Part shown: positions 1 through 64,000 of the stretch, in pieces
Numbering within the stretch: the stretch's first letter is position 1
Layout: each line of letters opens with the position of its first letter
Assembly: GCF_000712135.1 (NCBI RefSeq)
Contig: NZ_JOOE01000001.1
Location: 620,001 to 684,000, forward strand
Direction of reading: 5' to 3'
From: Sphingomonas sp. UNC305MFCol5.2
GTDB taxonomy: Bacteria; Pseudomonadota; Alphaproteobacteria; Sphingomonadales; Sphingomonadaceae
Length of the DNA stretch: 64,000 nt
The notes under the pieces: generated by a model
The model's input: the letters and a program-made list of their open reading frames with translations, nothing else
Told to the model about the DNA's origin: nothing
Database searches by the model: none
Translations under genes and position numbers: made by a program

Positions 1-1
1 T

Positions 2-766
2 GGCCAGGAAGCCCGCTTCCAGGCCGCCCTGGACGTGACCCGCGCGCTCGATGGCCACCTCACCTGCATCGACGTTGCCGTCAAACCGGTCACCGTCGAC
101 GACTATGCGACGCTCGGCGGTGCAGCCCTGCTGCTCGGCGACGAGCAGGTGAGCGAAGCGGCGAACCGCGCGCGGATGGAGAAGCGCCTCAAGGTGGAGG
201 GTGTCGCCTATGACTGGATCCAGACGACCGGTTTCCTCAGTCCAAGCGTTCGCGAGGCCGCAGGACTCGCCGATCTGATCGTCCTCAACCGCGACATCAA
301 GGATGCCTATCCGGACATGGAGGAGGTGGCGACCGAGGTCTTGATCAAGTCAGGGCGTCCGATCCTTGCGGTGCCGCGCGCGTGTCAGCGGTTCGATGCC
401 TGTGGGCAGGCGATGATCGCCTGGGACGGATCAGTCGAAGCTGAAAAGGCCTTGCGCGCCGCGGTGCCGTTGCTCCAGCTCGCGAGCACAGTCACGATCG
501 TGGTATGCGAGGACGGCTCCATCAAGACTCCGGTGGAGGAGGCCGCTGCCTATCTCTCCCGCCACGGCGTCAAACCCGTCGTGCACCCGATCGGATATGC
601 ACTGGACATACCCAGCACGATCCTGCTCGAGCAGATCGAAGCGAACGGCGCGGCCTATCTCGTAATGGGCGGATTTGGTCGCAGCCCGTTCATCGAGGCC
701 GTGCTGGGCGGCGTCACGCGGCGCATGCTCCACGAAAGCCCGGTCCCGCTGTTCCTCGCGCACTGA
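2..766 (+). CDS. Universal stress protein, tandem UspA domains (5' end outside window)
   Basis: The reading frame is open from base 2, so the gene starts left of the window; a GTG at 35 is in frame but the residues before it (GQEARFQAALDV) already look like a Usp domain, so it is probably not the start. Two Usp-like halves are visible. The second half ends in the classic nucleotide-binding pattern (VMGGFGRSPFIEAVLGG, i.e. G-x2-G-x9-G), which points to an ATP-binding Usp. Two-domain Usp proteins are cytoplasmic stress proteins that often sit beside dehydrogenases in oxygen- or stress-responsive clusters, which fits the alcohol and aldehyde dehydrogenase genes that follow on the other strand. 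The exact trigger cannot be read from the sequence. Confidence 0.88.
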   Translation, partial: GQEARFQAALDVTRALDGHLTCIDVAVKPVTVDDYATLGGAALLLGDEQVSEAANRARMEKRLKVEGVAYDWIQTTGFLSPSVREAAGLADLIVLNRDIKDAYPDMEEVATEVLIKSGRPILAVPRACQRFDACGQAMIAWDGSVEAEKALRAAVPLLQLASTVTIVVCEDGSIKTPVEEAAAYLSRHGVKPVVHPIGYALDIPSTILLEQIEANGAAYLVMGGFGRSPFIEAVLGGVTRRMLHESPVPLFLAH

Positions 767-870
767 TTGCCGCACGGTTGACCACCCGGACCCGACCGCG
801 GCCCTCGTTGCTTCGCCCACGCCGGATCGGATCGGTCATGTCTGAGCAATGCGCTCCGGAAAAATGGAAC

Positions 871-895
871 GAGGGCCTCGCAACCGGCGGCCCTC
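871..895. other. Hairpin downstream of the universal stress gene
   Basis: GAGGGCC (871-877) and GGCCCTC (889-895) form a perfect 7-bp stem with an 11-nt loop. Only a short CCTTT follows on the + strand, so this is at best a weak terminator for the stress gene, which stops 105 bp upstream. Confidence 0.3.
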
Positions 896-943
896 CCTTT
901 CGGGAAGGTTGCCCCTTCCGCGTGGACCTCGCATAGGTGCTGG

Positions 944-1168
944 ATGCAGGGGGAAGCTACGATATTGCTACGCGTGCGCGGCCTGATCGAACGGCTCGCC
1001 CCGGAGCCGATTTGCGACGGGTGCATCGCGGAAAAATTGAACCTCACCCCGGGCCAGGCAAATCAGACGGCGCGCGAGCTCGCCGGCGGCGACGGCTTCG
1101 AACGGCAGAGCGATATCTGCGCGATCTGCGGCGCGTCGCGGACGGTCACGAGAAAGCGGGTGCGCTGA
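944..1168 (+). CDS. Small CxxC/CxxC (zinc-ribbon-like) protein, unknown function
   Basis: A 74-residue protein with two CxxC knuckles, CDGC at about residues 24-27 and CAIC at about 58-61, spaced as in small zinc-binding domains. The middle part (IAEKLNLTPGQANQTARELA) reads like a short helix-turn-helix. A small DNA-binding or adaptor protein is therefore plausible, but this is inference. I prefer this frame over an overlapping one in the same region because of the ordered cysteine pairs and balanced composition. It lies between the stress gene and the dehydrogenase pair. Confidence 0.55.
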   Translation: MQGEATILLRVRGLIERLAPEPICDGCIAEKLNLTPGQANQTARELAGGDGFERQSDICAICGASRTVTRKRVR

Positions 1169-1263
1169 CGCCACGCGGAAAGCGGCGGCACTACGCGAGC
1201 CGGCGAGCCGTCGCTGCTTCTTCCAGGTAGAATGGCCGGCGCTCCATCAGGGCCTGAACCAGG

Positions 1264-2331
1264 TCAGGCCGCCACGGCCTGCTTCCCGGGTTGCGAGACC
1301 GGCGCATTCTCGAAGTCCAGCACGATGCGGCCTTCGATCTCGCCCCGGTGCATCCGCGCGAACACATTATTGATGTCCTCGAGCGTTTCGGTGGCCACGG
1401 TTGCGTGGACCTTCCCTTGCGCAGCAAAATCGAGCGCTTCCTGAAGGTCGAGCCGGGTCCCGACGATCGAGCCGCGCACGGTGATGCCGTTGAGCACCGT
1501 ATCGAAGATCGACAGCGGAAAGTCGCCCGGCGGCAGGCCGTTGAGCGACACGGTACCGCCGCGGCGGACCATCCCCATCGCCTGCTGGAATGCCTTGTTC
1601 GAGACGGCGGTCACGAGCACGCCTTGTGCGCCGCCAATCTCCTTGCGGATGAAGGCGGCTGGATCGGTGTCGAGCGCGTTGACGGTGAGCTGCGCGCCGA
1701 GCCTGCGGGCGAGATCGAGCTTGGCATCGTCGATATCCACCGCGACGATGTTGAGCCCCATCGCCCTGGCATATTGCACGGCCATGTGCCCCAGCCCGCC
1801 GATTCCGGAGATCGCCACCCAGTCACCGGGTTTGGTGTCGGTGACCTTGAGACCCTTGTAGACCGTCACGCCGGCGCAGAGCACCGGTGCGATCTCGACG
1901 AAGCCGATATTGGCGGGCAAGTGGCCGACATAGTTGGGATCGGCGAGCACATATTCGGCGAAGCTGCCATTCACCGAATAGCCGGTGTTCTGCTGGCTCT
2001 CGCACAAAGTCTCCCAGCCGCCGAGACAATGCACACAGTGGCCGCAGGCGGTGTAGAGCCAGGGCACGCCGACGCGGTCACCCTCCTTCACATGCGTGAC
2101 GCCCTGCCCCACCGCGGCGACATGGCCGACGCCCTCATGGCCGGGGATGAAGGGTGGCTTCGGCTTCACCGGCCAGTCGCCCTCGGCGGCATGGAGATCG
2201 GTGTGGCAGACGCCGGCGGCGGCGACCTTCACCAGGATCTGGCCGGGCCCGACCTCGGGCACCGCGACTTCCTCGATGACGAGCGGCTTGCCGAATTCGC
2301 GGACGACGGCCGCCTTCATGGTCTTGAGCAT
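1264..2331 (-). CDS. adhP: Zinc-dependent alcohol dehydrogenase (AdhP type)
   Basis: A 355-residue medium-chain dehydrogenase that oxidises primary alcohols to aldehydes with NAD. Catalytic zinc ligands are in [14 protein letters not shown] and PGHEGVG; the structural zinc site is the four-cysteine lobe [15 protein letters not shown]; the Rossmann motif is [15 protein letters not shown]. Length and motifs match the propanol-preferring AdhP group. The start is supported by an AAGGAAA ribosome site. The gene lies 27 bp downstream of an aldehyde dehydrogenase on the same strand, so the pair could carry alcohol through aldehyde to acid. Both lie on the island side of the tRNA-Glu fragment at 5.4 kb and may be island cargo. 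Confidence 0.93.
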
Positions 2332-2358
2332 GACGAGATTTCCTTCCCTCGTGGCGCG

Positions 2359-3750
2359 TCAGAACGCGGCGTCGATGTCGACGACATCGATCAGCTTGTG
2401 GTTGACGAATTCCTTGATCCCCAGGCCGAGCAGCTCGCGGCCATAGCCGGAGCGGCGGACGCCACCGAAGGGCAGGTCGGCCTTCACCATCGTCGGATGA
2501 TTGACGAAGACCATGCCGGTCGAGATCTTGCGCGCGACATCGGCGCCCCGCTTCGTGTCGCGGGTGAACACCGAGCCGCCCAGACCGAAGGGTGAATCAT
2601 TGGCGATGCGGATCGCATCCGCCTCGTCCTTCGCGCGGAACAGCATCGAGACGGGACCGAAAAACTCCCAGTAACGCGCCGGATTGTCCTCGCCGACATC
2701 GGTGAGGATCACGGGCTGGACAAACGCTCCCTGGTTCGGCGCGTCCGGACCGACGGGCGTTGCGGTAGCACCATGCTCGACGGCCCGGCCGACCATGTCC
2801 TTGAGATCATCGGCCGCCTTTTGCGACGAGAGCGGCGCGAGCGTCGTCTCCGGATCGAAGGGATCGCCCATGCGCAACCCGGCGACGCCCTTGGTGTAGC
2901 GCTCGAGGAACGCGTCATAGATCTCGTCCGCCACGATCATCCGCTTGGACGAGACGCAGACCTGTCCGCCATTCCAGTGACGGCCGAACACCGCCCATTT
3001 CACGGTCTTGTCGAGGTCGGCATCGGCGAGCACGATGAAGGCGTCGGCGCCGCCCAGCTCCATGGTCGACTTCTTGAGCGCCTTGCCGGCGATCGCCGCC
3101 ACCTGGGCACCGGCCGCCTCGGAGCCGGTGAGTGCCACCCCGTGAACACGCGGATCGTTCAGGATCAGCTCGACCTGGCCATGCGCGGCATAGAGGTTGA
3201 TGAACGCACCTTCGGGGAGGCCGGCCTCCAGCATCAGCTTCTCGACGGCGGCCGCGCATTGCGGCACGTTGGCCGCGTGCTTGAGCAGCATCGTATTGCC
3301 GGCCGACAGCTGGGGCGCGATGATCCGGGCGATCTGATAATAAGGGAAATTCCACGGCTCGACCGCGAGCAGCACGCCGAGCGGATCGCATACCAGCATC
3401 GCCTCGCCTTCGGCAGGATCGGCAACCGGCAACTTTTCGGAGGCGAGCAGCGCCTCTGCGTTGCGGGCATAATATTCGAAGATCGCGGCGGAGAGCTCGA
3501 CCTCCGCTTTGGCCTCGCCCAGCAGCTTGCCCATTTCGAGCGTGAGCAGCGGGGCATAGGTCTCGATGTCGCGGCGCAGAATGTCGGCAGCCGATTGCAT
3601 CACCCGCGCGCGCTCGGCGAACGTGGTCTCGCGCCATGCCAGGAACGCCGCGTCCGCGCGGCCGATCGCCTCGCGGATCTCGTCGTCGGTGGCGGTGGGA
3701 AAGGTCTCGAGGACCTCGCCGGTATAGGGATTGGTGGTCGCGAAAGCCAT
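2359..3750 (-). CDS. gabD: NAD(P)-dependent succinate-semialdehyde dehydrogenase
   Basis: A 463-residue aldehyde dehydrogenase of the short succinate-semialdehyde type. The catalytic cysteine is in GGQVCVSSKR, the general-base glutamate in MELGGADAF, and the cofactor loop is EPWNFPYYQ. AAGGAG precedes the ATG. It is transcribed with adhP just downstream. The natural substrate cannot be fixed from sequence; succinate semialdehyde is the family default. A chemically similar substrate, alpha-ketoglutarate semialdehyde, is the end product of the hydroxyproline route encoded at 26-29 kb, but the distance and the intervening integrase make a functional link speculative. Confidence 0.88.
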   Translation of the reverse strand: MAFATTNPYTGEVLETFPTATDDEIREAIGRADAAFLAWRETTFAERARVMQSAADILRRDIETYAPLLTLEMGKLLGEAKAEVELSAAIFEYYARNAEALLASEKLPVADPAEGEAMLVCDPLGVLLAVEPWNFPYYQIARIIAPQLSAGNTMLLKHAANVPQCAAAVEKLMLEAGLPEGAFINLYAAHGQVELILNDPRVHGVALTGSEAAGAQVAAIAGKALKKSTMELGGADAFIVLADADLDKTVKWAVFGRHWNGGQVCVSSKRMIVADEIYDAFLERYTKGVAGLRMGDPFDPETTLAPLSSQKAADDLKDMVGRAVEHGATATPVGPDAPNQGAFVQPVILTDVGEDNPARYWEFFGPVSMLFRAKDEADAIRIANDSPFGLGGSVFTRDTKRGADVARKISTGMVFVNHPTMVKADLPFGGVRRSGYGRELLGLGIKEFVNHKLIDVVDIDAAF

Positions 3751-3928
3751 GCCTCACTCCTTTTCCCGCGTGTGAATGGGGAAGTCGGCGGCCATGTGCG
3801 CCCAAACCGGCAAGGGCCTGTATTGTGGTTTTTACGGACCTGCCCGCCATCGGCCGGCATGACGATGAGAAGATATCCTGGCGGCCCCAGGCGCGGCGCG
3901 GCGCGGCCCGATATCCGGGCAGGCCTGC

Positions 3929-5239
3929 TCACGCCGCTTTGGCGTAGCTCCCGACGATCGGCACCACCGCACGGGCGACGAGCTCGTCGAGCCCTTCGGT
4001 GATGTAGCGCGAATAATGCCGCTCGATCATGGCGACGGAGGTGTCGTGGAGCGCTGCCACCAGCCGGATCGGCAGACCGGCGCGCAGGCCCCGCACGATC
4101 GACGAATGCCTCAGCGCATAGGGGATGATCGCGCTGGAGAGACCTGCATCGGCGACTGCCTGGTGGAATGGCCGTAGCATCGCCGAGGACGAAGCCCAGG
4201 GACCGCGATCCACCTGCTCCCACTGCATCGGCCCGACCTGGCGCCGCCGCCAATGTTCGAGTAGCGGCGCGGACGGACTGCGACCGCGGGTGACGGGTTC
4301 GATCGCGGCGATCGTGTCCGCGCCGACGGGCACCCGGATATAGCTCAGGGTGCGCTTGCGGCCCTTGAACGATTGCGGGAGCATGAGGCGCGACTGGCCG
4401 AGCTGGACGTCGGCGACGGTCATCCGCGCGATCTGCGAGAAGCGCGCGCCCGTGGCGGCGAGCAGCACCACCAGCCGCCCGAAATCCTCGTCGAGCGCGA
4501 TGGCTGCGGCGACGATCGCGCGGACCTCGTCGTCGCTGAGGATCTGGTTGTCGCGGGCGGCGGTCGTCAGCAGCTCGGGCGCGTCGAGCTTCAATCCGAA
4601 CTTGATCACCGTCGGGAGGTCCGCGGGCAACACGCGGCGATGCATCGCGAAGGCATGATTGAGCGCTGCCTTGAAGTCGTTGACGACGCGCTGAAGGCTG
4701 GAGGGCTTCTTGCGCGTGCAGCGCAGCTGCCAGCCGCGCAAATCGGCCTCGACCAGTGCCGCGAGCCGGACGATCGGCAGCCTCTTGTCCTCGAGCACAT
4801 AGCGCGTGAGGCTCGAGGAGGCGTCGGACTTGATCGCTCTGCCCGCCCGCGACGAACTGCGCGCATCGCGCAGTGCGATATAGGCCTGGACCGCCTGCGC
4901 CACGGTCATGTCGGGGTCGCTGCCGACTGCGGCCGGCGCGCCGCTGTTCCGCGTCTGGAGCTCGATCCAGCGCAGTGCCCGGTCGAACGCCTGTTTGTAG
5001 GTGAAGACCTCGACGTCATCGGCTTCGCACCGGTCGTCCGCCTCGCCGATCGCGCTGGTCACATAGGCGCCGAGCGGGACATCGAAGTAGCGGGCGAACC
5101 AGGTGCCTTTGCGGGCGCCCTTGCGGTAGCCGATATGCGCGCCCTCGCTCAGTTGCCGCCAATAGGGCTTGTTGCGCACGGCCAGGTTACCGCGGGCGGT
5201 GCGGTCCTGGATCCTGCTCTCGACGACGGTGCGCGACAT
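3929..5239 (-). CDS. Tyrosine-type site-specific recombinase (integrase)
   Basis: About 436 residues. The C-terminal catalytic domain shows the expected order: the first arginine in ATGARFSQIARM, the YALRHSS box (a tyrosine replaces the usual first histidine of HxxR), and HDTSVAMIERHYSRY carrying the late histidine and nucleophilic tyrosine. The N-terminal part has a SAM-like core-binding region. ATG at 5239 is chosen; an in-frame TTG at 5254 is the alternative. It ends 178 bp from the dehydrogenase gene and starts about 125 bp from a tRNA-Glu 3' fragment, the normal arrangement of an integrase next to its attachment site. It looks full length and potentially active. Confidence 0.9.
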   Translation of the reverse strand: MSRTVVESRIQDRTARGNLAVRNKPYWRQLSEGAHIGYRKGARKGTWFARYFDVPLGAYVTSAIGEADDRCEADDVEVFTYKQAFDRALRWIELQTRNSGAPAAVGSDPDMTVAQAVQAYIALRDARSSSRAGRAIKSDASSSLTRYVLEDKRLPIVRLAALVEADLRGWQLRCTRKKPSSLQRVVNDFKAALNHAFAMHRRVLPADLPTVIKFGLKLDAPELLTTAARDNQILSDDEVRAIVAAAIALDEDFGRLVVLLAATGARFSQIARMTVADVQLGQSRLMLPQSFKGRKRTLSYIRVPVGADTIAAIEPVTRGRSPSAPLLEHWRRRQVGPMQWEQVDRGPWASSSAMLRPFHQAVADAGLSSAIIPYALRHSSIVRGLRAGLPIRLVAALHDTSVAMIERHYSRYITEGLDELVARAVVPIVGSYAKAA

Positions 5240-5363
5240 GGGCCAGGCGTCCAATTCGTCTAATAAGACTAGCCGGACACAGTCAGATCTGCAAGGAAGA
5301 AGATCATCTAAGTTATTGGTTTAACGTCGTTCCGAGTGTCTCCGAGGACGTTTTCAGGCATCT

Positions 5364-5407
5364 CTCTCACGGCGAAAACACGAGTTCGATTCTCGTAGGG
5401 GTCACCA
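5364..5407 (+). other. tRNA-Glu 3' half, probable att site (attR) of an integrated element
   Basis: Reading 5' to 3': anticodon loop CTCTCAC (5364-5370, anticodon CTC), the 3' half of the anticodon stem GGCGA, a 4-nt variable region, T-stem ACGAG (5380-5384), loop TTCGATT, stem CTCGT (5392-5396), acceptor strand AGGGGTC, discriminator A and CCA (5405-5407). No D-arm, 5' acceptor strand or 5' anticodon stem lies upstream, so it is not a working tRNA. A 3' half starting in the anticodon loop is what integration at a tRNA gene leaves at the distal end. Orientation places the element to the left, ending here. Confidence 0.7.
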
Positions 5408-6235
5408 GCGTTTTCAATGGCTTAGCCGTTGATGTTGAAATGAAATCTCGCCATCTGGCCGGAATAGCTCCTCGGATTCCGTCGGACATGGCTGGACGAT
5501 TGGCGCAGGTGTCGCCTCGCTTCCCACGCTGACGATCGGGCCGTCGGGCGATATCTACTGGTCGAGAACGACGCCGAGGGTGGCCCGCAACTGTGCCGCT
5601 ATTTCGCGGCCGAGAAACGCCGCGATGTCATCGCCAAACTGCCCGCCAAGGGCTGCGGCGGCGCGCTAGGTGTGCTCTGACAGCTGATCATCGAGCGCCG
5701 AGATGTGATTCTTCGATGTTTAGGCGATCAACGGTGGTGCTCGCGACGGGAATACGGAAGCGGCTCCCGGAATGTGAAGCGGCCTCAGGCCAGCATGGCT
5801 AAATTGCGTCGCTTGGGATCGTAATGGGCACCGTCCTAAAAGCGGAAAAATGGCGCAACCGCGCCATTCTGGACGATCGGGTCAGAAGCGCGTCCACATT
5901 TTGCCCCGCATATTTTCGCGGCTTTAACGGCATGTTGTGACAGGTCTTGAGCAGGCGATAACGCCGCTAAACGCGACGAACTCGCTCATCTGAATTGCCT
6001 GGTGACGGCTTTTGGGCCGCAAGCGGTCCGGCAGCTTTGGAGCAGAGGATTGGCCAAGCGGACGCTCGTCTGAACGGTGGGACGCTCTCGCATCCTGGGA
6101 TGTTGCCTGTCCGGGTTCTCGGGGAGCAAAGGTGCCCTCCAAGGATGACTAGGCTGGTCGGGAGGCTGGCCGCCGCCTGTCAGCGGGCACCGCCAAAACA
6201 ATGACGCGGCAATTCCCGCTCGCTATGCAGTCGTC
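5408..6235. other. 828-bp stretch without a convincing gene; gene debris
   Basis: No intact coding region. Bases about 5550-5680 (+ strand) contain a protein-like stretch beginning VENDAEGGPQLCRYFAAEKR and ending at a TGA at 5678-5680. It has no start and looks like the tail of a lost gene; I do not recognise the family. A minus-strand terminator (5846-5868) also lacks an upstream gene. Position beside the attachment site suggests this is scarred DNA outside the element. Confidence 0.4.
5846..5868 (-). terminator. Orphan rho-independent terminator (minus strand)
   Basis: AATGGCGC (5849-5856), loop AACC and GCGCCATT (5861-5868) form a perfect 8-bp stem. Read on the minus strand it is followed by TTTTTCC. 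No minus-strand gene lies directly to its right, so it probably belonged to a deleted gene. Confidence 0.5.
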
Positions 6236-7216
6236 ATGGGGGCATTCAAAAGAAACAAGACAAGCATTCTCAGGCTAAGCCTGATCGGCTCGCTCACAAG
6301 CGTCATTGTGCTGCTCGCGGCGCTGCGAGGCGCGGCTGACTATCGCGAACGCGTCGATGACCCGCCTGCCGCCACTCGGTGGATCCCGACCGCGCTCGGC
6401 ACGATCGCGATCCAGACGTCGGGCCCACCGCGCGGCCGCCCGGTTCTGCTGGTCGGCGGCACGGCGGGATGGAGCGGCTTCTGGAGCGAGGTCGCGCAGC
6501 ACCTCGCCGGACGCGGTTATCGCGTGATAGCGGTCGATCTTCCGCCGTTCGGCTTTTCCGCCCATGATCCACTGCGGCGCTACGATCGCGTGGACCAGGC
6601 CGAACGGCTTTCCGCCGTGCTGAAGGCCATAGCCCCAAACGCGCCCGCAATAGCGGTCGGGCACAGCTATGGTGCGGGCCCTGTGTTGGAGGCGGCGCTT
6701 CGCCATCCCGCGCAAATGCGCCAGCTTGTGCTTGTTGACGCGGCGCTGGGCACTTTCGATGCGGCGCCGCGTCCGGCGAGCTGGGGCCTTCGCCAGCCGC
6801 CGCTCGCCGAACTCGCCGTGGCTACGGGCTTCACCAATCCATGGGCGCTTCGCCCGATGCTCAGCTCGTTGCTGGCGCGCAAGCAAGCGGGCGATCGCTG
6901 GCTCGAGACGCTGCGCCGGCCGATGCGCCGGCCCGGCACTACACCGGCCTACGCGGCATGGCTCCCCGAACTATTCAACACCGATGACGGTGCCGCCAGC
7001 CGGCGCTCGGCGGCCGTCGCTGCAATGCGCACGCCCGTATCCCTGATCTGGGGCGAAGCGGATCAGACCACCCCGATCTCGCAGGGTGAAACGCTGTCGC
7101 GCCTCACGCGCGCCGCTCATTTCATCCGCCTTCCCGGAGTCGGGCACATTCCGCACATCGAGGATCCTGGCCATTTTCTCGCTGCACTTGATGCAGCCAT
7201 TGAGGGGCAACCATGA
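6236..7216 (+). CDS. Membrane-anchored or secreted alpha/beta hydrolase
   Basis: 326 residues. Residues 12-30 are a hydrophobic helix (signal anchor or signal peptide). The alpha/beta-hydrolase fold is clear: oxyanion region LLVGGTAGWSGFW, nucleophile elbow GHSYG with Ser144, acid Asp276 in WGEADQTTP, and His304 in LPGVGHIPHIED. The substrate is unknown; the family includes esterases, lipases and epoxide or C-C hydrolases. It overlaps the next gene by 4 bp (ATGA), so the two are translated together and probably act in one periplasmic pathway with the FAD oxidase. Confidence 0.82.
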   Translation: MGAFKRNKTSILRLSLIGSLTSVIVLLAALRGAADYRERVDDPPAATRWIPTALGTIAIQTSGPPRGRPVLLVGGTAGWSGFWSEVAQHLAGRGYRVIAVDLPPFGFSAHDPLRRYDRVDQAERLSAVLKAIAPNAPAIAVGHSYGAGPVLEAALRHPAQMRQLVLVDAALGTFDAAPRPASWGLRQPPLAELAVATGFTNPWALRPMLSSLLARKQAGDRWLETLRRPMRRPGTTPAYAAWLPELFNTDDGAASRRSAAVAAMRTPVSLIWGEADQTTPISQGETLSRLTRAAHFIRLPGVGHIPHIEDPGHFLAALDAAIEGQP

Positions 7217-8790
7217 CGCGCAAAAAATGGCTGATCGGCGTCTCCCTTATCGCACTCGCCGCGGCCGCAGGCGGTACGACGCTCTACACCCTGCCGCTCG
7301 CTGCGGACCCGATCGGGCCCAAGGATTGCGGCAGCGTATTGCCGGATCTCGGCGCGCTCCCTTCGCACGCAGCGAGCGCCGCCCAGCCTAACTGGGCGCA
7401 GCGCGGCGGCACCGTGAACGATGCGAGTTGCCTCAGCCGCACGACCGTGGCCGGCGTCGTGGCGGTGCGGGACGAAGCCGATGTTCGTACGGCTTTGACC
7501 TATGCGCGCGCGCATGGGCTCACCGTCTCCGCGGCTGGTGTGAAGCATAGCATGGGCGGGCAGGCTTTCCGAAAGGGCGGGCTGGTGCTCGACATGCGCG
7601 GAATGCGCGGCATTCGCCTCGATAGAGGCGGCCGCACCGTCACGGTCGATGCCGGCGCCACCTGGCACGACATCCAGCGCGCCATCCACCCGGACTTTGC
7701 GGTCAAAGCGATGCAGTCGACCGACATCTTCAGCGTGGGCGGGTCGATCTCGGTCAATGCGCATGGCATGGACCACCAGGCAGGCGCAGTGATGGGATCA
7801 CTCCGCAGCATCCGGCTGATGCTCGCCGATGGACGGGTGATCACGGCGTCGCGCACGGAGAACCCTGAGCTCTTCGCCCATGTGGTCGGCGGCTACGGCC
7901 TGTTCGGCGTCATCCTCTCCGCCACGCTCGATGTGGTGCCCAATGACATCTATCGTTCGGAACGCTCGCTGATCGACTATCGGGCCTTTCCCGAGACCTT
8001 TGCGGCAATCGCCGGCGATCCGGCGATCGGGCTCAGCTATGTCCACCTGTCCACCGCACCGGGCTCGCTGCTGCGCGAAGCGATCGTCTACCGCTACCGC
8101 CGGGTCGCGGCGGATCAGTTGCTCCCGCGGGCACCGCTCAGCGAAGTCGCCTCAACAAAGCTCCGGCGCCTGACGATCAATCTCTCCAAGCGGGGTGACA
8201 GTTTCAAGTCGCTGAAATGGTGGTCCGAGAAGAATTTGGAGCATCGCTTCGAAAGCTGCACCGTGACGCGAGCCCAGGCGATGGGCGACGGCGAAGCCTG
8301 CCTCGTATCGAGGAACGATCCGATGCACGACAGCGTCGCCTATCTGCGCAACAGCCTGCCCGCCGAAACCGACATTCTCCACGAATATTTCGTGCCGCGC
8401 GATCGCATCGTGCCCTTCATCGACGGCATGCGCGCTCTCTTTCGCGAGCAGAAAGTCAATTTGGTCAATGCCTCCATCCGTGCCGTCGGCGTCGAGGCGA
8501 ATGCGCTCTCCTACGCGCCGAAACCCGCATTCTCGGTCGTGCTCTACATCACCCAATCAACCGACGCGGCGGGCACCGAACGGATGCGCAGTCTGACGAG
8601 CGACCTGATCGATCTCACTGCGCGGGAAGGCGGCCGCTTCTTCCTCCCCTACCAACTCCATTACACGCCGCAGCAGCTCGTCCGCGCCTATCCTGAAATC
8701 CGCGGCTTCTTCGCGGCCAAACGACAATGGGATCCGGACGGCCTGTTCAGCAACACCTGGTACGCTCGCTACGCGCCGGCGCTGGGCTGA
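7213..8790 (+). CDS. Exported FAD-linked oxidase (lactone/polyol oxidase-like)
   Basis: 525 residues. The N-terminus (KKWLIGVSLIALAAAAG) is a signal or anchor helix. An FAD-binding domain of the PCMH type follows: AAGVKHSMGGQAF near residue 110 and the SVGGSISVNAHGMDH phosphate-binding loop near residue 180. The C-terminal region ends in WDPDGLFSNTWYARY, typical of aldonolactone/alditol oxidases and related plant-type FAD oxidases. It likely oxidises a sugar-like or alcohol substrate in the periplasm. Start overlap with the hydrolase gene (ATGA) supports a two-gene operon. The specific substrate cannot be named. Confidence 0.8.
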   Translation: MTRKKWLIGVSLIALAAAAGGTTLYTLPLAADPIGPKDCGSVLPDLGALPSHAASAAQPNWAQRGGTVNDASCLSRTTVAGVVAVRDEADVRTALTYARAHGLTVSAAGVKHSMGGQAFRKGGLVLDMRGMRGIRLDRGGRTVTVDAGATWHDIQRAIHPDFAVKAMQSTDIFSVGGSISVNAHGMDHQAGAVMGSLRSIRLMLADGRVITASRTENPELFAHVVGGYGLFGVILSATLDVVPNDIYRSERSLIDYRAFPETFAAIAGDPAIGLSYVHLSTAPGSLLREAIVYRYRRVAADQLLPRAPLSEVASTKLRRLTINLSKRGDSFKSLKWWSEKNLEHRFESCTVTRAQAMGDGEACLVSRNDPMHDSVAYLRNSLPAETDILHEYFVPRDRIVPFIDGMRALFREQKVNLVNASIRAVGVEANALSYAPKPAFSVVLYITQSTDAAGTERMRSLTSDLIDLTAREGGRFFLPYQLHYTPQQLVRAYPEIRGFFAAKRQWDPDGLFSNTWYARYAPALG

Positions 8791-8794
8791 ACGG

Positions 8795-9103
8795 CTAGCG
8801 CAACACGGCAGCGCAACCGGCGCCGATCCGTCCCTCCAGCACAAGGGGCGCGCCGCGCCGGTAAAGCGCCGCAGCGAAGCCCGCATGCGACGATCGTGCG
8901 AGCGTGACGCGGCCACGCAAGCTGACGATCTGCCCCCCTGCCGCTGCAACGGCGCGGATCGCGCGTTCGCGATCGCCGATCACGGCGACATCGCGGCCAC
9001 TCGGCCCGACGAATGGCATCGCCAGCAATAGGATCGCCCAACCCGCGAGCACCGCCGCCGTCCGGGCGACGAAGCGGAGGATGCGCCTAGTAGTCGTAGA
9101 CAT
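8795..9103 (-). CDS. Small single-pass membrane protein, unknown
   Basis: About 102 residues from ATG at 9103 (an earlier ATG at 9121 is in frame). One membrane helix (AAVLAGWAILLLAMPFVG) near the N-terminus is followed by a soluble tail, RDVAVIGDRERAIRAVAAAG onward, that looks periplasmic and contains one cysteine. The gene overlaps the end of the upstream gene by 17 bp. It is the third gene of a coupled operon of membrane proteins. No family recognised. Confidence 0.6.
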   Translation of the reverse strand: MSTTTRRILRFVARTAAVLAGWAILLLAMPFVGPSGRDVAVIGDRERAIRAVAAAGGQIVSLRGRVTLARSSHAGFAAALYRRGAPLVLEGRIGAGCAAVLR

Positions 9104-10163
9104 GCTCGAGCACGGCGCCACTCGCAGCCGCCGTGCGAATCAGATCGAGCAATTGTGTAACCTTCACCGACACGCCCACGCGCTGCCACCCGGCCTGCGC
9201 CGCCGGCATCGTCATCAGAACTGTCCCGGGGCCGGGCGCCGGCGTCCCATTCCGCTGCAGGAGCGTGACGAAAATATCATCGTTGCCGGCGATCTCCACC
9301 AGCCTGGCGCCGGCCGTCGCCATGCGCGCGACGATATCGGTGAATTGCGCATAACGCGGCGCCTCCAGCACGGCCAGGCCGGCACCGGGCACGCGCACCA
9401 CTTTCAGCCGCCGGTCGATTGCGGTCAGCTGCGCAGGGTTGCCGCGCGCGACCAGCCGCAAGGTCAGTTCATCTCGACCCAGCGTCGCGCCACTCGCCGC
9501 GTCGATCAGCTTCGCATAGCCCGCCTTCACGCCGAACTCGAGGCTCGAGGCGAACCGGCGTTCCCAATGCCGTCCCCAGGCGTTTGGCTCCTGCGTCCGC
9601 CAGACGCCCGCGAGCGCTTCGCCGAAGGGGAAGCGGTACCAGGGAGTTTCATGCATGAACGCGCCGTAGCGGGTCTGCACCGCGGCCGCGTAACGATCGT
9701 CGGCGCTGTGCCACCCGCCGAGCCATTCAGACAGGCGGCCGATCGTGTTCTCATAGGCCGCCTTGACGCCAAGCTCGACCGAGTAACTGATTCCGATCGT
9801 GTAGATCATCACCTTGGCGTCGCCACCGGACGCGCTGCCGCGGGTCAGCCGATTTACGGTGCAATAGCTCGACCAGAAACTAGCGATCTGGCTTCCGAAT
9901 GCGAAGCGGCTCGGCCGCGCACCGACGCTCAGATGGCGGGCATAGCTGTCCGCTTCATAGACGATGTGCCACTCGGGATAAGTGAGCCAGGTGCGCCCCT
10001 CGGGTCGGCGCTCGCGCGGTTCGAGAATCGACCGGTAGGGCGTGCCGGCGCTGGCGCCCGGCAAGGGTGCCCGGCAGCCGCCCTCGATATAGACCACCGG
10101 AATCAGGACGGTGGCCGCGACGATCGCCGCCAGCCCGATGGCGACGCGCCAGCGGCGCTTCAC
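9087..10163 (-). CDS. Membrane-anchored periplasmic protein of unknown function
   Basis: 358 residues from a GTG at 10163 that overlaps the stop of the preceding gene (GTGA); a longer frame to 10403 is open but is antisense-like and overlaps the preceding gene. Residues 6-20 (RVAIGLAAIVAATVLIPVV) form a membrane anchor and the remainder is soluble. Conserved-looking features are TYPEWHIVYEADSYARHL near residue 50 and a Trp-rich central part (GEWLGGW-like, ETPWYRFPF). I do not recognise the family. Coupling to its two neighbours suggests one complex. Confidence 0.65.
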   Translation of the reverse strand: MKRRWRVAIGLAAIVAATVLIPVVYIEGGCRAPLPGASAGTPYRSILEPRERRPEGRTWLTYPEWHIVYEADSYARHLSVGARPSRFAFGSQIASFWSSYCTVNRLTRGSASGGDAKVMIYTIGISYSVELGVKAAYENTIGRLSEWLGGWHSADDRYAAAVQTRYGAFMHETPWYRFPFGEALAGVWRTQEPNAWGRHWERRFASSLEFGVKAGYAKLIDAASGATLGRDELTLRLVARGNPAQLTAIDRRLKVVRVPGAGLAVLEAPRYAQFTDIVARMATAGARLVEIAGNDDIFVTLLQRNGTPAPGPGTVLMTMPAAQAGWQRVGVSVKVTQLLDLIRTAAASGAVLEHVYDY

Positions 10164-10579
10164 GCCGGGACCGCGCGTCCTTGCGCGGCGTGCCGGTACC
10201 CGACCCAGATCGCGAAGCCGCCAATCAGCAGGTGCGGCAGGTTGGCGAAGAAGCGAACGGTCATGGACAGGTCGAGTGGCCCGTACAGGAAGATGCCGCC
10301 ATCGAGATAGCCGCTGCCCGTGATCAGGCCCAGCACGCCGTCTAGGAAGTAGAGCGGCCCAAAAATCCTGAAATAGATTCTTGCCGCTTCGCGCGAACGC
10401 CACGCCGCGACACCGGCCCAGATGCCCGATGCGAGATGCAGGCTGTCGTCATAGAAATCGAGCTTGAACAATCCGAACAGATTGCCCTCGGCATCATGGA
10501 AGCCCGGGACATAGCCCACCAGCACTACCGCGACGAACATCAGGAAATATGCCCAGCCGAACAGTCTTAAGCGATCCAT
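10160..10579 (-). CDS. Four-helix integral membrane protein (DUF4383-like)
   Basis: 139 residues with four hydrophobic segments: FLMFVAVVLVGYVPGF, LHLASGIWAGVAAW, FGPLYFLDGVLGLITG and LPHLLIGGFAIWVGY. The pattern of a histidine in the second helix, RxYxRxFGxLY in the third and a final HLLIG helix resembles DUF4383 membrane proteins; this assignment is from memory and moderate. Ribosome site GGGGGAA precedes the ATG. It is first in a three-gene operon with translational overlaps. No biochemical role is known to me. Confidence 0.65.
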   Translation of the reverse strand: MDRLRLFGWAYFLMFVAVVLVGYVPGFHDAEGNLFGLFKLDFYDDSLHLASGIWAGVAAWRSREAARIYFRIFGPLYFLDGVLGLITGSGYLDGGIFLYGPLDLSMTVRFFANLPHLLIGGFAIWVGYRHAAQGRAVPA

Positions 10580-11125
10580 GCGTTCCCCCTCGTCAGCCGC
10601 GATCTAAAGCAAAACGCGTTCGGAGAACATACTTCCTGCCGAAGAAGGCGTTTCTCCGGCCGACTGGTCGCGACCGGAATGCCGATGCTCAGACGCACCT
10701 GCCGAAAATTGAATCTACGGCAGCTTTCGGGCTCCATGGCTTCGCTGCCGCACGACGGCAAGGAGGGCGCCAAGCCACCGCGCCATGTCGAGGTGCAATA
10801 GAGATAAAAGTAAGATAATCTCACCATGACAATCGAACATTTAAGTTAAATAATGATTAACACTTACATGTGTGTTATAGGCTGAGCTGTCAGGGCAGAA
10901 GAAATGGGAAGCATGAGGCGACGCAACCGGCAGTGATGAGGGTGAGCAGACAGGGTGGATCACCTTTGCAACGCGATCTTGAATATTGGAGCCCCTTTGA
11001 CCGTTGCGTGTGCTGTGAGATCGCTGAGTGTTGTCGGCGTTTCGTGCACCGTTTCGTAGTGCCATGCCGTTCACCGCTCCCAACGATCCGAAGCTGCGCA
11101 GCCATGTGCGCAACCACCAACCGCG
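10580..11125. other. 546-bp intergenic region with an AT-rich core
   Basis: Separates the divergently ending kinase gene from the membrane-protein operon. About 10798-10880 is markedly AT-rich for this genome (ATAAAAGTAAGATAATC, TTAAGTTAAATAATGATTAA) and may hold the promoter of the operon or mark inserted DNA. Short open frames on both strands lack ribosome sites and family features. I see no RNA gene. Confidence 0.4.
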
Positions 11126-14100
11126 TCAGTCCAGCTGAGCGAATACATGCCGCAGCTCGCCGAGTTCGAGCGGCTTGGGCAGCATGAAATCGACATGGGC
11201 GGGTGCCTCGCCCCCGGTCGCCATCTGTCGTCCCCAGCCTGTGAGTAGGATCACGGGCGTTTCCGGAAACAGCTCCTTGACTGTCTGCGCGACCTGATTG
11301 CCATCGACATAAGGCATGCCGAGATCGGTGATCACGACATCATATTTGTCGCCCGTCGCGTGCGCGGCGCGCAGCGCATCGATACCGGCCTGTCCCCCGT
11401 CGGCGGCAGTGATCGTGTGGCCATTGAGCTTGAGCACGATCTCGGTCGACGCGAGCACCGCCGGATCGTCGTCAACCAGCAACAGGCGCAGCGGGCGCAC
11501 TTCGGAAGTCGCCGCCGCCCGCACGCGGCGGCTCCGCGCCTTGCTGGCCGCGAACTCCAACCGCATGCGCGTGCCCTTGCCGGGCGCACTGTCGATGTCG
11601 AGCCGCGCGTCATGGCGCTGCGCCGCGCCTTGGACCATCGCGAGTCCGAGTCCCGTGCCGCGCTCGCCCTTGGTGGTGAAGAAAGGGTCGAGACAGCGCT
11701 CGCGCGTTGCCGCGTCCATTCCGGCGCCGGTGTCACCGATTTCGAACCGCACGCGGACCTTGCCGCCGCGTTCAGGGGGCAGTGACTGTGTCCGGATCGT
11801 GATGGTTCCCCCTTCGGGCAAGGCATCGACGGCGTTGAAGATGAGGTTGGTCGCCGCTTCGCGCAGTTCCGCCGCGTTGCCCATCACCTGTGGCAGATCG
11901 GCCTCCAATTCGGTCGATACCTTGATAACCTGTCCGCGCCGCTGCGGCATGTCGCTCCAGCGCGCGCGCGTGAGTTCGACCACCTGCGGCACCAAATCGT
12001 TCAAATCGAGCGGCTCGAGCTCTGCGTCGCCATCGTTCCGGTAGAAATCGCGCATTCGCCCGACGGTCGCGGCAATGTCTCGAACGACACGCCCCACCAG
12101 CTCCAGATAATCGCCGACCTCCTGGGGCAGGTCGAGTTCGCGTTCGAGCAGTGATTGCGTATAGACACCGACCGGCGAGATCGCGTTGTTGATGTCGTGC
12201 GCGATGCCGCTTGCCATCTGGCCGATCGCACGGAGCCGCTCCTGCTCGAGCACGGCCTGCTGCGTGTGCTTGAGATCGTCATAGGCCCGTTGCAGGCGAT
12301 CGCGAAGCTGCGCCTGACGCGCCGCGAGTGCGACATGTTCGCCCACTTGCCGCAGGAACTCGCAGTCCGCGCTGACAAAGGCCTCGGTGTCGAGCCGCGC
12401 CACGATCAGCACGCCGAACACCTCATCCTCGATCATCAAGGGCGAGATGACCAGCGAACGAAGCCCTTCGCGCGCGAGCCGCGCCGGGAAGGGGAAGTCC
12501 ACCGCCGCGATATCGGACTCGTAAACGAGTTCGCCGGCGATGCAGCGCGAGAGCCCGTTGCGGTCGATCGACACCCGCGCCTTCTCGACGATGCCGAGTT
12601 CCTGGCCCAAGGGCGCACTGCGCACGCCGACATGCGCGACATCGAGCAGATGGTCGACGCGGTCATAGTTGCAGATGCACACGAAATCGGCGGGCATCCG
12701 GTCCTCGAGCGTGCGCACAACGACCTGGAAGATGCTCTGCACGTCCTGACGCTGGCCGATCGCGCGCGTGACCTGTTCCAGCAAGTGGAGCCGGTCGCGT
12801 TGCGCTTGCAGCTTCGTTTCCGCGAGCTTGCGATCGGTGATGTCGCGAACGAAGGCACTGAAGGTCACCGCCTCACCCATCCGGATCGGCGTGATCGACA
12901 GCTCGATCGCAAACTCCTCCCCATCCCGCCGGAGCGCCGTCAGCTCGAGACGCTTGTTCAGTACCCGCGCGTCACCGTTGGCAAGATAGCGCGCCAGCCC
13001 GTTCTTATGCGCGTCGCGATACCGTTCCGGCATGATCGTCTCGTGGACCGGCCGCCCCATCACCTCGGCATGGCTCCAGCCGAATGTCCCTTCCGCCTGC
13101 GGGCTCCAACCGGTGATGAGACCTTCGCTGTCCATCGTCACCACTGCATCGAGCGCCGATTCGACGATCAGCCGGTTGCGCTGCTCGCTCGCATACAGGG
13201 CAGCTTCGGCGCGCCGTTGCTCGGTGACGTCGGTCGAGATGCCGAATATGGCGTAAACCCGGCCGGTTTCATCCCGCAGCGGCGATTTCACCGAGATATA
13301 ATTGTGCAGACCGTCAGTCTGCGGCGCGACTTCCTCCTCGGTCAGTGCGTGGTCGACCTTTGCCACACGCTCATCCATCGCGCGGAAACCGTTCGCGATC
13401 ATTGGCGGGAAAAGATCATGATCGGTCTTGCCGACCACCGCCGCGCGCTCGAAACCGAAGATGTCCGCGTAGCGCTGATTGATCATGAGATAATGGCCCG
13501 CGAGATCCTTCACGTAGATCACTGCCGGGCTGTTCTCGACGATCGCCTCGATCAACCGCACGCTCTGCCGCTGCTCGGCCTCGCGCGCCGCGACCCGCGC
13601 GTCGAGATCGCGATTGATCGCCAGCAACTCCCGCTCAGCCTGCCGCCGTCGGACCGTGTCCGCGGCGCCGATCTGCATCAGATTGAACAGCAGTAACGCT
13701 TCGCCGACCAGCTTGCCGAGGTGCGCAACCAGCGCTGTCGCGTCGCTCGGCGCGCGCGAATAGAGCATCACGCCGTGCGCGATCATCAGGATCACTGCGC
13801 TCGGGACGACCGCACGAGCGACTTCGGTTTCGTCGCGCTGCCGCCAATAGGCCCAACCGACCGCCGCCCAGAGGAGCGGCACGAGGATGAGCGTCGGCCG
13901 CGTGACCCAGAGAAAGCCGGGCGCAACGTAGCGCGGAGCGACCAGAAAGAATGCTGCCAGAAGGACGGCGAGCACGGCCAGCCCGGCTGCAAACAGCCAG
14001 GAAAAAGACCGGGGCCGATGCCGTAGAAGGAGTGCGGCGCCGACCCCAAGCGGCAGCAAGTGCCCCGCCGGGCCCCAGGTTCCGGCGCGAAATTGTACAT

Positions 14101-14422
14101 CCGCTCCGGCCCCACCGCCGAGCCAGCCGAGCACGGCCATGACATGCAGCGCTTCGCCCAGCACCAGGAAGGCAAAGGAGATTGCAAGGAATAGCGGCCA
14201 GCTGTCATCGGTGCGGCGGCTCATGTCCCAGAAGAGCAATGCGACCAGCACGCCGGTCAGAGCGACGCTGGTGTCGAGCACGGTGTGCAGCGAGGGACCC
14301 GCCGCATTGAAATGCAGCATCGCACCGCCGCTCAGGATCAGAACGAGCAGCGCGATTGCAAGATTGGCGGCGAAGCTGAGGACGATCGGCGCCCGGATGG
14401 ACGTGTCCGCGCTACTCATCAT
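11126..14422 (-). CDS. Hybrid sensor histidine kinase: membrane sensor, two PAS, GAF, kinase, receiver
   Basis: 1098 residues. Residues about 12-250 contain seven or more hydrophobic helices forming a membrane sensor of the MASE type, followed by a coiled-coil linker (255-288). PAS domains lie at about 290-402 and 412-530, a GAF domain at about 545-705, and the HisKA domain with phospho-acceptor His742 (ASGIAHDINN). HATPase spans about 835-955 with the DTGAGMD and GTGLGLA boxes. A C-terminal receiver has Asp984-986, phospho-acceptor Asp1033 (VITDLGMP) and Lys1083. It is a phosphorelay sensor. No separate response regulator or phosphotransfer gene is adjacent, so output must pass to a distant partner or stay internal. 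Confidence 0.93.
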   Translation of the reverse strand: MMSSADTSIRAPIVLSFAANLAIALLVLILSGGAMLHFNAAGPSLHTVLDTSVALTGVLVALLFWDMSRRTDDSWPLFLAISFAFLVLGEALHVMAVLGWLGGGAGADVQFRAGTWGPAGHLLPLGVGAALLLRHRPRSFSWLFAAGLAVLAVLLAAFFLVAPRYVAPGFLWVTRPTLILVPLLWAAVGWAYWRQRDETEVARAVVPSAVILMIAHGVMLYSRAPSDATALVAHLGKLVGEALLLFNLMQIGAADTVRRRQAERELLAINRDLDARVAAREAEQRQSVRLIEAIVENSPAVIYVKDLAGHYLMINQRYADIFGFERAAVVGKTDHDLFPPMIANGFRAMDERVAKVDHALTEEEVAPQTDGLHNYISVKSPLRDETGRVYAIFGISTDVTEQRRAEAALYASEQRNRLIVESALDAVVTMDSEGLITGWSPQAEGTFGWSHAEVMGRPVHETIMPERYRDAHKNGLARYLANGDARVLNKRLELTALRRDGEEFAIELSITPIRMGEAVTFSAFVRDITDRKLAETKLQAQRDRLHLLEQVTRAIGQRQDVQSIFQVVVRTLEDRMPADFVCICNYDRVDHLLDVAHVGVRSAPLGQELGIVEKARVSIDRNGLSRCIAGELVYESDIAAVDFPFPARLAREGLRSLVISPLMIEDEVFGVLIVARLDTEAFVSADCEFLRQVGEHVALAARQAQLRDRLQRAYDDLKHTQQAVLEQERLRAIGQMASGIAHDINNAISPVGVYTQSLLERELDLPQEVGDYLELVGRVVRDIAATVGRMRDFYRNDGDAELEPLDLNDLVPQVVELTRARWSDMPQRRGQVIKVSTELEADLPQVMGNAAELREAATNLIFNAVDALPEGGTITIRTQSLPPERGGKVRVRFEIGDTGAGMDAATRERCLDPFFTTKGERGTGLGLAMVQGAAQRHDARLDIDSAPGKGTRMRLEFAASKARSRRVRAAATSEVRPLRLLLVDDDPAVLASTEIVLKLNGHTITAADGGQAGIDALRAAHATGDKYDVVITDLGMPYVDGNQVAQTVKELFPETPVILLTGWGRQMATGGEAPAHVDFMLPKPLELGELRHVFAQLD

Positions 14423-14775
14423 TCGGCCCCTCCCCAGGCCAGAACTCCCCTATCCTATGAGCTTAGGCCGCCAATCTCGTGACCGCAAGACAAGAGCCCA
14501 GTCGTTGCGCGAACTATTGAGATGTGGTGAGCGCCGATAGTCTCGATGATTTGCATGCAATTTCCCTATCCTTTGCGGCATTCATAAAAATCAATCGACG
14601 GAAGGAAGTCTATTCGATCAATGCCGATCGGGTTGCGAAGTTGCCGCGTTGGAAGCGAATGACAGGCAATGGAATTCCACCTGATCGAGGGGATTGACGG
14701 CATTGGCCAGCCTGGCCGTTGAAACCATGACACCGCCCGCTCGTTCCCGCCAGGCCGGGTCAACGGAGATGGACA
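14423..14775. other. 353-bp divergent intergenic region
   Basis: Holds the promoters of the kinase (minus) and of the small stress-type operon (plus). A perfect 10-bp palindrome TTGCATGCAA lies at 14551-14560 and could be an operator. I find no clear EcfG promoter and no RNA gene here. Confidence 0.4.
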
Positions 14776-15069
14776 ATGCCCCAGGGCGACAAGAGCAGCT
14801 ATACCGACAAGCAGAAGCGCAAGGCCGAGCATATCGAGGAAGGCTATGAGGACCGCGGCGTTCCCAAGGGCGAGGCCCAGCGCCGCGCCTGGGCGACGGT
14901 GAACAAGGAATCCGGCGGCGGGAACAAGTCAGGCTCGGGCCGCGGCAAGAAGGACACGCATGTCTCGTCCTCACGGGGCGGACGGGCGCAAAGGTCCGGC
15001 TCGCCCGAGCAACGTTCGGCAGCGGCGCGCAAGGGCTGGGTAACGCGCCGCAAGCACGGCAACGGCTGA
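14776..15069 (+). CDS. Small basic Gly/Ser/Lys-rich protein (plasmid-stabilisation-like)
   Basis: 97 residues. The N-terminal part SYTDKQKRKAEHIEEGYEDR followed by EAQRRAWATVNKESGGG is a recognisable small family usually annotated as plasmid stabilisation protein, and it resembles ChaB-type sequences. The tail is a low-complexity basic Gly/Ser/Arg region. The annotation name is historical; a nucleoid- or stress-related role is more likely on a chromosome. Stop and next start overlap (TGATG), so it is translated with the DUF3175 gene. Confidence 0.75.
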   Translation: MPQGDKSSYTDKQKRKAEHIEEGYEDRGVPKGEAQRRAWATVNKESGGGNKSGSGRGKKDTHVSSSRGGRAQRSGSPEQRSAAARKGWVTRRKHGNG

Positions 15070-15344
15070 TGCCGGCCCGGAAATGGTCGCAAGACGTTAC
15101 CGCACATTCGAATGCGCTCGATCTCGAGGAATCTGTCTTTACCAGGGACGATCCGAAGGAGATCGCGAAATCGCTCAAGCGCTCGGCCGAGCACAGCAAG
15201 CGCCGCAAGGGCACGCCGCTACAATCGGCCATGAACATGCTGACCTTCTACATCAATCGGGCGGGCGACAATCTCGGCGAGAAGCGGCGCAAGGTCCTCG
15301 AGGATGCCAAAAGCGAGTTGCGGGCGCTGTTCGGCGAGAAATAG
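15069..15344 (+). CDS. DUF3175 family protein
   Basis: 91 residues with the full DUF3175 pattern: KWSQDVTAHSNALDLEESVF, then DDPKEIAKSLKRSAEHSKRR, then SAMNMLTFYINRAGDNL. The family is small, cytoplasmic, highly charged and common in Alphaproteobacteria, of unknown function. Its position downstream of the small basic protein and upstream of the isoaspartate repair enzyme suggests a stress or protein-maintenance setting, by inference only. Confidence 0.85.
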   Translation: MPARKWSQDVTAHSNALDLEESVFTRDDPKEIAKSLKRSAEHSKRRKGTPLQSAMNMLTFYINRAGDNLGEKRRKVLEDAKSELRALFGEK

Positions 15345-15414
15345 GCAGGTGGCAGGCGGCCACCATTCGCTCCGTCACGCGTTGACTCGGCGCTATCTCG
15401 ATCAGGAGCAGGCG

Positions 15415-16155
15415 ATGTCGGCGACATCGAGCCTCCGCCGGGTCATGGTGGATACCCAGATCGTCGCGCGCGGCGTGGGTGACGCGCATGTGCTGGACGC
15501 AATGCGTGAAGTTCCGCGTGAATATTTTGTCCCCGAGCCGCTGGGCGAATTCGCCTATGAGGACACGCCACTCCCGATCGAGGCCGGCCAGACCATTTCT
15601 CAGCCATTCATCGTCGCGCATATGATCGAGGCGGCAGCCGTCAAGCCCGGCGACCATGTGCTCGAGATCGGCGCGGGATCGGGCTATGCCGCCGCGGTGA
15701 TGAGCCGCATCGCCGGCACGGTCCATGCGATCGAACGTCATTCGGAGCTTGCAGATCTGGCACGCGAGCGGATGGCGGCGCTCGGCTATGGCAATGTCGA
15801 GATCCTCCATGGCGACGGCACCAATGGCTGGCCTGAGGCTGCGCCGTTCGACGCGATTCTGATCGCCGCCGGGGCCCCATCTATCCCCGAGCCACTGTGC
15901 CGCCAGCTTACGATCGGCGGGCGGCTGGTAATGCCGGTCGGGCCGGCGGATTCGCAACGGCTGGTGCGCGTGACGAGGCTCGGCGATGAAATCTTCGACC
16001 AGGACGATCTGGGCGAGGTCCGTTTCGTGCCGCTGATCGGCGCACACGGTTGGGCCGTGGGCGCGGGCAGCGACGCACTCGTCGAGCCGAAGCCGAAGCC
16101 GGCGGACGGCCCGATGCAAGTCAAGCGCGTCAATCCGTCGCGCCCCGACAGCTGA
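15415..16155 (+). CDS. pcm: Protein-L-isoaspartate O-methyltransferase
   Basis: 246 residues. It methylates L-isoaspartyl residues in aged proteins using S-adenosylmethionine, starting their repair. The SAM motif VLEIGAGSGYAA is at residues 83-94, followed by VHAIERHSELA. The substrate-side segment YEDTPLPIEAGQTISQPFIV at about 49-68 is the family hallmark. ATG at 15415 is chosen because an AGGAG site sits just upstream; the frame stays open to 15304 without support. Convergent with the TonB receptor gene at 16214; no clear terminator is visible between them. Confidence 0.92.
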   Translation: MSATSSLRRVMVDTQIVARGVGDAHVLDAMREVPREYFVPEPLGEFAYEDTPLPIEAGQTISQPFIVAHMIEAAAVKPGDHVLEIGAGSGYAAAVMSRIAGTVHAIERHSELADLARERMAALGYGNVEILHGDGTNGWPEAAPFDAILIAAGAPSIPEPLCRQLTIGGRLVMPVGPADSQRLVRVTRLGDEIFDQDDLGEVRFVPLIGAHGWAVGAGSDALVEPKPKPADGPMQVKRVNPSRPDS

Positions 16156-16213
16156 GCGGCAATGCCATAACAGCGGCCTCGGGCGCAACAGGTGCTTCTA
16201 ATGGAGCAAGATA

Positions 16214-19120
16214 TCAGAACTCCGCATTGAGGCCGATGAAGAAGGTCCGGCCCGCCACGTCATAGGTTCCCGGATAGGTGTTGCCGTTGCCGAAGCTGTA
16301 GAGCAGTCCCTGCGCGATCGCCGGCGGATCCTTGTCGAGCAGATTGTTCACGCCGACGCGGAAGGTGACGTTCTGCTGGACCTTCGCCGTCATCGTCAGG
16401 TCGAAATAGCTGTACGCCGGCAGGCTCGCGTTGAGGATGTAGGCGGGGCCGGCGAGGAACGGATCGTCGGTGTTGCTGGTCAGCTTGGTTCCGCCGATAT
16501 AGCGCCAGTTGAGCGAGACCGAGGCGATGTCGGTGGTGTCCGACCAGCTGATACGCGCCTGATGCCGCCATTCGGGGCTCGGCTGGCCGCAGGTGGGGCC
16601 GAACAATCCGACGCAGTCATAGCTGCCGAGGCCCGGCAGGGGCTCGTTGCGGAGCTCCTTGAGCCAGGTTCCGATGAAGGACGCGCTGAACCCGCCGATC
16701 CCGGTATCGAACGCATAATTGGCGCCGACGTCCACGCCCGATGTCTTGAGCGATCCGGTATTCTGAGTGGTCGAAACGACGTAGCCCTGCTCGCCGAACA
16801 GCACGCCGGTGCGCGGGTCGCGGTGGAACAGCGAGCAGAAGAACGGATCGCCGGTGGCAATGCATTGGCTGATCGTCAGCGATCCCGGGATCGACGAGAT
16901 GTAGTCGCGCACCTTGATGTCGAAATAGTCGATCGACAGCGAGAAGCGCTTGAGGAATCGCGGCGCGAGCACGACACCCGCGGTGTAGGTGTCAGCCTGT
17001 TCAGGACGCAGTGCCGGATTGCCGCCCCCCTGCGCCACACAAACTTCGCTCGGACACTCGATGATGTGGCCGTATTGCGCCGCGCTCACCCCCGTGGCCG
17101 CGCACTGCGCCGCGGTGGCACTGGGGGTTGCCCCCGAACACGGATCCTGCGCCGAGATGTTGCCCAGCCCCTGCGCCGCGAACAATTCCGAGATGTTGGG
17201 CGCACGGATCGCGCGATTGTAGCCGGCGCGGAAGCGAATGTCGCGGATCGGCGCCCAGGCCACCTCGCCCTTGTAAGTCGATATGCCTTCGTCGCGGGTG
17301 CTGTACTTCGAATAGCGGTAGCCACCGGTCAGCGTCAGTTCCTCGGCGAAGGGGCGGTTCTCGAAGATCGGCATGCGGATTTCGGTGAAGAACTCGGTGA
17401 CGTTGAACGCCCCCCGCGCCTCGAGCGTGCCCTTTTGCTGCGCGAGCGCGTCGGCATGGAAGACCAGGCTCTCGCGGCGATGCTCGACGCCGAACACCGC
17501 GCCCACGCCCTGATCGGCCCAGGGGCTCTTGACGCCGTAACTGGTGAGATCGGCGGTCATCGTGCCGCTGAGAACCGTCTCCTTGTCCATCCCGCGCGTG
17601 AAGGTCGGCGAATAGATATAATCGAGCGATTCGGCGGACAGGCCGGCATATTGGAACACATTGAGCGGCACGCATGCCTTGTCGGTGCCATCGATCACTG
17701 ATTTGCAGGTCGGCACCCCGCCGACATTGACGACCTGGAGCCCGCGATTGGCGCGCACCGGATCGATGTCGTTCTGGTAATTCTCGTTGAACAGCACGCG
17801 CGAGAACAGGCCGTTTACGTCATAGCTGATACCGCGCGCGATCTCTCCGCGGACGCCGCCGGTGACGCGGAAATCGGTGTGGCGCAGGTCGTCGCGCCGC
17901 GGCCGGGCCGGCGCCGCCACCGGGCGGTAGCCGATGAACAGGTCCTGCGACACCGCAGTGCCGTAAGCCGCACCGCACAGCAATTGCCCCTGCTGCGCGC
18001 TCATCAGGGGATTGTTGCAATTGACCGTATAGGTCGTGCCCTGGAACAGCGCGGAAGGCGCGACCTGCGAATTGGTGCGGTCGTCCATGAACATGAAGCT
18101 GGCATAGACTTCGGCCGCGGGATCGGCCTCGAACCGCGCAAAGGCGCCGGCGGTGTAGCGTTTGTCGTTGCGCTGGAAATAGTTGAGCGGCGCGTAATTG
18201 TAGCGGAAGCTGCTGTTATACGGCACCCAGGTCTTGGCGCCGTCGCGGGTGTTGTTGAAGGCGACTCCGGCATTGGGGCCGGTCAGCGGCTGGAACAGCC
18301 CGAACTCGTTGTTCGACGAGCCGCCGCAGGTGAATGCGGTATTGTTGTTGGTCGGATCGAGCGCGCAGGCGGAGACGTCGCGGTCGGCCTGGGTGATCGG
18401 CTGCACTTCGCGATAGCCGAAATAGGCCATGATGTTGCCGCGCCCGTCCGCGAAGTTCTTGCCGACTGCGATATTTGCGTCGAAGCGCTGTCCGTCGATC
18501 GGTGAGGACAAGGCGTTCTGATAGCCACTGGCGGAGATCAGGGCGCGGCGCGCCGCGTCGTCGTTGTGATGATTGGAGAAGCCGTACTGGACGTCGGCGA
18601 GCACGCCGTTCAGGTCCTTGCGCAGCACGAAGTTTACTACCCCCGAAATCGCGTCCGAACCATAGACCGCCGAGGCGCCGCCGGTGACCACGTCGACGCG
18701 ATCGACCAGAAACGAAGGCAGGAAGTTCACATCGGTGGCCTGGATCGGCAGCAGGCGCTGGCCGTTGACCAGGACCAGGTTCCGGTTGCTGCCGAGATTG
18801 CGCAGATTGACTCGCGCGGTGCCGTCGGACCCGTTGGAGACGTTCTCGTTGGCGTCCGCGGTGACCTGGGGCAGCCGATTGAGCACATTCTCGATGTTCG
18901 TCGCGCCCTGGAGGCGGATCTCGCCCGAGTCGATCGTGGTGACGGGACTGGTGCTGATCAGGCCCGGTTGCTGGATCCGGGTGCCGGTGACCGTGATTTC
19001 GGTCTGGGATGCCTCCTGAGGGGATGCGCCTTCGTCGACGCCCTGGGCCGCCGCTGACGAGCTATAGGCGACCAAGGCTGCCACGGCGCTACCGACCAGC
19101 AATGTACAATGCTTCCGCAT
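16214..19120 (-). CDS. TonB-dependent outer-membrane receptor (first of a divergent pair)
   Basis: 968 residues. A signal peptide (residues 1-26, ending SSSAAAQ) is followed by the plug domain: EITVTGTRI as the TonB-box region, then NLRNLGSNRNLVLVNGQRLL and DVVTGGASAVYGSDAISG. A beta-barrel follows, ending in FFIGLNAEF with the C-terminal phenylalanine needed for insertion. This receptor style in sphingomonads and Caulobacter takes up peptides and other large nutrients through the outer membrane using TonB energy. An AAGGGGA ribosome site precedes the ATG. Its promoter region is shared with the second receptor and carries two GTATAC sites also seen in front of the hydroxyproline and arabinosidase genes, so co-regulation is likely. 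Confidence 0.92.
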   Translation of the reverse strand: MRKHCTLLVGSAVAALVAYSSSAAAQGVDEGASPQEASQTEITVTGTRIQQPGLISTSPVTTIDSGEIRLQGATNIENVLNRLPQVTADANENVSNGSDGTARVNLRNLGSNRNLVLVNGQRLLPIQATDVNFLPSFLVDRVDVVTGGASAVYGSDAISGVVNFVLRKDLNGVLADVQYGFSNHHNDDAARRALISASGYQNALSSPIDGQRFDANIAVGKNFADGRGNIMAYFGYREVQPITQADRDVSACALDPTNNNTAFTCGGSSNNEFGLFQPLTGPNAGVAFNNTRDGAKTWVPYNSSFRYNYAPLNYFQRNDKRYTAGAFARFEADPAAEVYASFMFMDDRTNSQVAPSALFQGTTYTVNCNNPLMSAQQGQLLCGAAYGTAVSQDLFIGYRPVAAPARPRRDDLRHTDFRVTGGVRGEIARGISYDVNGLFSRVLFNENYQNDIDPVRANRGLQVVNVGGVPTCKSVIDGTDKACVPLNVFQYAGLSAESLDYIYSPTFTRGMDKETVLSGTMTADLTSYGVKSPWADQGVGAVFGVEHRRESLVFHADALAQQKGTLEARGAFNVTEFFTEIRMPIFENRPFAEELTLTGGYRYSKYSTRDEGISTYKGEVAWAPIRDIRFRAGYNRAIRAPNISELFAAQGLGNISAQDPCSGATPSATAAQCAATGVSAAQYGHIIECPSEVCVAQGGGNPALRPEQADTYTAGVVLAPRFLKRFSLSIDYFDIKVRDYISSIPGSLTISQCIATGDPFFCSLFHRDPRTGVLFGEQGYVVSTTQNTGSLKTSGVDVGANYAFDTGIGGFSASFIGTWLKELRNEPLPGLGSYDCVGLFGPTCGQPSPEWRHQARISWSDTTDIASVSLNWRYIGGTKLTSNTDDPFLAGPAYILNASLPAYSYFDLTMTAKVQQNVTFRVGVNNLLDKDPPAIAQGLLYSFGNGNTYPGTYDVAGRTFFIGLNAEF

Positions 19121-19150
19121 ATCTCGTCCCCTTCATCATATATTTGATAT

Positions 19151-19170
19151 CGTGTACGGTATACAATGTC
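19151..19170. promoter_or_regulatory. GTATAC-type operator, proximal to the minus-strand receptor
   Basis: Core TGTACGGTATACAATG, with GTATAC at 19159-19164, lies about 40 bp upstream of the receptor start at 19120. It resembles operators of FadR/UxuR-type GntR regulators, which are palindromes around GTATAC. Four related sites occur in the window. Confidence 0.5.
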
Positions 19171-19381
19171 AGCGATCGAAGGGTTTTGCAACGAGATTGT
19201 AACGAGCGAGACACAGCTCACCTCGGCTCGGCATCGCCCTGCGGACAGGGGCGGTCCATCTCCTTTGAAGCGCGCAGGAGAGTCCATCAGCTCTGCCCAA
19301 TGGAGCCCGGCCTTCGAACTTCGCCTGTCTCACTCAGCCGCCGAAGGACTGTTTCAGTCTCTTGACAGCGGCAAACTCGGT

Positions 19382-19403
19382 CATATGGTATACATTATAT
19401 AGT
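19382..19403. promoter_or_regulatory. GTATAC-type operator, proximal to the plus-strand receptor
   Basis: ATATGGTATACATTATATAG with GTATAC at 19388-19393 lies 43 bp upstream of the receptor start at 19436. The AT-rich TATAGTATA beside it is a plausible -10 element, which would place the site where a repressor could block transcription. Confidence 0.5.
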
Positions 19404-19435
19404 ATAGCCGAGAACGGCAGAGGGGGAGAAACACG

Positions 19436-22240
19436 ATGAAGATTCGGGTCGGCATGAATTTTCGCGGCGTCGCGCGGGCGCTGGCATTGGCCACCGTCTC
19501 GGCAGGCGCACTGGCCGCGACACAGGTAATGGCGCAGGAGGTTCAGGCGCAGGACGAGGCCGGGACGGCAGAATCTTCGCAGGACCAGATCCTCGTGGTC
19601 GGCATCCGCGGCAGCGTCGACTCGGCGAACGAGAAGAAGCGGAACGCCAAGCAGATCGTCGATTCGGTCGTTTCAGAAGACGTCGGCAAGCTGCCCGACA
19701 ACAACGTCCCCGAGGCTCTGGCGCGCGTGGCCGGGGTGCAGATCGATCGTGCGCATGGCGAAGGCCAGGCCGTCACGATCCGCGGTCTCGGCGACGTCCA
19801 AACCACGGTCAATGGCAACGAGGCCGGCGCTGCCGGTTCGCGTGCGCTCAACCTTGCCGACATCCCCGCGGAGCTGCTCAAGTCTGTCGAGGTCTACAAG
19901 ACCCGCAGCGCCGACCAGGTCGAGGGCGGCATCGCCGGCACGGTCAATGTCGAGCTGCGCCGCCCGCTCGATCTGCGAAAGGGCCTGACGGTCGCCGGCA
20001 GCTTCCGCGAGACCTTCTCGGATCTCGGCGATACCAAAAGCCCATATGCCAGCCTGCTGCTCGCCGAACGTTTCGACACGCCGATCGGCGAAATGGGCTT
20101 CCTGCTCAACGGCTCCTACACCAAGAACAATTATTTCGAGAATTACGTCGTCAGCGAATCGCCGCAGCAGATCGGCTTCTTTGTCGGCAGTCCCGCGAAC
20201 CTGACGCTGCCGGCGCCTCTACGGGAAACACTCATTCCCTATGCCATCAACTACGGTGTGGAATCGGGATCGATCAAGCGCCCGTCGCTCAATGCTTCAT
20301 GGCAGTGGCGCGCGAACGAGCATCTCGATTTCGTGGTCGAAGGTTCCTATCTCGGGGTGCGCTCGGACGACGAGCGTAACAATCTCCGCATCCAGACCAA
20401 CAACGACCAGGGCTCGTTCAGCGACGCTATCGTGAACCCCGATGGAACGATCCGCTCGGTGACGATCACCAATACTGGCGGTCAAGGCGTCCCGGGTGGC
20501 CCGCTAAACATCTATCAGAAGACCAAGAGCGATACCTACAACACCAATTTCGAGACCCATTGGAACTCGGACAAGGTGCAGATCCATTTCGGTACGCAGT
20601 ATAACTGGTCCGACATGAACCAATATTTCGTCCAGAGTCAGAACCGTCTTACCGGCGGGACCGTGGCGAATGTCGATTTCAATTCGCCCAACGTTCCCGG
20701 CGGCGGCCCCTTCGTCACCTTCCCCGGCATCGACATCGGCAATCCGGCCAGTCACAAACTTTACCAGATCCACGATCAGCGTGGCACCAACAATGACACG
20801 CTGTTTGCGTCGGAACTCAAAATCACCGTTCAGACCAGCGCCACGGGCCTGCTGCGTTCGGCGCAGTTTGGCGCGCGCTTCACGAAGCACACGATGGCGC
20901 GGGATTACGGCTATCGCGATGCCTTCTACTTCACGACGGCAACCGCGCCGACGATGAATGCGGTGAGCGCCGCCACCGGCATCAGCGTCGCTTCGACGAC
21001 TCCGGACATCGAGGGCGCACCGACCTGGTACCATCTCGACGGCGCCAGCCTGTACGACAACTTCACTGCCATGCGGGATTACATCATCAACAACGGGGCC
21101 GACCTCACCGGCCGCGACTGGACCCTTGCCCAGCCCGCGACCACCGATCCCGGCGAGAGCTTCAAGGAGCATGAACGCACCTTCGCCGCCTATGGCCAGC
21201 TCAACTACGGCTTCGATGCGTCCTTCCCGGTCGATGGCACTATCGGCCTGCGCTATGCCAACACATGGGGCACGGCGGTAAGCTCACGCTATGCGTGGAA
21301 GGCATTCCTGCCGAACGGCACGCCTGATTATGCGCAGGGCGTCGCTTACATGCCGACCGGCAGCAAGGCGAATTATGTCGACCTGCTGCCCAGCGCGACG
21401 GCGATCCTGCATTTCACGCCGAAGGTGCAGTTGCGCCTTTCCTACACGCACAATGTCCAGCGCCCGCAATTCTATGACATGCGCTCGGCCCTGAACATCC
21501 TCGATGCCGCGACGCAGGGACGGGTCTATGCGGGCAACCCGGACCTCAAGGCGATCCAGGAAAACAATTACGATGCCTCGCTCGAATATTATTGGGGCAA
21601 GGGCGGCATGGTCTCGCTCGGCACCTTCCTGAAGAACCAGACCGGCTTCATCTTCTACACCGAACAGCGTGAGGCGGTTCCCGGGCTGGCGCCCAACCCA
21701 CTCGCCGCCGACGGCCTGTATATTGTCGGCAAGCCGCGCAACGCAGGTCCGGGAAAGATCTTCGGCTTCGAAGGACAGGTGAATACGTTCTTCGACTTCC
21801 TGCCCGGCTTTGCGAAGCATTTCGGCATCAACGCGAATTTCACCTATATCCCGGAAGCGTCGCTCCATCTCGCTTATGGGGATGATGATCTGAACGTAAA
21901 GGGGCTATATGATGCGCCCTATACGTCCAAATATACCGGCAACGTGGCGCTCCTCTACGATACGCCGACGTTCAGTGCCCGCGTCGCCTATAATTATCGC
22001 TCGAAGTACAAGACCTATATCGATTATGTGAACCCGGGCTATTCGATCTACACCAAGGCGACTTCGCGCCTCGACGCGGCAATCAACTTTACGCCGTTCA
22101 AGTTCCTGACATTGAGTGTCGAAGGTACCAATTTGCTGCACGACAACGCCGACTCCTATTTCGGCGCCTATGACGCGCTCCCGGTGGGTGTCCGGGTCCA
22201 GGCGCGCACGATCCAGACCAGCGCACGCTTCCGTTTCTAG
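19436..22240 (+). CDS. TonB-dependent outer-membrane receptor, carbohydrate-locus type
   Basis: 934 residues. A signal peptide ends at about residue 34 (ATQVMAQ). The plug begins ILVVGIRGSVDSANEKKR and continues DVGKLPDNNVPEALARVAGV, the signature of the large TonB receptor group found in sugar-utilisation loci of Xanthomonas, Caulobacter and sphingomonads. The barrel ends TSARFRF with the C-terminal phenylalanine. GGGGGAG precedes the ATG. It probably imports an oligosaccharide or glycopeptide. It is divergent from another receptor and followed by a strong terminator at 22268-22299, so it is a single-gene transcript. Confidence 0.92.
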   Translation: MKIRVGMNFRGVARALALATVSAGALAATQVMAQEVQAQDEAGTAESSQDQILVVGIRGSVDSANEKKRNAKQIVDSVVSEDVGKLPDNNVPEALARVAGVQIDRAHGEGQAVTIRGLGDVQTTVNGNEAGAAGSRALNLADIPAELLKSVEVYKTRSADQVEGGIAGTVNVELRRPLDLRKGLTVAGSFRETFSDLGDTKSPYASLLLAERFDTPIGEMGFLLNGSYTKNNYFENYVVSESPQQIGFFVGSPANLTLPAPLRETLIPYAINYGVESGSIKRPSLNASWQWRANEHLDFVVEGSYLGVRSDDERNNLRIQTNNDQGSFSDAIVNPDGTIRSVTITNTGGQGVPGGPLNIYQKTKSDTYNTNFETHWNSDKVQIHFGTQYNWSDMNQYFVQSQNRLTGGTVANVDFNSPNVPGGGPFVTFPGIDIGNPASHKLYQIHDQRGTNNDTLFASELKITVQTSATGLLRSAQFGARFTKHTMARDYGYRDAFYFTTATAPTMNAVSAATGISVASTTPDIEGAPTWYHLDGASLYDNFTAMRDYIINNGADLTGRDWTLAQPATTDPGESFKEHERTFAAYGQLNYGFDASFPVDGTIGLRYANTWGTAVSSRYAWKAFLPNGTPDYAQGVAYMPTGSKANYVDLLPSATAILHFTPKVQLRLSYTHNVQRPQFYDMRSALNILDAATQGRVYAGNPDLKAIQENNYDASLEYYWGKGGMVSLGTFLKNQTGFIFYTEQREAVPGLAPNPLAADGLYIVGKPRNAGPGKIFGFEGQVNTFFDFLPGFAKHFGINANFTYIPEASLHLAYGDDDLNVKGLYDAPYTSKYTGNVALLYDTPTFSARVAYNYRSKYKTYIDYVNPGYSIYTKATSRLDAAINFTPFKFLTLSVEGTNLLHDNADSYFGAYDALPVGVRVQARTIQTSARFRF

Positions 22241-22267
22241 AGGGCTCCCCGCTCCTCTCACTTTTGA

Positions 22268-22299
22268 CGGGCCGCGGCGTATGCCGCGGCCCGTTTTTT
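22268..22299 (+). terminator. Rho-independent terminator of the TonB receptor
   Basis: CGGGCCGCGGC (22268-22278), a GTAT loop and GCCGCGGCCCG (22283-22293) form an 11-bp perfect stem followed by six Ts (22294-22299), 28 bp after the receptor stop. Confidence 0.92.
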
Positions 22300-22388
22300 C
22301 TGTGAAGGGGAGTTCGTGATGCGCGCGGCACGCCATCGGTCGTCGTCATACTGCCCGGCTGGGCGTTGGAGGAGCGTCCGCAGCCCCT

Positions 22389-23894
22389 TTACCTGCCCTT
22401 GACGCGCAGCATCACCGCGCCGTGCGCCGGTACGTCGAACGTCAGCGCATCGGCCGCCACCGGCTTCCCGCGCCACAAATCGCGCGCGGCGGTGATCGCG
22501 TCGAAGCCGGCATCCGCGGCACGCGCATCCATCCTGGCGGCACTGTCGCCGCGGTTGAACAGCGCCAGCGCCACCGAGCCATCGGCGAGCGGCTTGGACC
22601 AGATCTCGAGCGCGCCATCCTTGCGCACGGCCTTGCCCTGCACGCCCTTCGCATCCTGATCGACGGCGATCACGTCACGGTTCTCGAGCAGACGGAGCAT
22701 TGCGGGCGGCGTCTGGCGCAGATCATGCCCCATCAGCAGCGGCGCGGCCGACATCGCCCACAGCGTCATGTGCGTGGTGTATTCGACTTCGGACATGCCG
22801 CCATTGCCTACTTCGAGCATGTCGGGATCGTTGAAGCCGTTCGGGCCAGTGTGCTCGGGATTGCCGTTCTTGTCGAAGCCGATCCGCGCCATCGTCGCAT
22901 AATCGTCGGTGATGTCGCCGGTCGTGCGCCACAGATGGCCGCCGACCTGCCGGCCCCAGGCGCCGACGTCGAACCGGCCATATTCGCACAGCGAATAGAC
23001 GATCGGCCGTCCGGTCGCCCTCAGCGCCGCACCCATCTCGGCATAGCTGCGCTTCACCGTATCGGCATCAGCGTAGAAATATTCGCCCGAGCAGAGATCG
23101 TATTTGAGATAGTCGATACCCCAGTCCGCAAAGGTCTGCGCGTCCTGCCGGACATGACCGTAGCTGCCCTCGAACCCGGCACAGGTGCGCGGCCCCTGCG
23201 AGCTGTAGATGCCGAGCTTGAGCCCCTTCGAATGTACGTAATCGGCGAGGGCCTTCATGTCGGGGAAATTGGCATTGGGGCGGATGCGCCCGTCGGGGCC
23301 GCGCTTCCCCTGCCAGCCATCGTCGATGTTGACATAGACATATCCGGCGTCGCGCAGCCCGGTGGAGACCATCGCGTCGGCCATCGCGCGGATCGTCTTG
23401 TCATCGATCTTGTCGGCGAACTTGTTCCAGCTGCTCCATCCCATCGGCGGCTTGGGCGCGAGCGGCGCTTGCTCGACCACCGCCCAGGCCGGCAGCGTCT
23501 GAAAACGGAATGCGCGCGCCTCGGCCTGCTTCGCCGTGCCGCGGTGGCCCGTCGCGTCGATTTTGGAGAACCACATCTGCCCTTCGAGCCGCACGCCCTT
23601 CGGCGTCTGCTTCACGGTCCACGTGCGGGTGGGATGCTCGCGGTCGTTGAGATTGCGCACGTCGAAGGTGAGCACGCCCTTGTCGAGCCGCGCATTCTGC
23701 ATCGTCACCGGACCATACCATTGCGTGGTCACCGCGCCGGTGATGCGGTCGCCATCGCTGGCGACCTGCAACATGGTGATGCCCGGATTGGGTCCGGCAT
23801 CGTCGAACAGCCAGACGCCGTCGAAGCGCGTCTGGGCGAGCGCCGTTCCGGTGAGCGATGTCGTGAGGGCAAGCGCCGTCAGCAGGTGTCGCAC
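22389..23894 (-). CDS. Secreted alpha-galactosidase, glycoside hydrolase family 27
   Basis: 501 residues. A signal peptide (1-20, TGTALA|Q) is followed by an N-terminal beta domain (about 22-140) and a TIM barrel starting PPMGWSSWNKF (149-159). NIDDGWQ is at 189-195, the nucleophile Asp266 in YLKYDLCS and the acid/base Asp356 in FNDPDML; a C-terminal beta domain closes it. GH27 enzymes release terminal alpha-D-galactose, and some act on beta-L-arabinopyranose. It lies 48 bp downstream of the amino-acid permease in an operon with hydroxyproline genes, an unusual place for a galactosidase. Extensins carry alpha-galactose on serine, which would explain it (inference). Confidence 0.9.
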   Translation of the reverse strand: MRHLLTALALTTSLTGTALAQTRFDGVWLFDDAGPNPGITMLQVASDGDRITGAVTTQWYGPVTMQNARLDKGVLTFDVRNLNDREHPTRTWTVKQTPKGVRLEGQMWFSKIDATGHRGTAKQAEARAFRFQTLPAWAVVEQAPLAPKPPMGWSSWNKFADKIDDKTIRAMADAMVSTGLRDAGYVYVNIDDGWQGKRGPDGRIRPNANFPDMKALADYVHSKGLKLGIYSSQGPRTCAGFEGSYGHVRQDAQTFADWGIDYLKYDLCSGEYFYADADTVKRSYAEMGAALRATGRPIVYSLCEYGRFDVGAWGRQVGGHLWRTTGDITDDYATMARIGFDKNGNPEHTGPNGFNDPDMLEVGNGGMSEVEYTTHMTLWAMSAAPLLMGHDLRQTPPAMLRLLENRDVIAVDQDAKGVQGKAVRKDGALEIWSKPLADGSVALALFNRGDSAARMDARAADAGFDAITAARDLWRGKPVAADALTFDVPAHGAVMLRVKGR

Positions 23895-23942
23895 GGGGCT
23901 ACTCCTTGTCGTTAGGACAGTAATTAAGACTCGAAACTCAGG

Positions 23943-25358
23943 TCAGGCGGGCAGTGCCCGCTGCTTCACTTCGCTGTGCCGCCAGCCATAAGCGAAGTAG
24001 ACGGCCAACCCGATCAGGTTCCAGACGATGAAGCGCAGGATCGTCGCCGATGGCAGGCTGAACAGCAGATAGAGGCAGCCGAGGATCGCCAGCGTCCCGA
24101 CCACATAAGGCGCGGGGCAACGGAACAGCCGCGGCGCATCGGGCGCGCGCTTCCGCAACACCATCAGGCACGCCCCAACCGCGACGAAAGCGAGCAATGT
24201 CCCGGCATTGGCGAGTTCGGCGATCTCGTCGAGGCGGAAGAAGCCGGCGACTGCCGCGATTACCGCGCCCGTGATCAACGTGATCCGGGTCGGCGCGCCG
24301 GTGCGTGGGGAGACCTTGGCAAGGCTGCGCGGGAGCAGCCCGTCACGCGCCATTACGAAGAAGATCCGGCTCTGGCCGTACATCATGACGAGAATTACCG
24401 AAGGCAGCGCGATCACCGCGGCCAGCGCTATGAGATGCCCGGCCACCGGCTGCCCCAGCGTGCGCAGCACGAGTGCCAACGGCTCGGCAGAATTGGCAAG
24501 CTGCTGGTACGGCAGCGCGCCCACAGCGGCGATTGCCACCGCCATGTAGATGATCGTGCAGACCAGCATCGAACCCACGATGCCGATGGTCAGGTCACGA
24601 CCGGGACGCTTCGCCTCCTCGGCCGACGTGGCGACTGCGTCGAACCCGTAAAATGCGAAGAAGACGATCGCCGCGGCGGCCATCACCCCGCGCTTTTCTC
24701 CGCCGACCTCGGTCGAGCCGAAGCCATAGGGCATGAAAGGCTCGAGGTTGCTGCCGTCGAACGCGGGGAGCGCGAAGGCAACAAACACACCTAGTGCGAC
24801 CAGCTTGATGACGACGAGGACGATGTTGAGTGTGGCGCTCTCGCGGGTGCCGGCGACGAGCATCCCCATCACGCTCAGCGCGACGGTCACGGCAGGCAGA
24901 TTGATGATCCCACCCGCATGCGGCCCAGCGAGAAGCTCGGGCGGCAGGTGCACGCCCGCCGCCTGCAGCCAGCCGACCAGATAGCCCGACCAGCCGACCG
25001 CGACAGTCGAGCATGCGAGCGAATATTCGAGTACGAGGCTCCAGCCGACCACCCAGGCGATCTTCTCGCCCAGTGCAGCGTAGCTGAAGGTGTACGCGCT
25101 CCCCGCGGCGGGGATCATCGTCGCCAATTCGGCATAAGCGAGCGCCGCGCAGGCGCAGACCGCGCCGGCGATGGCAAAGGCGAGGATCACCGCCGGCCCG
25201 GCGCGTTCGGCGCCGACGCCGGTGAGAGTGTAGATGCCGGTGCCGACGATCGCACCCACGCCGAGGGCTATCAGATGCGGCCAGCTGAGCGTCTTGGCGA
25301 GTGCATGGCCCTCCGCGTGCTTAGTGACTGAATCAAGCGATTTACGCGGACCGAACAT
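23943..25358 (-). CDS. APC-family amino-acid permease
   Basis: 471 residues with about 12 hydrophobic segments. The APC signature IALGVGAIVGTGIYTLTGVGA lies at about residues 30-50, followed by the second-helix motif and a YAELATMIPAAGSAYTFSYA segment. The closest style is the bacterial CAT-like/YfnA group. It sits in the inner membrane and probably brings in an amino acid by proton coupling. Operon position between the GntR regulator and the alpha-galactosidase, downstream of the hydroxyproline epimerase, makes hydroxyproline or proline the likely substrate. Confidence 0.87.
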   Translation of the reverse strand: MFGPRKSLDSVTKHAEGHALAKTLSWPHLIALGVGAIVGTGIYTLTGVGAERAGPAVILAFAIAGAVCACAALAYAELATMIPAAGSAYTFSYAALGEKIAWVVGWSLVLEYSLACSTVAVGWSGYLVGWLQAAGVHLPPELLAGPHAGGIINLPAVTVALSVMGMLVAGTRESATLNIVLVVIKLVALGVFVAFALPAFDGSNLEPFMPYGFGSTEVGGEKRGVMAAAAIVFFAFYGFDAVATSAEEAKRPGRDLTIGIVGSMLVCTIIYMAVAIAAVGALPYQQLANSAEPLALVLRTLGQPVAGHLIALAAVIALPSVILVMMYGQSRIFFVMARDGLLPRSLAKVSPRTGAPTRITLITGAVIAAVAGFFRLDEIAELANAGTLLAFVAVGACLMVLRKRAPDAPRLFRCPAPYVVGTLAILGCLYLLFSLPSATILRFIVWNLIGLAVYFAYGWRHSEVKQRALPA

Positions 25359-25385
25359 GCAGCTTCCCCCTGAGTTTTTGGTCGA

Positions 25386-26036
25386 CTAGGCCGTTGAGCC
25401 GAATTGCTGACGAAGATCGTCGAGCGTGCCCTGAATATGACCGGTGAGCAGCGTGGTCAGCTTGGCGCCGTCACGCGCCAACCAGGCATCGAGCAAGTCC
25501 TGATGCTCGGTATGCGCGCGGGATTCGCGTCCCGCGGGCTGCAGATGCGCAACTACATAGCGTTCAGCGAGGATCGACAGTCGCTCGACCAATTGAGTGG
25601 TCAGCAAACGGCCACCTGGCCGCACCAATGCGGTATGGAAATCACGATTGCGCACAGCGACTTCAGCCAGGTTGCTGGCCGCGGCGCCGTCGAGCTCCTC
25701 GAAGGCACGGATCGCGGCGGCCCGATCTGCATCGGTCGCGCGTTCGGCGGCATACACCGCGGCCGGCGGCTCGATGGCGAGCCGGAGTACATAGATCTCG
25801 TCGACCTGTCCCGCCGACATAGGCTGGACGAAATAACCGCGATTGGCGTGGCTAGTCAGCAACCCTTCGTGCTCGAGCCGCGCCAACGCCTCACGCAGAG
25901 GAATCTTGCTCACGCCGAGCTCGGTAGCCAGCGCATCCTGACGGATCGGCAAATTGTCGGGCAGTTGTCCGGTCACGATCTGCTCGCGCACGATCTCGAA
26001 GACGCGCTCGGCCAACGTACGTACGACGATACTCAT
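25386..26036 (-). CDS. GntR-family transcriptional regulator (FCD type)
   Basis: 216 residues from the ATG at 26036, chosen because AAGGAGA lies just upstream; the frame is open much further but that part is not protein-like. Winged helix-turn-helix at about 8-70 (RQDALATELGVSKIPLREAL), then an FCD-like all-helical effector domain from about residue 85 (EIYVLRLAIEPPAAVYAAER). Such regulators are usually repressors released by a small acid or amino acid. It sits inside the hydroxyproline operon, so hydroxyproline or a catabolite is the likely effector, and the GTATAC palindromes are candidate targets. Confidence 0.88.
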   Translation of the reverse strand: MSIVVRTLAERVFEIVREQIVTGQLPDNLPIRQDALATELGVSKIPLREALARLEHEGLLTSHANRGYFVQPMSAGQVDEIYVLRLAIEPPAAVYAAERATDADRAAAIRAFEELDGAAASNLAEVAVRNRDFHTALVRPGGRLLTTQLVERLSILAERYVVAHLQPAGRESRAHTEHQDLLDAWLARDGAKLTTLLTGHIQGTLDDLRQQFGSTA

Positions 26037-26097
26037 GACCGTCTCTCCTTCAAATGGGAGCGCCCGTGTTCGAATGAACGGCGCGGAATCAGATGCA

Positions 26098-27096
26098 TTA
26101 CTTAACCTGAAACCCTTCCCAGAATGGATCAGCACGATCAATCCATATCGTGTTGAAGCCCGTTGCGATCGCAGACCCTTCCACCGACGGGATGATTGCC
26201 GGCTGATTGCCGAGACGCGTCTCCGCCTCGACGCGGCCGACGAAGCGGCTGCCGATATAGCTTTCATGGACGAAGCGATCACCGACCGCGAGTTTGTCTG
26301 CCGCGGCGAGATGCGCGAGGCGCGCTGAAGTCCCAGTGCCGCACGGACTGCGATCGATCGCCTTGTCGCCATAGAACACCGCGTTGCGCCCGTCGGCGCC
26401 GTCCCCGCGCGGCTTGTCCGCCCAGAGGACGTGACTGACACCGCGGATCGTGGAGTCGAGCGGATGCACCGGCTCGAACTTTTCGCGCACCGCTTCGCGA
26501 ATGCGCCCGCTGAGGTCGATCAGGCGCGACGCGCCGAGATCGTCGAGCCCGGTATAGCCGCCCTGAGGCTCGATGATCGCGTAATAATTGCCGCCGTAAG
26601 CGACATCGATCGACAGCGGGCCGATGCCTTCGACATCAACCTGGATTCCGCGCGCCGCGACATAAGCGGGCACGTTGGTGATGCGCACCGCGGTGACCTT
26701 ATCGCCTTCACGCATATAGGCCACGTCGATCACGCCGGCGGGCACTTCGATCCGGAGCTTTCCGGGCTCGGCCGGCTGGATCAGCCCGTGTTCGAGCCCG
26801 AAGGTGACCATGCCGATCGTACCGTGGCCGCACATCGGCAGGCATCCGGAGGTCTCGATGAACAGGATGCCGACGTCCGCATCGGGCTGTGTCGGCGGAT
26901 AGAGGAACCCGCCCGACATCATGTCGTGCCCGCGCGGCTCGAAGCACAGCCCGGTGCGGATCCAATCGAAGCGGGCGAGGAAATCCTGCCGCCTCTCCGA
27001 CATCGACGCACCCTTGAGCAAGGGCGCACCGCCAGCCACCAGGCGAACCGGATTGCCGGCGGTGTGGCCGTCGATGCAGAAGAAGGTGTGCCGCAT
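26098..27096 (-). CDS. 4-hydroxyproline 2-epimerase
   Basis: 332 residues of the proline-racemase fold. It converts trans-4-hydroxy-L-proline to cis-4-hydroxy-D-proline. Two catalytic cysteines are present: Cys89 in MCGHGTIG and Cys252 in SPCGTGTSARL. The second cysteine separates epimerases from the trans-3-hydroxyproline dehydratases, which carry threonine there. The HTAGNPVRLV motif at residues 11-20 is typical. The deaminase gene lies 8 bp upstream in the same operon and a D-amino-acid dehydrogenase is divergent, which completes most of the known pathway and supports 4-hydroxyproline rather than proline as substrate. Confidence 0.92.
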   Translation of the reverse strand: MRHTFFCIDGHTAGNPVRLVAGGAPLLKGASMSERRQDFLARFDWIRTGLCFEPRGHDMMSGGFLYPPTQPDADVGILFIETSGCLPMCGHGTIGMVTFGLEHGLIQPAEPGKLRIEVPAGVIDVAYMREGDKVTAVRITNVPAYVAARGIQVDVEGIGPLSIDVAYGGNYYAIIEPQGGYTGLDDLGASRLIDLSGRIREAVREKFEPVHPLDSTIRGVSHVLWADKPRGDGADGRNAVFYGDKAIDRSPCGTGTSARLAHLAAADKLAVGDRFVHESYIGSRFVGRVEAETRLGNQPAIIPSVEGSAIATGFNTIWIDRADPFWEGFQVK

Positions 27097-27104
27097 CTTG
27101 CGCG

Positions 27105-28019
27105 TCAGGCGGCCTTGGCGACGGTCAGGCTGGGTCGCGTCGCCGCCGCCTTCTCGACCATGGCGATCACTTCGGCGCGGCGTGCGCCTTCCAGCGGATA
27201 GCGCGGCGGCAGCACGCGCTCGGAGCCGCGGCCCATCACTTGCTCGGCGAGCTTGATCGACTGGACGAGGTCATGCTCGGCATCGAGATGGAGCAACGGC
27301 ATGAACCAGCGATAGATTTCGAGCGCCTTGGCATGATCGCCCCGCTCGAATGCCGCGACGAGCTCGACCGATTCCTTGGGGAAGGCATTGGTGAGGCCCG
27401 ACACCCAGCCCTGCGCGCCGAGGAAAAGGCCTTCCAGCGCGACATCGTCAAGGCCGGCGAACAGCACGTAGCGACCGCCGAAATCATTGCGGAAATCGGT
27501 GAAGCGGCGCGTGTCCGGAGCCGATTCCTTGACCGCGACGATGTTTTTCACCGGCTTGAGCGCCTCGAGGACTTCGTTATCGATCACCGAGCGATAGGCG
27601 GGCGGATTGTTGTAGAGCATGATCGGCAGCCCGGTCTGGTCCGCAACGCCCTTGAAATGGGCGACCATCTCGTGCGGCTTGGGCACATAGACCATCGGGG
27701 GCAGCAGCATCAGGCCGTCCGCGCCAGCCGTCTCGGCCGCCTGGGCATAGCGAACCGCGCGGCGCGTGTCATATTCGGATACGCCGGTGATCACCGGGAC
27801 CCGGCCATTGACCACCTCGACGATCGCGGAGAGCACGCTGACCTTCTCACCGAAATCGAGCGAGTTGTTCTCGCCCACCGTTCCCAGCGCGATCACGCCG
27901 GTGACGCCGTCACGGATCAAATCGTCCACTACGCGCTGCGTGTCGGTCAGGTCGATCGACAGGTCCTCCCTCAGCTGAGTCGTCACCGCGGGAAAAACGC
28001 CCTTCCAACCGATCGTCAT
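27105..28019 (-). CDS. DHDPS-family lyase, probable 1-pyrroline-4-hydroxy-2-carboxylate deaminase
   Basis: 304 residues from the second of two adjacent ATGs (28022 is the other), placed by a GGGG ribosome site. Schiff-base lysine Lys164 (IVAVKES) and proton-relay Tyr136 (IMLYNNPP) match the dihydrodipicolinate synthase family. In hydroxyproline clusters this family removes ammonia from pyrroline-4-hydroxy-2-carboxylate to give alpha-ketoglutarate semialdehyde. Family membership is clear; the substrate is assigned from its neighbours. It is first in the minus-strand operon and its promoter region holds a GTATAC operator. Confidence 0.88.
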   Translation of the reverse strand: MTIGWKGVFPAVTTQLREDLSIDLTDTQRVVDDLIRDGVTGVIALGTVGENNSLDFGEKVSVLSAIVEVVNGRVPVITGVSEYDTRRAVRYAQAAETAGADGLMLLPPMVYVPKPHEMVAHFKGVADQTGLPIMLYNNPPAYRSVIDNEVLEALKPVKNIVAVKESAPDTRRFTDFRNDFGGRYVLFAGLDDVALEGLFLGAQGWVSGLTNAFPKESVELVAAFERGDHAKALEIYRWFMPLLHLDAEHDLVQSIKLAEQVMGRGSERVLPPRYPLEGARRAEVIAMVEKAAATRPSLTVAKAA

Positions 28020-28040
28020 CATATACCCCGTTCTTGAAGT

Positions 28041-28060
28041 CGAATAACGTATACGATACT
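28041..28060. promoter_or_regulatory. GTATAC-type operator between divergent hydroxyproline operons
   Basis: AATAACGTATACGATACTG with GTATAC at 28049-28054 lies 22-30 bp upstream of the minus-strand deaminase start and about 40 bp upstream of the plus-strand dehydrogenase start, so one bound repressor could control both. Confidence 0.55.
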
Positions 28061-28090
28061 GATTTTTGCGTTGCAATAGAGGATAACCGG

Positions 28091-29320
28091 TTGAGGCGAA
28101 TAACGATCATTGGCGGCGGCGTGGTCGGGCTATCCTGCGCGTCCGCGCTGTTGCGCGCAGGGCACGCGGTTATCGTGCTGGAATCCAGTACGATGCGCAA
28201 TGCTGCGTCGTGGGGAAATGCCGGGCATATCGCAACCGAGCAGGTCGCGCCGCTGGCATCGATGGCGAGCCTGCGCTCGGCTTGGCGCCGGCGCTTCGCC
28301 GCAGGCGGTGCGCTCGACCTGCCGGTACACGGCGTGCGCACTTGGCTTCCGTTCGCGTTGCGCTTCCTCGCTGCTGCACGGCCCGATCGCTTTCGTGCCG
28401 GCGGCGATGCATTGCGCGCGCTCCTCGCCGAGGCGCTCCCGGCGTGGCAGCGCGCGCCCTGGGCCGGGCAGCTGGTGAAGACGGAAGGTCATTTCGTCAT
28501 ATGGGGCGACACGGCCCAGGCAGCGGCCGGCAAAGCGGTGTGGCTAAGCGCCGACATCGGGACGGCACGGGTGGACGACGCTGCCCCGCAAGACATCGCC
28601 CGGATACGCGCAGTCATCCCTGCGCCGATCGCGGGTGCGCTGCGTTTCACCGGGACCGGCCAGATCAGCGACCTCGATCTGCTCGCCGCCGCACTCGAGA
28701 ACGACATCCTCCAGCAAGGCGGCCAGATCCTGCGCGAGACCGGCACGCTGATCCTTGAACAGGGGCAAGCGCGGGTGCCCGGGCATGAAGCCGATCTGGT
28801 GCTCGTCACCGCCGGTGTGCACAGCAAGCCTCTGGTCGAGCGCGCCGGACACCACGCGCCGATCGTCGCCGAGCGCGGCTATCATATCCGCGCCGTCGCG
28901 GATCACTGGCCCGCCGACTTGCCCCCGATCGTGTTCGAGGATCGATCGATGATCGTCACGCGTTATGCCGACACGGTCCAGGCCGCGAGCTTCGTCGAGC
29001 TGGGGCGGCCGGACGCGCCGCCCGACCCGCGCAAATGGGAACGGCTGGAGCACCGTGTCACCGAACTCGGCCTGCCGATGCGGCCGCCCTTCACGCGCTG
29101 GATGGGCGCCCGCCCTACCCTGCCCGACTATCTGCCGGCAATCGGCCGCTCGCGCCGCGCGGCCAATCTGCTTTACGCCTTCGGGCATCAGCATCTGGGC
29201 CTGACGCTCGCACCGATCACTGCCGAACTGGTGGCGGCGCTGGCGAACGAAACCCATCCCCACATCGATCTGACGCCGTTCGATCTCGAGCGATTCGGCG
29301 GCAAAGGAGGACGCGCATGA
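28091..29320 (+). CDS. FAD-dependent D-amino-acid (cis-4-hydroxy-D-proline) dehydrogenase
   Basis: 409 residues from a TTG at 28091, directly before the FAD-binding motif RRITIIGGGVVGLSCASALL. An upstream ATG at 28034 is in frame but would put the GTATAC operator inside the gene, so TTG is preferred. The GxGxxG motif, the SWGNAGHIATEQ segment (about residue 40) and the C-terminal GHQHLGLTLAPITAELVAAL are those of single-chain DadA-like dehydrogenases. In this setting it would oxidise cis-4-hydroxy-D-proline to pyrroline-4-hydroxy-2-carboxylate and pass electrons to the respiratory chain. ATGA overlap with the next gene. Confidence 0.85.
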   Translation: MRRITIIGGGVVGLSCASALLRAGHAVIVLESSTMRNAASWGNAGHIATEQVAPLASMASLRSAWRRRFAAGGALDLPVHGVRTWLPFALRFLAAARPDRFRAGGDALRALLAEALPAWQRAPWAGQLVKTEGHFVIWGDTAQAAAGKAVWLSADIGTARVDDAAPQDIARIRAVIPAPIAGALRFTGTGQISDLDLLAAALENDILQQGGQILRETGTLILEQGQARVPGHEADLVLVTAGVHSKPLVERAGHHAPIVAERGYHIRAVADHWPADLPPIVFEDRSMIVTRYADTVQAASFVELGRPDAPPDPRKWERLEHRVTELGLPMRPPFTRWMGARPTLPDYLPAIGRSRRAANLLYAFGHQHLGLTLAPITAELVAALANETHPHIDLTPFDLERFGGKGGRA

Positions 29321-30495
29321 CCATCGGCGGCTCGACTATCGCGGCGGAACTCGCCGCGCTGGAGCAATGGCCTTCCCCTGCCCCGCCTATCGGCAAAGAG
29401 GAGCGCAACGCGCGGCTGGAACGCGCCCGCGCGCGGCTGGCGGCGATCGGCGCCGACGCCCTGCTGGTCAATGCCGGGCCGAGCCTGCGCTATTTCACCG
29501 GGATCGGCTGGTCGCCGACCGAGCGGCTGGTGGCCATGCTGCTGCCCGTCAGCGGCAAGCCGTGGATCCTCTGCCCCGCTTTCGAGCGCGGATCACTGGA
29601 GGCCGAACTGGCGATCGATGCCGAATTGCTGCTGTGGGAGGAGGACGAGAGCCCGCTCGCGCTGATCGGAGACGCGCTGGCGGCGAATGCCGTGCTCGCG
29701 CTCGATCCACTGCTGCCGTTCCATTGGTCCGAGCCGCTGCGCGCATCGTTCCGACCGGTCTCCGGCGCTTTGGTGATCGACGGTTTGCGCATGGTGAAGT
29801 CCGCGACCGAACTCGCGCTGATGCAACAGGCCAAGCAGATGACGCTCGAGGTCCACCGCCGTGCGGCGGGCGTCCTCGCGCCCGGCATGTGCGCAAGCAC
29901 GGTCAAGCGCTTCATCGACGATGCGCACCGCGCGCTGGGTGCTGCGGGGTCGACATTTTGTGCGGTGCAGTTCGGAACCGCAACTGCCTATCCGCACGGC
30001 CTGCCCGGCGACCAGCAGCTCGAGGAAGGCCAATTGGTGCTGATCGATACCGGATGCACGGTCGACGGCTATCATTCGGACATCACCCGCACCTATGCGT
30101 TCGGCGCGGTCGATGACGAGATCCGCACGCTCTGGGCGCTGGAGAAGGAAGCGCAGGCCGCCGCCTTCGACGCTGTCGAACCGGGCGCGCCATGCGAGAG
30201 CGTCGATGCCGCCGCGCGGCGCGTGCTCGAACGCGCCGGCCTCGGTCCCGATTATCGCCTGCCCGGCCTTCCGCACCGCACCGGACACGGCATCGGCCTC
30301 GCGATCCACGAACCCGCCTATCTCGTCCGCGGTGACCACACGCCGCTGGCGCCGGGCATGTGCTTCTCGAACGAACCGATGATCGTCGTGCCCGAGCGCT
30401 TCGGCATCCGGCTGGAGGACCATATGCATGTGACCGAGACCGGCGCCGCCTGGTTCACCGAGCCGCAGCATTCGCTCGACCAGCCCTTCGCATGA
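29317..30495 (+). CDS. Xaa-Pro aminopeptidase/dipeptidase, M24 family
   Basis: 392 residues; start at 29317 overlaps the preceding stop (ATGA). A creatinase-type N-terminal domain (1-155) precedes the pita-bread domain with all five metal ligands: Asp244 and Asp255 (LIDTGCTVDGYHSDITRT), His324 (TGHGIGLAIHEP), Glu353 (SNEPMIV) and Glu367 (RLEDHMH). No signal peptide, so it is cytoplasmic. It cleaves peptide bonds next to proline, possibly hydroxyproline, freeing the imino acid for the enzymes encoded beside it. Coupled translation with the D-amino-acid dehydrogenase supports that role. Confidence 0.9.
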   Translation: MTIGGSTIAAELAALEQWPSPAPPIGKEERNARLERARARLAAIGADALLVNAGPSLRYFTGIGWSPTERLVAMLLPVSGKPWILCPAFERGSLEAELAIDAELLLWEEDESPLALIGDALAANAVLALDPLLPFHWSEPLRASFRPVSGALVIDGLRMVKSATELALMQQAKQMTLEVHRRAAGVLAPGMCASTVKRFIDDAHRALGAAGSTFCAVQFGTATAYPHGLPGDQQLEEGQLVLIDTGCTVDGYHSDITRTYAFGAVDDEIRTLWALEKEAQAAAFDAVEPGAPCESVDAAARRVLERAGLGPDYRLPGLPHRTGHGIGLAIHEPAYLVRGDHTPLAPGMCFSNEPMIVVPERFGIRLEDHMHVTETGAAWFTEPQHSLDQPFA

Positions 30496-31367
30496 GGCGT
30501 GCGCTTCCCCTGCTGGCGGCCGCCGCTTCGCTCGCCGGTTGCGCGGGCAAGCCTGCGCCGATCGACGCGCCGCCTGCGATGCTCAAGCTCGACCCGTTCT
30601 ACGTCAAATCGATCGACGCGAACGGCGTCCCGATATCCTCATCGCGAGCGGTGCCCGACGCGGCGCTGCAGGTCGCGCGGCGGATGATAGTGGCGATGCT
30701 CACGCGCCGTCCCGATCTCGCCCGCGAACTGGTGCGGGCCGGGCAGCGCGTGATGGTCATGGGAGTCGACGAACTCACTACCGACGTCCCCGAACAACGC
30801 GACTGGAAGAAGCCGGCGATCGACGATCCCCGCCTCACCCGGTGCGAGCGCAAACTCTATGACATGCGGATCGGCCGGCTGACCGACCGCGAATATTGGG
30901 GCCGCCGCGCGCGCGGCATGGGCGGGTTGCTGACCAGCGCCGCGACCGAGAACCTGCTCGCGATCCCAGGCACCAAATATTATGGCGAGACGATCCTCGT
31001 CCACGAATTCTCGCATGCGATCCTCTACGCCGTGCAGGCGGTTGATCCCGAGCTCTACGCGCAGGTCGAGCTGGCCTATGCCGCGGCGAAGGACAAGGGC
31101 CTGTGGACCGGCGAATATGGCGCGACCACGGTCCAGGAATATTGGGCCGAGGGCACGCAATTCTGGTTCAACTCGAACAAGCTCGCGGTGGTCGATGGTG
31201 TACGCATCTTGTCCGATACCGATCTGCGCCGGCACGACCCGGCGCTCGCCGCGGTGCTGCGTGCTGTCTATGGCGAGCGGCATCGCCTGCCCGGCGACCC
31301 CTTCTACAAGCACCCGGCACGCGTGCCGCCGGGGCCGATCCCGACGAGCACTGCCGAGATTTGCTGA
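30492..31367 (+). CDS. Lipoprotein with HExxH zinc-peptidase motif
   Basis: 291 residues. The lipobox LAGC puts the lipidated cysteine at residue 17, so the protein is anchored to a membrane facing outward or into the periplasm. HEFSH at 171-175 is a zinc-peptidase HExxH motif and Glu220 (EYWAEGTQFWF) is a good third ligand, as in gluzincin-like enzymes. I do not recognise a named family. The start overlaps the M24 peptidase stop (ATGA), so it is the last gene of the hydroxyproline plus-strand operon and may open proline- or hydroxyproline-rich proteins outside the cytoplasm. Confidence 0.72.
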   Translation: MRRALPLLAAAASLAGCAGKPAPIDAPPAMLKLDPFYVKSIDANGVPISSSRAVPDAALQVARRMIVAMLTRRPDLARELVRAGQRVMVMGVDELTTDVPEQRDWKKPAIDDPRLTRCERKLYDMRIGRLTDREYWGRRARGMGGLLTSAATENLLAIPGTKYYGETILVHEFSHAILYAVQAVDPELYAQVELAYAAAKDKGLWTGEYGATTVQEYWAEGTQFWFNSNKLAVVDGVRILSDTDLRRHDPALAAVLRAVYGERHRLPGDPFYKHPARVPPGPIPTSTAEIC

Positions 31368-31720
31368 ACGTGCGCGCAATATGTGGCGCGGTTTCGGGTC
31401 TTGAAATGTAGGATTTCGTCTGCTTGCCTCATTCCCTCGTCAGCCCGGCCTGAGCGCCTGCCTTGCAGGCAGTCGAAGGAGTCGGGATGACTGAATTTAA
31501 AGGTTGTCGAGCTCTCCACCCAGGGTGGGCGGTCTCGCAACCGGTTCTTTGACATTGTCGGACGGATCCATACCAGATCCAGGAGATTCACACGGCGCGC
31601 GTGCGGTCGCTTCGATGTCGCGCAGCGGGGCGCATCAAACGGGGCAGTGTCAACCTGGTGTCCCTTGAATTTCGTGATGGCGAATGTCCGCGATGCGTCG
31701 GTTTCGGACTTCGCACGGGG
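31368..31720. other. 353-bp intergenic region
   Basis: No convincing gene. A short hairpin GCCTGC-CTT-GCAGGC is at 31456-31470. The stretch around it (CGGCCTGAGCGCC, then CAGTCGAAGGAGTCGGGAT) resembles the short intergenic repeats common in sphingomonads. No T-run follows. This region ends the hydroxyproline plus-strand operon. Confidence 0.35.
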
Positions 31721-32272
31721 CTATTTGCGAACTCGGTATCGGATATGTGTTGCGTGCGGCGTGTCTACGACGCCGATAATTTCCAGCTCAATCTCCCGAG
31801 GCAATATGTCGAACATGCGGCGGCCGCGTCCAAGCAGCACTGGTATGTGGTGGATTCTCAGCTCATCCAGCACTCCAGCCTCAAGCGCCCGCTGTGCAGT
31901 GTATCCACCGCGGACCTGCACCTCCCGATCGCCGGCTGCGGCCTTCGCCTGTTCCATCGCGCTGGCGATCCCGTCGTTGACATAGGTAACCAGCGGGTAG
32001 CCCCAACGAGCGGCAGGGCCGGGCGGCCGGTGGCTCGGGACGAAAATGGGCGCGCCGTTATGACTACCGCCCCAATGATCCATCAGCTCGGCCGTCCGCC
32101 GACCAGCAAGGACGGCACCGGCTTTGCCCATCTCATTCTCCAGCTCTCGCGCGAGGTCGCCAGTCTTGGCCCAGTCGTGCAGCCGCTCCCCGTCCTCACC
32201 CCCGAGATAGTCGTTCTCATCGGCGATATAGCCATCGAGGGACATAGACATGTCGAGTACCGATATGGACAT
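31721..32272 (-). CDS. Dihydrofolate reductase/RibD C-terminal family protein
   Basis: 183 residues. The N-terminus MSISVLDMSMSLDGYIADEN is the start of the RibD C-terminal/DHFR-like fold, with GGRRTAELMDHWGG and PVLLGRGRRMFDILP as later family blocks. These small NADPH-dependent reductase-like proteins are common and mostly uncharacterised. No link to the surrounding glycoprotein-type genes is apparent, and its own orientation and isolated transcription suggest an unrelated insertion between the two parts of the locus. Confidence 0.82.
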   Translation of the reverse strand: MSISVLDMSMSLDGYIADENDYLGGEDGERLHDWAKTGDLARELENEMGKAGAVLAGRRTAELMDHWGGSHNGAPIFVPSHRPPGPAARWGYPLVTYVNDGIASAMEQAKAAAGDREVQVRGGYTAQRALEAGVLDELRIHHIPVLLGRGRRMFDILPREIELEIIGVVDTPHATHIRYRVRK

Positions 32273-32583
32273 CCTGACACCCTCTGAAACAGAGCTTCCA
32301 GGGCGACTTTCGCAGTCTTCTTCAGTATCCGCAACGGATCGAAAACTGAGAACCCCTCAATCGTCTCATGGCGGCTTTTCGATCTTCGCGGCTCCGTAGC
32401 GGACGGCACCAACGGCCAAGCCAGTCACCCCAATACTATGACGGACCGACTTTCAACGCCCCTCCGTTCTAGGAGGGGCCAGGGATGGGTGGCACCGGCC
32501 TCGATGCCCCAGCGGGTGCCATTTTGCTGGCAGGTCAGAGATTCTTTTGGGCGCGCCGACGCGCGCACCCACCCCGATACGCC
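32273..32583. other. 311-bp intergenic region with one hairpin
   Basis: GCCCCTCC (32458-32465), loop GTTCTA and GGAGGGGC (32472-32479) form a perfect 8-bp stem about 105 bp past the GH43 stop on the minus strand. No T-run follows, so it may protect a 3' end or be a factor-assisted terminator. The rest has no support for a gene. Confidence 0.4.
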
Positions 32584-34137
32584 CTAGTTCTTCCCGCAGG
32601 CAGGGGCTGCAACACCTGCCGCCGCCGGCACGCGGGGCCGCGGCGCGAGCACTTCCCATTCCTGCACGCCCACCCCCGCATAGGGGCCGCTACCCGAAGC
32701 GTCGAATACCATGCGCAGGCAGCGCGTCGTCACCGGCGCGAAGCGGACTTCCTCGAATGCGCCGGGCGTCGTGCCGTAGCCGCTTGTCCCGGCCACCGGC
32801 TTCCACGCACCATCCCAATATTCGAGGCGCCACGCCGCGGGCGGCGCGACGCCGATCCCCGATCCGGCGGGCTGGTCGGCGAAGAAATAGACGCGCGACC
32901 CGTCGACCGTCACCGGCTTCGCCCAGCGATATTCGACCCAGGGCTGCTTCGGGTTGTTGCCGTTCCACGTGCCCCACATTTCCGGCGGCAGCGGGTTGGC
33001 GCGGACCTTGCCGTCGTTGAGCGCGGCGATCCAATATTGCACCGGCACGACGTTCGATGACACCGCCGAAGCCGAGCCCGCGATGTTGCGCGTCGGCTTT
33101 GGCGCGGGCTGCGGTGCGCGGGTCGGCACCACCGGTCGGATCGCGGCGGGCGAGACGCTGTCGTCCCACTGCATTTCATCGATCGCCACGCTGCGCCGGA
33201 AATGCCCGCCGCCCACTGCGTCGGCGGTGTGATACACCATGTACCACTTGCCTTTAAATTCGACGGCACCGGCATGCGAGGTCGTCGAGGAGACCGGGCG
33301 CAGCGCGACTCCGCGATAGGTCCACGGCCCCAGCGGCGAAGTCGCGGTGCCCCAGGCCTGGCAGGCGTGATAGACCGCCGGCGTGCAGGCGCTGTCCGGG
33401 CCGGCCTTGTTGCCGGCGTAGAGCATGTAATAGACAAGCTTGCGCTTCAGGATCCACGGTGCCTCGAAGAAGCCGGTCAGCCCCTCGATCCGCTTCTCCG
33501 GTCCCTTGGGCGTGATCATGTCGCGTTCGAGTTCCATCCCGCGCAACTGACCGAACGTGCCCCAATAGATGTAGACCCGGCCATCGTCGTCGAGCAGCAC
33601 GGTCGGATCGATATTCTGGATATTGTTCGCAACGGGCAGCTTTTGCGAGATGATCGGCCCCGACGGGTGGGCATCCTTCCACGGCCCGGTCGGACGATCC
33701 GCCACCGCGACGCCGATCGCGAAGCGGTCCTTAGCGTCGCTGTTCTTCTCGAGCACCGGCGCATAGAAATAGAATCGCCCGTCGGGCCCTTTGACGATCT
33801 GCCCGGCATAGGCCCGCGCCGGCTCGGCCCAGGCGAAGACATTCTCGGGCCGGATGAAGCCGGGGGTATGCCGCCATTTCCGCGACGCCGGATCGCGCGT
33901 CGACAGCAGCTGCCATTCGGGCATGATGAAGTCGTTGACCTCGGGCTCGGCCATGTCGCGCCCGGTGAGGATGTAGAGCGTGTCGCCATCGACCAGCGGC
34001 GCCGGATCCGTCGTGTAGAAACGGCCGTCGGCGAGGATCGGGTTGCCCTTCGCGATCACCGTCTCGGACGCGGTCTGCGCGCAGGCCGCGCCGGGAAGCG
34101 CCGCCAGCAGCGGCGCGAGGGCAACCAGTCGCTTCAT
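32584..34137 (-). CDS. Secreted glycoside hydrolase family 43 (arabinofuranosidase/xylosidase type)
   Basis: 517 residues from ATG at 34137; the frame is open further but an exact signal peptide (1-20, LPGAACA) starts here. The five-bladed propeller acids are visible: base Asp44 (TDPAPLVDGD), pKa modulator Asp177 (NIDPTVLLDDDG) and acid Glu225 (FFEAPWI). A C-terminal beta-sandwich (about 385-505, ending YAGVGVQEWEVL) looks like a discoidin-type carbohydrate-binding domain. Family members mostly release alpha-L-arabinofuranose or xylose. It is last in a coupled operon led by a GH127 beta-L-arabinofuranosidase; that pairing recalls the Bifidobacterium system for extensin arabinosides. The GH43 subfamily was not determined. 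Confidence 0.85.
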   Translation of the reverse strand: MKRLVALAPLLAALPGAACAQTASETVIAKGNPILADGRFYTTDPAPLVDGDTLYILTGRDMAEPEVNDFIMPEWQLLSTRDPASRKWRHTPGFIRPENVFAWAEPARAYAGQIVKGPDGRFYFYAPVLEKNSDAKDRFAIGVAVADRPTGPWKDAHPSGPIISQKLPVANNIQNIDPTVLLDDDGRVYIYWGTFGQLRGMELERDMITPKGPEKRIEGLTGFFEAPWILKRKLVYYMLYAGNKAGPDSACTPAVYHACQAWGTATSPLGPWTYRGVALRPVSSTTSHAGAVEFKGKWYMVYHTADAVGGGHFRRSVAIDEMQWDDSVSPAAIRPVVPTRAPQPAPKPTRNIAGSASAVSSNVVPVQYWIAALNDGKVRANPLPPEMWGTWNGNNPKQPWVEYRWAKPVTVDGSRVYFFADQPAGSGIGVAPPAAWRLEYWDGAWKPVAGTSGYGTTPGAFEEVRFAPVTTRCLRMVFDASGSGPYAGVGVQEWEVLAPRPRVPAAAGVAAPACGKN

Positions 34138-34138
34138 G

Positions 34139-35896
34139 TCATTCCTCGTCCGGGTAAGGGCCCTTGCCGCCCTCGGCGATGAGCTGGTCGACGCGGCGGT
34201 TGATCTCGGGAATCGGCACCGATCCCAGCGCGAGCACCGCGTCGTGGAAGGCACGGATGTTGAACTTCGCGCCGAGTGCCTTTTCGGCGCGGGCGCGTGC
34301 TTTCAGGATCGCGAGCTCGCCGGTGTAATAGCTCAGCGCCTGCCCCGGCCAGGCGATGTAGCGATCGACTTCGGTCTCGATCTCGTGATCGGCCAGCGCG
34401 GTATTGTCGTGGAGGAATTGCTGTGCCTGTTCGCGGCTCCAGCCCTGCGCATGGATGCCGGTGTCGACCACCAGCCGTGCTGCGCGCCACATCTGGTAGG
34501 AAAGCATGCCGAACACCTCGTACGGCGTCTGGTACATTCCCATCTCTTCGCCCAGCGCCTCGCAATAAAGCGCCCAGCCCTCACCATAGACCGAGAGATA
34601 GGTGTCGCGCCGAAATGCCGGCAGGTCCTTGTTCTCCGCCGCGAGCGGCATCTGGAAGGCATGCCCCGGCGCGCTCTCGTGTAGCGTCAGCGCTGGCAGC
34701 GAGTAGAGCGGCCGCGCCGGCAGATTGTACGTGTTGATCAGATACACGCCGGGCCCGCCGCGCCCGCCGGTGTAGAAGGGCGCGATGTCGTCGGGCACCG
34801 GAATGATCGCGAAGCGGCTGCGCGGCAACCGGCCGAAATATTTCGAGGCCTTGCCGTCGAAGGTCTTGGCGATCCACGCCCCGCGATCGAGCAGAGCCTG
34901 CGGCGTCTTCGCGTAGAATTGCGGATCGGTGCGCAGGAACTTGAGGAAGGCGGCAAGATCGCCCTTGAATCCGACCTGCTGCATCACGTCGTGCATCCGG
35001 GCACGGATCTTGGCGACTTCGGCGAGGCCGATCGCATGGACCTGCTCGGGGGTCTGGTCGAGCGTGGTGTATTCGGCGACCTTGGACTGGTAATAGGCCC
35101 GCCCGTCGGGAAGGTCATATGCCGCGAGCGCCGTCCGCGCGCCGGGAATATATTCGTCGCGCAGGAAGCGCAGCAGCTTCGCATGCGCGGGCACCACTGC
35201 CTCGCGGATCGCCGCCTCGCCCTCGGCGCGCAGCTTTGCCTGGGTCGCCGCCGGCATGCCCGCCGGGAATTTGGAGAAGGGCGCGAAGAACGGCGAATCC
35301 GCCGGCGACTTCGCCTCGGCGACCTTGGCCACCCCCGCATCGCGGCCCTGTAACGTGATCCGAGACGGCGTGAAGCCGCGCTTGAGCCCCGCGCGCATAT
35401 TGACGATCTGCTGGTCGAAGTACCGCGGGATATCGCGCAGCGTCGCCAGGTAACGGCGATAATCCTTCTCGCGCACGAAATCGCCGCGTGCGGATTCGGC
35501 GAGGTCGCCCCAGAAGCTGCTGTCGGCGTTGAGCGGCTTCTCGTAGTCGCGATATTGCTGCTCGTTCAGCAGCGCCTCGATCTGTCCCTTGAACACCGCG
35601 TAATTGACTCGCTCGGCGGGCGAGAGCTTTGCCGGATCGATCTTGCCCAGAGCAGAGAGCGTCGCCGTCCAGCGCGCCAGCCTTTCGGCCTGCGCGGCGG
35701 GGCCGATGTCGGGAAGCCCGAGCTTCTGGTCCTTGGGGCTATCCTCATTCGGCGCCTGCTGGCGCTGCCGCCACGCATATTCTTCGGTGTACAGTTTCCG
35801 AAGCTGCGCATCGGGTCCAGGCAACGGCGCCGCCGCCGTCAGCATCGCCGCGCCTACCAGCAAAATCCCTGCCTTGCGCCAAGCCTGCACGCTCAC
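34139..35896 (-). CDS. Secreted DUF885 family protein, zinc-peptidase-like
   Basis: 585 residues. A signal peptide (about 1-23) is followed by the DUF885 fold. The hallmark HESxPGH motif appears as LHESAPGHAFQ, followed by VYGEGWALYCEALGEEMG, which supplies the further acidic ligand. These proteins are widespread in Proteobacteria, are probably metallopeptidases or carboxypeptidase-like, and are poorly characterised. Start and stop overlap its operon neighbours (ATGA on one side, TGACATG on the other). Its place between an imino-acid reductase and an arabinosidase suggests cleavage of the peptide part of an arabinosylated glycoprotein. Confidence 0.85.
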   Translation of the reverse strand: MSVQAWRKAGILLVGAAMLTAAAPLPGPDAQLRKLYTEEYAWRQRQQAPNEDSPKDQKLGLPDIGPAAQAERLARWTATLSALGKIDPAKLSPAERVNYAVFKGQIEALLNEQQYRDYEKPLNADSSFWGDLAESARGDFVREKDYRRYLATLRDIPRYFDQQIVNMRAGLKRGFTPSRITLQGRDAGVAKVAEAKSPADSPFFAPFSKFPAGMPAATQAKLRAEGEAAIREAVVPAHAKLLRFLRDEYIPGARTALAAYDLPDGRAYYQSKVAEYTTLDQTPEQVHAIGLAEVAKIRARMHDVMQQVGFKGDLAAFLKFLRTDPQFYAKTPQALLDRGAWIAKTFDGKASKYFGRLPRSRFAIIPVPDDIAPFYTGGRGGPGVYLINTYNLPARPLYSLPALTLHESAPGHAFQMPLAAENKDLPAFRRDTYLSVYGEGWALYCEALGEEMGMYQTPYEVFGMLSYQMWRAARLVVDTGIHAQGWSREQAQQFLHDNTALADHEIETEVDRYIAWPGQALSYYTGELAILKARARAEKALGAKFNIRAFHDAVLALGSVPIPEINRRVDQLIAEGGKGPYPDEE

Positions 35897-36915
35897 CCTC
35901 CGATCGCCATGATGTCCGCGTACAGCGCCGCGGGGATGGTCACGCCCTCGGCGAGACTGCGCACCCGCGCGGCGTAACGCCGCTGCGACGGCAGCCGCGC
36001 GCCCTGCCCCTCGATCGCCGCGAACATCGCCTCGGCGCGTTCGAGATGCGCCTGCACCGCGCCGCCCAGAAAGCCCGCCGGATCGAACGCGACGATCAGC
36101 TCACCCCCGATCGGCGAGCCGCCACGGCCCTTGTCGACGGCGATCGACTCCGCGCTTGTCATATCGCCGATCAGTGGCCCGGCGAGCAATTCGACCATCG
36201 CCGCCAATGCCGAACCCTTGTGCCCGCCAAAGGTGCGCATCGCGCCGTTCAGCACCGCCTCGGCATCGGTGGTGCTGCGCCCCTCGGCGTCATAGCCCCA
36301 ATCGTCGGGGATCGCCCGGCCCTCGCGGCGATGCAGCTCTATCTCGCCGCGCGCCACGGCGCTGGTCGCGAAATCGAACACGAAAGGTTCACGCCCCGGG
36401 CGCGGCCAACCGAACGCGATCGGATTGGTCCCGAACACGGGTTTCGTTCCGCCCGCGGGCGCGACCCAGGCATGGCTCGGCGTGAAGGCCAGCGCCACCA
36501 GCCCCTGCTCCGCCAACGCCTCGACCTCGGGCCACAGCGCCGCGAAATGGACGACATTGTTGAGCGCCAGCGCCGCGATGCCGTTCGTCCGCGCCTTTTC
36601 GACGAGCACCGGCATCCCACGCGCGAAGGCAAGCTGCGCGAACCCGCCGCCGCCGTCGACCTGCACCAGCCCCGCCTTCGGCTCGGAGACCACCGGCACT
36701 GCATCAGGCGCCACCACGCCCGCGCGGATGCTGCGATCGGCGACGAGCAGCCGGTAGATGCCATGGCTCGCACAGCCGTCGCGCTCGCCCGCGACCATCG
36801 TCTCCGCCACAGCGTCGGCGTGATCGCCGGCCAGCCCTGCCGCCCGCAGCTTGGCGCGGGCAAGTTCGCGCAATTCGTCGAGCGTCATCGCAACGCCGGC
36901 CGCGGCCTCGCTCAA
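35893..36915 (-). CDS. LDH2-family oxidoreductase, probable delta1-pyrroline/piperideine-2-carboxylate reductase
   Basis: 340 residues of the malate/L-lactate dehydrogenase (LDH2) family: catalytic His in CASHGIYRL, VVHFAALWPEVEALAEQG, and FGTNPIAFGWPRPG followed by VFDFATSAVARGEIELHRREG. The GTNPIAFGWPR form is close to the DpkA-type reductases that reduce cyclic imino acids to L-proline or L-pipecolate with NADPH, a step used in D-proline and trans-3-hydroxyproline catabolism. Malate- or ureidoglycolate-type activity is the alternative. No signal peptide. ATGA overlaps on both sides lock it between GH127 and DUF885 genes, an unusual combination that favours an imino-acid role. Confidence 0.8.
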   Translation of the reverse strand: MSEAAAGVAMTLDELRELARAKLRAAGLAGDHADAVAETMVAGERDGCASHGIYRLLVADRSIRAGVVAPDAVPVVSEPKAGLVQVDGGGGFAQLAFARGMPVLVEKARTNGIAALALNNVVHFAALWPEVEALAEQGLVALAFTPSHAWVAPAGGTKPVFGTNPIAFGWPRPGREPFVFDFATSAVARGEIELHRREGRAIPDDWGYDAEGRSTTDAEAVLNGAMRTFGGHKGSALAAMVELLAGPLIGDMTSAESIAVDKGRGGSPIGGELIVAFDPAGFLGGAVQAHLERAEAMFAAIEGQGARLPSQRRYAARVRSLAEGVTIPAALYADIMAIGG

Positions 36916-39290
36916 ATCTTCGCGCCCGGCTTCGCAGTGAACAGGCGGACGCCGAAGATCGGACCGGCGGTGCTGCGGTCATGCGGCACGATCCGCACCC
37001 GCACTTCCTTCTTGCCCTTGGTCAACGCTTCGGGAAGCGGATATTCCACGTCGAAGAACTTGCCCGGCTTGTCATTGTCGAGCGTCTGCGTGGCGACCTT
37101 CACATTGTCGACCAGGATGTCGAAGTCGCGCTTGCGTTCGCCGCCCCAATAGGTCGCCTGCAGGATCAGCGGGCCGTCCTTGGGCTTGAGCGTGAATTCG
37201 ATGAACCCGCCCGAACGCGCATCGCGCCCCTGCCGGCCGCGATAGGTGACCGGATAGGAGATGTCCGAGGTGAGGTTGTGGTCGCGCTCGGGCTGCATCT
37301 CGCCGAGGAACATCACGTCGACCGAACGCGCGGCGATGTCCTTCAGCCGCGCCTGCTCGGCGAGGAACGCCTTCTCCTCGGCCGCCCAGGCGCTTTCCGA
37401 GAAGCGCTTGAAATAGGTCGCGCTGCGCCGGTTGTACTGGCGATAGAAGGGTACGAACTGCAGATCGGCGGGCCGCACCACACCACGCGTGGCGTAAATG
37501 CCCTTCGGCGGGTCGCTCGGAGTGAAGCCCGCGAGCAGATCGGCGCCGACCAATGCCGGATCGGCCTGCTCCCATTTCACGTCTTTCGACCCGAGATCCG
37601 CCGCGAGCACCATCGGGCCGCTCAGCACGGCGACGGTGTTCTCGTCGCCCGGTGCGGATTCGATGCGAAGCTCGAGCGGCAGCGCGATCGCCACCGTGTC
37701 GCCCGTCTTCCAGCGCCGGTCGACCACGGCATAGCCGCGCTCGAACACGGGCGTGGCCGGCTGGCCATTGACGGTGACCACCGCCTTGCCCGCCCCCCAT
37801 CCCGGGACGCGCAGCGCGACCGGGAAACGCCCCGCTTTGACCTTGGTGAAGGTGAGCGTCGATTCCGGCGCGAACGGATAGTTGGTCTCCAGCGTCAGCG
37901 CCGCATTGCGCTTCGCCCAGCTGGCGTCGGCAGGGATGTAGAGATTGACGATCAGCCCGCCGGCATCGTCTTCCCAGAAGATCGACTCGCCGTGCTTGGA
38001 ATGAACCTCCATGCCGCTGCCGACGCAGCACCAGAAGGCGTCGTCGTCCACCGTCGAATAGCCGCGTTCGCTGCCGGTCATCAGCGGGGTCATGTAGGTG
38101 AAGCCGCCGGTCGCCGGGTCCTGCGCCGACATCACATGGTTGAGGTGCGCACGCTCGTAAAAATCGAACAGCGCGCCGTCGGGCTGCCATCCATAAAGGT
38201 GCCGGGTCAGCTTGAGCATATTGTAGGTGTTGCAATGCTCGCAGGTCTGCTCGGTGATGTGATCGGCGACGGTATCGGGCGTGAAGAAATATTCGCGGTC
38301 GGCATTGCCGCCGATGACGTAGCTGTGGTGCTGGGTCACCCGCTCCCAGAAGAAGGTCGCTGCGGTCCGGCGCTTCTCGTTGCCGGTGATGTCGTAGATG
38401 CGCGCCAGCCCGATCAGCTTGGGCACCTGCGTGTTGGCGTGGAAATTGGCGAGCTTGTCCTCGCGGTTGCTCAGCGGATCGAGCACGCGGTTGTCGTAGA
38501 GCGTCTCGGCCATCTTGAGCCAGCGCGGATTGCCGGTACGCTGGTGCATCTCGGCATAGCTCTCGTTGAGCCCGCCATATTCGCAGCCCAGCACTTCCTG
38601 CACCTGCGCCGGGGTGAGCGCGGCGAACACCCGCTCGAAATAGCCGCCCAGCCCTTCGACCACCGCCAGCGCCTTCTTGTTGCCCCACGCGCCATGGACG
38701 TCGAGCAGCCCCGCGAACAATTTGTGCACGGTGTAGAGTGGCGACCACGAGCCGTTGAGATCGAACCCGCCGGACTTGATCTCGCCCTTCATCACCTCGC
38801 CGAATATCTCCTCGCCATCGACGACGGTCCCGTCCTTCCGCTTGCGGCCCAGCGCGCCGACATAGCCGGTGCCGCGCTTGGCCTGCGCCTCGGCGAGCTC
38901 GTCGACGATGTAATCGGCGCGGGTGCGCATCTCGGCATCGCCGGTCTGCTGCCACATCAGCACCAGAGCGGTCATGTAATGGCCGAGCGTGTGACCGGCG
39001 ATCGTATCGCTCTCCCATCCGCCATAGATCGGCGCCTTGGGCTCGAGCCCGGCATATTTGCGAAAGTTATGCAGAAGCCGATCGGGGCTGAGCCGGTGGA
39101 GATACTTGCGGTTGACCTCGACCGCGGTGGCATAGTCGGAAGGGCGCAGCCGGACCGAGGCGAGCGGCAGCGGCTTGACGCCCTTCGGCGCGAACGCCCC
39201 GGCGGCGCGCGCGATCCCCGCCTGCGACGCCATCGCCAGCGCTGCGGCTCCGAACATCAATTCCCGGCGGGAAGCGCGCATGTCCTGCAT
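36912..39290 (-). CDS. Beta-L-arabinofuranosidase, glycoside hydrolase family 127-like
   Basis: 792 residues. The N-terminus has a Tat-type signal (SRRELMFGAAALAMASQ). The (alpha/alpha)6 barrel carries the zinc-cysteine site of GH127: Glu351 and Cys353 (EHCNTYNMLKL) and the adjacent Cys421-Cys422 (FWCCVGSGME), matching the Glu-Cys3 zinc cluster of HypBA1, one cysteine of which is the nucleophile. Glu333 (DREYFF) is the likely acid/base. C-terminal beta domains follow. The family removes beta-L-arabinofuranose, best known from hydroxyproline-linked arabinosides of extensin; the related GH146 acts on other plant glycans. It heads the operon and has a GTATAC operator about 20 bp upstream. Confidence 0.88.
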   Translation of the reverse strand: MQDMRASRRELMFGAAALAMASQAGIARAAGAFAPKGVKPLPLASVRLRPSDYATAVEVNRKYLHRLSPDRLLHNFRKYAGLEPKAPIYGGWESDTIAGHTLGHYMTALVLMWQQTGDAEMRTRADYIVDELAEAQAKRGTGYVGALGRKRKDGTVVDGEEIFGEVMKGEIKSGGFDLNGSWSPLYTVHKLFAGLLDVHGAWGNKKALAVVEGLGGYFERVFAALTPAQVQEVLGCEYGGLNESYAEMHQRTGNPRWLKMAETLYDNRVLDPLSNREDKLANFHANTQVPKLIGLARIYDITGNEKRRTAATFFWERVTQHHSYVIGGNADREYFFTPDTVADHITEQTCEHCNTYNMLKLTRHLYGWQPDGALFDFYERAHLNHVMSAQDPATGGFTYMTPLMTGSERGYSTVDDDAFWCCVGSGMEVHSKHGESIFWEDDAGGLIVNLYIPADASWAKRNAALTLETNYPFAPESTLTFTKVKAGRFPVALRVPGWGAGKAVVTVNGQPATPVFERGYAVVDRRWKTGDTVAIALPLELRIESAPGDENTVAVLSGPMVLAADLGSKDVKWEQADPALVGADLLAGFTPSDPPKGIYATRGVVRPADLQFVPFYRQYNRRSATYFKRFSESAWAAEEKAFLAEQARLKDIAARSVDVMFLGEMQPERDHNLTSDISYPVTYRGRQGRDARSGGFIEFTLKPKDGPLILQATYWGGERKRDFDILVDNVKVATQTLDNDKPGKFFDVEYPLPEALTKGKKEVRVRIVPHDRSTAGPIFGVRLFTAKPGAKI

Positions 39291-39300
39291 CTCAATCTCC

Positions 39301-39321
39301 TGAATACCGTATACGATTACT
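39301..39321. promoter_or_regulatory. GTATAC-type operator upstream of the GH127 operon
   Basis: GAATACCGTATACGATTACTG with GTATAC at 39309-39314 lies 19 bp from the GH127 start. It shares CGTATACGAT with the site between the hydroxyproline operons at 28.05 kb, the strongest match between any two sites here. Confidence 0.55.
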
Positions 39322-39384
39322 GTTGACGATCTGGAGCGTCAATCCTCGAATGGGTGACGAGCAGCGCAGAAATGGCGGCAAGGC

Positions 39385-40131
39385 TCAGTCGTCGAGAAGC
39401 GAGACTTCGGTATCGGCGAGCGCCAGGCCGACCAGCTCGGTCATCGCCGTGCGCGCGGCTTCGACATCGCTCGCGGCGATCGCGTCGAGCAAAGCGCGGT
39501 GATCGGGGATCGGGTCGCGCGGCAGCGCGCGCTTGCGTTGCTTGTAGATCGTCGTCCAGGCGATCGCCGCGAGGATCGAGCTCGCCAGCGCGATCATCGC
39601 ATCGTTCTGTGTCGCTTCCATCATGATCATGTGGAAGCGCTGGTCGGCAAAGCGTCCCGCCTCGGTTGCCAGTCCGTGCCGGGCCATCTCATCCAGGGCC
39701 TCGCGCATCGCCGACAATTGCGCCTCGCTGCGCCGCTGGGCGGCGAATGCCGCAGCACTCGGCTCCACCACCATCCGCAGCTCGAAAAGGTCCACCACGA
39801 ATTTGAGGCTCGGCTCGGACTCGAATTGCCAGGCGAGCAGATCGGGATCGAGCAGGCTCCATTGGCGCCGCGGCGCGACACGCGTTCCCGCCTTGGGCCG
39901 ACTATCGACCAGCCCCTTGGCCGCGAGCATCCGGAATGCCTCACGCAACGCCGGACGCGAAATGCCGATCTGTTCGGAATAATCGAGTTCGCTCGGGAAG
40001 ATGTGCCCCTCGGGCAGCTCGCCGGACAGGATCATCACGGCAAGCTGCTGTGCGAGCGACCCTTTGAGGCGTTGGGCGCTGCTGCTCTGCAGCATCGAAC
40101 CCTTCCTGATATGGGTGCCGTAATCAGCCAA
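39385..40131 (-). CDS. FadR-type GntR transcriptional regulator
   Basis: 248 residues. The winged helix-turn-helix is at about 25-90 (SELDYSEQIGISRPALREAF, then GLVDSRPKAGTRVAP). An FCD ligand domain follows, with FELRMVVEPSAAAFAAQR, the RFHMIM helix and PDHRALLDAI supplying metal/ligand residues. It resembles sugar-acid regulators such as DgoR. It lies between the GH127 operon and the divergent peptidase operon, with a palindrome in the shared promoter region, so it probably represses both and itself. Together with the other GntR protein it is a candidate reader of the GTATAC sites. Confidence 0.88.
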   Translation of the reverse strand: MADYGTHIRKGSMLQSSSAQRLKGSLAQQLAVMILSGELPEGHIFPSELDYSEQIGISRPALREAFRMLAAKGLVDSRPKAGTRVAPRRQWSLLDPDLLAWQFESEPSLKFVVDLFELRMVVEPSAAAFAAQRRSEAQLSAMREALDEMARHGLATEAGRFADQRFHMIMMEATQNDAMIALASSILAAIAWTTIYKQRKRALPRDPIPDHRALLDAIAASDVEAARTAMTELVGLALADTEVSLLDD

Positions 40132-40185
40132 TCCCGCTCCCTCTCCGCCGACAACGCTATCGCATGCCCATGTAAATACAATCCG

Positions 40186-40206
40186 TCATACAATATACTG
40201 TATAAT
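40186..40206. promoter_or_regulatory. Inverted repeat in the divergent regulator/peptidase promoter
   Basis: ATACA-N6-TGTAT (40188-40203, spacer ATATAC) lies 55 bp from both the regulator start at 40131 and the peptidase start at 40258. It is related to but not identical with the four GTATAC sites. Confidence 0.45.
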
Positions 40207-40257
40207 TTTGTTGAGCTACCGCGTTGCCGTGGATATGTCCTTCCGGGGGAGGCGCAG

Positions 40258-42618
40258 ATGCAACGCAGTCGAGATTCGAGACACCACGGGTCGGTCCGCG
40301 CCGCGCGCGCGCTGGCGCCGCTCTTGCTCCTCGCGAATGCCGGCCCGACGACGTCGCCAGCACCGACGATTGCCGACCGCTATGCACGTGCCGACCGCTA
40401 TTTGCGCCCCGAACTCGACAAATTGATCGTCAACGCCGATCTGCGCGCGGCCTTCACCCGCGACGGAACGGGCATCCTCTACCGGCTGGGCAGCGCGGGC
40501 AAACGCCAGATCCGTTATCTCGACCTCGTCACCGGCCAATCGCGCTCGATTGTCGACGAAGTGCAGCTGGCCCGATTGCTCGCGCAGGCGACGAGCAAGG
40601 AAGTCGATGCGGCCGCTCTGCGCCTCGACGATCCCGATTACAGCGCCAAAGACGGCACGCTCACTTTCGGAGTCGCGGACAAGCAATGGACGCTGAACGG
40701 CGCGGGCGCGCTGGTGGAGGCGAAGAAGGGCGCCCCTGACGGCGAAGGTGCGGTCTCGCCCGATGGCCGCTTCGAGATCGTCGCACGCGACTATAATCTG
40801 TTCGCGCGCGAGCGGAAATCGGGACGCGAGGTCGCGCTCACCCGCGACGGCACGCGCGAGCAGCCTTATGGCCGCGGCATTCCCCAGCTCGCCGACATCC
40901 TAAAGGCGGGAACCGAGGAGCCGAAGATGCCGGTATCGGTGATATGGTCGCCCGACAGCCGCCGCATCCTCAGCTGGCGGCTGGACACGCGCGGCGTCGA
41001 ACGGCTTTCGATCACGCAGGAAAATCCGCCGGGAAGCTATTATCCACGCAGCTTTCAATATGTGTACCCGCTCGCCGGCGCCGCGAAACTGCCGCAGGCG
41101 ACGCGCTTCGCCGTGGATGTCGAGGAGGCACTGAAGCGCAAGCGCGCGACGATCGTGACGCTCGACGTGCCGAGCGAATCGCTGCTCTATCCCGCCGATC
41201 CCGATCTCGGCTGGTCGGGCGGCAAGGCGCGGATTCAGTGGACCGAGCGCGGCTATCGGCAACTCGTCGTCTACCAGGCCGATCCGCAGACCGGCAAATC
41301 GACTGTTACTGCGCGCGAAGCGGTCAAGCCGATCGTCACGGTGACTTCGAGCTTCCTGCGCCCGGCGCCGGAGCTCGGCGGTGAGCTCGACGTGTCCGAA
41401 CGTTCGGGCTGGGCGCAACTCTATTTCATTCGCCCCGACGACCCTGATGGCGGAATCCCGCTCACCCGCGGCGACTGGGAAGTGCTCGATATCGCGCATG
41501 TCGACGCGGCGGATCGCACCCTGCTGCTCACCGGCGTTGGGCGCGAGCGCGACCGCAATCCTTATTACCGCGCGCTGTATCGAGTGACGCTCGACGGCAA
41601 GCAGCCGATGCTGCTCACGCCCGAGCCGCTCGATCATGAGATCGAGGTGTCATTCGACGGCAAATGGTTCATCGATGCGATGTCGAGCCCGACCGTACCG
41701 ACCCGCACCGTGGTCCGCGACGCGCGCGACGGCCGCATCGTCATCGAGCTTGCGCGCGCCGATGCCGGCGCGCTGCTCGCAACCGGATATACCCCGCCCG
41801 AGCCGTTCACCGGCGTCGCCGCGGACGGCAAGACGCCGCTCCACGGGATGATCTGGCGCCCTGCCAATTTCGACCCCAAGGCGCGTTACCCGATCATTGA
41901 TGCAGTCTATACCGGCCCGACCACCACCAACGTGCCGACCAGCTGGAACGGCGCTATCACGGCGGGTGCCGGGAGTGTCGCGCAATTGGGCGCGATCGTC
42001 GTCAGTATTGACGGCCGCGGCACCTCGCGCCGCGGTCAGGCTTTCCGCCTTCCCGCATACCAAAATCTCGGCGAGGTCGGGCTAGACGACCATATCGCGA
42101 TGATCCGTCAGATGGCCGCCCGCTACCCGTATATCGATGCTGACCGGGTGGGCGTCTATGGCGGCTCGGCGGGTGGTTACGACGCCGCGCGTTTCGTGCT
42201 GCGCCGACCGGGGTTCTTCAAGGTCGCGGTCGCCTCGTCAGGTAACCACGACCTGCGGCTCGACAAGGCGTGGTGGCCCGAAGTCTCGATGGGGAACCCC
42301 GACGAAGCGGTGTGGGAGCGCAACTCGAACATGTCAGTGGCGAAGAACCTGCAGGGCAAATTGCTGCTCATCCATGGCGACATCGACGACAATGTCCCAG
42401 TGACCGAGAGCATGCGCCTCGCCAACGCGCTGATCACCGCGGGCCGGGACGTCGATGTCGTGATCCTGCCGAATACCACGCACAGGGTCGCGCAGCCCTT
42501 CTTCTGGCGCAAGCTGCGCGACTATTTCACGCGCCATCTGCTCGACGAGAAGCCCCCGGTGCTGCCCCTCCCCGACCCCGCACCTGCCATGCCTGCCGTT
42601 GGCGCCACCACGAAATGA
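40258..42618 (+). CDS. Prolyl dipeptidyl peptidase, S9 family (DPP IV-like)
   Basis: 786 residues from ATG at 40258 with GGGGGAGG upstream. A signal-like N-terminus (ALAPLLLLANAGPTTS) and a beta-propeller region (about 40-530) precede the alpha/beta-hydrolase domain. The triad is Ser637 (GVYGGSAGGYD), Asp710/711 (HGDIDDNVP) and His742 (NTTHRV); mammalian DPP IV has 630/708/740, so spacing is nearly the same. The elbow reads GGSAGG rather than the usual GxSYGG. Such enzymes remove Xaa-Pro dipeptides from peptide N-termini, here presumably in the periplasm. It overlaps the next gene by 4 bp (ATGA). Confidence 0.9.
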   Translation: MQRSRDSRHHGSVRAARALAPLLLLANAGPTTSPAPTIADRYARADRYLRPELDKLIVNADLRAAFTRDGTGILYRLGSAGKRQIRYLDLVTGQSRSIVDEVQLARLLAQATSKEVDAAALRLDDPDYSAKDGTLTFGVADKQWTLNGAGALVEAKKGAPDGEGAVSPDGRFEIVARDYNLFARERKSGREVALTRDGTREQPYGRGIPQLADILKAGTEEPKMPVSVIWSPDSRRILSWRLDTRGVERLSITQENPPGSYYPRSFQYVYPLAGAAKLPQATRFAVDVEEALKRKRATIVTLDVPSESLLYPADPDLGWSGGKARIQWTERGYRQLVVYQADPQTGKSTVTAREAVKPIVTVTSSFLRPAPELGGELDVSERSGWAQLYFIRPDDPDGGIPLTRGDWEVLDIAHVDAADRTLLLTGVGRERDRNPYYRALYRVTLDGKQPMLLTPEPLDHEIEVSFDGKWFIDAMSSPTVPTRTVVRDARDGRIVIELARADAGALLATGYTPPEPFTGVAADGKTPLHGMIWRPANFDPKARYPIIDAVYTGPTTTNVPTSWNGAITAGAGSVAQLGAIVVSIDGRGTSRRGQAFRLPAYQNLGEVGLDDHIAMIRQMAARYPYIDADRVGVYGGSAGGYDAARFVLRRPGFFKVAVASSGNHDLRLDKAWWPEVSMGNPDEAVWERNSNMSVAKNLQGKLLLIHGDIDDNVPVTESMRLANALITAGRDVDVVILPNTTHRVAQPFFWRKLRDYFTRHLLDEKPPVLPLPDPAPAMPAVGATTK

Positions 42619-45368
42619 GAGACATCATGCTGAACGCGCGTACCTTCGGCCCCGCGGCCCTGCTCCTCGCCGGCATCTCGTCCGCGGTCTGCGTCCCGGC
42701 GCTGATGGCGCAGGAGCAGCCAAAGCCGGTCTACGCGCCCATCCAGACCGATGCCCACAAGGTCGGTAGTTTCGAGATTGCCCTGCGCAGCGACACCCAG
42801 ACGCTCGCGCGCCTCTCGCCCGCCGCCGAGCCCGCGTTCAGCTTCGTGCCGACCGCGCGCGAGCCCGAGCGCGCCGGCGACGGCTACAACCATATCGGCG
42901 ACCTCAACCTTCGCATCCGCGCGCCCGGCGGCGAATGGCGCGACTTCGCTTCGGCGCACGCGCGGAAACCGATCCGGCTGTTGCCCGCCACGGGCAAGGT
43001 GATCGCCGCGGCCGACATCACTGCAAGCATGGGCAGCGACGCGCCTTTCAGGGTCGAGCGCCGCTGGGTCGACGAAGCCGGGTTGCTCGGGCTGCGCTTC
43101 CGCATCACCAATACGACCAAACAGCCGTTCGAGATCGGCGCACTCGGCATGCCGATGGTGTTCGACAACATCATCACCGACCGCAATCTCGATCAGGCGC
43201 ATGCCGAGGCGAGCTTTGTCGACCCCTATATCGGCCGGGACGCCGGCTATCTGCAGGTCACGCGCCTTAACGGCCAGGGGCCGGCACTGCTGGTGCTTCC
43301 CGAGAAAGGCAGCCCGCTCGAGGCCTACGCACCGCTCAAGAACCCGCGGGAGGCGAAGGACTCGATCTTTACCGACAAGAGCCAGCGCGGCCAGACCTCC
43401 GAGGGCTTTTACGACTGGACCGTCCACAGCATCGGCTATGCCGGGCGCGAGTGGAAGGATGCCGGCGAGCAGTGGAACGCGCCCACCGGCCGCACCCTCG
43501 AGCCGGGCCAGACGATCGAAGTCGGCGTCCGGATGACCCAGACGCCGTCGATCCGGGCGATCGAAAGCACGCTGATCGCCAACAAGCGTCCGGTCGCGGT
43601 GGGCATACCCGGCTATGTCGTCCCCGCTGACCAATCGGCGACCCTGTTCGTCAAAGCGCCGAGCGCAATCCGCAAGATCGAGAGTTGGCCCGTCGGCGCA
43701 GTCGAGGCGACGCCCGCCGGCAGCCAGAAGGGCTGGGTCAGGCTAGCGGTGCGCGGCAAGCAATGGGGTCAGGCGCGCCTCACCCTCACTTATGCCGACG
43801 GGCAGGTACAGACGGTCAGCTATTTCGTGACCAAGCCGCTCGAGCAGGCCATGGCCGATCTCGGCCGCTTTTCGACGACCAGGCAGTGGTTCGAAGGCAA
43901 GGACGACCCGTTCGGCCGCTCACCCGCTATCCTCACATACGACATCGAGGCGAAGAAGATCGTCGATGTCGAGCCGCGCGTGTGGATCGCCGGGATGAGT
44001 GACGAAGGCGGCGGCGGCGCTTGGGTCGCGGCGACGATGAAGCAGCTCGACAATCCGGATCCGGCCGAGGTCGCGAAGATCGAACGGCTGGTGACCGAAA
44101 CGGTAGTCGGCAACCTCCAGGTCGCCGACGGCCCGCAGGCCGGCGCGGTCAAGAAGAGCCTGTTCTATTACGACCCGGTCAAGTTCCCGAACCTCTACAA
44201 GGACGCCGACAAATGGAAGTCGTGGACCTCGTGGAAGGAAAAGGACGCGCGCGATCTCGGCCGCGCCTATAATTACCCGCACGTCGCGATCGGCCATTGG
44301 GTGCTCTATCGCACCGCGCGCAACCATCCGGGGCTGGTCAAGCGCCATGACTGGCGCTGGTATCTCGACAAGGCCTACGTCACTACCGTCGCGATGATGC
44401 GCGATGCGCCTTATTATGCCGAGTTCGGGCTGATGGAGGGCGACGTGTTCGTCGACATCCTCAAGGACTTGAAGCGCGAAGGCCTCACCGCCGAAGCCGA
44501 TGAAATGGAAAAGCTGATGAAGAAGCGCGCCGATCACTGGCGCACGCTCAAATTTCCGTTCGGATCGGAGATGCCGTGGGATTCGACCGGCCAGCCCGAA
44601 GTCTATGCGTGGATGCGCTATTTCGGATACCAGCCGCAGGCCGAAATCACTCGCGAAGTGATCCTCGGCTATGATCCGACGATCCCGAGCTGGGGCTATA
44701 ACGGCAATGCCCGCCGTTACTGGGACTTCCTCTATGGCGGCAAATATCCGCGGATCGAGCGCCAGATCCACCACTACGGCTCGGCCCTGAACGCAGTCCC
44801 GTTGTTCGACGCCTATCGCCAGAACCCCAGCGACCTGCATCTGCTGCGCGTCGCGTATGGCGGGATGATGGGCGGCATCACCAACATCGATCAGGAGGGC
44901 TTCTCGTCCGCCGCGTTCCACGCCTGGCCCGACATGATGAAATGGGATCCCTATACCGGCGATTACGGCATGGGGTTTTACGGCCACGCGCTGACCGCGG
45001 CGACCTATCTCGTCAACGACCCGACCTTCGGCTGGCTCGGCTTCGGCGGTGACGTGACGCTCGGCAAGGACGGCGTGCAGGTACGGCCGAAGGACGGCGC
45101 CCGATCGCGGATGTTCGTCGCTCCCGCAGGCGCGTGGATCACGCTCGACGCAGGCAAGATCGCTAATGTGACGTACACGCCGGTCAACGGCGCGATCACG
45201 TTGACGCTGGATCCAGCGGCCGCGACCACGCCCACAGCCCGGCTTCGAATCGAGATGACGACACAAGGCGCCCATCCGCTCGCCCCCTCCACGGGCACGC
45301 AGGAGCGCGACGGCTATACCATCGCGCTCGGCAACGCCCCGACCATCGTCAAACTCAGCCCGCGCTGA
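42615..45368 (+). CDS. Large secreted DUF5695-like protein, candidate glycoside hydrolase
   Basis: 917 residues; ATG 42615 overlaps the peptidase stop, with ATG 42627 as alternative. A signal peptide (ALLLAGISSAVCVPALMAQ) is followed by beta-sandwich regions (about 40-400) and an alpha-helical barrel-like region (about 430-830, with AYNYPHVAIGHWVLYR, SEMPWDSTGQPEVYAWM and HHYGSALNAVPLFDAY), then a small C-terminal beta domain. This layout and several blocks match what I know as DUF5695, a family with helical-toroid glycosidase architecture. No activity can be assigned; acidic residues in PWDSTGQPEVYAW are candidates. Coupling to a prolyl peptidase suggests a glycopeptide substrate. Confidence 0.7.
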   Translation: MRDIMLNARTFGPAALLLAGISSAVCVPALMAQEQPKPVYAPIQTDAHKVGSFEIALRSDTQTLARLSPAAEPAFSFVPTAREPERAGDGYNHIGDLNLRIRAPGGEWRDFASAHARKPIRLLPATGKVIAAADITASMGSDAPFRVERRWVDEAGLLGLRFRITNTTKQPFEIGALGMPMVFDNIITDRNLDQAHAEASFVDPYIGRDAGYLQVTRLNGQGPALLVLPEKGSPLEAYAPLKNPREAKDSIFTDKSQRGQTSEGFYDWTVHSIGYAGREWKDAGEQWNAPTGRTLEPGQTIEVGVRMTQTPSIRAIESTLIANKRPVAVGIPGYVVPADQSATLFVKAPSAIRKIESWPVGAVEATPAGSQKGWVRLAVRGKQWGQARLTLTYADGQVQTVSYFVTKPLEQAMADLGRFSTTRQWFEGKDDPFGRSPAILTYDIEAKKIVDVEPRVWIAGMSDEGGGGAWVAATMKQLDNPDPAEVAKIERLVTETVVGNLQVADGPQAGAVKKSLFYYDPVKFPNLYKDADKWKSWTSWKEKDARDLGRAYNYPHVAIGHWVLYRTARNHPGLVKRHDWRWYLDKAYVTTVAMMRDAPYYAEFGLMEGDVFVDILKDLKREGLTAEADEMEKLMKKRADHWRTLKFPFGSEMPWDSTGQPEVYAWMRYFGYQPQAEITREVILGYDPTIPSWGYNGNARRYWDFLYGGKYPRIERQIHHYGSALNAVPLFDAYRQNPSDLHLLRVAYGGMMGGITNIDQEGFSSAAFHAWPDMMKWDPYTGDYGMGFYGHALTAATYLVNDPTFGWLGFGGDVTLGKDGVQVRPKDGARSRMFVAPAGAWITLDAGKIANVTYTPVNGAITLTLDPAAATTPTARLRIEMTTQGAHPLAPSTGTQERDGYTIALGNAPTIVKLSPR

Positions 45369-45370
45369 AA

Positions 45371-45556
45371 TGCGTCTTCGCGCTTCGGCCACCGACAAAT
45401 GGGACACCCGTCGAACAGCGCAGCCTATCATTCGCGCGCGGTGTCTTCTCGGGATTCGTCGATCAGGTCGCCACGAGCGATCCCAAACGCAGTGCCGAGC
45501 TGACACAGGTGCCGACCGAAATCACTACCACGCCGGAACTCGCATGGCGCAAATGA
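45371..45556 (+). pseudogene. Possible remnant: C-terminal coding scrap
   Basis: In the gap after the large DUF5695-like gene one frame reads as protein to a TGA at 45554-45556 (FARGVFSGFVDQVATSDPKR, then SAELTQVPTEITTTPELAWR). It has no start or ribosome site of its own and begins inside the preceding gene region. It looks like the last 50 or so residues of a gene whose front was deleted. I do not recognise the family. Confidence 0.3.
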
Positions 45557-45566
45557 GGTGGAAACG

Positions 45567-46928
45567 ATGAGTGACGCCACGGCCGCGAAGCGCGGCGGAC
45601 TCGCTGCCCACCCGAAGGGGCTCGCCTTTCTCGCGGCGACAGAACTGGCCGAGCGCTTCTCTTATTACGGGATGACCGGGCTTCTAGCGCTCTATCTGGT
45701 CAAGCAATTGCTGCTGCCCGACCATGCGGCGCAGGTCTTCGGGCTCGCGCAACTGCGCCATCTCTTCGAGTTCCGCGGGGCGATATCGAACCAGGCCTTC
45801 GCCTCGCTGATCTTCGGCTGGTATAGCGGCCTGGTCTATTTCACTCCCATCCTCGGCGGGCTGCTCGCCGATCGCTGGCTGGGCGCGCGGCGCACCGTGA
45901 TCCTCGGCGCCTTGCTGATGAGCGCGGGCCATTTGGCGATGTCATTCTACACGACCTTCCTGATGGCGCTGGTGATGCTGATCCTCGGTTCGGGCTGTCT
46001 CAAGGGCAATATCTCGGCGCAGGTCGGAGCCCTCTATCCGCCCGAGGCGGAATCGCTGCGCGCGCGCGGGTTCACCCTGTTCTCGACCGGGATCAATGTC
46101 GGGTCGGTACTCGGCCCGGTGGCGACTGGAAGCGTCGCGGCGCTGTTCGGATGGCATGCGGGCTTCGCGCTCGCTGCAGCGGTGATGCTGATCGCATTGC
46201 TCATCTACCTTGCCGGCCAGCGTCATTTGCCGGATCCCCGGCCGAAACGCGTCGATCGTGCGGCTCTGCCCCCGATGACAGCCGATGAGCGACGCAAAAC
46301 AGGGGCATTGCTCGCGCTGATCGCGCTCACCGTTCCCGCGAACATCGCCTATCCGATGATCTGGAACATCGGCGTGGTCTGGGTCGATCAGCATGTCGAC
46401 CTCCAATCACCGTTCGGAACGGTGCCGGCGAGCTGGTTCAATTCGATCGACGCCTTTTCCAGCATCGTCATCGCGGCCCCGCTGGTGGCGCTCTGGACCT
46501 GGCAGGCACGGCGCGGAAGCGAACCCGGCAACATCACCAAGATCGCGATCGGGTCGGCGATTGTCGGCGCTGCGGCGTTGCTGTTCGCCGCCGGCTGCGC
46601 CGTCTCTTCGAATGGCGCGGTATCGGTGCTCTGGGCGCTCGCCGGTTATGCCGGCATGGGCGTCGCGTTCATGTGGTTCTGGCCGATCCTGCTCGCATTG
46701 ATCTCGCAGGCGGCCCCGGCGAAGGTCAATTCGACTCTGATGGGCGCGGCGTTTCTGTCGCTGTTCGTCGGCTCGACGATGATGGGCTGGGTCGGCAGCT
46801 TCTATGACCAGATGAGCAACGCCGCATTCTGGATGCTCGATGCCGCGATCGCCTTTGCCGGCGCGCTGCTGATCTTTCTGATCCGCAAGCCAATGCAGCA
46901 TCTGCTCGATCCTGTCGCAATGCGCTAA
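45567..46928 (+). CDS. POT/PTR2-family proton-dependent oligopeptide transporter
   Basis: 453 residues, about 12 to 14 membrane helices. The family motif ExxERFxYYG appears as ELAERFSYYGM at about residues 27-37, and the second signature region (LGSGCLKGNISAQVG) follows near residue 150. ATG 45567 is chosen because GAGGTG lies six bases upstream; a GTG at 45558 is possible. It imports di- and tripeptides across the inner membrane. Placed after the prolyl peptidase and glycosidase genes, it would bring in the peptides they release. It ends a plus-strand run starting at 40258. Confidence 0.9.
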   Translation: MSDATAAKRGGLAAHPKGLAFLAATELAERFSYYGMTGLLALYLVKQLLLPDHAAQVFGLAQLRHLFEFRGAISNQAFASLIFGWYSGLVYFTPILGGLLADRWLGARRTVILGALLMSAGHLAMSFYTTFLMALVMLILGSGCLKGNISAQVGALYPPEAESLRARGFTLFSTGINVGSVLGPVATGSVAALFGWHAGFALAAAVMLIALLIYLAGQRHLPDPRPKRVDRAALPPMTADERRKTGALLALIALTVPANIAYPMIWNIGVVWVDQHVDLQSPFGTVPASWFNSIDAFSSIVIAAPLVALWTWQARRGSEPGNITKIAIGSAIVGAAALLFAAGCAVSSNGAVSVLWALAGYAGMGVAFMWFWPILLALISQAAPAKVNSTLMGAAFLSLFVGSTMMGWVGSFYDQMSNAAFWMLDAAIAFAGALLIFLIRKPMQHLLDPVAMR

Positions 46929-47016
46929 CGCGGATGGCGTCGAGAAACACAGCGTCGCGGTCGAGCGGCGGTCAATTCGGCACCGGGCGCGCGTTCGGAC
47001 CCGGCATGGCGACATG

Positions 47017-47247
47017 TCAACGCAGCAGCAGCCAGAGCAGCACAAGCAGCAGGATAGCCACCAGCAGGCAACCCCATGAGTAGGCCAGCCTCCTGATTGC
47101 TTCCTCCATCGAACCGCCGTCCGACCAATGTTCGCATCGGTAGAAGCCGATCTTGACAGCTTCGAACGCCTGCCGATCCTGCGAGTGGCTCGGGCCGGGC
47201 TGGTCGGCAATGGCGGCGGCAGGAAATGCCAGCGGTTTCACTGTCAC
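47017..47247 (-). CDS. Possible small membrane protein
   Basis: Up to 76 residues, ending in a single strong membrane helix (LAYSWGCLLVAILLLVLLWL). An internal ATG at 47109 would give a 30-residue membrane peptide. No clear ribosome site. It is kept because of the clean hydrophobic segment, but it could be chance. Confidence 0.28.
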   Translation of the reverse strand: MTVKPLAFPAAAIADQPGPSHSQDRQAFEAVKIGFYRCEHWSDGGSMEEAIRRLAYSWGCLLVAILLLVLLWLLLR

Positions 47248-47304
47248 CGCCTATATATAGGCCGCGTTCGATGTCGTCGTGACGACCGTTTCCAAGCGCA
47301 GCGG

Positions 47305-47340
47305 CGCAATTCGGGCAATTCGGGCAATTCGAGCAATTCG
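47305..47340. repeat. Four tandem copies of a 9-bp unit
   Basis: GCAATTCGG, GCAATTCGG, GCAATTCGA, GCAATTCGA run head to tail at 47305, 47314, 47323 and 47332, just upstream of the virB2-like gene. If the pilin frame began upstream the repeat would encode repeated Ile-Arg-Ala, which is unlike a pilin, so it is probably untranslated. Confidence 0.85.
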
Positions 47341-47401
47341 AGCCACACACCTCGCGCCGCGCGAGGGCGGGACTTACATGCGGCTTGGCAAGGGCGCTCT
47401 C

Positions 47402-47764
47402 ATGACGCACAAATGGCCGGGATTAATACGAGGGGCTGCACAGATGCGTTGGATCCGCTGGACAGTACGGGCAGCAATCCTGCTTGCGGTGGGCTGGGCC
47501 GGCGTCGCGGCGGCACAGGATACGCTGGCGGATCCCGCCGGATCGGGCGTGATCGTCTCCGCGGTTCGCTGGCTCGAGGGGACGTTGCTCGGCACGATAG
47601 CCACAGTCGTCGCGGTGATCGCGGTCGCTTCGGTGGGGCTGCTGATGCTCACCGGCCGGATCAACTGGCGTTATGGCGCCACGGTGATCCTCGGCTGCTT
47701 CATCCTGTTCGGTGCGGCCAGCATCGTCGCCGGGATCCAGTCCACCGCCCAGTTGGGGCAATAA
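47402..47764 (+). CDS. virB2: Type IV secretion pilin, VirB2/TrbC family
   Basis: About 120 residues. A signal-type helix (ILLAVGWAGVAAAQ) is followed by two membrane helices (TIATVVAVIAVASVGLLML and YGATVILGCFILFGAASIVAG) separated by a short basic loop TGRINWR, the VirB2 layout. ATGs at 47378, 47402 and 47444 are possible; 47402 has AAGGG seven bases upstream and 47444 has GAGGGG eight upstream. It is the first gene of an eight-gene virB operon and would form the pilus subunit. Confidence 0.82.
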   Translation: MTHKWPGLIRGAAQMRWIRWTVRAAILLAVGWAGVAAAQDTLADPAGSGVIVSAVRWLEGTLLGTIATVVAVIAVASVGLLMLTGRINWRYGATVILGCFILFGAASIVAGIQSTAQLGQ

Positions 47765-47767
47765 GCC

Positions 47768-48052
47768 ATGAATGGTCTTGAACGGGACCAATTGTTCGTC
47801 GCGCTCACCCGCCCGCAGATGTTCGCCGGCGTCACCTACAGCTATTTCATCGCCAATGCGGTGATCGCCACCGAACTGTTTCTGATCTTCAAATCTCCCT
47901 GGGCGATCGCGGTGGCGCTGGTCATTCACTTCGCCGGGGTAATCCTTTGCCTGCGCGAGCCGCGCTTCTTCGATCTTTGGCTCACCCGGATCGGGCGATG
48001 CCCGCGCGTCCGCAACCATGCGATCTGGCGATGCAACTCCTACCGGCCCTGA
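47768..48052 (+). CDS. virB3: Type IV secretion protein VirB3
   Basis: 94 residues starting 3 bp after the VirB2 stop. The N-terminal LFVALTRPQMFAGVTYSYF is the VirB3 hallmark, followed by membrane helices (AVIATELFLIF and WAIAVALVIHFAGVIL) and REPRFFDLWLTR. It is an inner-membrane part of the pilus-assembly machinery working with VirB4. Its 3' end overlaps the start of virB4. Confidence 0.88.
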   Translation: MNGLERDQLFVALTRPQMFAGVTYSYFIANAVIATELFLIFKSPWAIAVALVIHFAGVILCLREPRFFDLWLTRIGRCPRVRNHAIWRCNSYRP

Positions 48053-50385
48053 CCCGCGATCCGGAAGTCGTGCGGCGCGAGGCGCCAGCCGGCCGGCATC
48101 TCCCTTATGCACGTCACGTCGACGATCATACGATCGAAACCCGCGACGGGCTACTGATGCAGGTGCTCCACTTGCGCGGCCTGTTGTTCGAGACCGCCGA
48201 CACGGAGGAGATAAACTATCGCAAGCGGCTCCGCGACGCGATGCTCCAGTCGATCGGGTCTTCGCGCTTCGCGATCTACAATCACGTCGTCCGGCGACAA
48301 GTGGATGCGGAACTCGCCGCCGAATTTCCGGACGCTTTCTCGCAGCAGCTGGACGCGTCGTGGAAGGCGCGGCTCGCGCAGAAGCGGCTCTACGTCAACG
48401 ACCTGTTCCTGACGCTCGTTCGCCGCCCCCTCCAGGGACGGATCGGCCTGCTCGATCGACTGCGCGGCAGCGTGGCAGAGGCCGATAGCGGGCATGAGCT
48501 GCGCCAGCTCGACGTTGCCCGCGACGCGCTGCTCGCCGCGCTCGGCAGCTACGAACCGCGACTGCTCGGCGTGTATCAGACGCCCCAGGGCAGCTGCTCC
48601 GAGCCGCTCGAATTCCTATCGTCGCTGTACAATGGCGAAGTGCGGCCGGTGCTGCTGCCGATGCAGGATCTCGGCGCCTATCTTCCCTATCGTCGCGTCA
48701 GTTTCGGGCAGGAGACGATCGAGCTGGGCCCGACGGGAGCCCTGCCGCGCAGCTTCACTGGTCTGATCTCGATCAAGGACTATCCCGGCCAGACCGCACC
48801 CGGCATGCTCGACGAATTGCTACGGCTGCCGTTCGAGCTGACCATCGCGCAAAGCTTCGGCTTCGTCGAGCGGCAGGCGGCATTGTCGAAGATGAACCTA
48901 GCGCTGCGGCGGATGCGCTCGGCCGAGGACGAAGCGGTGAGCCTGCGCACCGACCTGTCGAGCGCCAAGGACGATGTCGCGGCGGGGCGCGCGGGTTTCG
49001 GCGAGCATCACATGACGATCGCGGTGCGTGGCGCGACCCCCGCCGAGGTCGACGAAGGCGTGGCCGAGGCACAGGCGGTGCTCGCCGACATGGGGATCAT
49101 CGCAGTGCGCGAGGAGATTGCGCTCGAGCCCGCATTCTGGGCGCAATTCCCCGGCAATTTCAAATATATCGCGCGCCGTGGGCTAGTCTCGACCAGCAAC
49201 TTCGCCGGGTTCGCGAGCGGACACAACCTTCCGCAGGGCCGCGCCTTCGGAAATCATTGGGGCGATGCCGTCACCCTGTTCGAGACCACTGCGGCGGGCC
49301 CCTATTATTTCAACTTCCACCAGGGCGATCTCGGCAATTTCACGGTCATAGGACCATCCGGTTCGGGCAAGACAGTAGTGCTCAACTTCTTGCTCGCCCA
49401 GGCGCGCAAATTCTCGCCGCGGATCATCTTCTTCGACAAGGATCGTGGCGCCGAGCTGTTCCTTCGCGCGATCGGCGGACGCTATGATTTGCTGCGCCCG
49501 GGCACGCCGTCGGGCCTGAATCCGCTTCAGATCGACGACACCGCCACCAACCGCCAGTTCCTGATCGACTGGATCGCATTGCTCGCCGGCGGCGCCGACA
49601 TCGAGGAGGTTGCCCGGATCAAGGACTCGATCGATGCCAATTTCGATCAGCCGATCGAGCAGCGCCGCCTGCGCCACCTTGCCGAACTCTTCCGCGGCGG
49701 CCATCGGCCGCACGCGGCGGACCTGTGGGCGCGGCTACGGCCCTGGTGGGGCGAAGGCGAGCGCGCCTGGCTGTTCGACAATGCGCGCGATGAGACCGAC
49801 CTGACCGCGGCGACGGTCGGCTTCGACATGACCCAGATCCTCGACGATCCGGCGATGCGCACCCCGGCGATGATGTATCTGTTCCACCGCGTCGAGGAGC
49901 GGCTCGACGGCACCGCCGCGATCATCGTGGTGGACGAGGGTTGGAAGGCGCTCGACGACGACGTCTTCGTGCGGCGGATCAAGGATTGGGAGAAGACGAT
50001 CCGCAAGCGGAACGGCATCGTCGGCTTCGCCACGCAGAGTGCGCAAGACGCGCTGGAGAGCCGCATCGCCAGCGCGATCATCGAGCAGGCGGCGACGCAG
50101 ATCTTCATGGCCAATCCCAAGGCACGCGCCGCCGATTACATCGATGGTTTCGGGCTGACACCGCACGAATTCGAGCTGATCCGCACTTTGCCCGACAACG
50201 CGCATTGCTTCCTGATCAAGCACGGCAACGAGAGCGTCGTCGCCCGCCTCAACCTGACCGGCGAGCGCGACATGCTGACCATTCTCTCGGGTCGCGAGCG
50301 CACCGTGCGGCTGCTCGACGAGATCCGCGCCACCAGCGGCGACGATCCCGCGGAGTGGCTGCCCCGGCTGCTGGAGGTCGCATGA
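48031..50385 (+). CDS. virB4: Type IV secretion ATPase VirB4
   Basis: About 784 residues. Walker A is GPSGSGKTVVLNFLL and Walker B IIVVDEGWKAL, followed by the GFATQSAQDAL segment that marks VirB4/TrbE ATPases. The N-terminal part (about 1-400) is the VirB4 membrane-proximal domain. ATG 48031 (MQLLPALTRD) is preferred; 47998 is in frame. It powers pilus biogenesis and substrate transfer at the inner membrane. The stop overlaps the virB6 start (ATGA), leaving no room for a virB5 gene at its common position. Confidence 0.93.
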   Translation: MQLLPALTRDPEVVRREAPAGRHLPYARHVDDHTIETRDGLLMQVLHLRGLLFETADTEEINYRKRLRDAMLQSIGSSRFAIYNHVVRRQVDAELAAEFPDAFSQQLDASWKARLAQKRLYVNDLFLTLVRRPLQGRIGLLDRLRGSVAEADSGHELRQLDVARDALLAALGSYEPRLLGVYQTPQGSCSEPLEFLSSLYNGEVRPVLLPMQDLGAYLPYRRVSFGQETIELGPTGALPRSFTGLISIKDYPGQTAPGMLDELLRLPFELTIAQSFGFVERQAALSKMNLALRRMRSAEDEAVSLRTDLSSAKDDVAAGRAGFGEHHMTIAVRGATPAEVDEGVAEAQAVLADMGIIAVREEIALEPAFWAQFPGNFKYIARRGLVSTSNFAGFASGHNLPQGRAFGNHWGDAVTLFETTAAGPYYFNFHQGDLGNFTVIGPSGSGKTVVLNFLLAQARKFSPRIIFFDKDRGAELFLRAIGGRYDLLRPGTPSGLNPLQIDDTATNRQFLIDWIALLAGGADIEEVARIKDSIDANFDQPIEQRRLRHLAELFRGGHRPHAADLWARLRPWWGEGERAWLFDNARDETDLTAATVGFDMTQILDDPAMRTPAMMYLFHRVEERLDGTAAIIVVDEGWKALDDDVFVRRIKDWEKTIRKRNGIVGFATQSAQDALESRIASAIIEQAATQIFMANPKARAADYIDGFGLTPHEFELIRTLPDNAHCFLIKHGNESVVARLNLTGERDMLTILSGRERTVRLLDEIRATSGDDPAEWLPRLLEVA

Positions 50386-51617
50386 CCATCGCCTGCCCCG
50401 GCATCACCGACGGCGCGTTCCTGCAGAGCGTGCTGGCGTTCGTCGATTGTCAGGCACAGACGCTCGGGAGCCAGGGCTATCTGGCGCTCTCCGCGCCGGG
50501 ATCGCCGCTGTCGCTGCTGCTCACCGGCTCGCTGACCCTGTTCGTCGCCTTTTTCGGCTATCGCATGCTATTCGGCGAAGTGCCGGGAGTGCGCGATGGC
50601 GTGCTCGCCTTAGTCAAGATCGGCATCGTCCTTGCGCTGGCAACCAGCTGGACCGCCTATCGGACGCTAGCCTATGACGTCGCCTTTCATGGACCCGCCG
50701 AACTAGTCGCCAATATCGGCGCTCCGGCCGGGTTGCCGGGCGCCACCGGGGGCATCGGCGAGAGGCTGGAGCTGGTGGACGACGCGCTGATCGAGCTGGG
50801 ACGGCTCGGTAACGGCCCCGCCGCAGCGGTCCGCACCGGCGTTGACGGGCGTGAAGTGGTCACGCCCGTGCCGCAGGAGCCGCCGAACATCTTCGGATCC
50901 TTCGCGCTGGGCACGGCGCGGCTGGTGTTCCTCACCGCGACGATCGCCGGCTTCGCCTCGGTCCGGCTGGTCGCCGGGCTGCTACTCGCGCTTGGACCGT
51001 TGTTCATCGCGTTCCTGTTGTTCGAAGGCACGCGGAGCCTGTTCGAAGGCTGGATTCGCGCGCTTGCCGCCGCGGCAATCGGCGCGATCGCCGTGACGGT
51101 GTTGCTCGGCGTCGAATTGGCGCTGCTCGAGCCGTGGTTGGCCGATCTGATCGCCCGCCGCGAGGCGCAGCTGTCGATCGGCGGCGGCGCGGCCACCGAA
51201 TTGCTGGTGGTTGCGCTGGCTTTCGCGCTGGCGCTGCTCGCCGGACTCGGCATGGCGGCACGGCTCGTACTCGGCTTCCGGCTACCGTCCGCCTGGCGCG
51301 TCGCTCCGGCCCGGATGATCGCCGGATGGCGCGACGGCGAGGCCTTCGCGCCGTCGATCCGGCCGCCGCGCGAGACACATGTACCCGCAGCGCAGCTTTC
51401 GCGCGCCGCGGCCGTGGCCGAAGCGGTGACGCATGTGCAGCGGCGCGAGGCGGCGGCGCAGCAGGCGATCGCCGCATCGGGTTCGTCCAGGACCACCGTC
51501 GTCAGAGAATCCGGCCGCGACATGCCGCCGCCCGCTCCGGCGCCGCTCGGGCAGAGCCACCGCCGCCGCGCGCAAGGCCGCGTGTCCGCCAGCGCCGGCC
51601 GAAGGGATAACGGATGA
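50382..51617 (+). CDS. virB6: Type IV secretion channel protein VirB6/TrbL
   Basis: 411 residues with at least five membrane helices (LLLTGSLTLFVAFFGYRML, ALVKIGIVLALATSWTAY, LVAGLLLALGPLFIAFLLF, AAAAIGAIAVTVLLGVELAL and ELLVVALAFALALLAGLGM), the TrbL/VirB6 pattern. A charged cytoplasmic C-terminal tail (about 310-411) is rich in Ala, Arg and Pro. It forms the inner-membrane channel. Start and stop overlap the neighbours by 4 bp. No virB7 lipoprotein lies between it and virB8. Confidence 0.85.
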   Translation: MTIACPGITDGAFLQSVLAFVDCQAQTLGSQGYLALSAPGSPLSLLLTGSLTLFVAFFGYRMLFGEVPGVRDGVLALVKIGIVLALATSWTAYRTLAYDVAFHGPAELVANIGAPAGLPGATGGIGERLELVDDALIELGRLGNGPAAAVRTGVDGREVVTPVPQEPPNIFGSFALGTARLVFLTATIAGFASVRLVAGLLLALGPLFIAFLLFEGTRSLFEGWIRALAAAAIGAIAVTVLLGVELALLEPWLADLIARREAQLSIGGGAATELLVVALAFALALLAGLGMAARLVLGFRLPSAWRVAPARMIAGWRDGEAFAPSIRPPRETHVPAAQLSRAAAVAEAVTHVQRREAAAQQAIAASGSSRTTVVRESGRDMPPPAPAPLGQSHRRRAQGRVSASAGRRDNG

Positions 51618-52411
51618 AGAACAAATCGCGCGAGGCGCTCGACGCCTATTATCGCGAGGCGGGGAGCTGGGCGGAAGACCAGCAGACCGCGCTGCGCGCG
51701 TCGCGGCGCACCGCGTGGATCGTCGCGAGCGTCGCTGTCGCGGTGGCGGCGATGCTGGCGCTCGCGCTGATGCTGCTGACTCCGCTCAAGACCGTCGAGC
51801 CCTACACCTTGCTCGTCGACCGACAGACCGGTTTCGTCCAGGCGCTCAAGCCGCTCGATGCCCAGCAGGTGAGCGGCAATACCGCGCTGACCCAGTCCTT
51901 CCTCGTCCAATATGTCATCGCGCGCGAGAGCTTCGATATCTCGGCAGTGCAGGCCAATTACCGGAAAGTATCGCTCTGGTCGCAAGGCGATGCCCGGACG
52001 GCGTATATTGCGAGCGTCCAGGCGGCGAACCCCGACAGCCCGTTGGCGCAGCTTCCGCGGACGACGGTGATCGAGACGCGGGTGAAGAGCGTGTCGCCGC
52101 TGGGGCAGAATGCGGCGTTGGTCCGTTTCGACACCATCCGGCGCGACGCGGGCGGCCGCACCGAACCGCCGCGCGCCTGGGTATCGGTCATCCGCTTTCG
52201 CTATTCGGGCGAGCCGATGAGCCTCGAGGACCGTTTCGTCAATCCGCTGGGCTTCGAAGTGACGCGCTATCAGCGAAATGCCGAGGCAGCGCCGCCGCCG
52301 GAGCCGACTCCGGTTTCGACGCCGCAGGCGACGGTCCCGGTGCTCGTCCCCACCGCGCCCGCGACACCGCGTCCGGCACCGCAGCCAGCCCAGCCCGAGG
52401 TCGAGCTGTGA
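51614..52411 (+). CDS. virB8: Type IV secretion protein VirB8
   Basis: 265 residues. A short cytoplasmic start (SREALDAYYREAGSWAEDQQ), one membrane helix (about 36-60) and the periplasmic NTF2-like domain: PYTLLVDRQTGFVQALKPLD, then FLVQYVIARESFD, then WVSVIRFRYS. The C-terminus is a Pro/Ala-rich tail. VirB8 is a nucleation factor of the inner-membrane complex. It overlaps virB6 (ATGA) and virB9 (GTGA). Confidence 0.92.
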   Translation: MKNKSREALDAYYREAGSWAEDQQTALRASRRTAWIVASVAVAVAAMLALALMLLTPLKTVEPYTLLVDRQTGFVQALKPLDAQQVSGNTALTQSFLVQYVIARESFDISAVQANYRKVSLWSQGDARTAYIASVQAANPDSPLAQLPRTTVIETRVKSVSPLGQNAALVRFDTIRRDAGGRTEPPRAWVSVIRFRYSGEPMSLEDRFVNPLGFEVTRYQRNAEAAPPPEPTPVSTPQATVPVLVPTAPATPRPAPQPAQPEVEL

Positions 52412-53103
52412 AGATATTGTCCGCCGCCGTCCTGCTGCTCGCCCCGTCGTTCGCCTGCGCCCAGGCCGCGCCGCCACCGCTGCCCGCCCCGCCCAATCCG
52501 CGCTTCCAGTCGATCGAATACACCCCCGATCAAGTGTTCACGCTCCAAGCCGCGCCGGGCTACCAGGTCACGGTCGAGCTGGCACCCGACGAGCATATCG
52601 AGAATGTCGCGATCGGCGACAGCGGCGCGTGGCAAGTGACGGCGAACCGCCGGGGCGACCGGCTGTTCGTAAAGGCGGTCCGATCGGACGTGACGACCAA
52701 CATGACCGTGGTCACCGACGCGCGGCATTATTCGTTCGAACTGGTGCCGCTGCCCGGGCCGCAACCCGACATGCCTTATGCCTTGCGCTTCCATTACCCC
52801 TCGCCGGCCGCGGTGCCGGCCGAAACGGCATCCGGCGCCGAACTCGGCCGCTACAAGATGCGCGGCGCGCGGGAACTCCTTCCCAGCGGCATGCACGACG
52901 ACGGCGTCCACACTTATATCGAGTGGCCGCCTGGACGCACGCTGCCGGCGATCTATGCGGTCAACGATCAGGGCAAGGAGACGCTGGTCAACGGCATGAT
53001 GCGCGACGGATGGATGGTGGTCGACAGCATCCAGGCGAAGCTCGTCTTCCGCATCGACCGCCACAGCGCGACGGCGCAACGCGTTTCCGAGGGAGGTCGC
53101 TGA
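52408..53103 (+). CDS. virB9: Type IV secretion outer-membrane core protein VirB9
   Basis: 231 residues from a GTG that overlaps the VirB8 stop. A signal peptide (LLLAPSFACAQA) precedes the N-terminal beta domain (YTPDQVFTLQAAPGYQVTVE; HIENVAIGDSGAWQV; TNMTVVTDARHYSFEL). The C-terminal domain (VHTYIEWPPGRTLPAIYAVN) binds VirB7 in canonical systems and lines the outer-membrane pore. No VirB7 is encoded nearby. TGATG overlap with virB10. Confidence 0.92.
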   Translation: MKILSAAVLLLAPSFACAQAAPPPLPAPPNPRFQSIEYTPDQVFTLQAAPGYQVTVELAPDEHIENVAIGDSGAWQVTANRRGDRLFVKAVRSDVTTNMTVVTDARHYSFELVPLPGPQPDMPYALRFHYPSPAAVPAETASGAELGRYKMRGARELLPSGMHDDGVHTYIEWPPGRTLPAIYAVNDQGKETLVNGMMRDGWMVVDSIQAKLVFRIDRHSATAQRVSEGGR

Positions 53104-54188
53104 TGGCGACGGCGCCGTCCTCGATCGATCCGCGCACGACCAGCGAAGCCACGGTTCTCCCCATGGTCGCACGGCCGCGATCCGGCCCGCCGGCCTGGGC
53201 GCTGCTGCTCGGCGTCGCGCTGATCGGACTGCTGCTGTTCGCGGTGCTCGACGCGCGGCGGCGCGCGCTGACCGCACCGGCGGTGCGCCCGCGCCCGGCG
53301 GATCTCGTGACGACGCCCGCGCCGCCGCCGTCGCTTTATGTGCCGCCCGAACCCGCCCCGCCTCCCGCAGTCGTGATCCGCGAAGTGCCGGCGCCTGCGC
53401 CGGCAACGCCCGCCTATCGGCCGCCTCCGCCACAGGTCGTCTACGTTCCCCAGCCGGTGCCGCAACAGCCGCTGCCGCCGATGCCGCCCTCGCGCACGAC
53501 TTCCGAGCCCGCGCTCGTGATCGACACCACCGGCTCCGCGCCCCAGGCGACGACGCCGAACGGGCAAAATGGTGTCGTCGTCCCAGCCTCGCCGCTGGGT
53601 GGACCGAACGCGAACATCGCCGGCGCACGTACGGGCGCGGGCGTGCTCGCCAACAAGGCGACGACGGTGCCGCAGGGCACGCTCATCCCCGCGGTACTCG
53701 AAACCGCGCTCGATTCGACCAGGCCCGGCCTCGCCCGTGCGATCGTGTCGCGTGACGTGCGCGGGTTCGACGGCAGCCGGATACTGATCCCGCGCGGCAG
53801 CCGGCTGATCGGCGAATATCGTTCGGATGCCGAACCCGGCCAGAACCGCATGCTGGTCAACTGGATCCGGTTGATCCGTCCCGATGGCGCGACGATCGCA
53901 ATCGGCTCGCCGGCCAGCGATACGCTTGGCGGGGGCGGTATCCGGGCCAGCGTCAACAGCCATTTCTTCGAGCGATTCGCCGGCGCCATCCTACAATCGG
54001 CGCTCGATGTCGGCGTCAACCTCGCCTCGCGCTCGGTCGACTCCGGGGTGGTGATCATACCGCAATCACAGGGAGGCATCACCCGCATCCCCAACCAGAT
54101 CCGGCCGACGCTCAAGGTCAAGGCGGCGACCAGCATCTCGATCTTCGTCGCGCGTGACCTCGATTTCACTGGCGTCGAGGCGCGATGA
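53103..54188 (+). CDS. virB10: Type IV secretion core protein VirB10
   Basis: 361 residues. A cytoplasmic start, one membrane helix (WALLLGVALIGLLLFAVL, about 33-50), a long proline-rich periplasmic linker (about 65-150) and the TrbI/VirB10 beta-barrel: ATTVPQGTLIPAVLETALDS, RGFDGSRILIPRGSRLIGEY, then RLIRPDGATIAIGSPASDTL. It spans both membranes and senses ATPase energy. It overlaps virB9 and virB11 by short overlaps. Confidence 0.93.
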   Translation: MATAPSSIDPRTTSEATVLPMVARPRSGPPAWALLLGVALIGLLLFAVLDARRRALTAPAVRPRPADLVTTPAPPPSLYVPPEPAPPPAVVIREVPAPAPATPAYRPPPPQVVYVPQPVPQQPLPPMPPSRTTSEPALVIDTTGSAPQATTPNGQNGVVVPASPLGGPNANIAGARTGAGVLANKATTVPQGTLIPAVLETALDSTRPGLARAIVSRDVRGFDGSRILIPRGSRLIGEYRSDAEPGQNRMLVNWIRLIRPDGATIAIGSPASDTLGGGGIRASVNSHFFERFAGAILQSALDVGVNLASRSVDSGVVIIPQSQGGITRIPNQIRPTLKVKAATSISIFVARDLDFTGVEAR

Positions 54189-55177
54189 GCGGCGCCGCGG
54201 CGGAGCGCGAGGGGCAGGTCTATCTCCGCTCCTATCTGGCGCCGCTGACCGGCATGCTCGCGCGGCCCGACGTGACCGACATCTATGTCAATCGCCCGCA
54301 GGAGATCTGGACGGAGACGCTGGGCGGCACGATCGAGCGGCACGACGCTCCCGCGCTCGACGCCGCCACGCTCGAACGGCTCTCGCGCCAGATCGCCGCG
54401 CTCTCCCACCAGGGGATCAGCCGCGAGCATCCCCTGCTCTCCGCGAGCCTGCCCGATGGCGCGCGGGTGCAGGTGATAGCGCCACCCGCGACGCGCGGGC
54501 CAATGGCGATCGCGATCCGCAAGCACGTCTCGTCCGATCTGTCGCTCGGCGATTATGTCGCGGCAGGTGCCTTCGACGCGACGTTGCATCGTCGCCCCGA
54601 ACGCGATGAGACCGGTGCCCGATTGGCGACGATGCTCGACTCCGGCGACATCGCGGGCATGCTCTCCGCGGCGGTGCGGGCGCGCAGGAACATCCTCGTC
54701 TCGGGCGGCACCTCGACCGGCAAGACCACGTTCCTCAATGCGCTGATCCGCGAAATCCCCGCGGAGGAACGGTTGATCCTAATCGAAGACACGCCCGAGC
54801 TCCACCAGCATCACGACAATCTCGTCGGGCTGCTCGCAGTGCGCGGGAGCCTGGGCGAGGCGCGCGTGAGCGCGACCGATCTCCTCGCCGCCTCGCTGCG
54901 CATGCGCCCCGATCGCATCATCCTGGGCGAGCTGCGTGGCGAGGAGGCCTATGCGTTCCTCCGTGCGATCAACACCGGGCATCCGGGATCGATGACGTCG
55001 GTCCATGCCGATTCGGCCGAGCGCGCTATCGAGCAGATCGTATTGCTGGTGCTTCAGGCCGGCACCCAGCTCGGGCGCGAGGATGTCCGCCATTATGTCC
55101 GCAATACCGTGGACGTGTTCGTCCATCTCGCGCGCACCGGCGGGCAGCGCCGCGTCGCCGAGGTGATGCTGGCCTAA
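54185..55177 (+). CDS. virB11: Type IV secretion ATPase VirB11
   Basis: 330 residues. N-terminal domain with DVTDIYVNRPQEIW, then the RecA-like ATPase: Walker A GGTSTGKTTFLNAL, the Asp box LILIEDTPELH, Walker B RPDRIILGELRGEEAYAFL, and the His box GHPGSMTSVHADSA. It is a hexameric traffic ATPase that switches the machine between pilus building and substrate transfer. Last gene of the operon; a 6-bp hairpin (55202-55216) lies 25 bp after it without a T-run. No coupling protein virD4 or relaxase follows. Confidence 0.94.
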   Translation: MSGAAAEREGQVYLRSYLAPLTGMLARPDVTDIYVNRPQEIWTETLGGTIERHDAPALDAATLERLSRQIAALSHQGISREHPLLSASLPDGARVQVIAPPATRGPMAIAIRKHVSSDLSLGDYVAAGAFDATLHRRPERDETGARLATMLDSGDIAGMLSAAVRARRNILVSGGTSTGKTTFLNALIREIPAEERLILIEDTPELHQHHDNLVGLLAVRGSLGEARVSATDLLAASLRMRPDRIILGELRGEEAYAFLRAINTGHPGSMTSVHADSAERAIEQIVLLVLQAGTQLGREDVRHYVRNTVDVFVHLARTGGQRRVAEVMLA

Positions 55178-55379
55178 TAATGCCGATGCTCGACCGGAGA
55201 TGGCGGCGAGGCCGCCTGTCAAGCTCGCCGTCTTCTCCTGTGGCGGCAGGAGTGGAAAGGTGTCGGACGTTCTTTCCACAGCAGTTCGGCCGGGGTGCCG
55301 TACCGATGGACGCCGCTCCGGAACTGCTCGCATTGTTGCGGCTGCTCGGTGGGCCCTTTCTAGGCATCGCGGTGCTGTC

Positions 55380-56783
55380 TCAGCGAATCAATGCTTCATA
55401 GTCGTCGCCGACCGGCGGCAGCATCAGCCGCGCGCCGAGAGTGGTGAGCGCGATCAACGCCAGCCCCGCCAGCGCGATCCGTGCGCGGCGCCGGGGCAAC
55501 GGCTCGGTGACGAGCAGGATGGCGGACAGCCAGGCCGCGAGCATCGACCAGAGATGGTAGCGCCAGTCGATCGCGATACTGACGACCAGAAAGCTCAGTT
55601 CCATCGCCGCCGCCGACAGCGCGAGCGGGACCGCGAGACCATGCGCGGCGCTTTGCGCGGGCCGCGCCAGCGCCAGCACCGCCAGCGCCACGGCCAAAGC
55701 GAGAATCGGTGCGCCCGCGGGACTGTTCACCAGCCAGCCGGCGAACCGGTCATAGCCCGCGACCCGATGCCCAGGCGAACCCAGCCCGAATGTGTTCGGC
55801 AGCGATTCGGCTTGCGGCACCGCTTGCGGGAAGTGCCAGGGGACGAACCAGCGCATCGTCGCGTTCCAGTGCGCGAGCCGGTGCGACAGATACGCGCCGG
55901 GATGCTCACTTATCGCGCGCGTCCAGGCTGAGAAGATCTCACGGCGAGGCCGGCCGGTGAGGCCGTCCTGAATGAAATCGCAGCGCTTGCCGATCGAAAA
56001 TATGTCCCACAGGATCGAAGAGAAGCAGCGCTGCGCTTCGAGTTGCCGCCACGTCTCCGGCGGCAGCAACGGCACCGCATCCGGCCCGGCGCGGTGCGCG
56101 ATGCCGGCCAGGTCGAAGATCGGCTGGGTCGCCTCGACGCCGCTCCCCTCGGCACCGAGCACGCCATGGTTGATGGGGGATAACAATGCGAGCGTGGCCA
56201 GCGTCGCCGCGCCGATCAGCAAGACGCGCGACCGCCAGTCGCGCCAGCGCCACGGTGCCAACAGTCCAACGGCGAGCGGCGCCACCGCGAAGATGGCATT
56301 CGACCGGACGAGCACCGCATACACGAGCAGCACGAGCACCGCCGCGGTTCCGGCCTGCCCGAGCGGCTTCGTCTGCAGCCGTCGCCATGCGACCAGGCCG
56401 GTCGCGGCGAGCAAAGCGGCGGCCATCTGCCCGTCCTTTACGACCACTGCCTGCCAGCCCAGGACGGGCGGCCACAGGCCGAGCGCGAGCACCGCCATCG
56501 CGGCGACTCGCGCGCCACTGCGGGCGAGCGCCGCCGCAAGCAGGCCGAGGCCGGTCCAGTAAAGCACGGTCTGGAGCAGAAACATCGGCCCCTGCCCTGC
56601 CCAGCCGAGCGCATGGAACAGCGACCAGAGCCGCGCCATCGCCGGCGGATGCCAGTCATAATATGCGCCGGAGACGACCTGCTGATATTGCGCCACGCTG
56701 TCATAATGCGCGACACCCGGCCAGAAGAAGAGCAATACGACCGCGCAGAGCAACGCCGCCGCGAGTCCGAAGCGGCGCGTCAT
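55380..56783 (-). CDS. Polytopic membrane protein, GT-C glycosyltransferase-like
   Basis: 467 residues with about 10-12 membrane helices. The first periplasmic loop (HYDSVAQYQQVVSGAYYDWH) begins with an acidic residue after the first helix, as in GT-C glycosyltransferases and their relatives, and a large soluble loop (about 225-330) follows. The family is unnamed to me; a lipid-linked sugar transferase is a fair guess. The ATG overlaps the stop of the sigma-factor gene (TAATG), so it is in that operon. Confidence 0.65.
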   Translation of the reverse strand: MTRRFGLAAALLCAVVLLFFWPGVAHYDSVAQYQQVVSGAYYDWHPPAMARLWSLFHALGWAGQGPMFLLQTVLYWTGLGLLAAALARSGARVAAMAVLALGLWPPVLGWQAVVVKDGQMAAALLAATGLVAWRRLQTKPLGQAGTAAVLVLLVYAVLVRSNAIFAVAPLAVGLLAPWRWRDWRSRVLLIGAATLATLALLSPINHGVLGAEGSGVEATQPIFDLAGIAHRAGPDAVPLLPPETWRQLEAQRCFSSILWDIFSIGKRCDFIQDGLTGRPRREIFSAWTRAISEHPGAYLSHRLAHWNATMRWFVPWHFPQAVPQAESLPNTFGLGSPGHRVAGYDRFAGWLVNSPAGAPILALAVALAVLALARPAQSAAHGLAVPLALSAAAMELSFLVVSIAIDWRYHLWSMLAAWLSAILLVTEPLPRRRARIALAGLALIALTTLGARLMLPPVGDDYEALIR

Positions 56784-58057
56784 TATTCGACGCGAGCCAC
56801 GGCGCCATCACAGGCATCCGCGCGGGCAAGGAGGAAGTCCGCTTCGCGCGTATTGCGGGTCAGCCTGGCCGCGGCCTCGAATTCGGATCGCGCCTCGGCC
56901 AGCCGCCCCGCCCGAAACAAGAAGTCGCCCTTGGCCGCGGGCAAGGGCGCATAATTGCGCAGGGCGGCGGCATCGGCAATCTCGTCCACCAGCCGCAGGC
57001 CCGCTTCGGGCCCGAAGGCCATGCTGTGGGCAACCGCCCGGTTGAGATCCACCACCGGCGAGGGCATCACCATGCGCAGCCGATCATAGAGCGCTGCGAT
57101 GCGCGGCCAATCGGTATCGGCGGCGGTTCGCGCGCGCGCATGACATGCAGCCAGCGCGGCCTGCAGCGCATAGGGACCGTCCGCGCCCCCGAGGGTTTCC
57201 GCACGGGCCAATGCGTCGAGCCCCCGGCGGATCAGCAACGGGTCCCAGCGCGCGCGATTCTGCTCGGTGAGCGGCACGAGCGCACCGTCCGGCCCGGTGC
57301 GTGCCGGCAGGCGCGATGCCTGGATTTCCATCAGGGCCAGCAGACCCGATACTTCCGGGTCCTCGGGCATCAGCACCGCCAGCATGCGGCCCAGCCGTTG
57401 CGCCTCGCGGCACAGACCCGGCCGAACAAGGTCCTCGCCGGCCGTCGCGGCATAGCCTTCGTTGAAGATGAGATAGACGACCTCGAGGACCGACGAGAGC
57501 CGCGCCGCACGTTCGGCGCCGCGCGGCACTTCGAAGGCGAGCCCGGCCTTTCCGATCGTCTTCTTCGCGCGGACGATACGCTGCGCGATCGCGGTCTCGT
57601 TCGACAGGAAGGCGCGCGCGATCTCGTCGGTCGTCAGGCCGCCGATGACACGCAGCGTGAGCGCCGCGCGGGCATCGGCCGAAAGTATCGGGTGACACGC
57701 CGTGAAGATGAGGCCCAGCAGCTCATCGCCGGGATCGTCGTCCATGGCCGCGATCACGCCCGCATCGTCGGCCTCGCCGTCCAGCTCTCGCGCGATCTCC
57801 TCGTGCTTGCGCGCGCGCATCTTGTCGCGACGGATCGCGTCGATGGCCCGCCGTTTGGCGGCGGTCATCAGCCACGCGCCGGGATTGGCGGGAACGCCGG
57901 TCCCGGGCCATTCGGAGAGAGCGATGACCAGGGCATCCTGCGCCAGCTCTTCCGCACGATCCATATCGCGCACCATCCGGGCCAGGCCCGCGATGAGCCT
58001 GGCCCGTTCGATGCGGAAAACCGCTTCGATCGTCTGTTGCGTTTCGCCTCCTGCCAT
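56783..58057 (-). CDS. ECF RNA polymerase sigma factor, ECF42-like with long C-terminal extension
   Basis: 424 residues, more than twice the usual ECF length. Sigma region 2 at about 10-80 (AEELAQDALVIALSEWPGTG, GAWLMTAAKRRAIDAIRR) and region 4 at about 120-175 (ALTLRVIGGLTTDEIARAFL), then a helical extension (FNEGYAATAGEDLVRPGLCR, DLNRAVAHSMAFGPEAGLRL) ending in tetratricopeptide-like helices. This layout is that of the ECF42 group, which lacks an anti-sigma factor and is linked to DGPF proteins; one lies 114 bp upstream. The extension is thought to control activity. Confidence 0.88.
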   Translation of the reverse strand: MAGGETQQTIEAVFRIERARLIAGLARMVRDMDRAEELAQDALVIALSEWPGTGVPANPGAWLMTAAKRRAIDAIRRDKMRARKHEEIARELDGEADDAGVIAAMDDDPGDELLGLIFTACHPILSADARAALTLRVIGGLTTDEIARAFLSNETAIAQRIVRAKKTIGKAGLAFEVPRGAERAARLSSVLEVVYLIFNEGYAATAGEDLVRPGLCREAQRLGRMLAVLMPEDPEVSGLLALMEIQASRLPARTGPDGALVPLTEQNRARWDPLLIRRGLDALARAETLGGADGPYALQAALAACHARARTAADTDWPRIAALYDRLRMVMPSPVVDLNRAVAHSMAFGPEAGLRLVDEIADAAALRNYAPLPAAKGDFLFRAGRLAEARSEFEAAARLTRNTREADFLLARADACDGAVARVE

Positions 58058-58171
58058 GCCGCCTTGTCGGCCGAAGCGACAGGCCAGGCAAGCAGGCTGC
58101 GGTCGACAATCTCGATTGCCGCCGGGCTGCCGGTACGGTCACGATTTCCGCAACCGCCGGCCCCCGGATCC

Positions 58172-58540
58172 TCATTGCCAGTCAGCCATCTCGTACAGCG
58201 GCCGGATCTCGATCTCGCTCGGTCCCGACATCGGATTGGGGCAGCGCTTCACCCAGGCGACCGCCTCGTCCATGTCCTTGACTTCCCAGAGCCAAAAGCC
58301 GGCGACGAGCTCGCGCGTCTCGGCGAAAGGTCCGTCGATGACCGTGCGACCGGGGCCGTCGAAAGCAATGCGCTTGCCTTCCGAGGAGGGCTTTAGGCCG
58401 TCGGCGGCGAGCAGGATGCCGGCGTTGCGCAGTTCGTCATTGAATTTGCCCATCGCCTCCATCATCGCCGTCGTTTCGGGTGTCGAAACGAAGCCCTCTT
58501 CGCTCTCTTCGGTCGCCTTGACCAACACCATCACACGCAT
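58172..58540 (-). CDS. YciI/DGPF-domain protein
   Basis: 122 residues with the DGPF motif (TVIDGPFAETRELVAGFWLW) and the N-terminal MRVMVLVKATEESE. YciI-like proteins form small ferredoxin-like dimers; DGPF members are the usual neighbours and probable targets of ECF42 sigma factors. Ribosome site AGGAGA precedes the ATG. It is transcribed toward the sigma-factor gene. Enzymatic function unknown. Confidence 0.88.
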   Translation of the reverse strand: MRVMVLVKATEESEEGFVSTPETTAMMEAMGKFNDELRNAGILLAADGLKPSSEGKRIAFDGPGRTVIDGPFAETRELVAGFWLWEVKDMDEAVAWVKRCPNPMSGPSEIEIRPLYEMADWQ

Positions 58541-58802
58541 TGTTCGTCTCCTTTTGCGCCAGCCTTACCTGCTGGCATCGAAACGACGAACCGGGTCGTC
58601 GCGAATCGACAATGCACTGAAATTTTTTTTGACGGGGCAGATTGAACGCGGCTCGGCCAAGCGAAGGCAGAACACCGCGGGCATTGCGCAGGTTGAAGTC
58701 GGCTGGCTCCATGTTCGATCGGCCGAGCCGCGAGAATGATCGTTGCGCGAGACGCCGAAACCGATCGTGCTGATCACCGGTGTAGCCGGCAATATCGACC
58801 GC

Positions 58803-59279
58803 TCATTCGTCCAGCATGCCGAAGCTTCCATGGCGCGCGCTGCGGGTGAGCCGGCGGAACTCGGCCTGCTCCATGTGCACGAGCGAGCGATGGTCGCCGG
58901 CTTCGAAGAAAATGTCGGGCTCGCGGGCGAGATCGTCGTCGACGATCATGTCGACGCCATAACCGGACCCCAGCGGCGGCACCGCACCCGGCATGCAATC
59001 GTCGAAGATCTCGACCACCTGCTTCTCGTCGGCAAGTCGCGCTTTGCCGTCGAGCTCGGTGCGGAGATCCGCGATGTCGATCCGGCGGTCGGCGGGCAAG
59101 ACGGCCAGCAGAGGCTCCTGATCGGGCATGTCGAGCAGGACTGCCTTGGCCATGCAGCTCGGCGGAATGTGCGCGGCCCTGGCAGTCTCGGTCGAGGACA
59201 GCGTCGGCGAATGCTCGGTCAGCTCGTAAACCGCGTGCTGGCTGTCGAGGAAATGCCGGAGCTTGGGTGCGATGGTCAT
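58803..59279 (-). CDS. YbaK/ProX-type aminoacyl-tRNA deacylase-like protein
   Basis: 158 residues. The YbaK fold is shown by HFLDSQHAVYELTEHSPTLS at the start, the conserved lysine in CMAKAVLLDMP, LAVLPADRRIDIADLRTEL and PPLGSGYGVDMIVDDDLARE. Such proteins hydrolyse mischarged aminoacyl-tRNAs such as Ala- or Cys-tRNA(Pro). It is downstream of a CBS-domain gene on the same strand, apparently the last gene of a stress operon with an EcfG-like promoter. Confidence 0.85.
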   Translation of the reverse strand: MTIAPKLRHFLDSQHAVYELTEHSPTLSSTETARAAHIPPSCMAKAVLLDMPDQEPLLAVLPADRRIDIADLRTELDGKARLADEKQVVEIFDDCMPGAVPPLGSGYGVDMIVDDDLAREPDIFFEAGDHRSLVHMEQAEFRRLTRSARHGSFGMLDE

Positions 59280-59306
59280 GGCGGAATCCTCTCGGTTTGC
59301 GATGCG

Positions 59307-59741
59307 TCACACCGTCTGCGAATGGACCGGGCTCGGCCGTGCGATTTCGCTCAATGCCTCGCCGGCATGGGCCCGCTCGCCATATCCGGCGAGATCGGTG
59401 ATCGACACCACGCCGACCAGGCGCTTGCCTCGATCGACAACCGGCAGGCGGCGCACCTGGAGCTCGGCCATATTGTCGAGCACATCCGCCGCGTCGTCGT
59501 CGTCGAAGCAATAGCGAATCTCGCCGCTCATCACTTCGCGGATGCGAGTCTCGGGGGACAGGCCTTTGGCGACGCCGCGGATGGCGATGTCGCGATCGGT
59601 GACGACTCCGATCATGCGGTCATGCTCGCTCACGGGCAGGAAGCCCGCGTCGATGTCGGCCATCGCCAACGCCGCTTCGCGAAGCGTCTCGTCGGGATCG
59701 GCGATCCGCACTTCGCGGATCATGCAGTCGCGTATACGCAT
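59307..59741 (-). CDS. CBS-domain protein
   Basis: 144 residues made almost entirely of two CBS motifs: IRDCMIREVRIADPDETLRE through GVVTDRDIAIRGV (about 1-60) and IREVMSGEIRYCFDDDDAAD through LVGVVSITDLAGYG (about 68-123). CBS pairs bind adenosine nucleotides and act as energy or stress sensors. ATG 59741 is chosen because AGGAG lies nine bases upstream; a TTG at 59747 is possible. The gene begins right at the stop of the small upstream gene. Confidence 0.88.
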   Translation of the reverse strand: MRIRDCMIREVRIADPDETLREAALAMADIDAGFLPVSEHDRMIGVVTDRDIAIRGVAKGLSPETRIREVMSGEIRYCFDDDDAADVLDNMAELQVRRLPVVDRGKRLVGVVSITDLAGYGERAHAGEALSEIARPSPVHSQTV

Positions 59742-59743
59742 CT

Positions 59744-59989
59744 TCAAATACTCCTGTGCCTGGTCGCCGGCGGATCGCTGACCTCCGGACGAATCGCCGG
59801 GTCGAGCGGGCTCGGCTGAGCGGTTTCGCTGGAGCCGAGCTCTCTCGCCTCCTCGACGTATCGGCGCGCGAGTTCACGGTGGGCGAGCCGGGCTTCGTGG
59901 CAACGCGCATTCGCCGCCGCGTGACGCTCCTCGATCGCGCGCTGCAGAAGGAATGCGAGGCTTCGTTGCGGCTTTGCTGGATTTTCCAT
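59744..59989 (-). CDS. Small charged helical protein, unknown
   Basis: 81 residues from ATG 59989. The first two thirds are one long charged helix (SLAFLLQRAIEERHAAANAR and HEARLAHRELARRYVEEARE), the tail is Pro-rich and probably disordered. It is the first gene of the operon with the CBS protein and YbaK-like deacylase, and lies about 80 bp downstream of an EcfG-like promoter. Probably a general-stress protein; no family recognised. Confidence 0.6.
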   Translation of the reverse strand: MENPAKPQRSLAFLLQRAIEERHAAANARCHEARLAHRELARRYVEEARELGSSETAQPSPLDPAIRPEVSDPPATRHRSI

Positions 59990-60070
59990 GATCGGCCTGC
60001 CTGCCGGTTGCGGCGCCGATGCCGACGCTCGCACAGACGACGCCCGACGGGCGTCAGCCCGGCAATAGTG

Positions 60071-60096
60071 TTACGTTCCGCGTGCCCTCAGGTTCC
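60071..60096 (-). promoter_or_regulatory. EcfG-type (general stress sigma) promoter, near consensus
   Basis: On the minus strand GGAAC, 16 bp spacer, CGTA (one mismatch to the GGAAC-N16/17-CGTT consensus of alphaproteobacterial EcfG). Its -10 side lies about 80 bp upstream of the gene starting at 59989. Confidence 0.5.
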
Positions 60097-60170
60097 CCCC
60101 GATGGGACGGAGCGAGGCCGGATTCGACCAATCGGGAGCCGATACGAGACCGCCATTGACAATCCGTCAT

Positions 60171-60195
60171 GGAACCTTGTGCGGATTGATACGTT
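60171..60195 (+). promoter_or_regulatory. EcfG-type promoter, exact consensus, with no protein gene downstream
   Basis: GGAAC (60171-60175), 16-bp spacer, CGTT (60192-60195). Transcription would start near 60202 and run into a stretch without a recognised plus-strand gene. Confidence 0.6.
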
Positions 60196-60201
60196 GATAT
60201 T

Positions 60202-60310
60202 ACCCACTTGATCGCAAGATGAGTGGGATTGAAGGCTTAGGCCGATCGGACAACCGACCGGATGGAACCTTCAGGGAGCCTCGCCGCTGAGAAGCGACGA
60301 GGCTTACCTG
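60202..60310 (+). ncRNA. Candidate stress-induced small RNA
   Basis: Downstream of the exact EcfG promoter, two hairpins are visible: CCCACT (60203-60208) with AGTGGG (60222-60227), and an 11-position stem GCCTCGCCGCT/AGCGACGAGGC (60278-60303) with one mismatch and a GAGA loop. No T-run follows the second hairpin. A 23-codon frame (60219-60290, MSGIEGLGRSDNRPDGTFRE) lies inside, so a small peptide is the alternative. Evidence is indirect. Confidence 0.3.
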
Positions 60311-60375
60311 CATCTGGACGGCGCGCCGGCATTCTCGCGCGCCACTTGAGTCGAGTGGCCCGATATCCCGGCGAG

Positions 60376-60777
60376 TCAGTTGGCCCGCTTGACCCGGGTA
60401 TAAGGCACGAACTTGCCGAGCTGCACGAAGCCGCGCGGAAAGCGACTGGCCGAATCGATGAGATTCACTGTGTCGATGCTGCACAGCTGCGAGCCGGAGG
60501 TGCGCGTTACCAATATGACATCGTCGTCGAGCTGGTCCGCACCTGAGCGCGGTTCATTGACGTAGAGGCGCCCGCCGGCGTGGTACACGATCGCCTTGCC
60601 CTCGATGATCTGGCTGCTGCCCACCGAAGAAAGGCTGATGCAGTCGACAGGCTTGCCCGCGACGCGCCCGTCCAGCACCTTCTGGAGCTTCATCTCCGGG
60701 GTCTGACGTTGGCCGGCGATGGCGGGTGCGGCAATCGTCGCAGCACCGAGGAACAGGATCGTGAGGAGCTTGCTCAT
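60376..60777 (-). CDS. Small secreted protein, unknown
   Basis: 133 residues. A clear signal peptide (TILFLGAATIAAPAIAG, cleavage about residue 22) is followed by a compact domain with two cysteines (VDCISLSS and SQLCSIDTVN) that could form a disulfide, and a basic end (YTRVKRAN). The pattern of a short exported protein with VLDGRVAGKPVDCI is common in sphingomonads, but no function is known to me. It stands alone. Confidence 0.75.
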   Translation of the reverse strand: MSKLLTILFLGAATIAAPAIAGQRQTPEMKLQKVLDGRVAGKPVDCISLSSVGSSQIIEGKAIVYHAGGRLYVNEPRSGADQLDDDVILVTRTSGSQLCSIDTVNLIDSASRFPRGFVQLGKFVPYTRVKRAN

Positions 60778-60885
60778 GGCCGGGTTGTGGAACGCTGCGT
60801 CTTAACAGGGGCTGAAGCGTGTCGGGCATATCGTGGTCCCGCTTGAATTGCGAGACGATTGGAGCCATTGCGGCGAACCGGCCGG

Positions 60886-62037
60886 ATGTGCCGCCAGCCC
60901 CGGAACTCCGTCATTCGCCAGATCGCCGCCCTGCCCTATCGCAACGAAGACCCGGCAACCGATGCCGCGGTCCGCATCCTCTTGGTCACTTCGCGCGGCA
61001 CAGGCCGATGGGTGATACCCAAGGGCAACGCAATGTCGGGCGCGGCACCGCATGTCGCCGCCGCGCAGGAGGCCGAGGAAGAGGCCGGCGTGGTCGGCCC
61101 GGTATGCCCGACGCCGCTCGGTTCGTATCGCTATCGCAAGCGGCGCGGCAGCGGCGCATCGCTGATGATGGACGTCGACGTCTTCCCGCTCGCAGTCACG
61201 CGCGAGCTTCCCAGCTGGAAGGAACAGCAGGAGCGCGAGCGGCGGTGGTTCACGCTTTCGGAAGCGGCGGACGCCGTCGAAGAGCCCGATCTGCGCGATC
61301 TCATCCGTTCGTTCGGGGCGTCCGAGTTCAAAGCTGCAACCCAGCGCATCGGCGTGCTAGGCGCCGTAGCCGAAAAATCGAGGTTAGGTCCGATGTTTGC
61401 CTGGTTCCAGCGCCTGTTGCCCCGCACCGGCAACTTCTTCGAGCTGTTCGAAGCGCATGCGGTCACCGTGATGGCCGCGGCCGACGCATTGGCGCGGCTG
61501 CTCGAAGGCGGGCCGGCCGGCAGGGAGCATATTCGCGAAGTGATCGAGCGCGAGCACGACGCCGACAATATCACGCGCGAAGTGCTCCAGACCGTGCGGA
61601 AAACCTTCCTGACGCCGTTCGATCGCGGCGCGATCACCAGCCTGATCGGCGCGCTCGACGATTCGATCGACGAGATGCAGGCCACCGTGAATGCGATCGC
61701 GCTCTACGAAGTCGAGAACTTCCAGCCCGAGATGAAGGACATGGCCGGCATCATCGTCGATGCCGCGCGCCTCACTGCGGAGGCGATGCCGCTGCTTCGC
61801 AACGTGGCGCAGAACAGCGCCCGCCTGCACGAGCTCACCGAACGCCTCGTCAGGATGGAAGGCCATGCCGACGAGATCCACGCCGCAGGGCTGAAGCGAA
61901 CCTTCAAGGAATATGGCGCCAGCGATACGCTGAAGTTCGTCGTCGATCGCGAGATCTACAAGCATCTCGAGCGGATCGTCGACGCGTTCGAGGATGTCGC
62001 GAACGAGATCGACGGCATCGTCATCGATCACGCCTGA
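60886..62037 (+). CDS. NUDIX hydrolase fused to DUF47 (PhoU-like) domain
   Basis: 383 residues in one uninterrupted frame; ATG 60886 chosen (TTG 60859 in frame). Residues about 8-150 are a NUDIX domain of the diphosphoinositol-polyphosphate-hydrolase style (WVIPKGNAMSGAAPHVAAAQ, then EAEEEAGVVG). Residues 170-383 are a complete DUF47/PhoU-like helical protein starting MFAWFQRLLPRTGNFFELF. An internal ATG at 61393, with GAGG upstream, could also start the DUF47 part alone. DUF47 proteins normally pair with PiT phosphate carriers, and a PiT gene starts 10 bp later. The NUDIX part may hydrolyse a phosphate-signalling or capped nucleotide (inference). Confidence 0.85.
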   Translation: MCRQPRNSVIRQIAALPYRNEDPATDAAVRILLVTSRGTGRWVIPKGNAMSGAAPHVAAAQEAEEEAGVVGPVCPTPLGSYRYRKRRGSGASLMMDVDVFPLAVTRELPSWKEQQERERRWFTLSEAADAVEEPDLRDLIRSFGASEFKAATQRIGVLGAVAEKSRLGPMFAWFQRLLPRTGNFFELFEAHAVTVMAAADALARLLEGGPAGREHIREVIEREHDADNITREVLQTVRKTFLTPFDRGAITSLIGALDDSIDEMQATVNAIALYEVENFQPEMKDMAGIIVDAARLTAEAMPLLRNVAQNSARLHELTERLVRMEGHADEIHAAGLKRTFKEYGASDTLKFVVDREIYKHLERIVDAFEDVANEIDGIVIDHA

Positions 62038-62047
62038 TCGCCGCGGC

Positions 62048-63061
62048 ATGCACGAACTCGCTTTCCCCTTGCTCGTCGGCCTGATCGCCGTCGCGCTGGC
62101 GTTCGACTTCCTCAACGGACTGCACGATGCCGCGAATTCGATCGCGACCGTAGTCGCGACGCGGCTGTTGTCACCCGTTCGGGCGGTGCTGTTCGCGGCG
62201 GTATTCAACTTCGCCGCCTATTTCCTGACGATCGCCTTTCCCGCGCTGCACGCAGTCGCCGAGACGATCGGCAAGGGGCTGGTCGACAAGGACATCGTCA
62301 CCCCCGCCGTCATCTTCGGCGCGCTCGGCGGCGCGATGTTCTGGAACGTGCTGACCTGGATGAAGGGCATTCCCTCGTCGAGCAGCCATGCGTTGATCGG
62401 CGGCCTGATCGGGGCGGGCGTGGCGCATGGCGGGCTGACCGGCATCCATTGGGGCGGGCTCAACAAGACTCTTCTCGCGATCGTATTGTCGCCGACGCTC
62501 GGCATGCTGCTGGCGATGCTCGTCATGCTCGTCAGCTCGTGGCTGCTGCATCGCGCCACCGCGCGCACGGCCGAACGCAGCTTCCGCGGGCTGCATCTCC
62601 TCTCCTCCGCCGCCTATTCGCTGAGCCATGGCCTCAACGACGCGCAGAAGACGATGGGCATCATCACCGTGCTGCTTTACTCCACGGGCAATCTGACCGG
62701 CGAGTTCCACGTCCCCCATTGGGTGGCGATCAGCTGCTATATCGCGATCGCGCTCGGCACGATGACCGGCGGCTGGAAGATCATCGAGACGATGGGCTCG
62801 CGCATCACCAAGCTGTCGCAGCACCAGGGATTCAGCGCGTCGCTGGCGGGCTCGATCGTCCTGTTCTCGGCATCGGCGCTCGGGATCCCGGTGTCGACGA
62901 CGCACACCATCACCGGCTCGATCATCGGCGCCGGCACGGCGCGCCGCGCATCGGCGGTGCGCTGGGGCGTAGCGCAGAGCGTGGTCATGGCCTGGGTGAT
63001 CACGATACCCGCCTCGGCGCTTGTCGGCGCTGGCTTCTACGCGCTGACCCGGCTCTTCTAG
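62048..63061 (+). CDS. pit: Low-affinity inorganic phosphate transporter, PiT family
   Basis: 337 residues, about 10 membrane helices, with the two PiT repeats: GLHDAANSIATVVATRLLSP near residue 25 and GLNDAQKTMGIITVLL near 200, plus GIPVSTTHTITGSIIGAG near 280. It carries metal-phosphate in symport with protons. Ten bases separate it from the DUF47 fusion gene upstream, its regular partner and probable regulator, so the two form an operon. Confidence 0.93.
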   Translation: MHELAFPLLVGLIAVALAFDFLNGLHDAANSIATVVATRLLSPVRAVLFAAVFNFAAYFLTIAFPALHAVAETIGKGLVDKDIVTPAVIFGALGGAMFWNVLTWMKGIPSSSSHALIGGLIGAGVAHGGLTGIHWGGLNKTLLAIVLSPTLGMLLAMLVMLVSSWLLHRATARTAERSFRGLHLLSSAAYSLSHGLNDAQKTMGIITVLLYSTGNLTGEFHVPHWVAISCYIAIALGTMTGGWKIIETMGSRITKLSQHQGFSASLAGSIVLFSASALGIPVSTTHTITGSIIGAGTARRASAVRWGVAQSVVMAWVITIPASALVGAGFYALTRLF

Positions 63062-63066
63062 CCCTC

Positions 63067-63987
63067 CTAGCGCCCGCCCCGGCACTGGCTGGGGGTCTCG
63101 CCGAAACGCGCACGGAACAGCCGGCTGAAATGCGCGGCGTCGCTGAAGCCGAGCCGTTCGGCGATCGCCCCGATCCGTTCGTCATTGGTGGAATCGAGCA
63201 GCGCGATCCTGGCGGCGTCGAGCCGGCAGTTGCGGATATAGGTCTGCACTCCGCCCTCGCCCTCGAACAGCCGGTGCAGCGTGCTTCGCGAGACCTTCAG
63301 TCGTCGGCAAAGGCTGGCGACGTTGAGCGACGAGGATTCGAGATTGGCGCGGATCTCGCTTTGCGCCCGCGCCGCCATGCCGACCCTGGGCGGCCGCGCA
63401 TCACGATCGGCATGCGCCGCGGCATGCACCGCCACCACGAGCAGGTCGAGCAGTGTCCGGGCAAGCCGCGGCGCATCCTCGCTGGCAATCGCCTGGAGCG
63501 CCTCGCTCAGCTTGACCAGATGCGCGTAGAACAAGGCCGCCTCTTCGCGTCCGATGACGAGCCCGTGCAGATCCGACACCGGTCCCAGCTCCGCTTCGGC
63601 AATCGCGCGTGGGATCGCCAGCTGGATCGACCGGGCGATCGACATGGTCATCGTGATCGGCTGGGCGATGTCGAACAGCAATATCTCGCCGGATCGCGCC
63701 TCGAACTCGCGCAGTCGGGCCACGCCATGCATCTCGCCTTCCAGCAACACGCCCACGCCGAGAATGTCGATGCGATCCGCTGCGATGCGATCGGGCGTCC
63801 GCTCGAGAAGGCGCGCGGTGCCCGTCGAATAGGAGACCGCGATCCCGTCGAGATAGACGTTCTCCGCCGAGGTCGAGAACGGCCCGATCGGCGTGGAATC
63901 GAACAATGCGGCGACGCTGGGCCACCCGCGATCCGACCATGTTTCATGACGTTCGGCGGGGGCTATCCCCGCAGTCGAGTAACGCAC
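63067..63987 (-). CDS. AraC-family transcriptional regulator
   Basis: 306 residues. The C-terminal DNA-binding domain has both helix-turn-helix motifs: NVASLCRRLKVSRSTLHRLF and IGAIAERLGFSDAAHFSRLF, followed by FGETPSQCR. The N-terminal part (about 1-180) is the AraC-binding-like effector domain of the group that begins ERHETWSDRGWPS. It is transcribed toward the phosphate operon and ends 5 bp from it; target and inducer unknown. The start at 63987 is close to the window edge, so an upstream alternative cannot be ruled out. Confidence 0.88.
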   Translation of the reverse strand: MRYSTAGIAPAERHETWSDRGWPSVAALFDSTPIGPFSTSAENVYLDGIAVSYSTGTARLLERTPDRIAADRIDILGVGVLLEGEMHGVARLREFEARSGEILLFDIAQPITMTMSIARSIQLAIPRAIAEAELGPVSDLHGLVIGREEAALFYAHLVKLSEALQAIASEDAPRLARTLLDLLVVAVHAAAHADRDARPPRVGMAARAQSEIRANLESSSLNVASLCRRLKVSRSTLHRLFEGEGGVQTYIRNCRLDAARIALLDSTNDERIGAIAERLGFSDAAHFSRLFRARFGETPSQCRGGR

Positions 63988-64000
63988 GGGCTCTATGCCC

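Follow-up and report, generated by a model that had tools for sequence, protein, structure and literature searches.

The window analysed here is the whole stretch of 64,000 nucleotides, and all coordinates are positions in it. An operon lying entirely on the minus strand comprises four genes, arranged end to end and listed here in operon order with their Pfam domains:

36912..39290, minus strand, GH146-like beta-L-arabinofuranosidase, predicted (GH127_cat, the catalytic domain, GH127M, the middle domain, and DUF6805; PDB 5opj)
35893..36915, minus strand, LDH2/MLD2 reductase, predicted DpkA-type cyclic ketimine (pyrroline-2-carboxylate) type (Ldh_2; DpkA 1wtj)
34139..35896, minus strand, DUF885 metallopeptidase-like protein, probably exported as judged by eye (PF05960, 522 bits)
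32584..34137, minus strand, GH43 alpha-L-arabinofuranosidase-type protein (PF04616; best PDB match 3qee, Gly43N)

A first-pass annotation had proposed tight coupling of these genes, and we recovered the same gene set, order and coordinates (36912-39290, 35893-36915, 34139-35896 and 32584-34254). Read from the sequence, the arabinosidase stop and the TTG start of the reductase overlap by 4 bp (TTGA), the reductase stop and the GTG start of DUF885 likewise by 4 bp (GTGA), and a 1-bp gap separates the DUF885 stop from the GH43 ATG at 34137. The first overlap holds only if translation begins at that TTG; the following Met codon of the reductase is at 36888. The GH43 ORF opens at 34254, though ATG 34137 is the likely start, with a putative signal peptide right after it by eye. 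Since the genome is GC-rich, short overlaps are weak evidence alone, and the coupling rests instead on conservation. Among 80 named loci, mostly from sphingomonads, the reductase gene has the arabinosidase and DUF885 genes as its immediate neighbours on either side in 76, with GH146 directly upstream in 78/80 and DUF885 directly downstream in 78/80. In a set of 151 genomes of the genus, which are not independent of each other, GH146 lies at most 400 bp from the reductase gene in 56 of the 61 reductase-bearing genomes. The four genes form a genuine operon.

The first-pass annotation did not mention that the operon is flanked on both sides by genes for hydroxyproline catabolism, for a prolyl peptidase and a peptide transporter, and by DUF5695:

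16214..19120, minus strand, TonB-dependent receptor
19436..22240, plus strand, TonB-dependent receptor (TIGR01782 above cut-off)
22389..23894, minus strand, GH27 alpha-galactosidase-type protein (Melibiase_2; 6/80 named loci)
23943..25358, minus strand, APC amino acid permease, candidate (hydroxy)proline importer (AA_permease_2; 41/80 named loci)
26098..27096, minus strand, 4-hydroxyproline 2-epimerase, Cys/Cys type (NF010578, 540 bits, cut-off 376; MCGHG, SPCGTG)
27105..28019, minus strand, DHDPS-family protein adjoining the epimerase, candidate Pyr4H2C deaminase, LhpC-like (PF00701)
28034..29320, plus strand, DAO-family FAD oxidoreductase, candidate D-hydroxyproline/D-proline dehydrogenase (PF01266)
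29317..30495, plus strand, M24 peptidase, Xaa-Pro dipeptidase-like (PF00557 and Creatinase_N)
40258..42618, plus strand, S9 prolyl oligopeptidase/dipeptidyl-peptidase IV-like protein, start uncertain (DPPIV_N, Peptidase_S9)
42615..45368, plus strand, DUF5695, predicted carbohydrate lyase/hydrolase of PL27-like architecture (PF18951, 1264 bits)
45558..46928, plus strand, POT-family oligopeptide:H+ symporter (TIGR00924 above cut-off)

Of the trans-4-hydroxyproline pathway the epimerase is present, and the DAO and DHDPS proteins encoded beside it were matched at family level; no alpha-ketoglutarate semialdehyde dehydrogenase was found among the window proteins scanned. The DAO protein matches PRK00711 below cut-off, and its mechanical ORF starts at 28034, the true start likely being near 28070 or later. 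The best NCBIfam match of the M24 peptidase, PepQ, was also under its cut-off. A POT ortholog lies near the reductase in only 2/80 named loci.

One palindrome precedes the GH146 operon, the hydroxyproline-catabolism genes, the prolyl-peptidase operon and the TonB-receptor pair. Its operator-like sites and the two regulator genes that are candidates for it are:

39304..39319, ATACCGTATACGATTA, lying upstream of the operon that starts with GH146
40188..40203, ATACAATATACTGTAT, separating the FadR gene from the S9 operon
28044..28059, site between DHDPS and DAO, which are divergently transcribed; it falls within the mechanical DAO ORF
19147..19162, site between the pair of TonB-receptor genes, with more matches at 19383-19405
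39385..40131, minus strand, FadR-type GntR/FCD regulator, candidate (FCD and GntR; ortholog in only 15/80 named loci)
25386..26105, minus strand, second GntR/FCD regulator, encoded next to the epimerase and likewise a candidate (ortholog in 43/80 named loci)

Four sites were observed in the window against 0.01 expected, for a consensus derived from the same four sites. In other genomes the palindrome was found in 64/76 regions upstream of GH146 and, with at least 9/12 core positions matching, in 27/31 DHDPS-DAO intergenic regions, compared with about 3% of shuffles. Of the 64 named loci carrying it before GH146, 14 have an ortholog of the FadR gene, 33 one of the second GntR gene and 20 neither.

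The arabinosidase had been labelled GH127, which was not borne out. Its best PDB match is 5opj, the GH146 enzyme BT0349 (444 bits), whereas GH127 structures scored far lower (93 bits for the best entry, 4qjy, and 55 bits for HypBA1), and we rejected the GH127 assignment. Residues E351, C353, C421 and C422 match the GH146 zinc and Cys nucleophile set, whose roles are described in PMC10850190. E333 is the candidate acid/base, and W182 aligns to the active-site Trp of BT0349. The protein is thus GH146-like by sequence, closest to BT0349, with a predicted activity and a twin-arginine-like signal peptide by eye. The genome has two more GH146/GH127-like genes at other places. The C-terminal domain of the GH43 protein (residues 388-537) resembles HypBA2 positions 1138-1284; it is the only match to HypBA2 (GH121; NF041578), at 43 bits against a cut-off of 3200.

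The DUF885 model matched 3o0y at Z 38.6; after the DUF885 entries, the matches listed, at Z 9-13, were MATCAP, M32, M3 and ACE peptidases, zinc peptidases by title and family. Helical folds reach such Z scores easily, so that the fold match carries moderate weight, and in Foldseek the matches outside DUF885 had E-values of 0.014 or worse. A literal HExxH motif is absent from the protein. H406-E407, H412 and E439-G-W are invariant in 37 aligned rows, as are P410 and G411 within the HESAPGH stretch at 406-412. The proposed peptidase role therefore gains moderate support from the fold, weak by Foldseek, and DUF885 may be an ACE/M32-like metallopeptidase (gluzincin, M2/M3/M32-like fold). The DUF5695 model (mean pLDDT 76, ten segments below 50) resembles PL27, a gum-arabic lyase, in its predicted beta-sandwich and (alpha/alpha)6 architecture; BACCELL_00875 was matched with a Foldseek E-value of 5e-21 and Z 20.0 over 605 aligned residues.

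The reductase matches Ldh_2 (PF02615, 322.6 bits), and no signal peptide was seen by eye. Its top PDB match is DpkA 1wtj at 248 bits, the runner-up scoring 136, with 45% identity to DpkA compared with 32-35% to other references. It bears the HF[AS]ALW motif (HFAALW in DpkA). In a midpoint-rooted tree with five partial references, it joins DpkA at a node with support of 99/95, apart from malate and ureidoglycolate enzymes. Of 29 LDH2s of its kind across the phylum, 28 of which come from outside the genus, 18 have proline-racemase-superfamily neighbours, compared with 0/11 distant LDH2s. By closest structure and tree it groups with DpkA-type proline-ketimine reductases, a kind already known beside hydroxyproline genes (PMC4113996). 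The first-pass annotation had named pyrroline-2-carboxylate as the substrate; the proline-ketimine clade is upheld by motif, tree and closest relative, and the substrate stays a prediction. In place of the family name, malate/lactate dehydrogenase, there is now a specific proline-type prediction.

Pyrroline-2-carboxylate is not itself an intermediate of the 4-hydroxyproline route. No 3-hydroxyproline dehydratase was recognised in the genome, where the sole racemase-family gene is the Cys/Cys epimerase, and therefore no dedicated source of this compound is apparent; AcnX gave no match in the genome either. The substrate would then derive from D-proline or be a 4-hydroxy ketimine. The epimerases that have been measured barely act on proline (AbHypE, 0.124 versus 58.6 units/mg), the kcat/Km of P. 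putida HypE on proline being 3430-fold lower (PMC4364671). It is unlikely, in our view, that the reductase acts on the true intermediate, delta1-pyrroline-4-hydroxy-2-carboxylate, either by reducing it or, run backwards, by dehydrogenating L-hydroxyproline directly. This would agree with the absence of AcnX, with LDH2 tracking the 4-hydroxyproline pathway across genus genomes, and with 59/61 LDH2-bearing genus genomes lacking a second proline-racemase-superfamily member and hence a dehydratase of that family. However, proline ketimine reductase activity has been measured for relatives encoded in hydroxyproline neighbourhoods (PMC4113996), reduction would remake hydroxyproline and waste NAD(P)H, and a bypass is not evident since the epimerase is retained.

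The epimerase is present in 60/61 genus genomes with the reductase and in 10/90 without it, and LDH2 and GH146 share a genome in 59/61. All five LDH2 orthologs not adjoining GH146 sit among hydroxyproline genes. Ten of 70 epimerase-bearing genomes lack LDH2, which is therefore not needed for 4-hydroxyproline use, and in 17 of the 60 genomes holding both genes the epimerase is located elsewhere. At 9 of the 18 LDH2 loci without an epimerase within 25 kb (one of them in a genome that has none, G083), no other hydroxyproline genes were found in the stretch read. In the named loci we counted GH146 in 78, DUF885 in 78, DHDPS in 62, DUF5695 in 60 and the epimerase in 51 of 80. DHDPS belongs to the same uninterrupted run in 20/80; one locus reads GH146-LDH2-DUF885-GH43-DHDPS-epimerase and another GH146-LDH2-DHDPS-epimerase, each co-directionally.

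GH43 is a usual arabinan enzyme, which counts for a pectic arabinan/rhamnogalacturonan-I operon with amino-acid genes as unrelated neighbours, as do the additional GH146/GH127-like genes. Moreover, the substrates on which BT0349, the closest GH146 of solved structure, was characterised derive from arabinan (PMC10850190). We consider this quite unlikely, since the order with DUF885 and LDH2 is conserved, the epimerase co-occurs, the operon and the hydroxyproline promoter have a palindrome in common, and LDH2 stays with hydroxyproline genes where GH146 is elsewhere. Less credible still is LDH2 as a sugar-acid or carboxylic-acid dehydrogenase for arabinose released by GH146. The family name, YiaK and AllD among its relatives, and a linkage to GH146 about as tight as to the epimerase speak for it; its greater identity to DpkA and its place apart from the other reference enzymes, malate and ureidoglycolate ones among them, speak against it. 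Besides, LDH2 is present in two genomes without a GH146 ortholog at the 1000-bit threshold, G004 and G074, of which G004 has three weaker matches. Phylogeny and gene context thus disfavour the kind of substrate that would have contradicted the first-pass annotation. Its link to arabinosylated hydroxyproline peptide gained support from co-occurrence, gene order, the common palindrome and the existence of GH146 enzymes acting on Araf-beta-Hyp (PMC10850190).

Glycoproteins rich in hydroxyproline are among the main constituents of plant walls. Seen directly were the gene content, the families and clades, the co-occurrence, the conservation of gene order, the common palindrome and the model folds. 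We think it likely that the operon forms the centre of a regulon spanning about 30 kb (16-47 kb) for eating such glycoproteins (arabinogalactan proteins and/or extensins). Glycoprotein use would explain sugar-cutting and proline-type enzymes in one operon, namely by arabinose removal, backbone cutting and hydroxyproline burning. In the proposed working, for which we infer every substrate, export, direction of flow and regulator-site pairing, fragments would enter via the two TonB receptors, and in the periplasm GH146, GH43, DUF5695 and GH27 would strip L-arabinose and other sugars. DUF885 and the S9 peptidase would cleave the Pro/Hyp peptide once its sugars are gone, uptake of peptides and amino acids would fall to the POT carrier and the permease, and the M24 peptidase would split X-Pro/X-Hyp. 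Trans-4-hydroxy-L-proline would be converted to alpha-ketoglutarate semialdehyde by the epimerase together with the DAO and DHDPS-type enzymes. In the cytosol LDH2 would reduce cyclic ketimines with NAD(P)H, most likely turning pyrroline-2-carboxylate from D-proline oxidation into L-proline. A GntR/FCD regulator on the ATACCGTATACGGTAT-like palindrome might switch all parts on together.

Tentatively, and with somewhat less than even confidence, we propose a dedicated sphingomonad single-operator regulon using glycoprotein sugar and backbone as one food. Two of its families bear names that denote unknown function: DUF885 would be a metallopeptidase for Hyp/Pro peptides whose zinc motif is stretched to HExxxGH, and DUF5695 a new family of arabinogalactan-protein-glycan lyases/hydrolases. 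LDH2 would act on a D-proline-derived or 4-hydroxy ketimine in 4-hydroxyproline breakdown, without a 3-hydroxyproline dehydratase. The plant-associated bacterium appears to possess a jointly controlled gene set for plant wall glycoproteins. A conserved regulon that ties the removal of arabinose to peptide cleavage and hydroxyproline breakdown would, if true, show in what way bacteria of leaves and roots exploit the protein portion, and it offers testable functions for DUF885, DUF5695 and the LDH2 clade of the reductase.

HypBA1/BA2 of Bifidobacterium longum are enzymes for arabino-oligosaccharides of hydroxyproline-rich glycoproteins, as are those of Xanthomonas. DpkA (piperideine-/pyrroline-2-carboxylate reductase) is the closest solved relative and tree sister of the reductase, yet only at the identity given above; for its D-lysine/D-proline role the source is the title of a reference in PMC4113996. 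BACCELL_00875 (PDB 5no8), an L-rhamnose-alpha-1,4-D-glucuronate lyase compared by overall fold, is 14% identical to DUF5695, which has an extra C-terminal region. Hydroxyproline clusters (hyp/lhp) with an MLD2 reductase were mapped by genome neighbourhoods (PMC4113996), and a hypS 'malate dehydrogenase' occurs in HypR regulons (PMC5343134). In the excerpts of these sources the clusters likewise join epimerase, DAO-type oxidase, DHDPS-type deaminase, regulator, transport and LDH2/MLD2 reductase; in contrast, here the reductase shares its operon with arabinosidases and DUF885, and neither a racemase-family dehydratase nor AcnX was found in the genome. In the Streptomyces HypR regulon a GntR/FadR-type regulator similarly joins hydroxyproline genes and a protein-degrading enzyme, a putative collagenase; the excerpt of PMC6608401 mentions no glycosidase, and the site is different, its symmetry being called unclear by the authors. 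The bacterial systems in the excerpts of PMC6085000 and PMC10850190 concern the sugars of hydroxyproline-rich glycoproteins. Xanthomonas euvesicatoria uses XeHypBA1/BA2/AA on their arabino-oligosaccharides (PMC6085000), XeHypBA1 being labelled GH127 there and GH146 in PMC10850190. As here, a beta-arabinofuranosidase is combined with GH43 and adjoined by a prolyl oligopeptidase-like gene, the one in Xanthomonas being called a pseudogene (PMC6085000). Unlike that system as excerpted, the present locus has no HypBA2 match beyond one domain, and it adds DUF885, DUF5695, LDH2 and the catabolism of hydroxyproline, joined by a single palindrome.

The window covers bases 620001-684000 of contig C1 of this 4.24 Mb genome. 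According to junction sequence and family scan, the four genes at the centre of the locus were all present as the first-pass annotation had described them, adjacent genes overlapping by 4 bp in two cases and being 1 bp apart in the third:

32584-34137, minus strand, GH43 protein
34139-35896, minus strand, DUF885 protein
35893-36915, minus strand, LDH2 reductase
36912-39290, minus strand, GH146-like arabinosidase

The junctions read TTGA, GTGA and TGA-C-ATG, the first overlap being conditional on TTG as the start of the reductase. The GH127 label given to the arabinosidase was wrong. In the PDB comparison the protein reached 444 bits with the GH146 structure BT0349, whereas the highest-scoring GH127 entry gave 93 bits and HypBA1 55 bits, and this large difference ruled out the GH127 assignment. 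The zinc and cysteine residues reported for GH146/GH127 (PMC10850190) correspond to E351, C353, C421, C422 and E333 in this protein. Activity has been reported on Araf-beta-Hyp for XeHypBA1 and Bll4HypBA1, both GH146, and on arabinogalactan protein and arabinan for Bll3HypBA1 (PMC10850190). With this range of activities, the GH146 identity would be compatible with a hydroxyproline-rich substrate without being proof of it. The closest solved structure to the GH43 protein was Gly43N, and its C-terminal domain (ORF residues 388-537) matched HypBA2 positions 1138-1284. Since no HypBA2 match was found in the genome beyond this one domain, a full extensin triad including HypBA2 was ruled out. Two more GH146/GH127-like genes are present in the genome, at C1 1368918-1371236 (49% identity to that of the window) and 942119-943654 (35%).

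For the LDH2 reductase the closest solved relative was DpkA, a piperideine-/pyrroline-2-carboxylate reductase (PDB 1wtj), with 248 bits, the second reaching 136 bits. Identity was 45% to DpkA versus 32-35% to four other references. A tree that included 40 LDH2 proteins from other genomes placed the window reductase in a group of 31 (support 100/96) which had DpkA as its sister (99/95), away from malate and ureidoglycolate enzymes. We also noticed the motif HF[AS]ALW, which to our knowledge is not a published signature. DpkA carries it, as do 26 of 29 strong and 1 of 11 weak LDH2 proteins of the phylum set, and the four other references lack it; the phylum count is fair, as its loci came from a protein search. 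The presence of the motif in 80/80 named loci (the best 80 of 296) carries no evidential weight, because these loci were partly picked by the peptide VHFAALW. These relationships suggest a cyclic ketimine enzyme, with pyrroline-2-carboxylate as a putative substrate. Sinorhizobium HypS is regarded as the pyrroline-2-carboxylate reductase of D-proline catabolism. A 'malate dehydrogenase' hypS is listed within HypR regulons (PMC5343134).

One side of the operon carries a 4-hydroxyproline epimerase scoring over its curated cut-off, together with genes of the DHDPS and DAO families, an M24 Xaa-Pro peptidase-like gene, an amino acid permease, GH27 and two TonB receptors. An attempted subfamily placement of the DHDPS and DAO proteins gave no assignment. 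On the opposite side lie an S9 peptidase, DUF5695 and a POT carrier. Rfam and tRNA scans gave zero matches. Type IV secretion genes (VirB4/CagE, CagX, TrbI, VirB11-like; 47947-55177, plus strand) start about 1 kb past the POT gene, and the glycoprotein locus may border a mobile or conjugative region. The minus strand at 11126-14422 encodes a large hybrid histidine kinase in which MASE3, PAS, GAF and receiver domains are combined.

The genus survey comprised 151 genomes and counted strong orthologs only, with cut-offs chosen after viewing the match lists (LDH2 >400 bits, epimerase >280 bits, GH146 >1000 bits). LDH2 was present in 61 genomes, not counting G022 and the additional copies of G151 and G124, which the cut-off removed, and with two overlapping pieces in G112 taken as one reductase; the epimerase was present in 70, including one partial match (G161), and GH146 in 62. 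LDH2 and epimerase occurred together in 60 genomes, LDH2 only in one (G083), epimerase only in 10 and neither in 80 (Fisher 3e-30, overstated since the genomes are related). GH146 was located <400 bp from LDH2 in 56/61 genomes, and the five LDH2 genes away from GH146 (G004, G074, G121, G138, G149) were all among hydroxyproline genes. The epimerase lay <25 kb from LDH2 in 43/61; that it was not found within this distance in 18/61 counts against coupling. Eight of these 18 stretches keep the DHDPS gene, a regulator and the permease beside DUF885, another is that of G121, and in the remaining nine no other hydroxyproline gene was found in the stretch read.

Among the best 80 of 296 named loci, the closest were from Sphingomonas; identity was 75% or higher throughout, and some of these loci belong to genomes that were also part of the genus survey.

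Genes at the best 80 of 296 named loci (identity 40% or more, distance up to about 10 kb)
Operon genes: GH146 78, DUF885 78, GH43 34
Hydroxyproline side: DHDPS 62, epimerase 51, epimerase-adjacent GntR 43, permease 41, DAO 36, M24 33
Others: DUF5695 60, S9 25, TonB receptors 19 and 17, FadR 15, GH27 6, POT 2

GH146, LDH2 and DUF885 followed each other in that order in 76 of these 80 loci. Therefore, together with the gene counts, GH146-LDH2-DUF885 is a fixed core with variable flanking genes. An uninterrupted run reaching DHDPS was seen in 20 of the 80. In Sphingomonas sp. MA1305, GH146, LDH2, DUF885, GH43, DHDPS and epimerase stand on a single strand with small gaps, and in Novosphingobium pokkalii the run consists of GH146, LDH2, DHDPS and epimerase. 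On a draft contig of Novosphingobium sp. HII-3 (L130:1339-4155) LDH2 and DUF885 share a single frame without intervening stop, either a fusion or a sequencing error. Two loci titled Microvirga sp. and Bacillus sp. (L089 and L143) have a reductase with 78-80% identity to that of the window and unchanged gene order, and are possibly mislabelled.

In the phylum survey 398 genomes were searched, and stretches of 12.6-20 kb were read for 29 of the 31 non-own matches of at least 270 bits (G216 and G450, near contig ends, were omitted). A racemase-superfamily gene was found near LDH2 in 18 of these 29 (one same-genus) versus none of 11 weaker LDH2s, which were hand-picked and in nine cases belonged to the same class (p = 3e-4). 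The racemase residue reading covers the second residue only, and gave none in 5/22 distant-locus and 3/51 named-locus rows. In a genome of another class (G263) LDH2 has GH146 and DUF885 as neighbours, arranged differently, with a racemase-superfamily gene 21 kb away.

A palindrome, ATACCGTATACGGTAT, occurs at four sites in the window with at most 3 mismatches versus 0.01 expected:

19147, between the TonB receptors
28044, between DHDPS and DAO
39304, before GH146
40188, before the S9 operon

As these sites had served to derive the consensus, other genomes provide the independent test, and dinucleotide shuffles were used because a coding control was composition-biased. A core match of at least 9/12 was found in 64/76 GH146 upstream regions versus 46/1520 shuffles and in 27/31 DHDPS-DAO regions versus 18/620; at 10/12 or better the counts were 32/76 versus 5/1520 and 10/31 versus 0/620. 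Both exact core matches of the genome are inside the window. The whole genome contains 13 sites of the core pattern versus 10 with the reversed control, and 2-mismatch sites outside the window were at background level, which ruled out a wider regulon. The stretch around a double site on contig C4 encodes a PtsP-like protein and an amino acid kinase; this stretch and one of five others outside the window were scanned for families. FadR (39385-40131) and the GntR beside the epimerase (25386-26105) are candidate binders. Where the site precedes GH146 (64 named loci), the locus contains the FadR ortholog in 14 cases, the epimerase-adjacent GntR in 33 and neither of them in 20. The shared palindrome, the genus co-occurrence and the gene content of the named loci rule out a chance juxtaposition.

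MLD2 (LDH2) proteins encoded beside proline-racemase-superfamily genes have been reported to reduce proline ketimine, and MLD2 neighbours have been read as a marker of the 3-hydroxyproline route (PMC4113996). This reading does not fit the window locus. The route was rejected for its own genome, where the sole racemase-superfamily gene found is of the Cys/Cys type and AcnX had no match. A second member was found in 2/61 LDH2-bearing genus genomes (G004 and G121 only), that of G121 being Ser/Cys as judged by eye. The 4-hydroxyproline route yields a 4-hydroxy ketimine, not pyrroline-2-carboxylate, and D-proline oxidation would be the simplest source of the latter. D-proline could come from a side activity of the epimerase, for which reported values are small: 0.124 (proline) versus 58.6 units/mg for AbHypE, and a 3430-fold lower kcat/Km for L-proline for P. 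putida HypE (PMC4364671).

The DUF885 model (pLDDT 84) matched DUF885 crystal structures first. These were followed, at Z 9-13, by MATCAP, M32 carboxypeptidases, Pz-peptidase, neurolysin and ACE; mostly helical folds easily reach such values, yet the matches listed were all zinc peptidases. Foldseek returned the same kinds of peptidases at E 0.014 or worse. The motif is HESAPGH and not HExxH; its two histidines did not vary across 37 aligned rows. DUF885 has been assigned to the Peptidase_MA clan (PMC12572635). Specificity for Pro/Hyp peptides, as predicted earlier, would be a possible but unproven property of this modelled fold. The DUF5695 model (pLDDT 76, ten segments <50) matched the PL27 enzyme BACCELL_00875 over 605 residues at Z 20.0, the next family reaching 15.3, and has an extra C-terminal beta region beyond the PL27-like architecture. 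A sequence search of the PDB gave no credible relative of DUF5695 (single match, E 0.66); in the structure searches, families without a match are not thereby excluded. PL27 enzymes free rhamnose from gum arabic (PMC8377490), which has been termed an arabinogalactan protein (PMC8939339). From its model, DUF5695, present at 60 of the best 80 of 296 named loci, is a candidate new carbohydrate-active family.

The first-pass annotation had expected the coupling of arabinosidase, reductase and peptidase if the substrate is an arabinosylated hydroxyproline peptide. Conserved gene order, co-occurrence and the palindrome indicate that this direction was largely right, the glycoside hydrolase family being the part that did not stand. 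The single parts of the locus are of known kinds; no earlier description of their combination and the shared palindrome was found among the best matches in the open-licence literature. A dipeptidyl peptidase-4 of Sphingomonas Leaf257 was up 6.4-fold on leaves shared with Rhizobium Leaf68 and has been tied to proline-rich wall glycoproteins (PMC9123166), the available part of that article making no mention of the present locus. HRGP use by Latescibacteria has been predicted from GH127 genes (PMC4454575).
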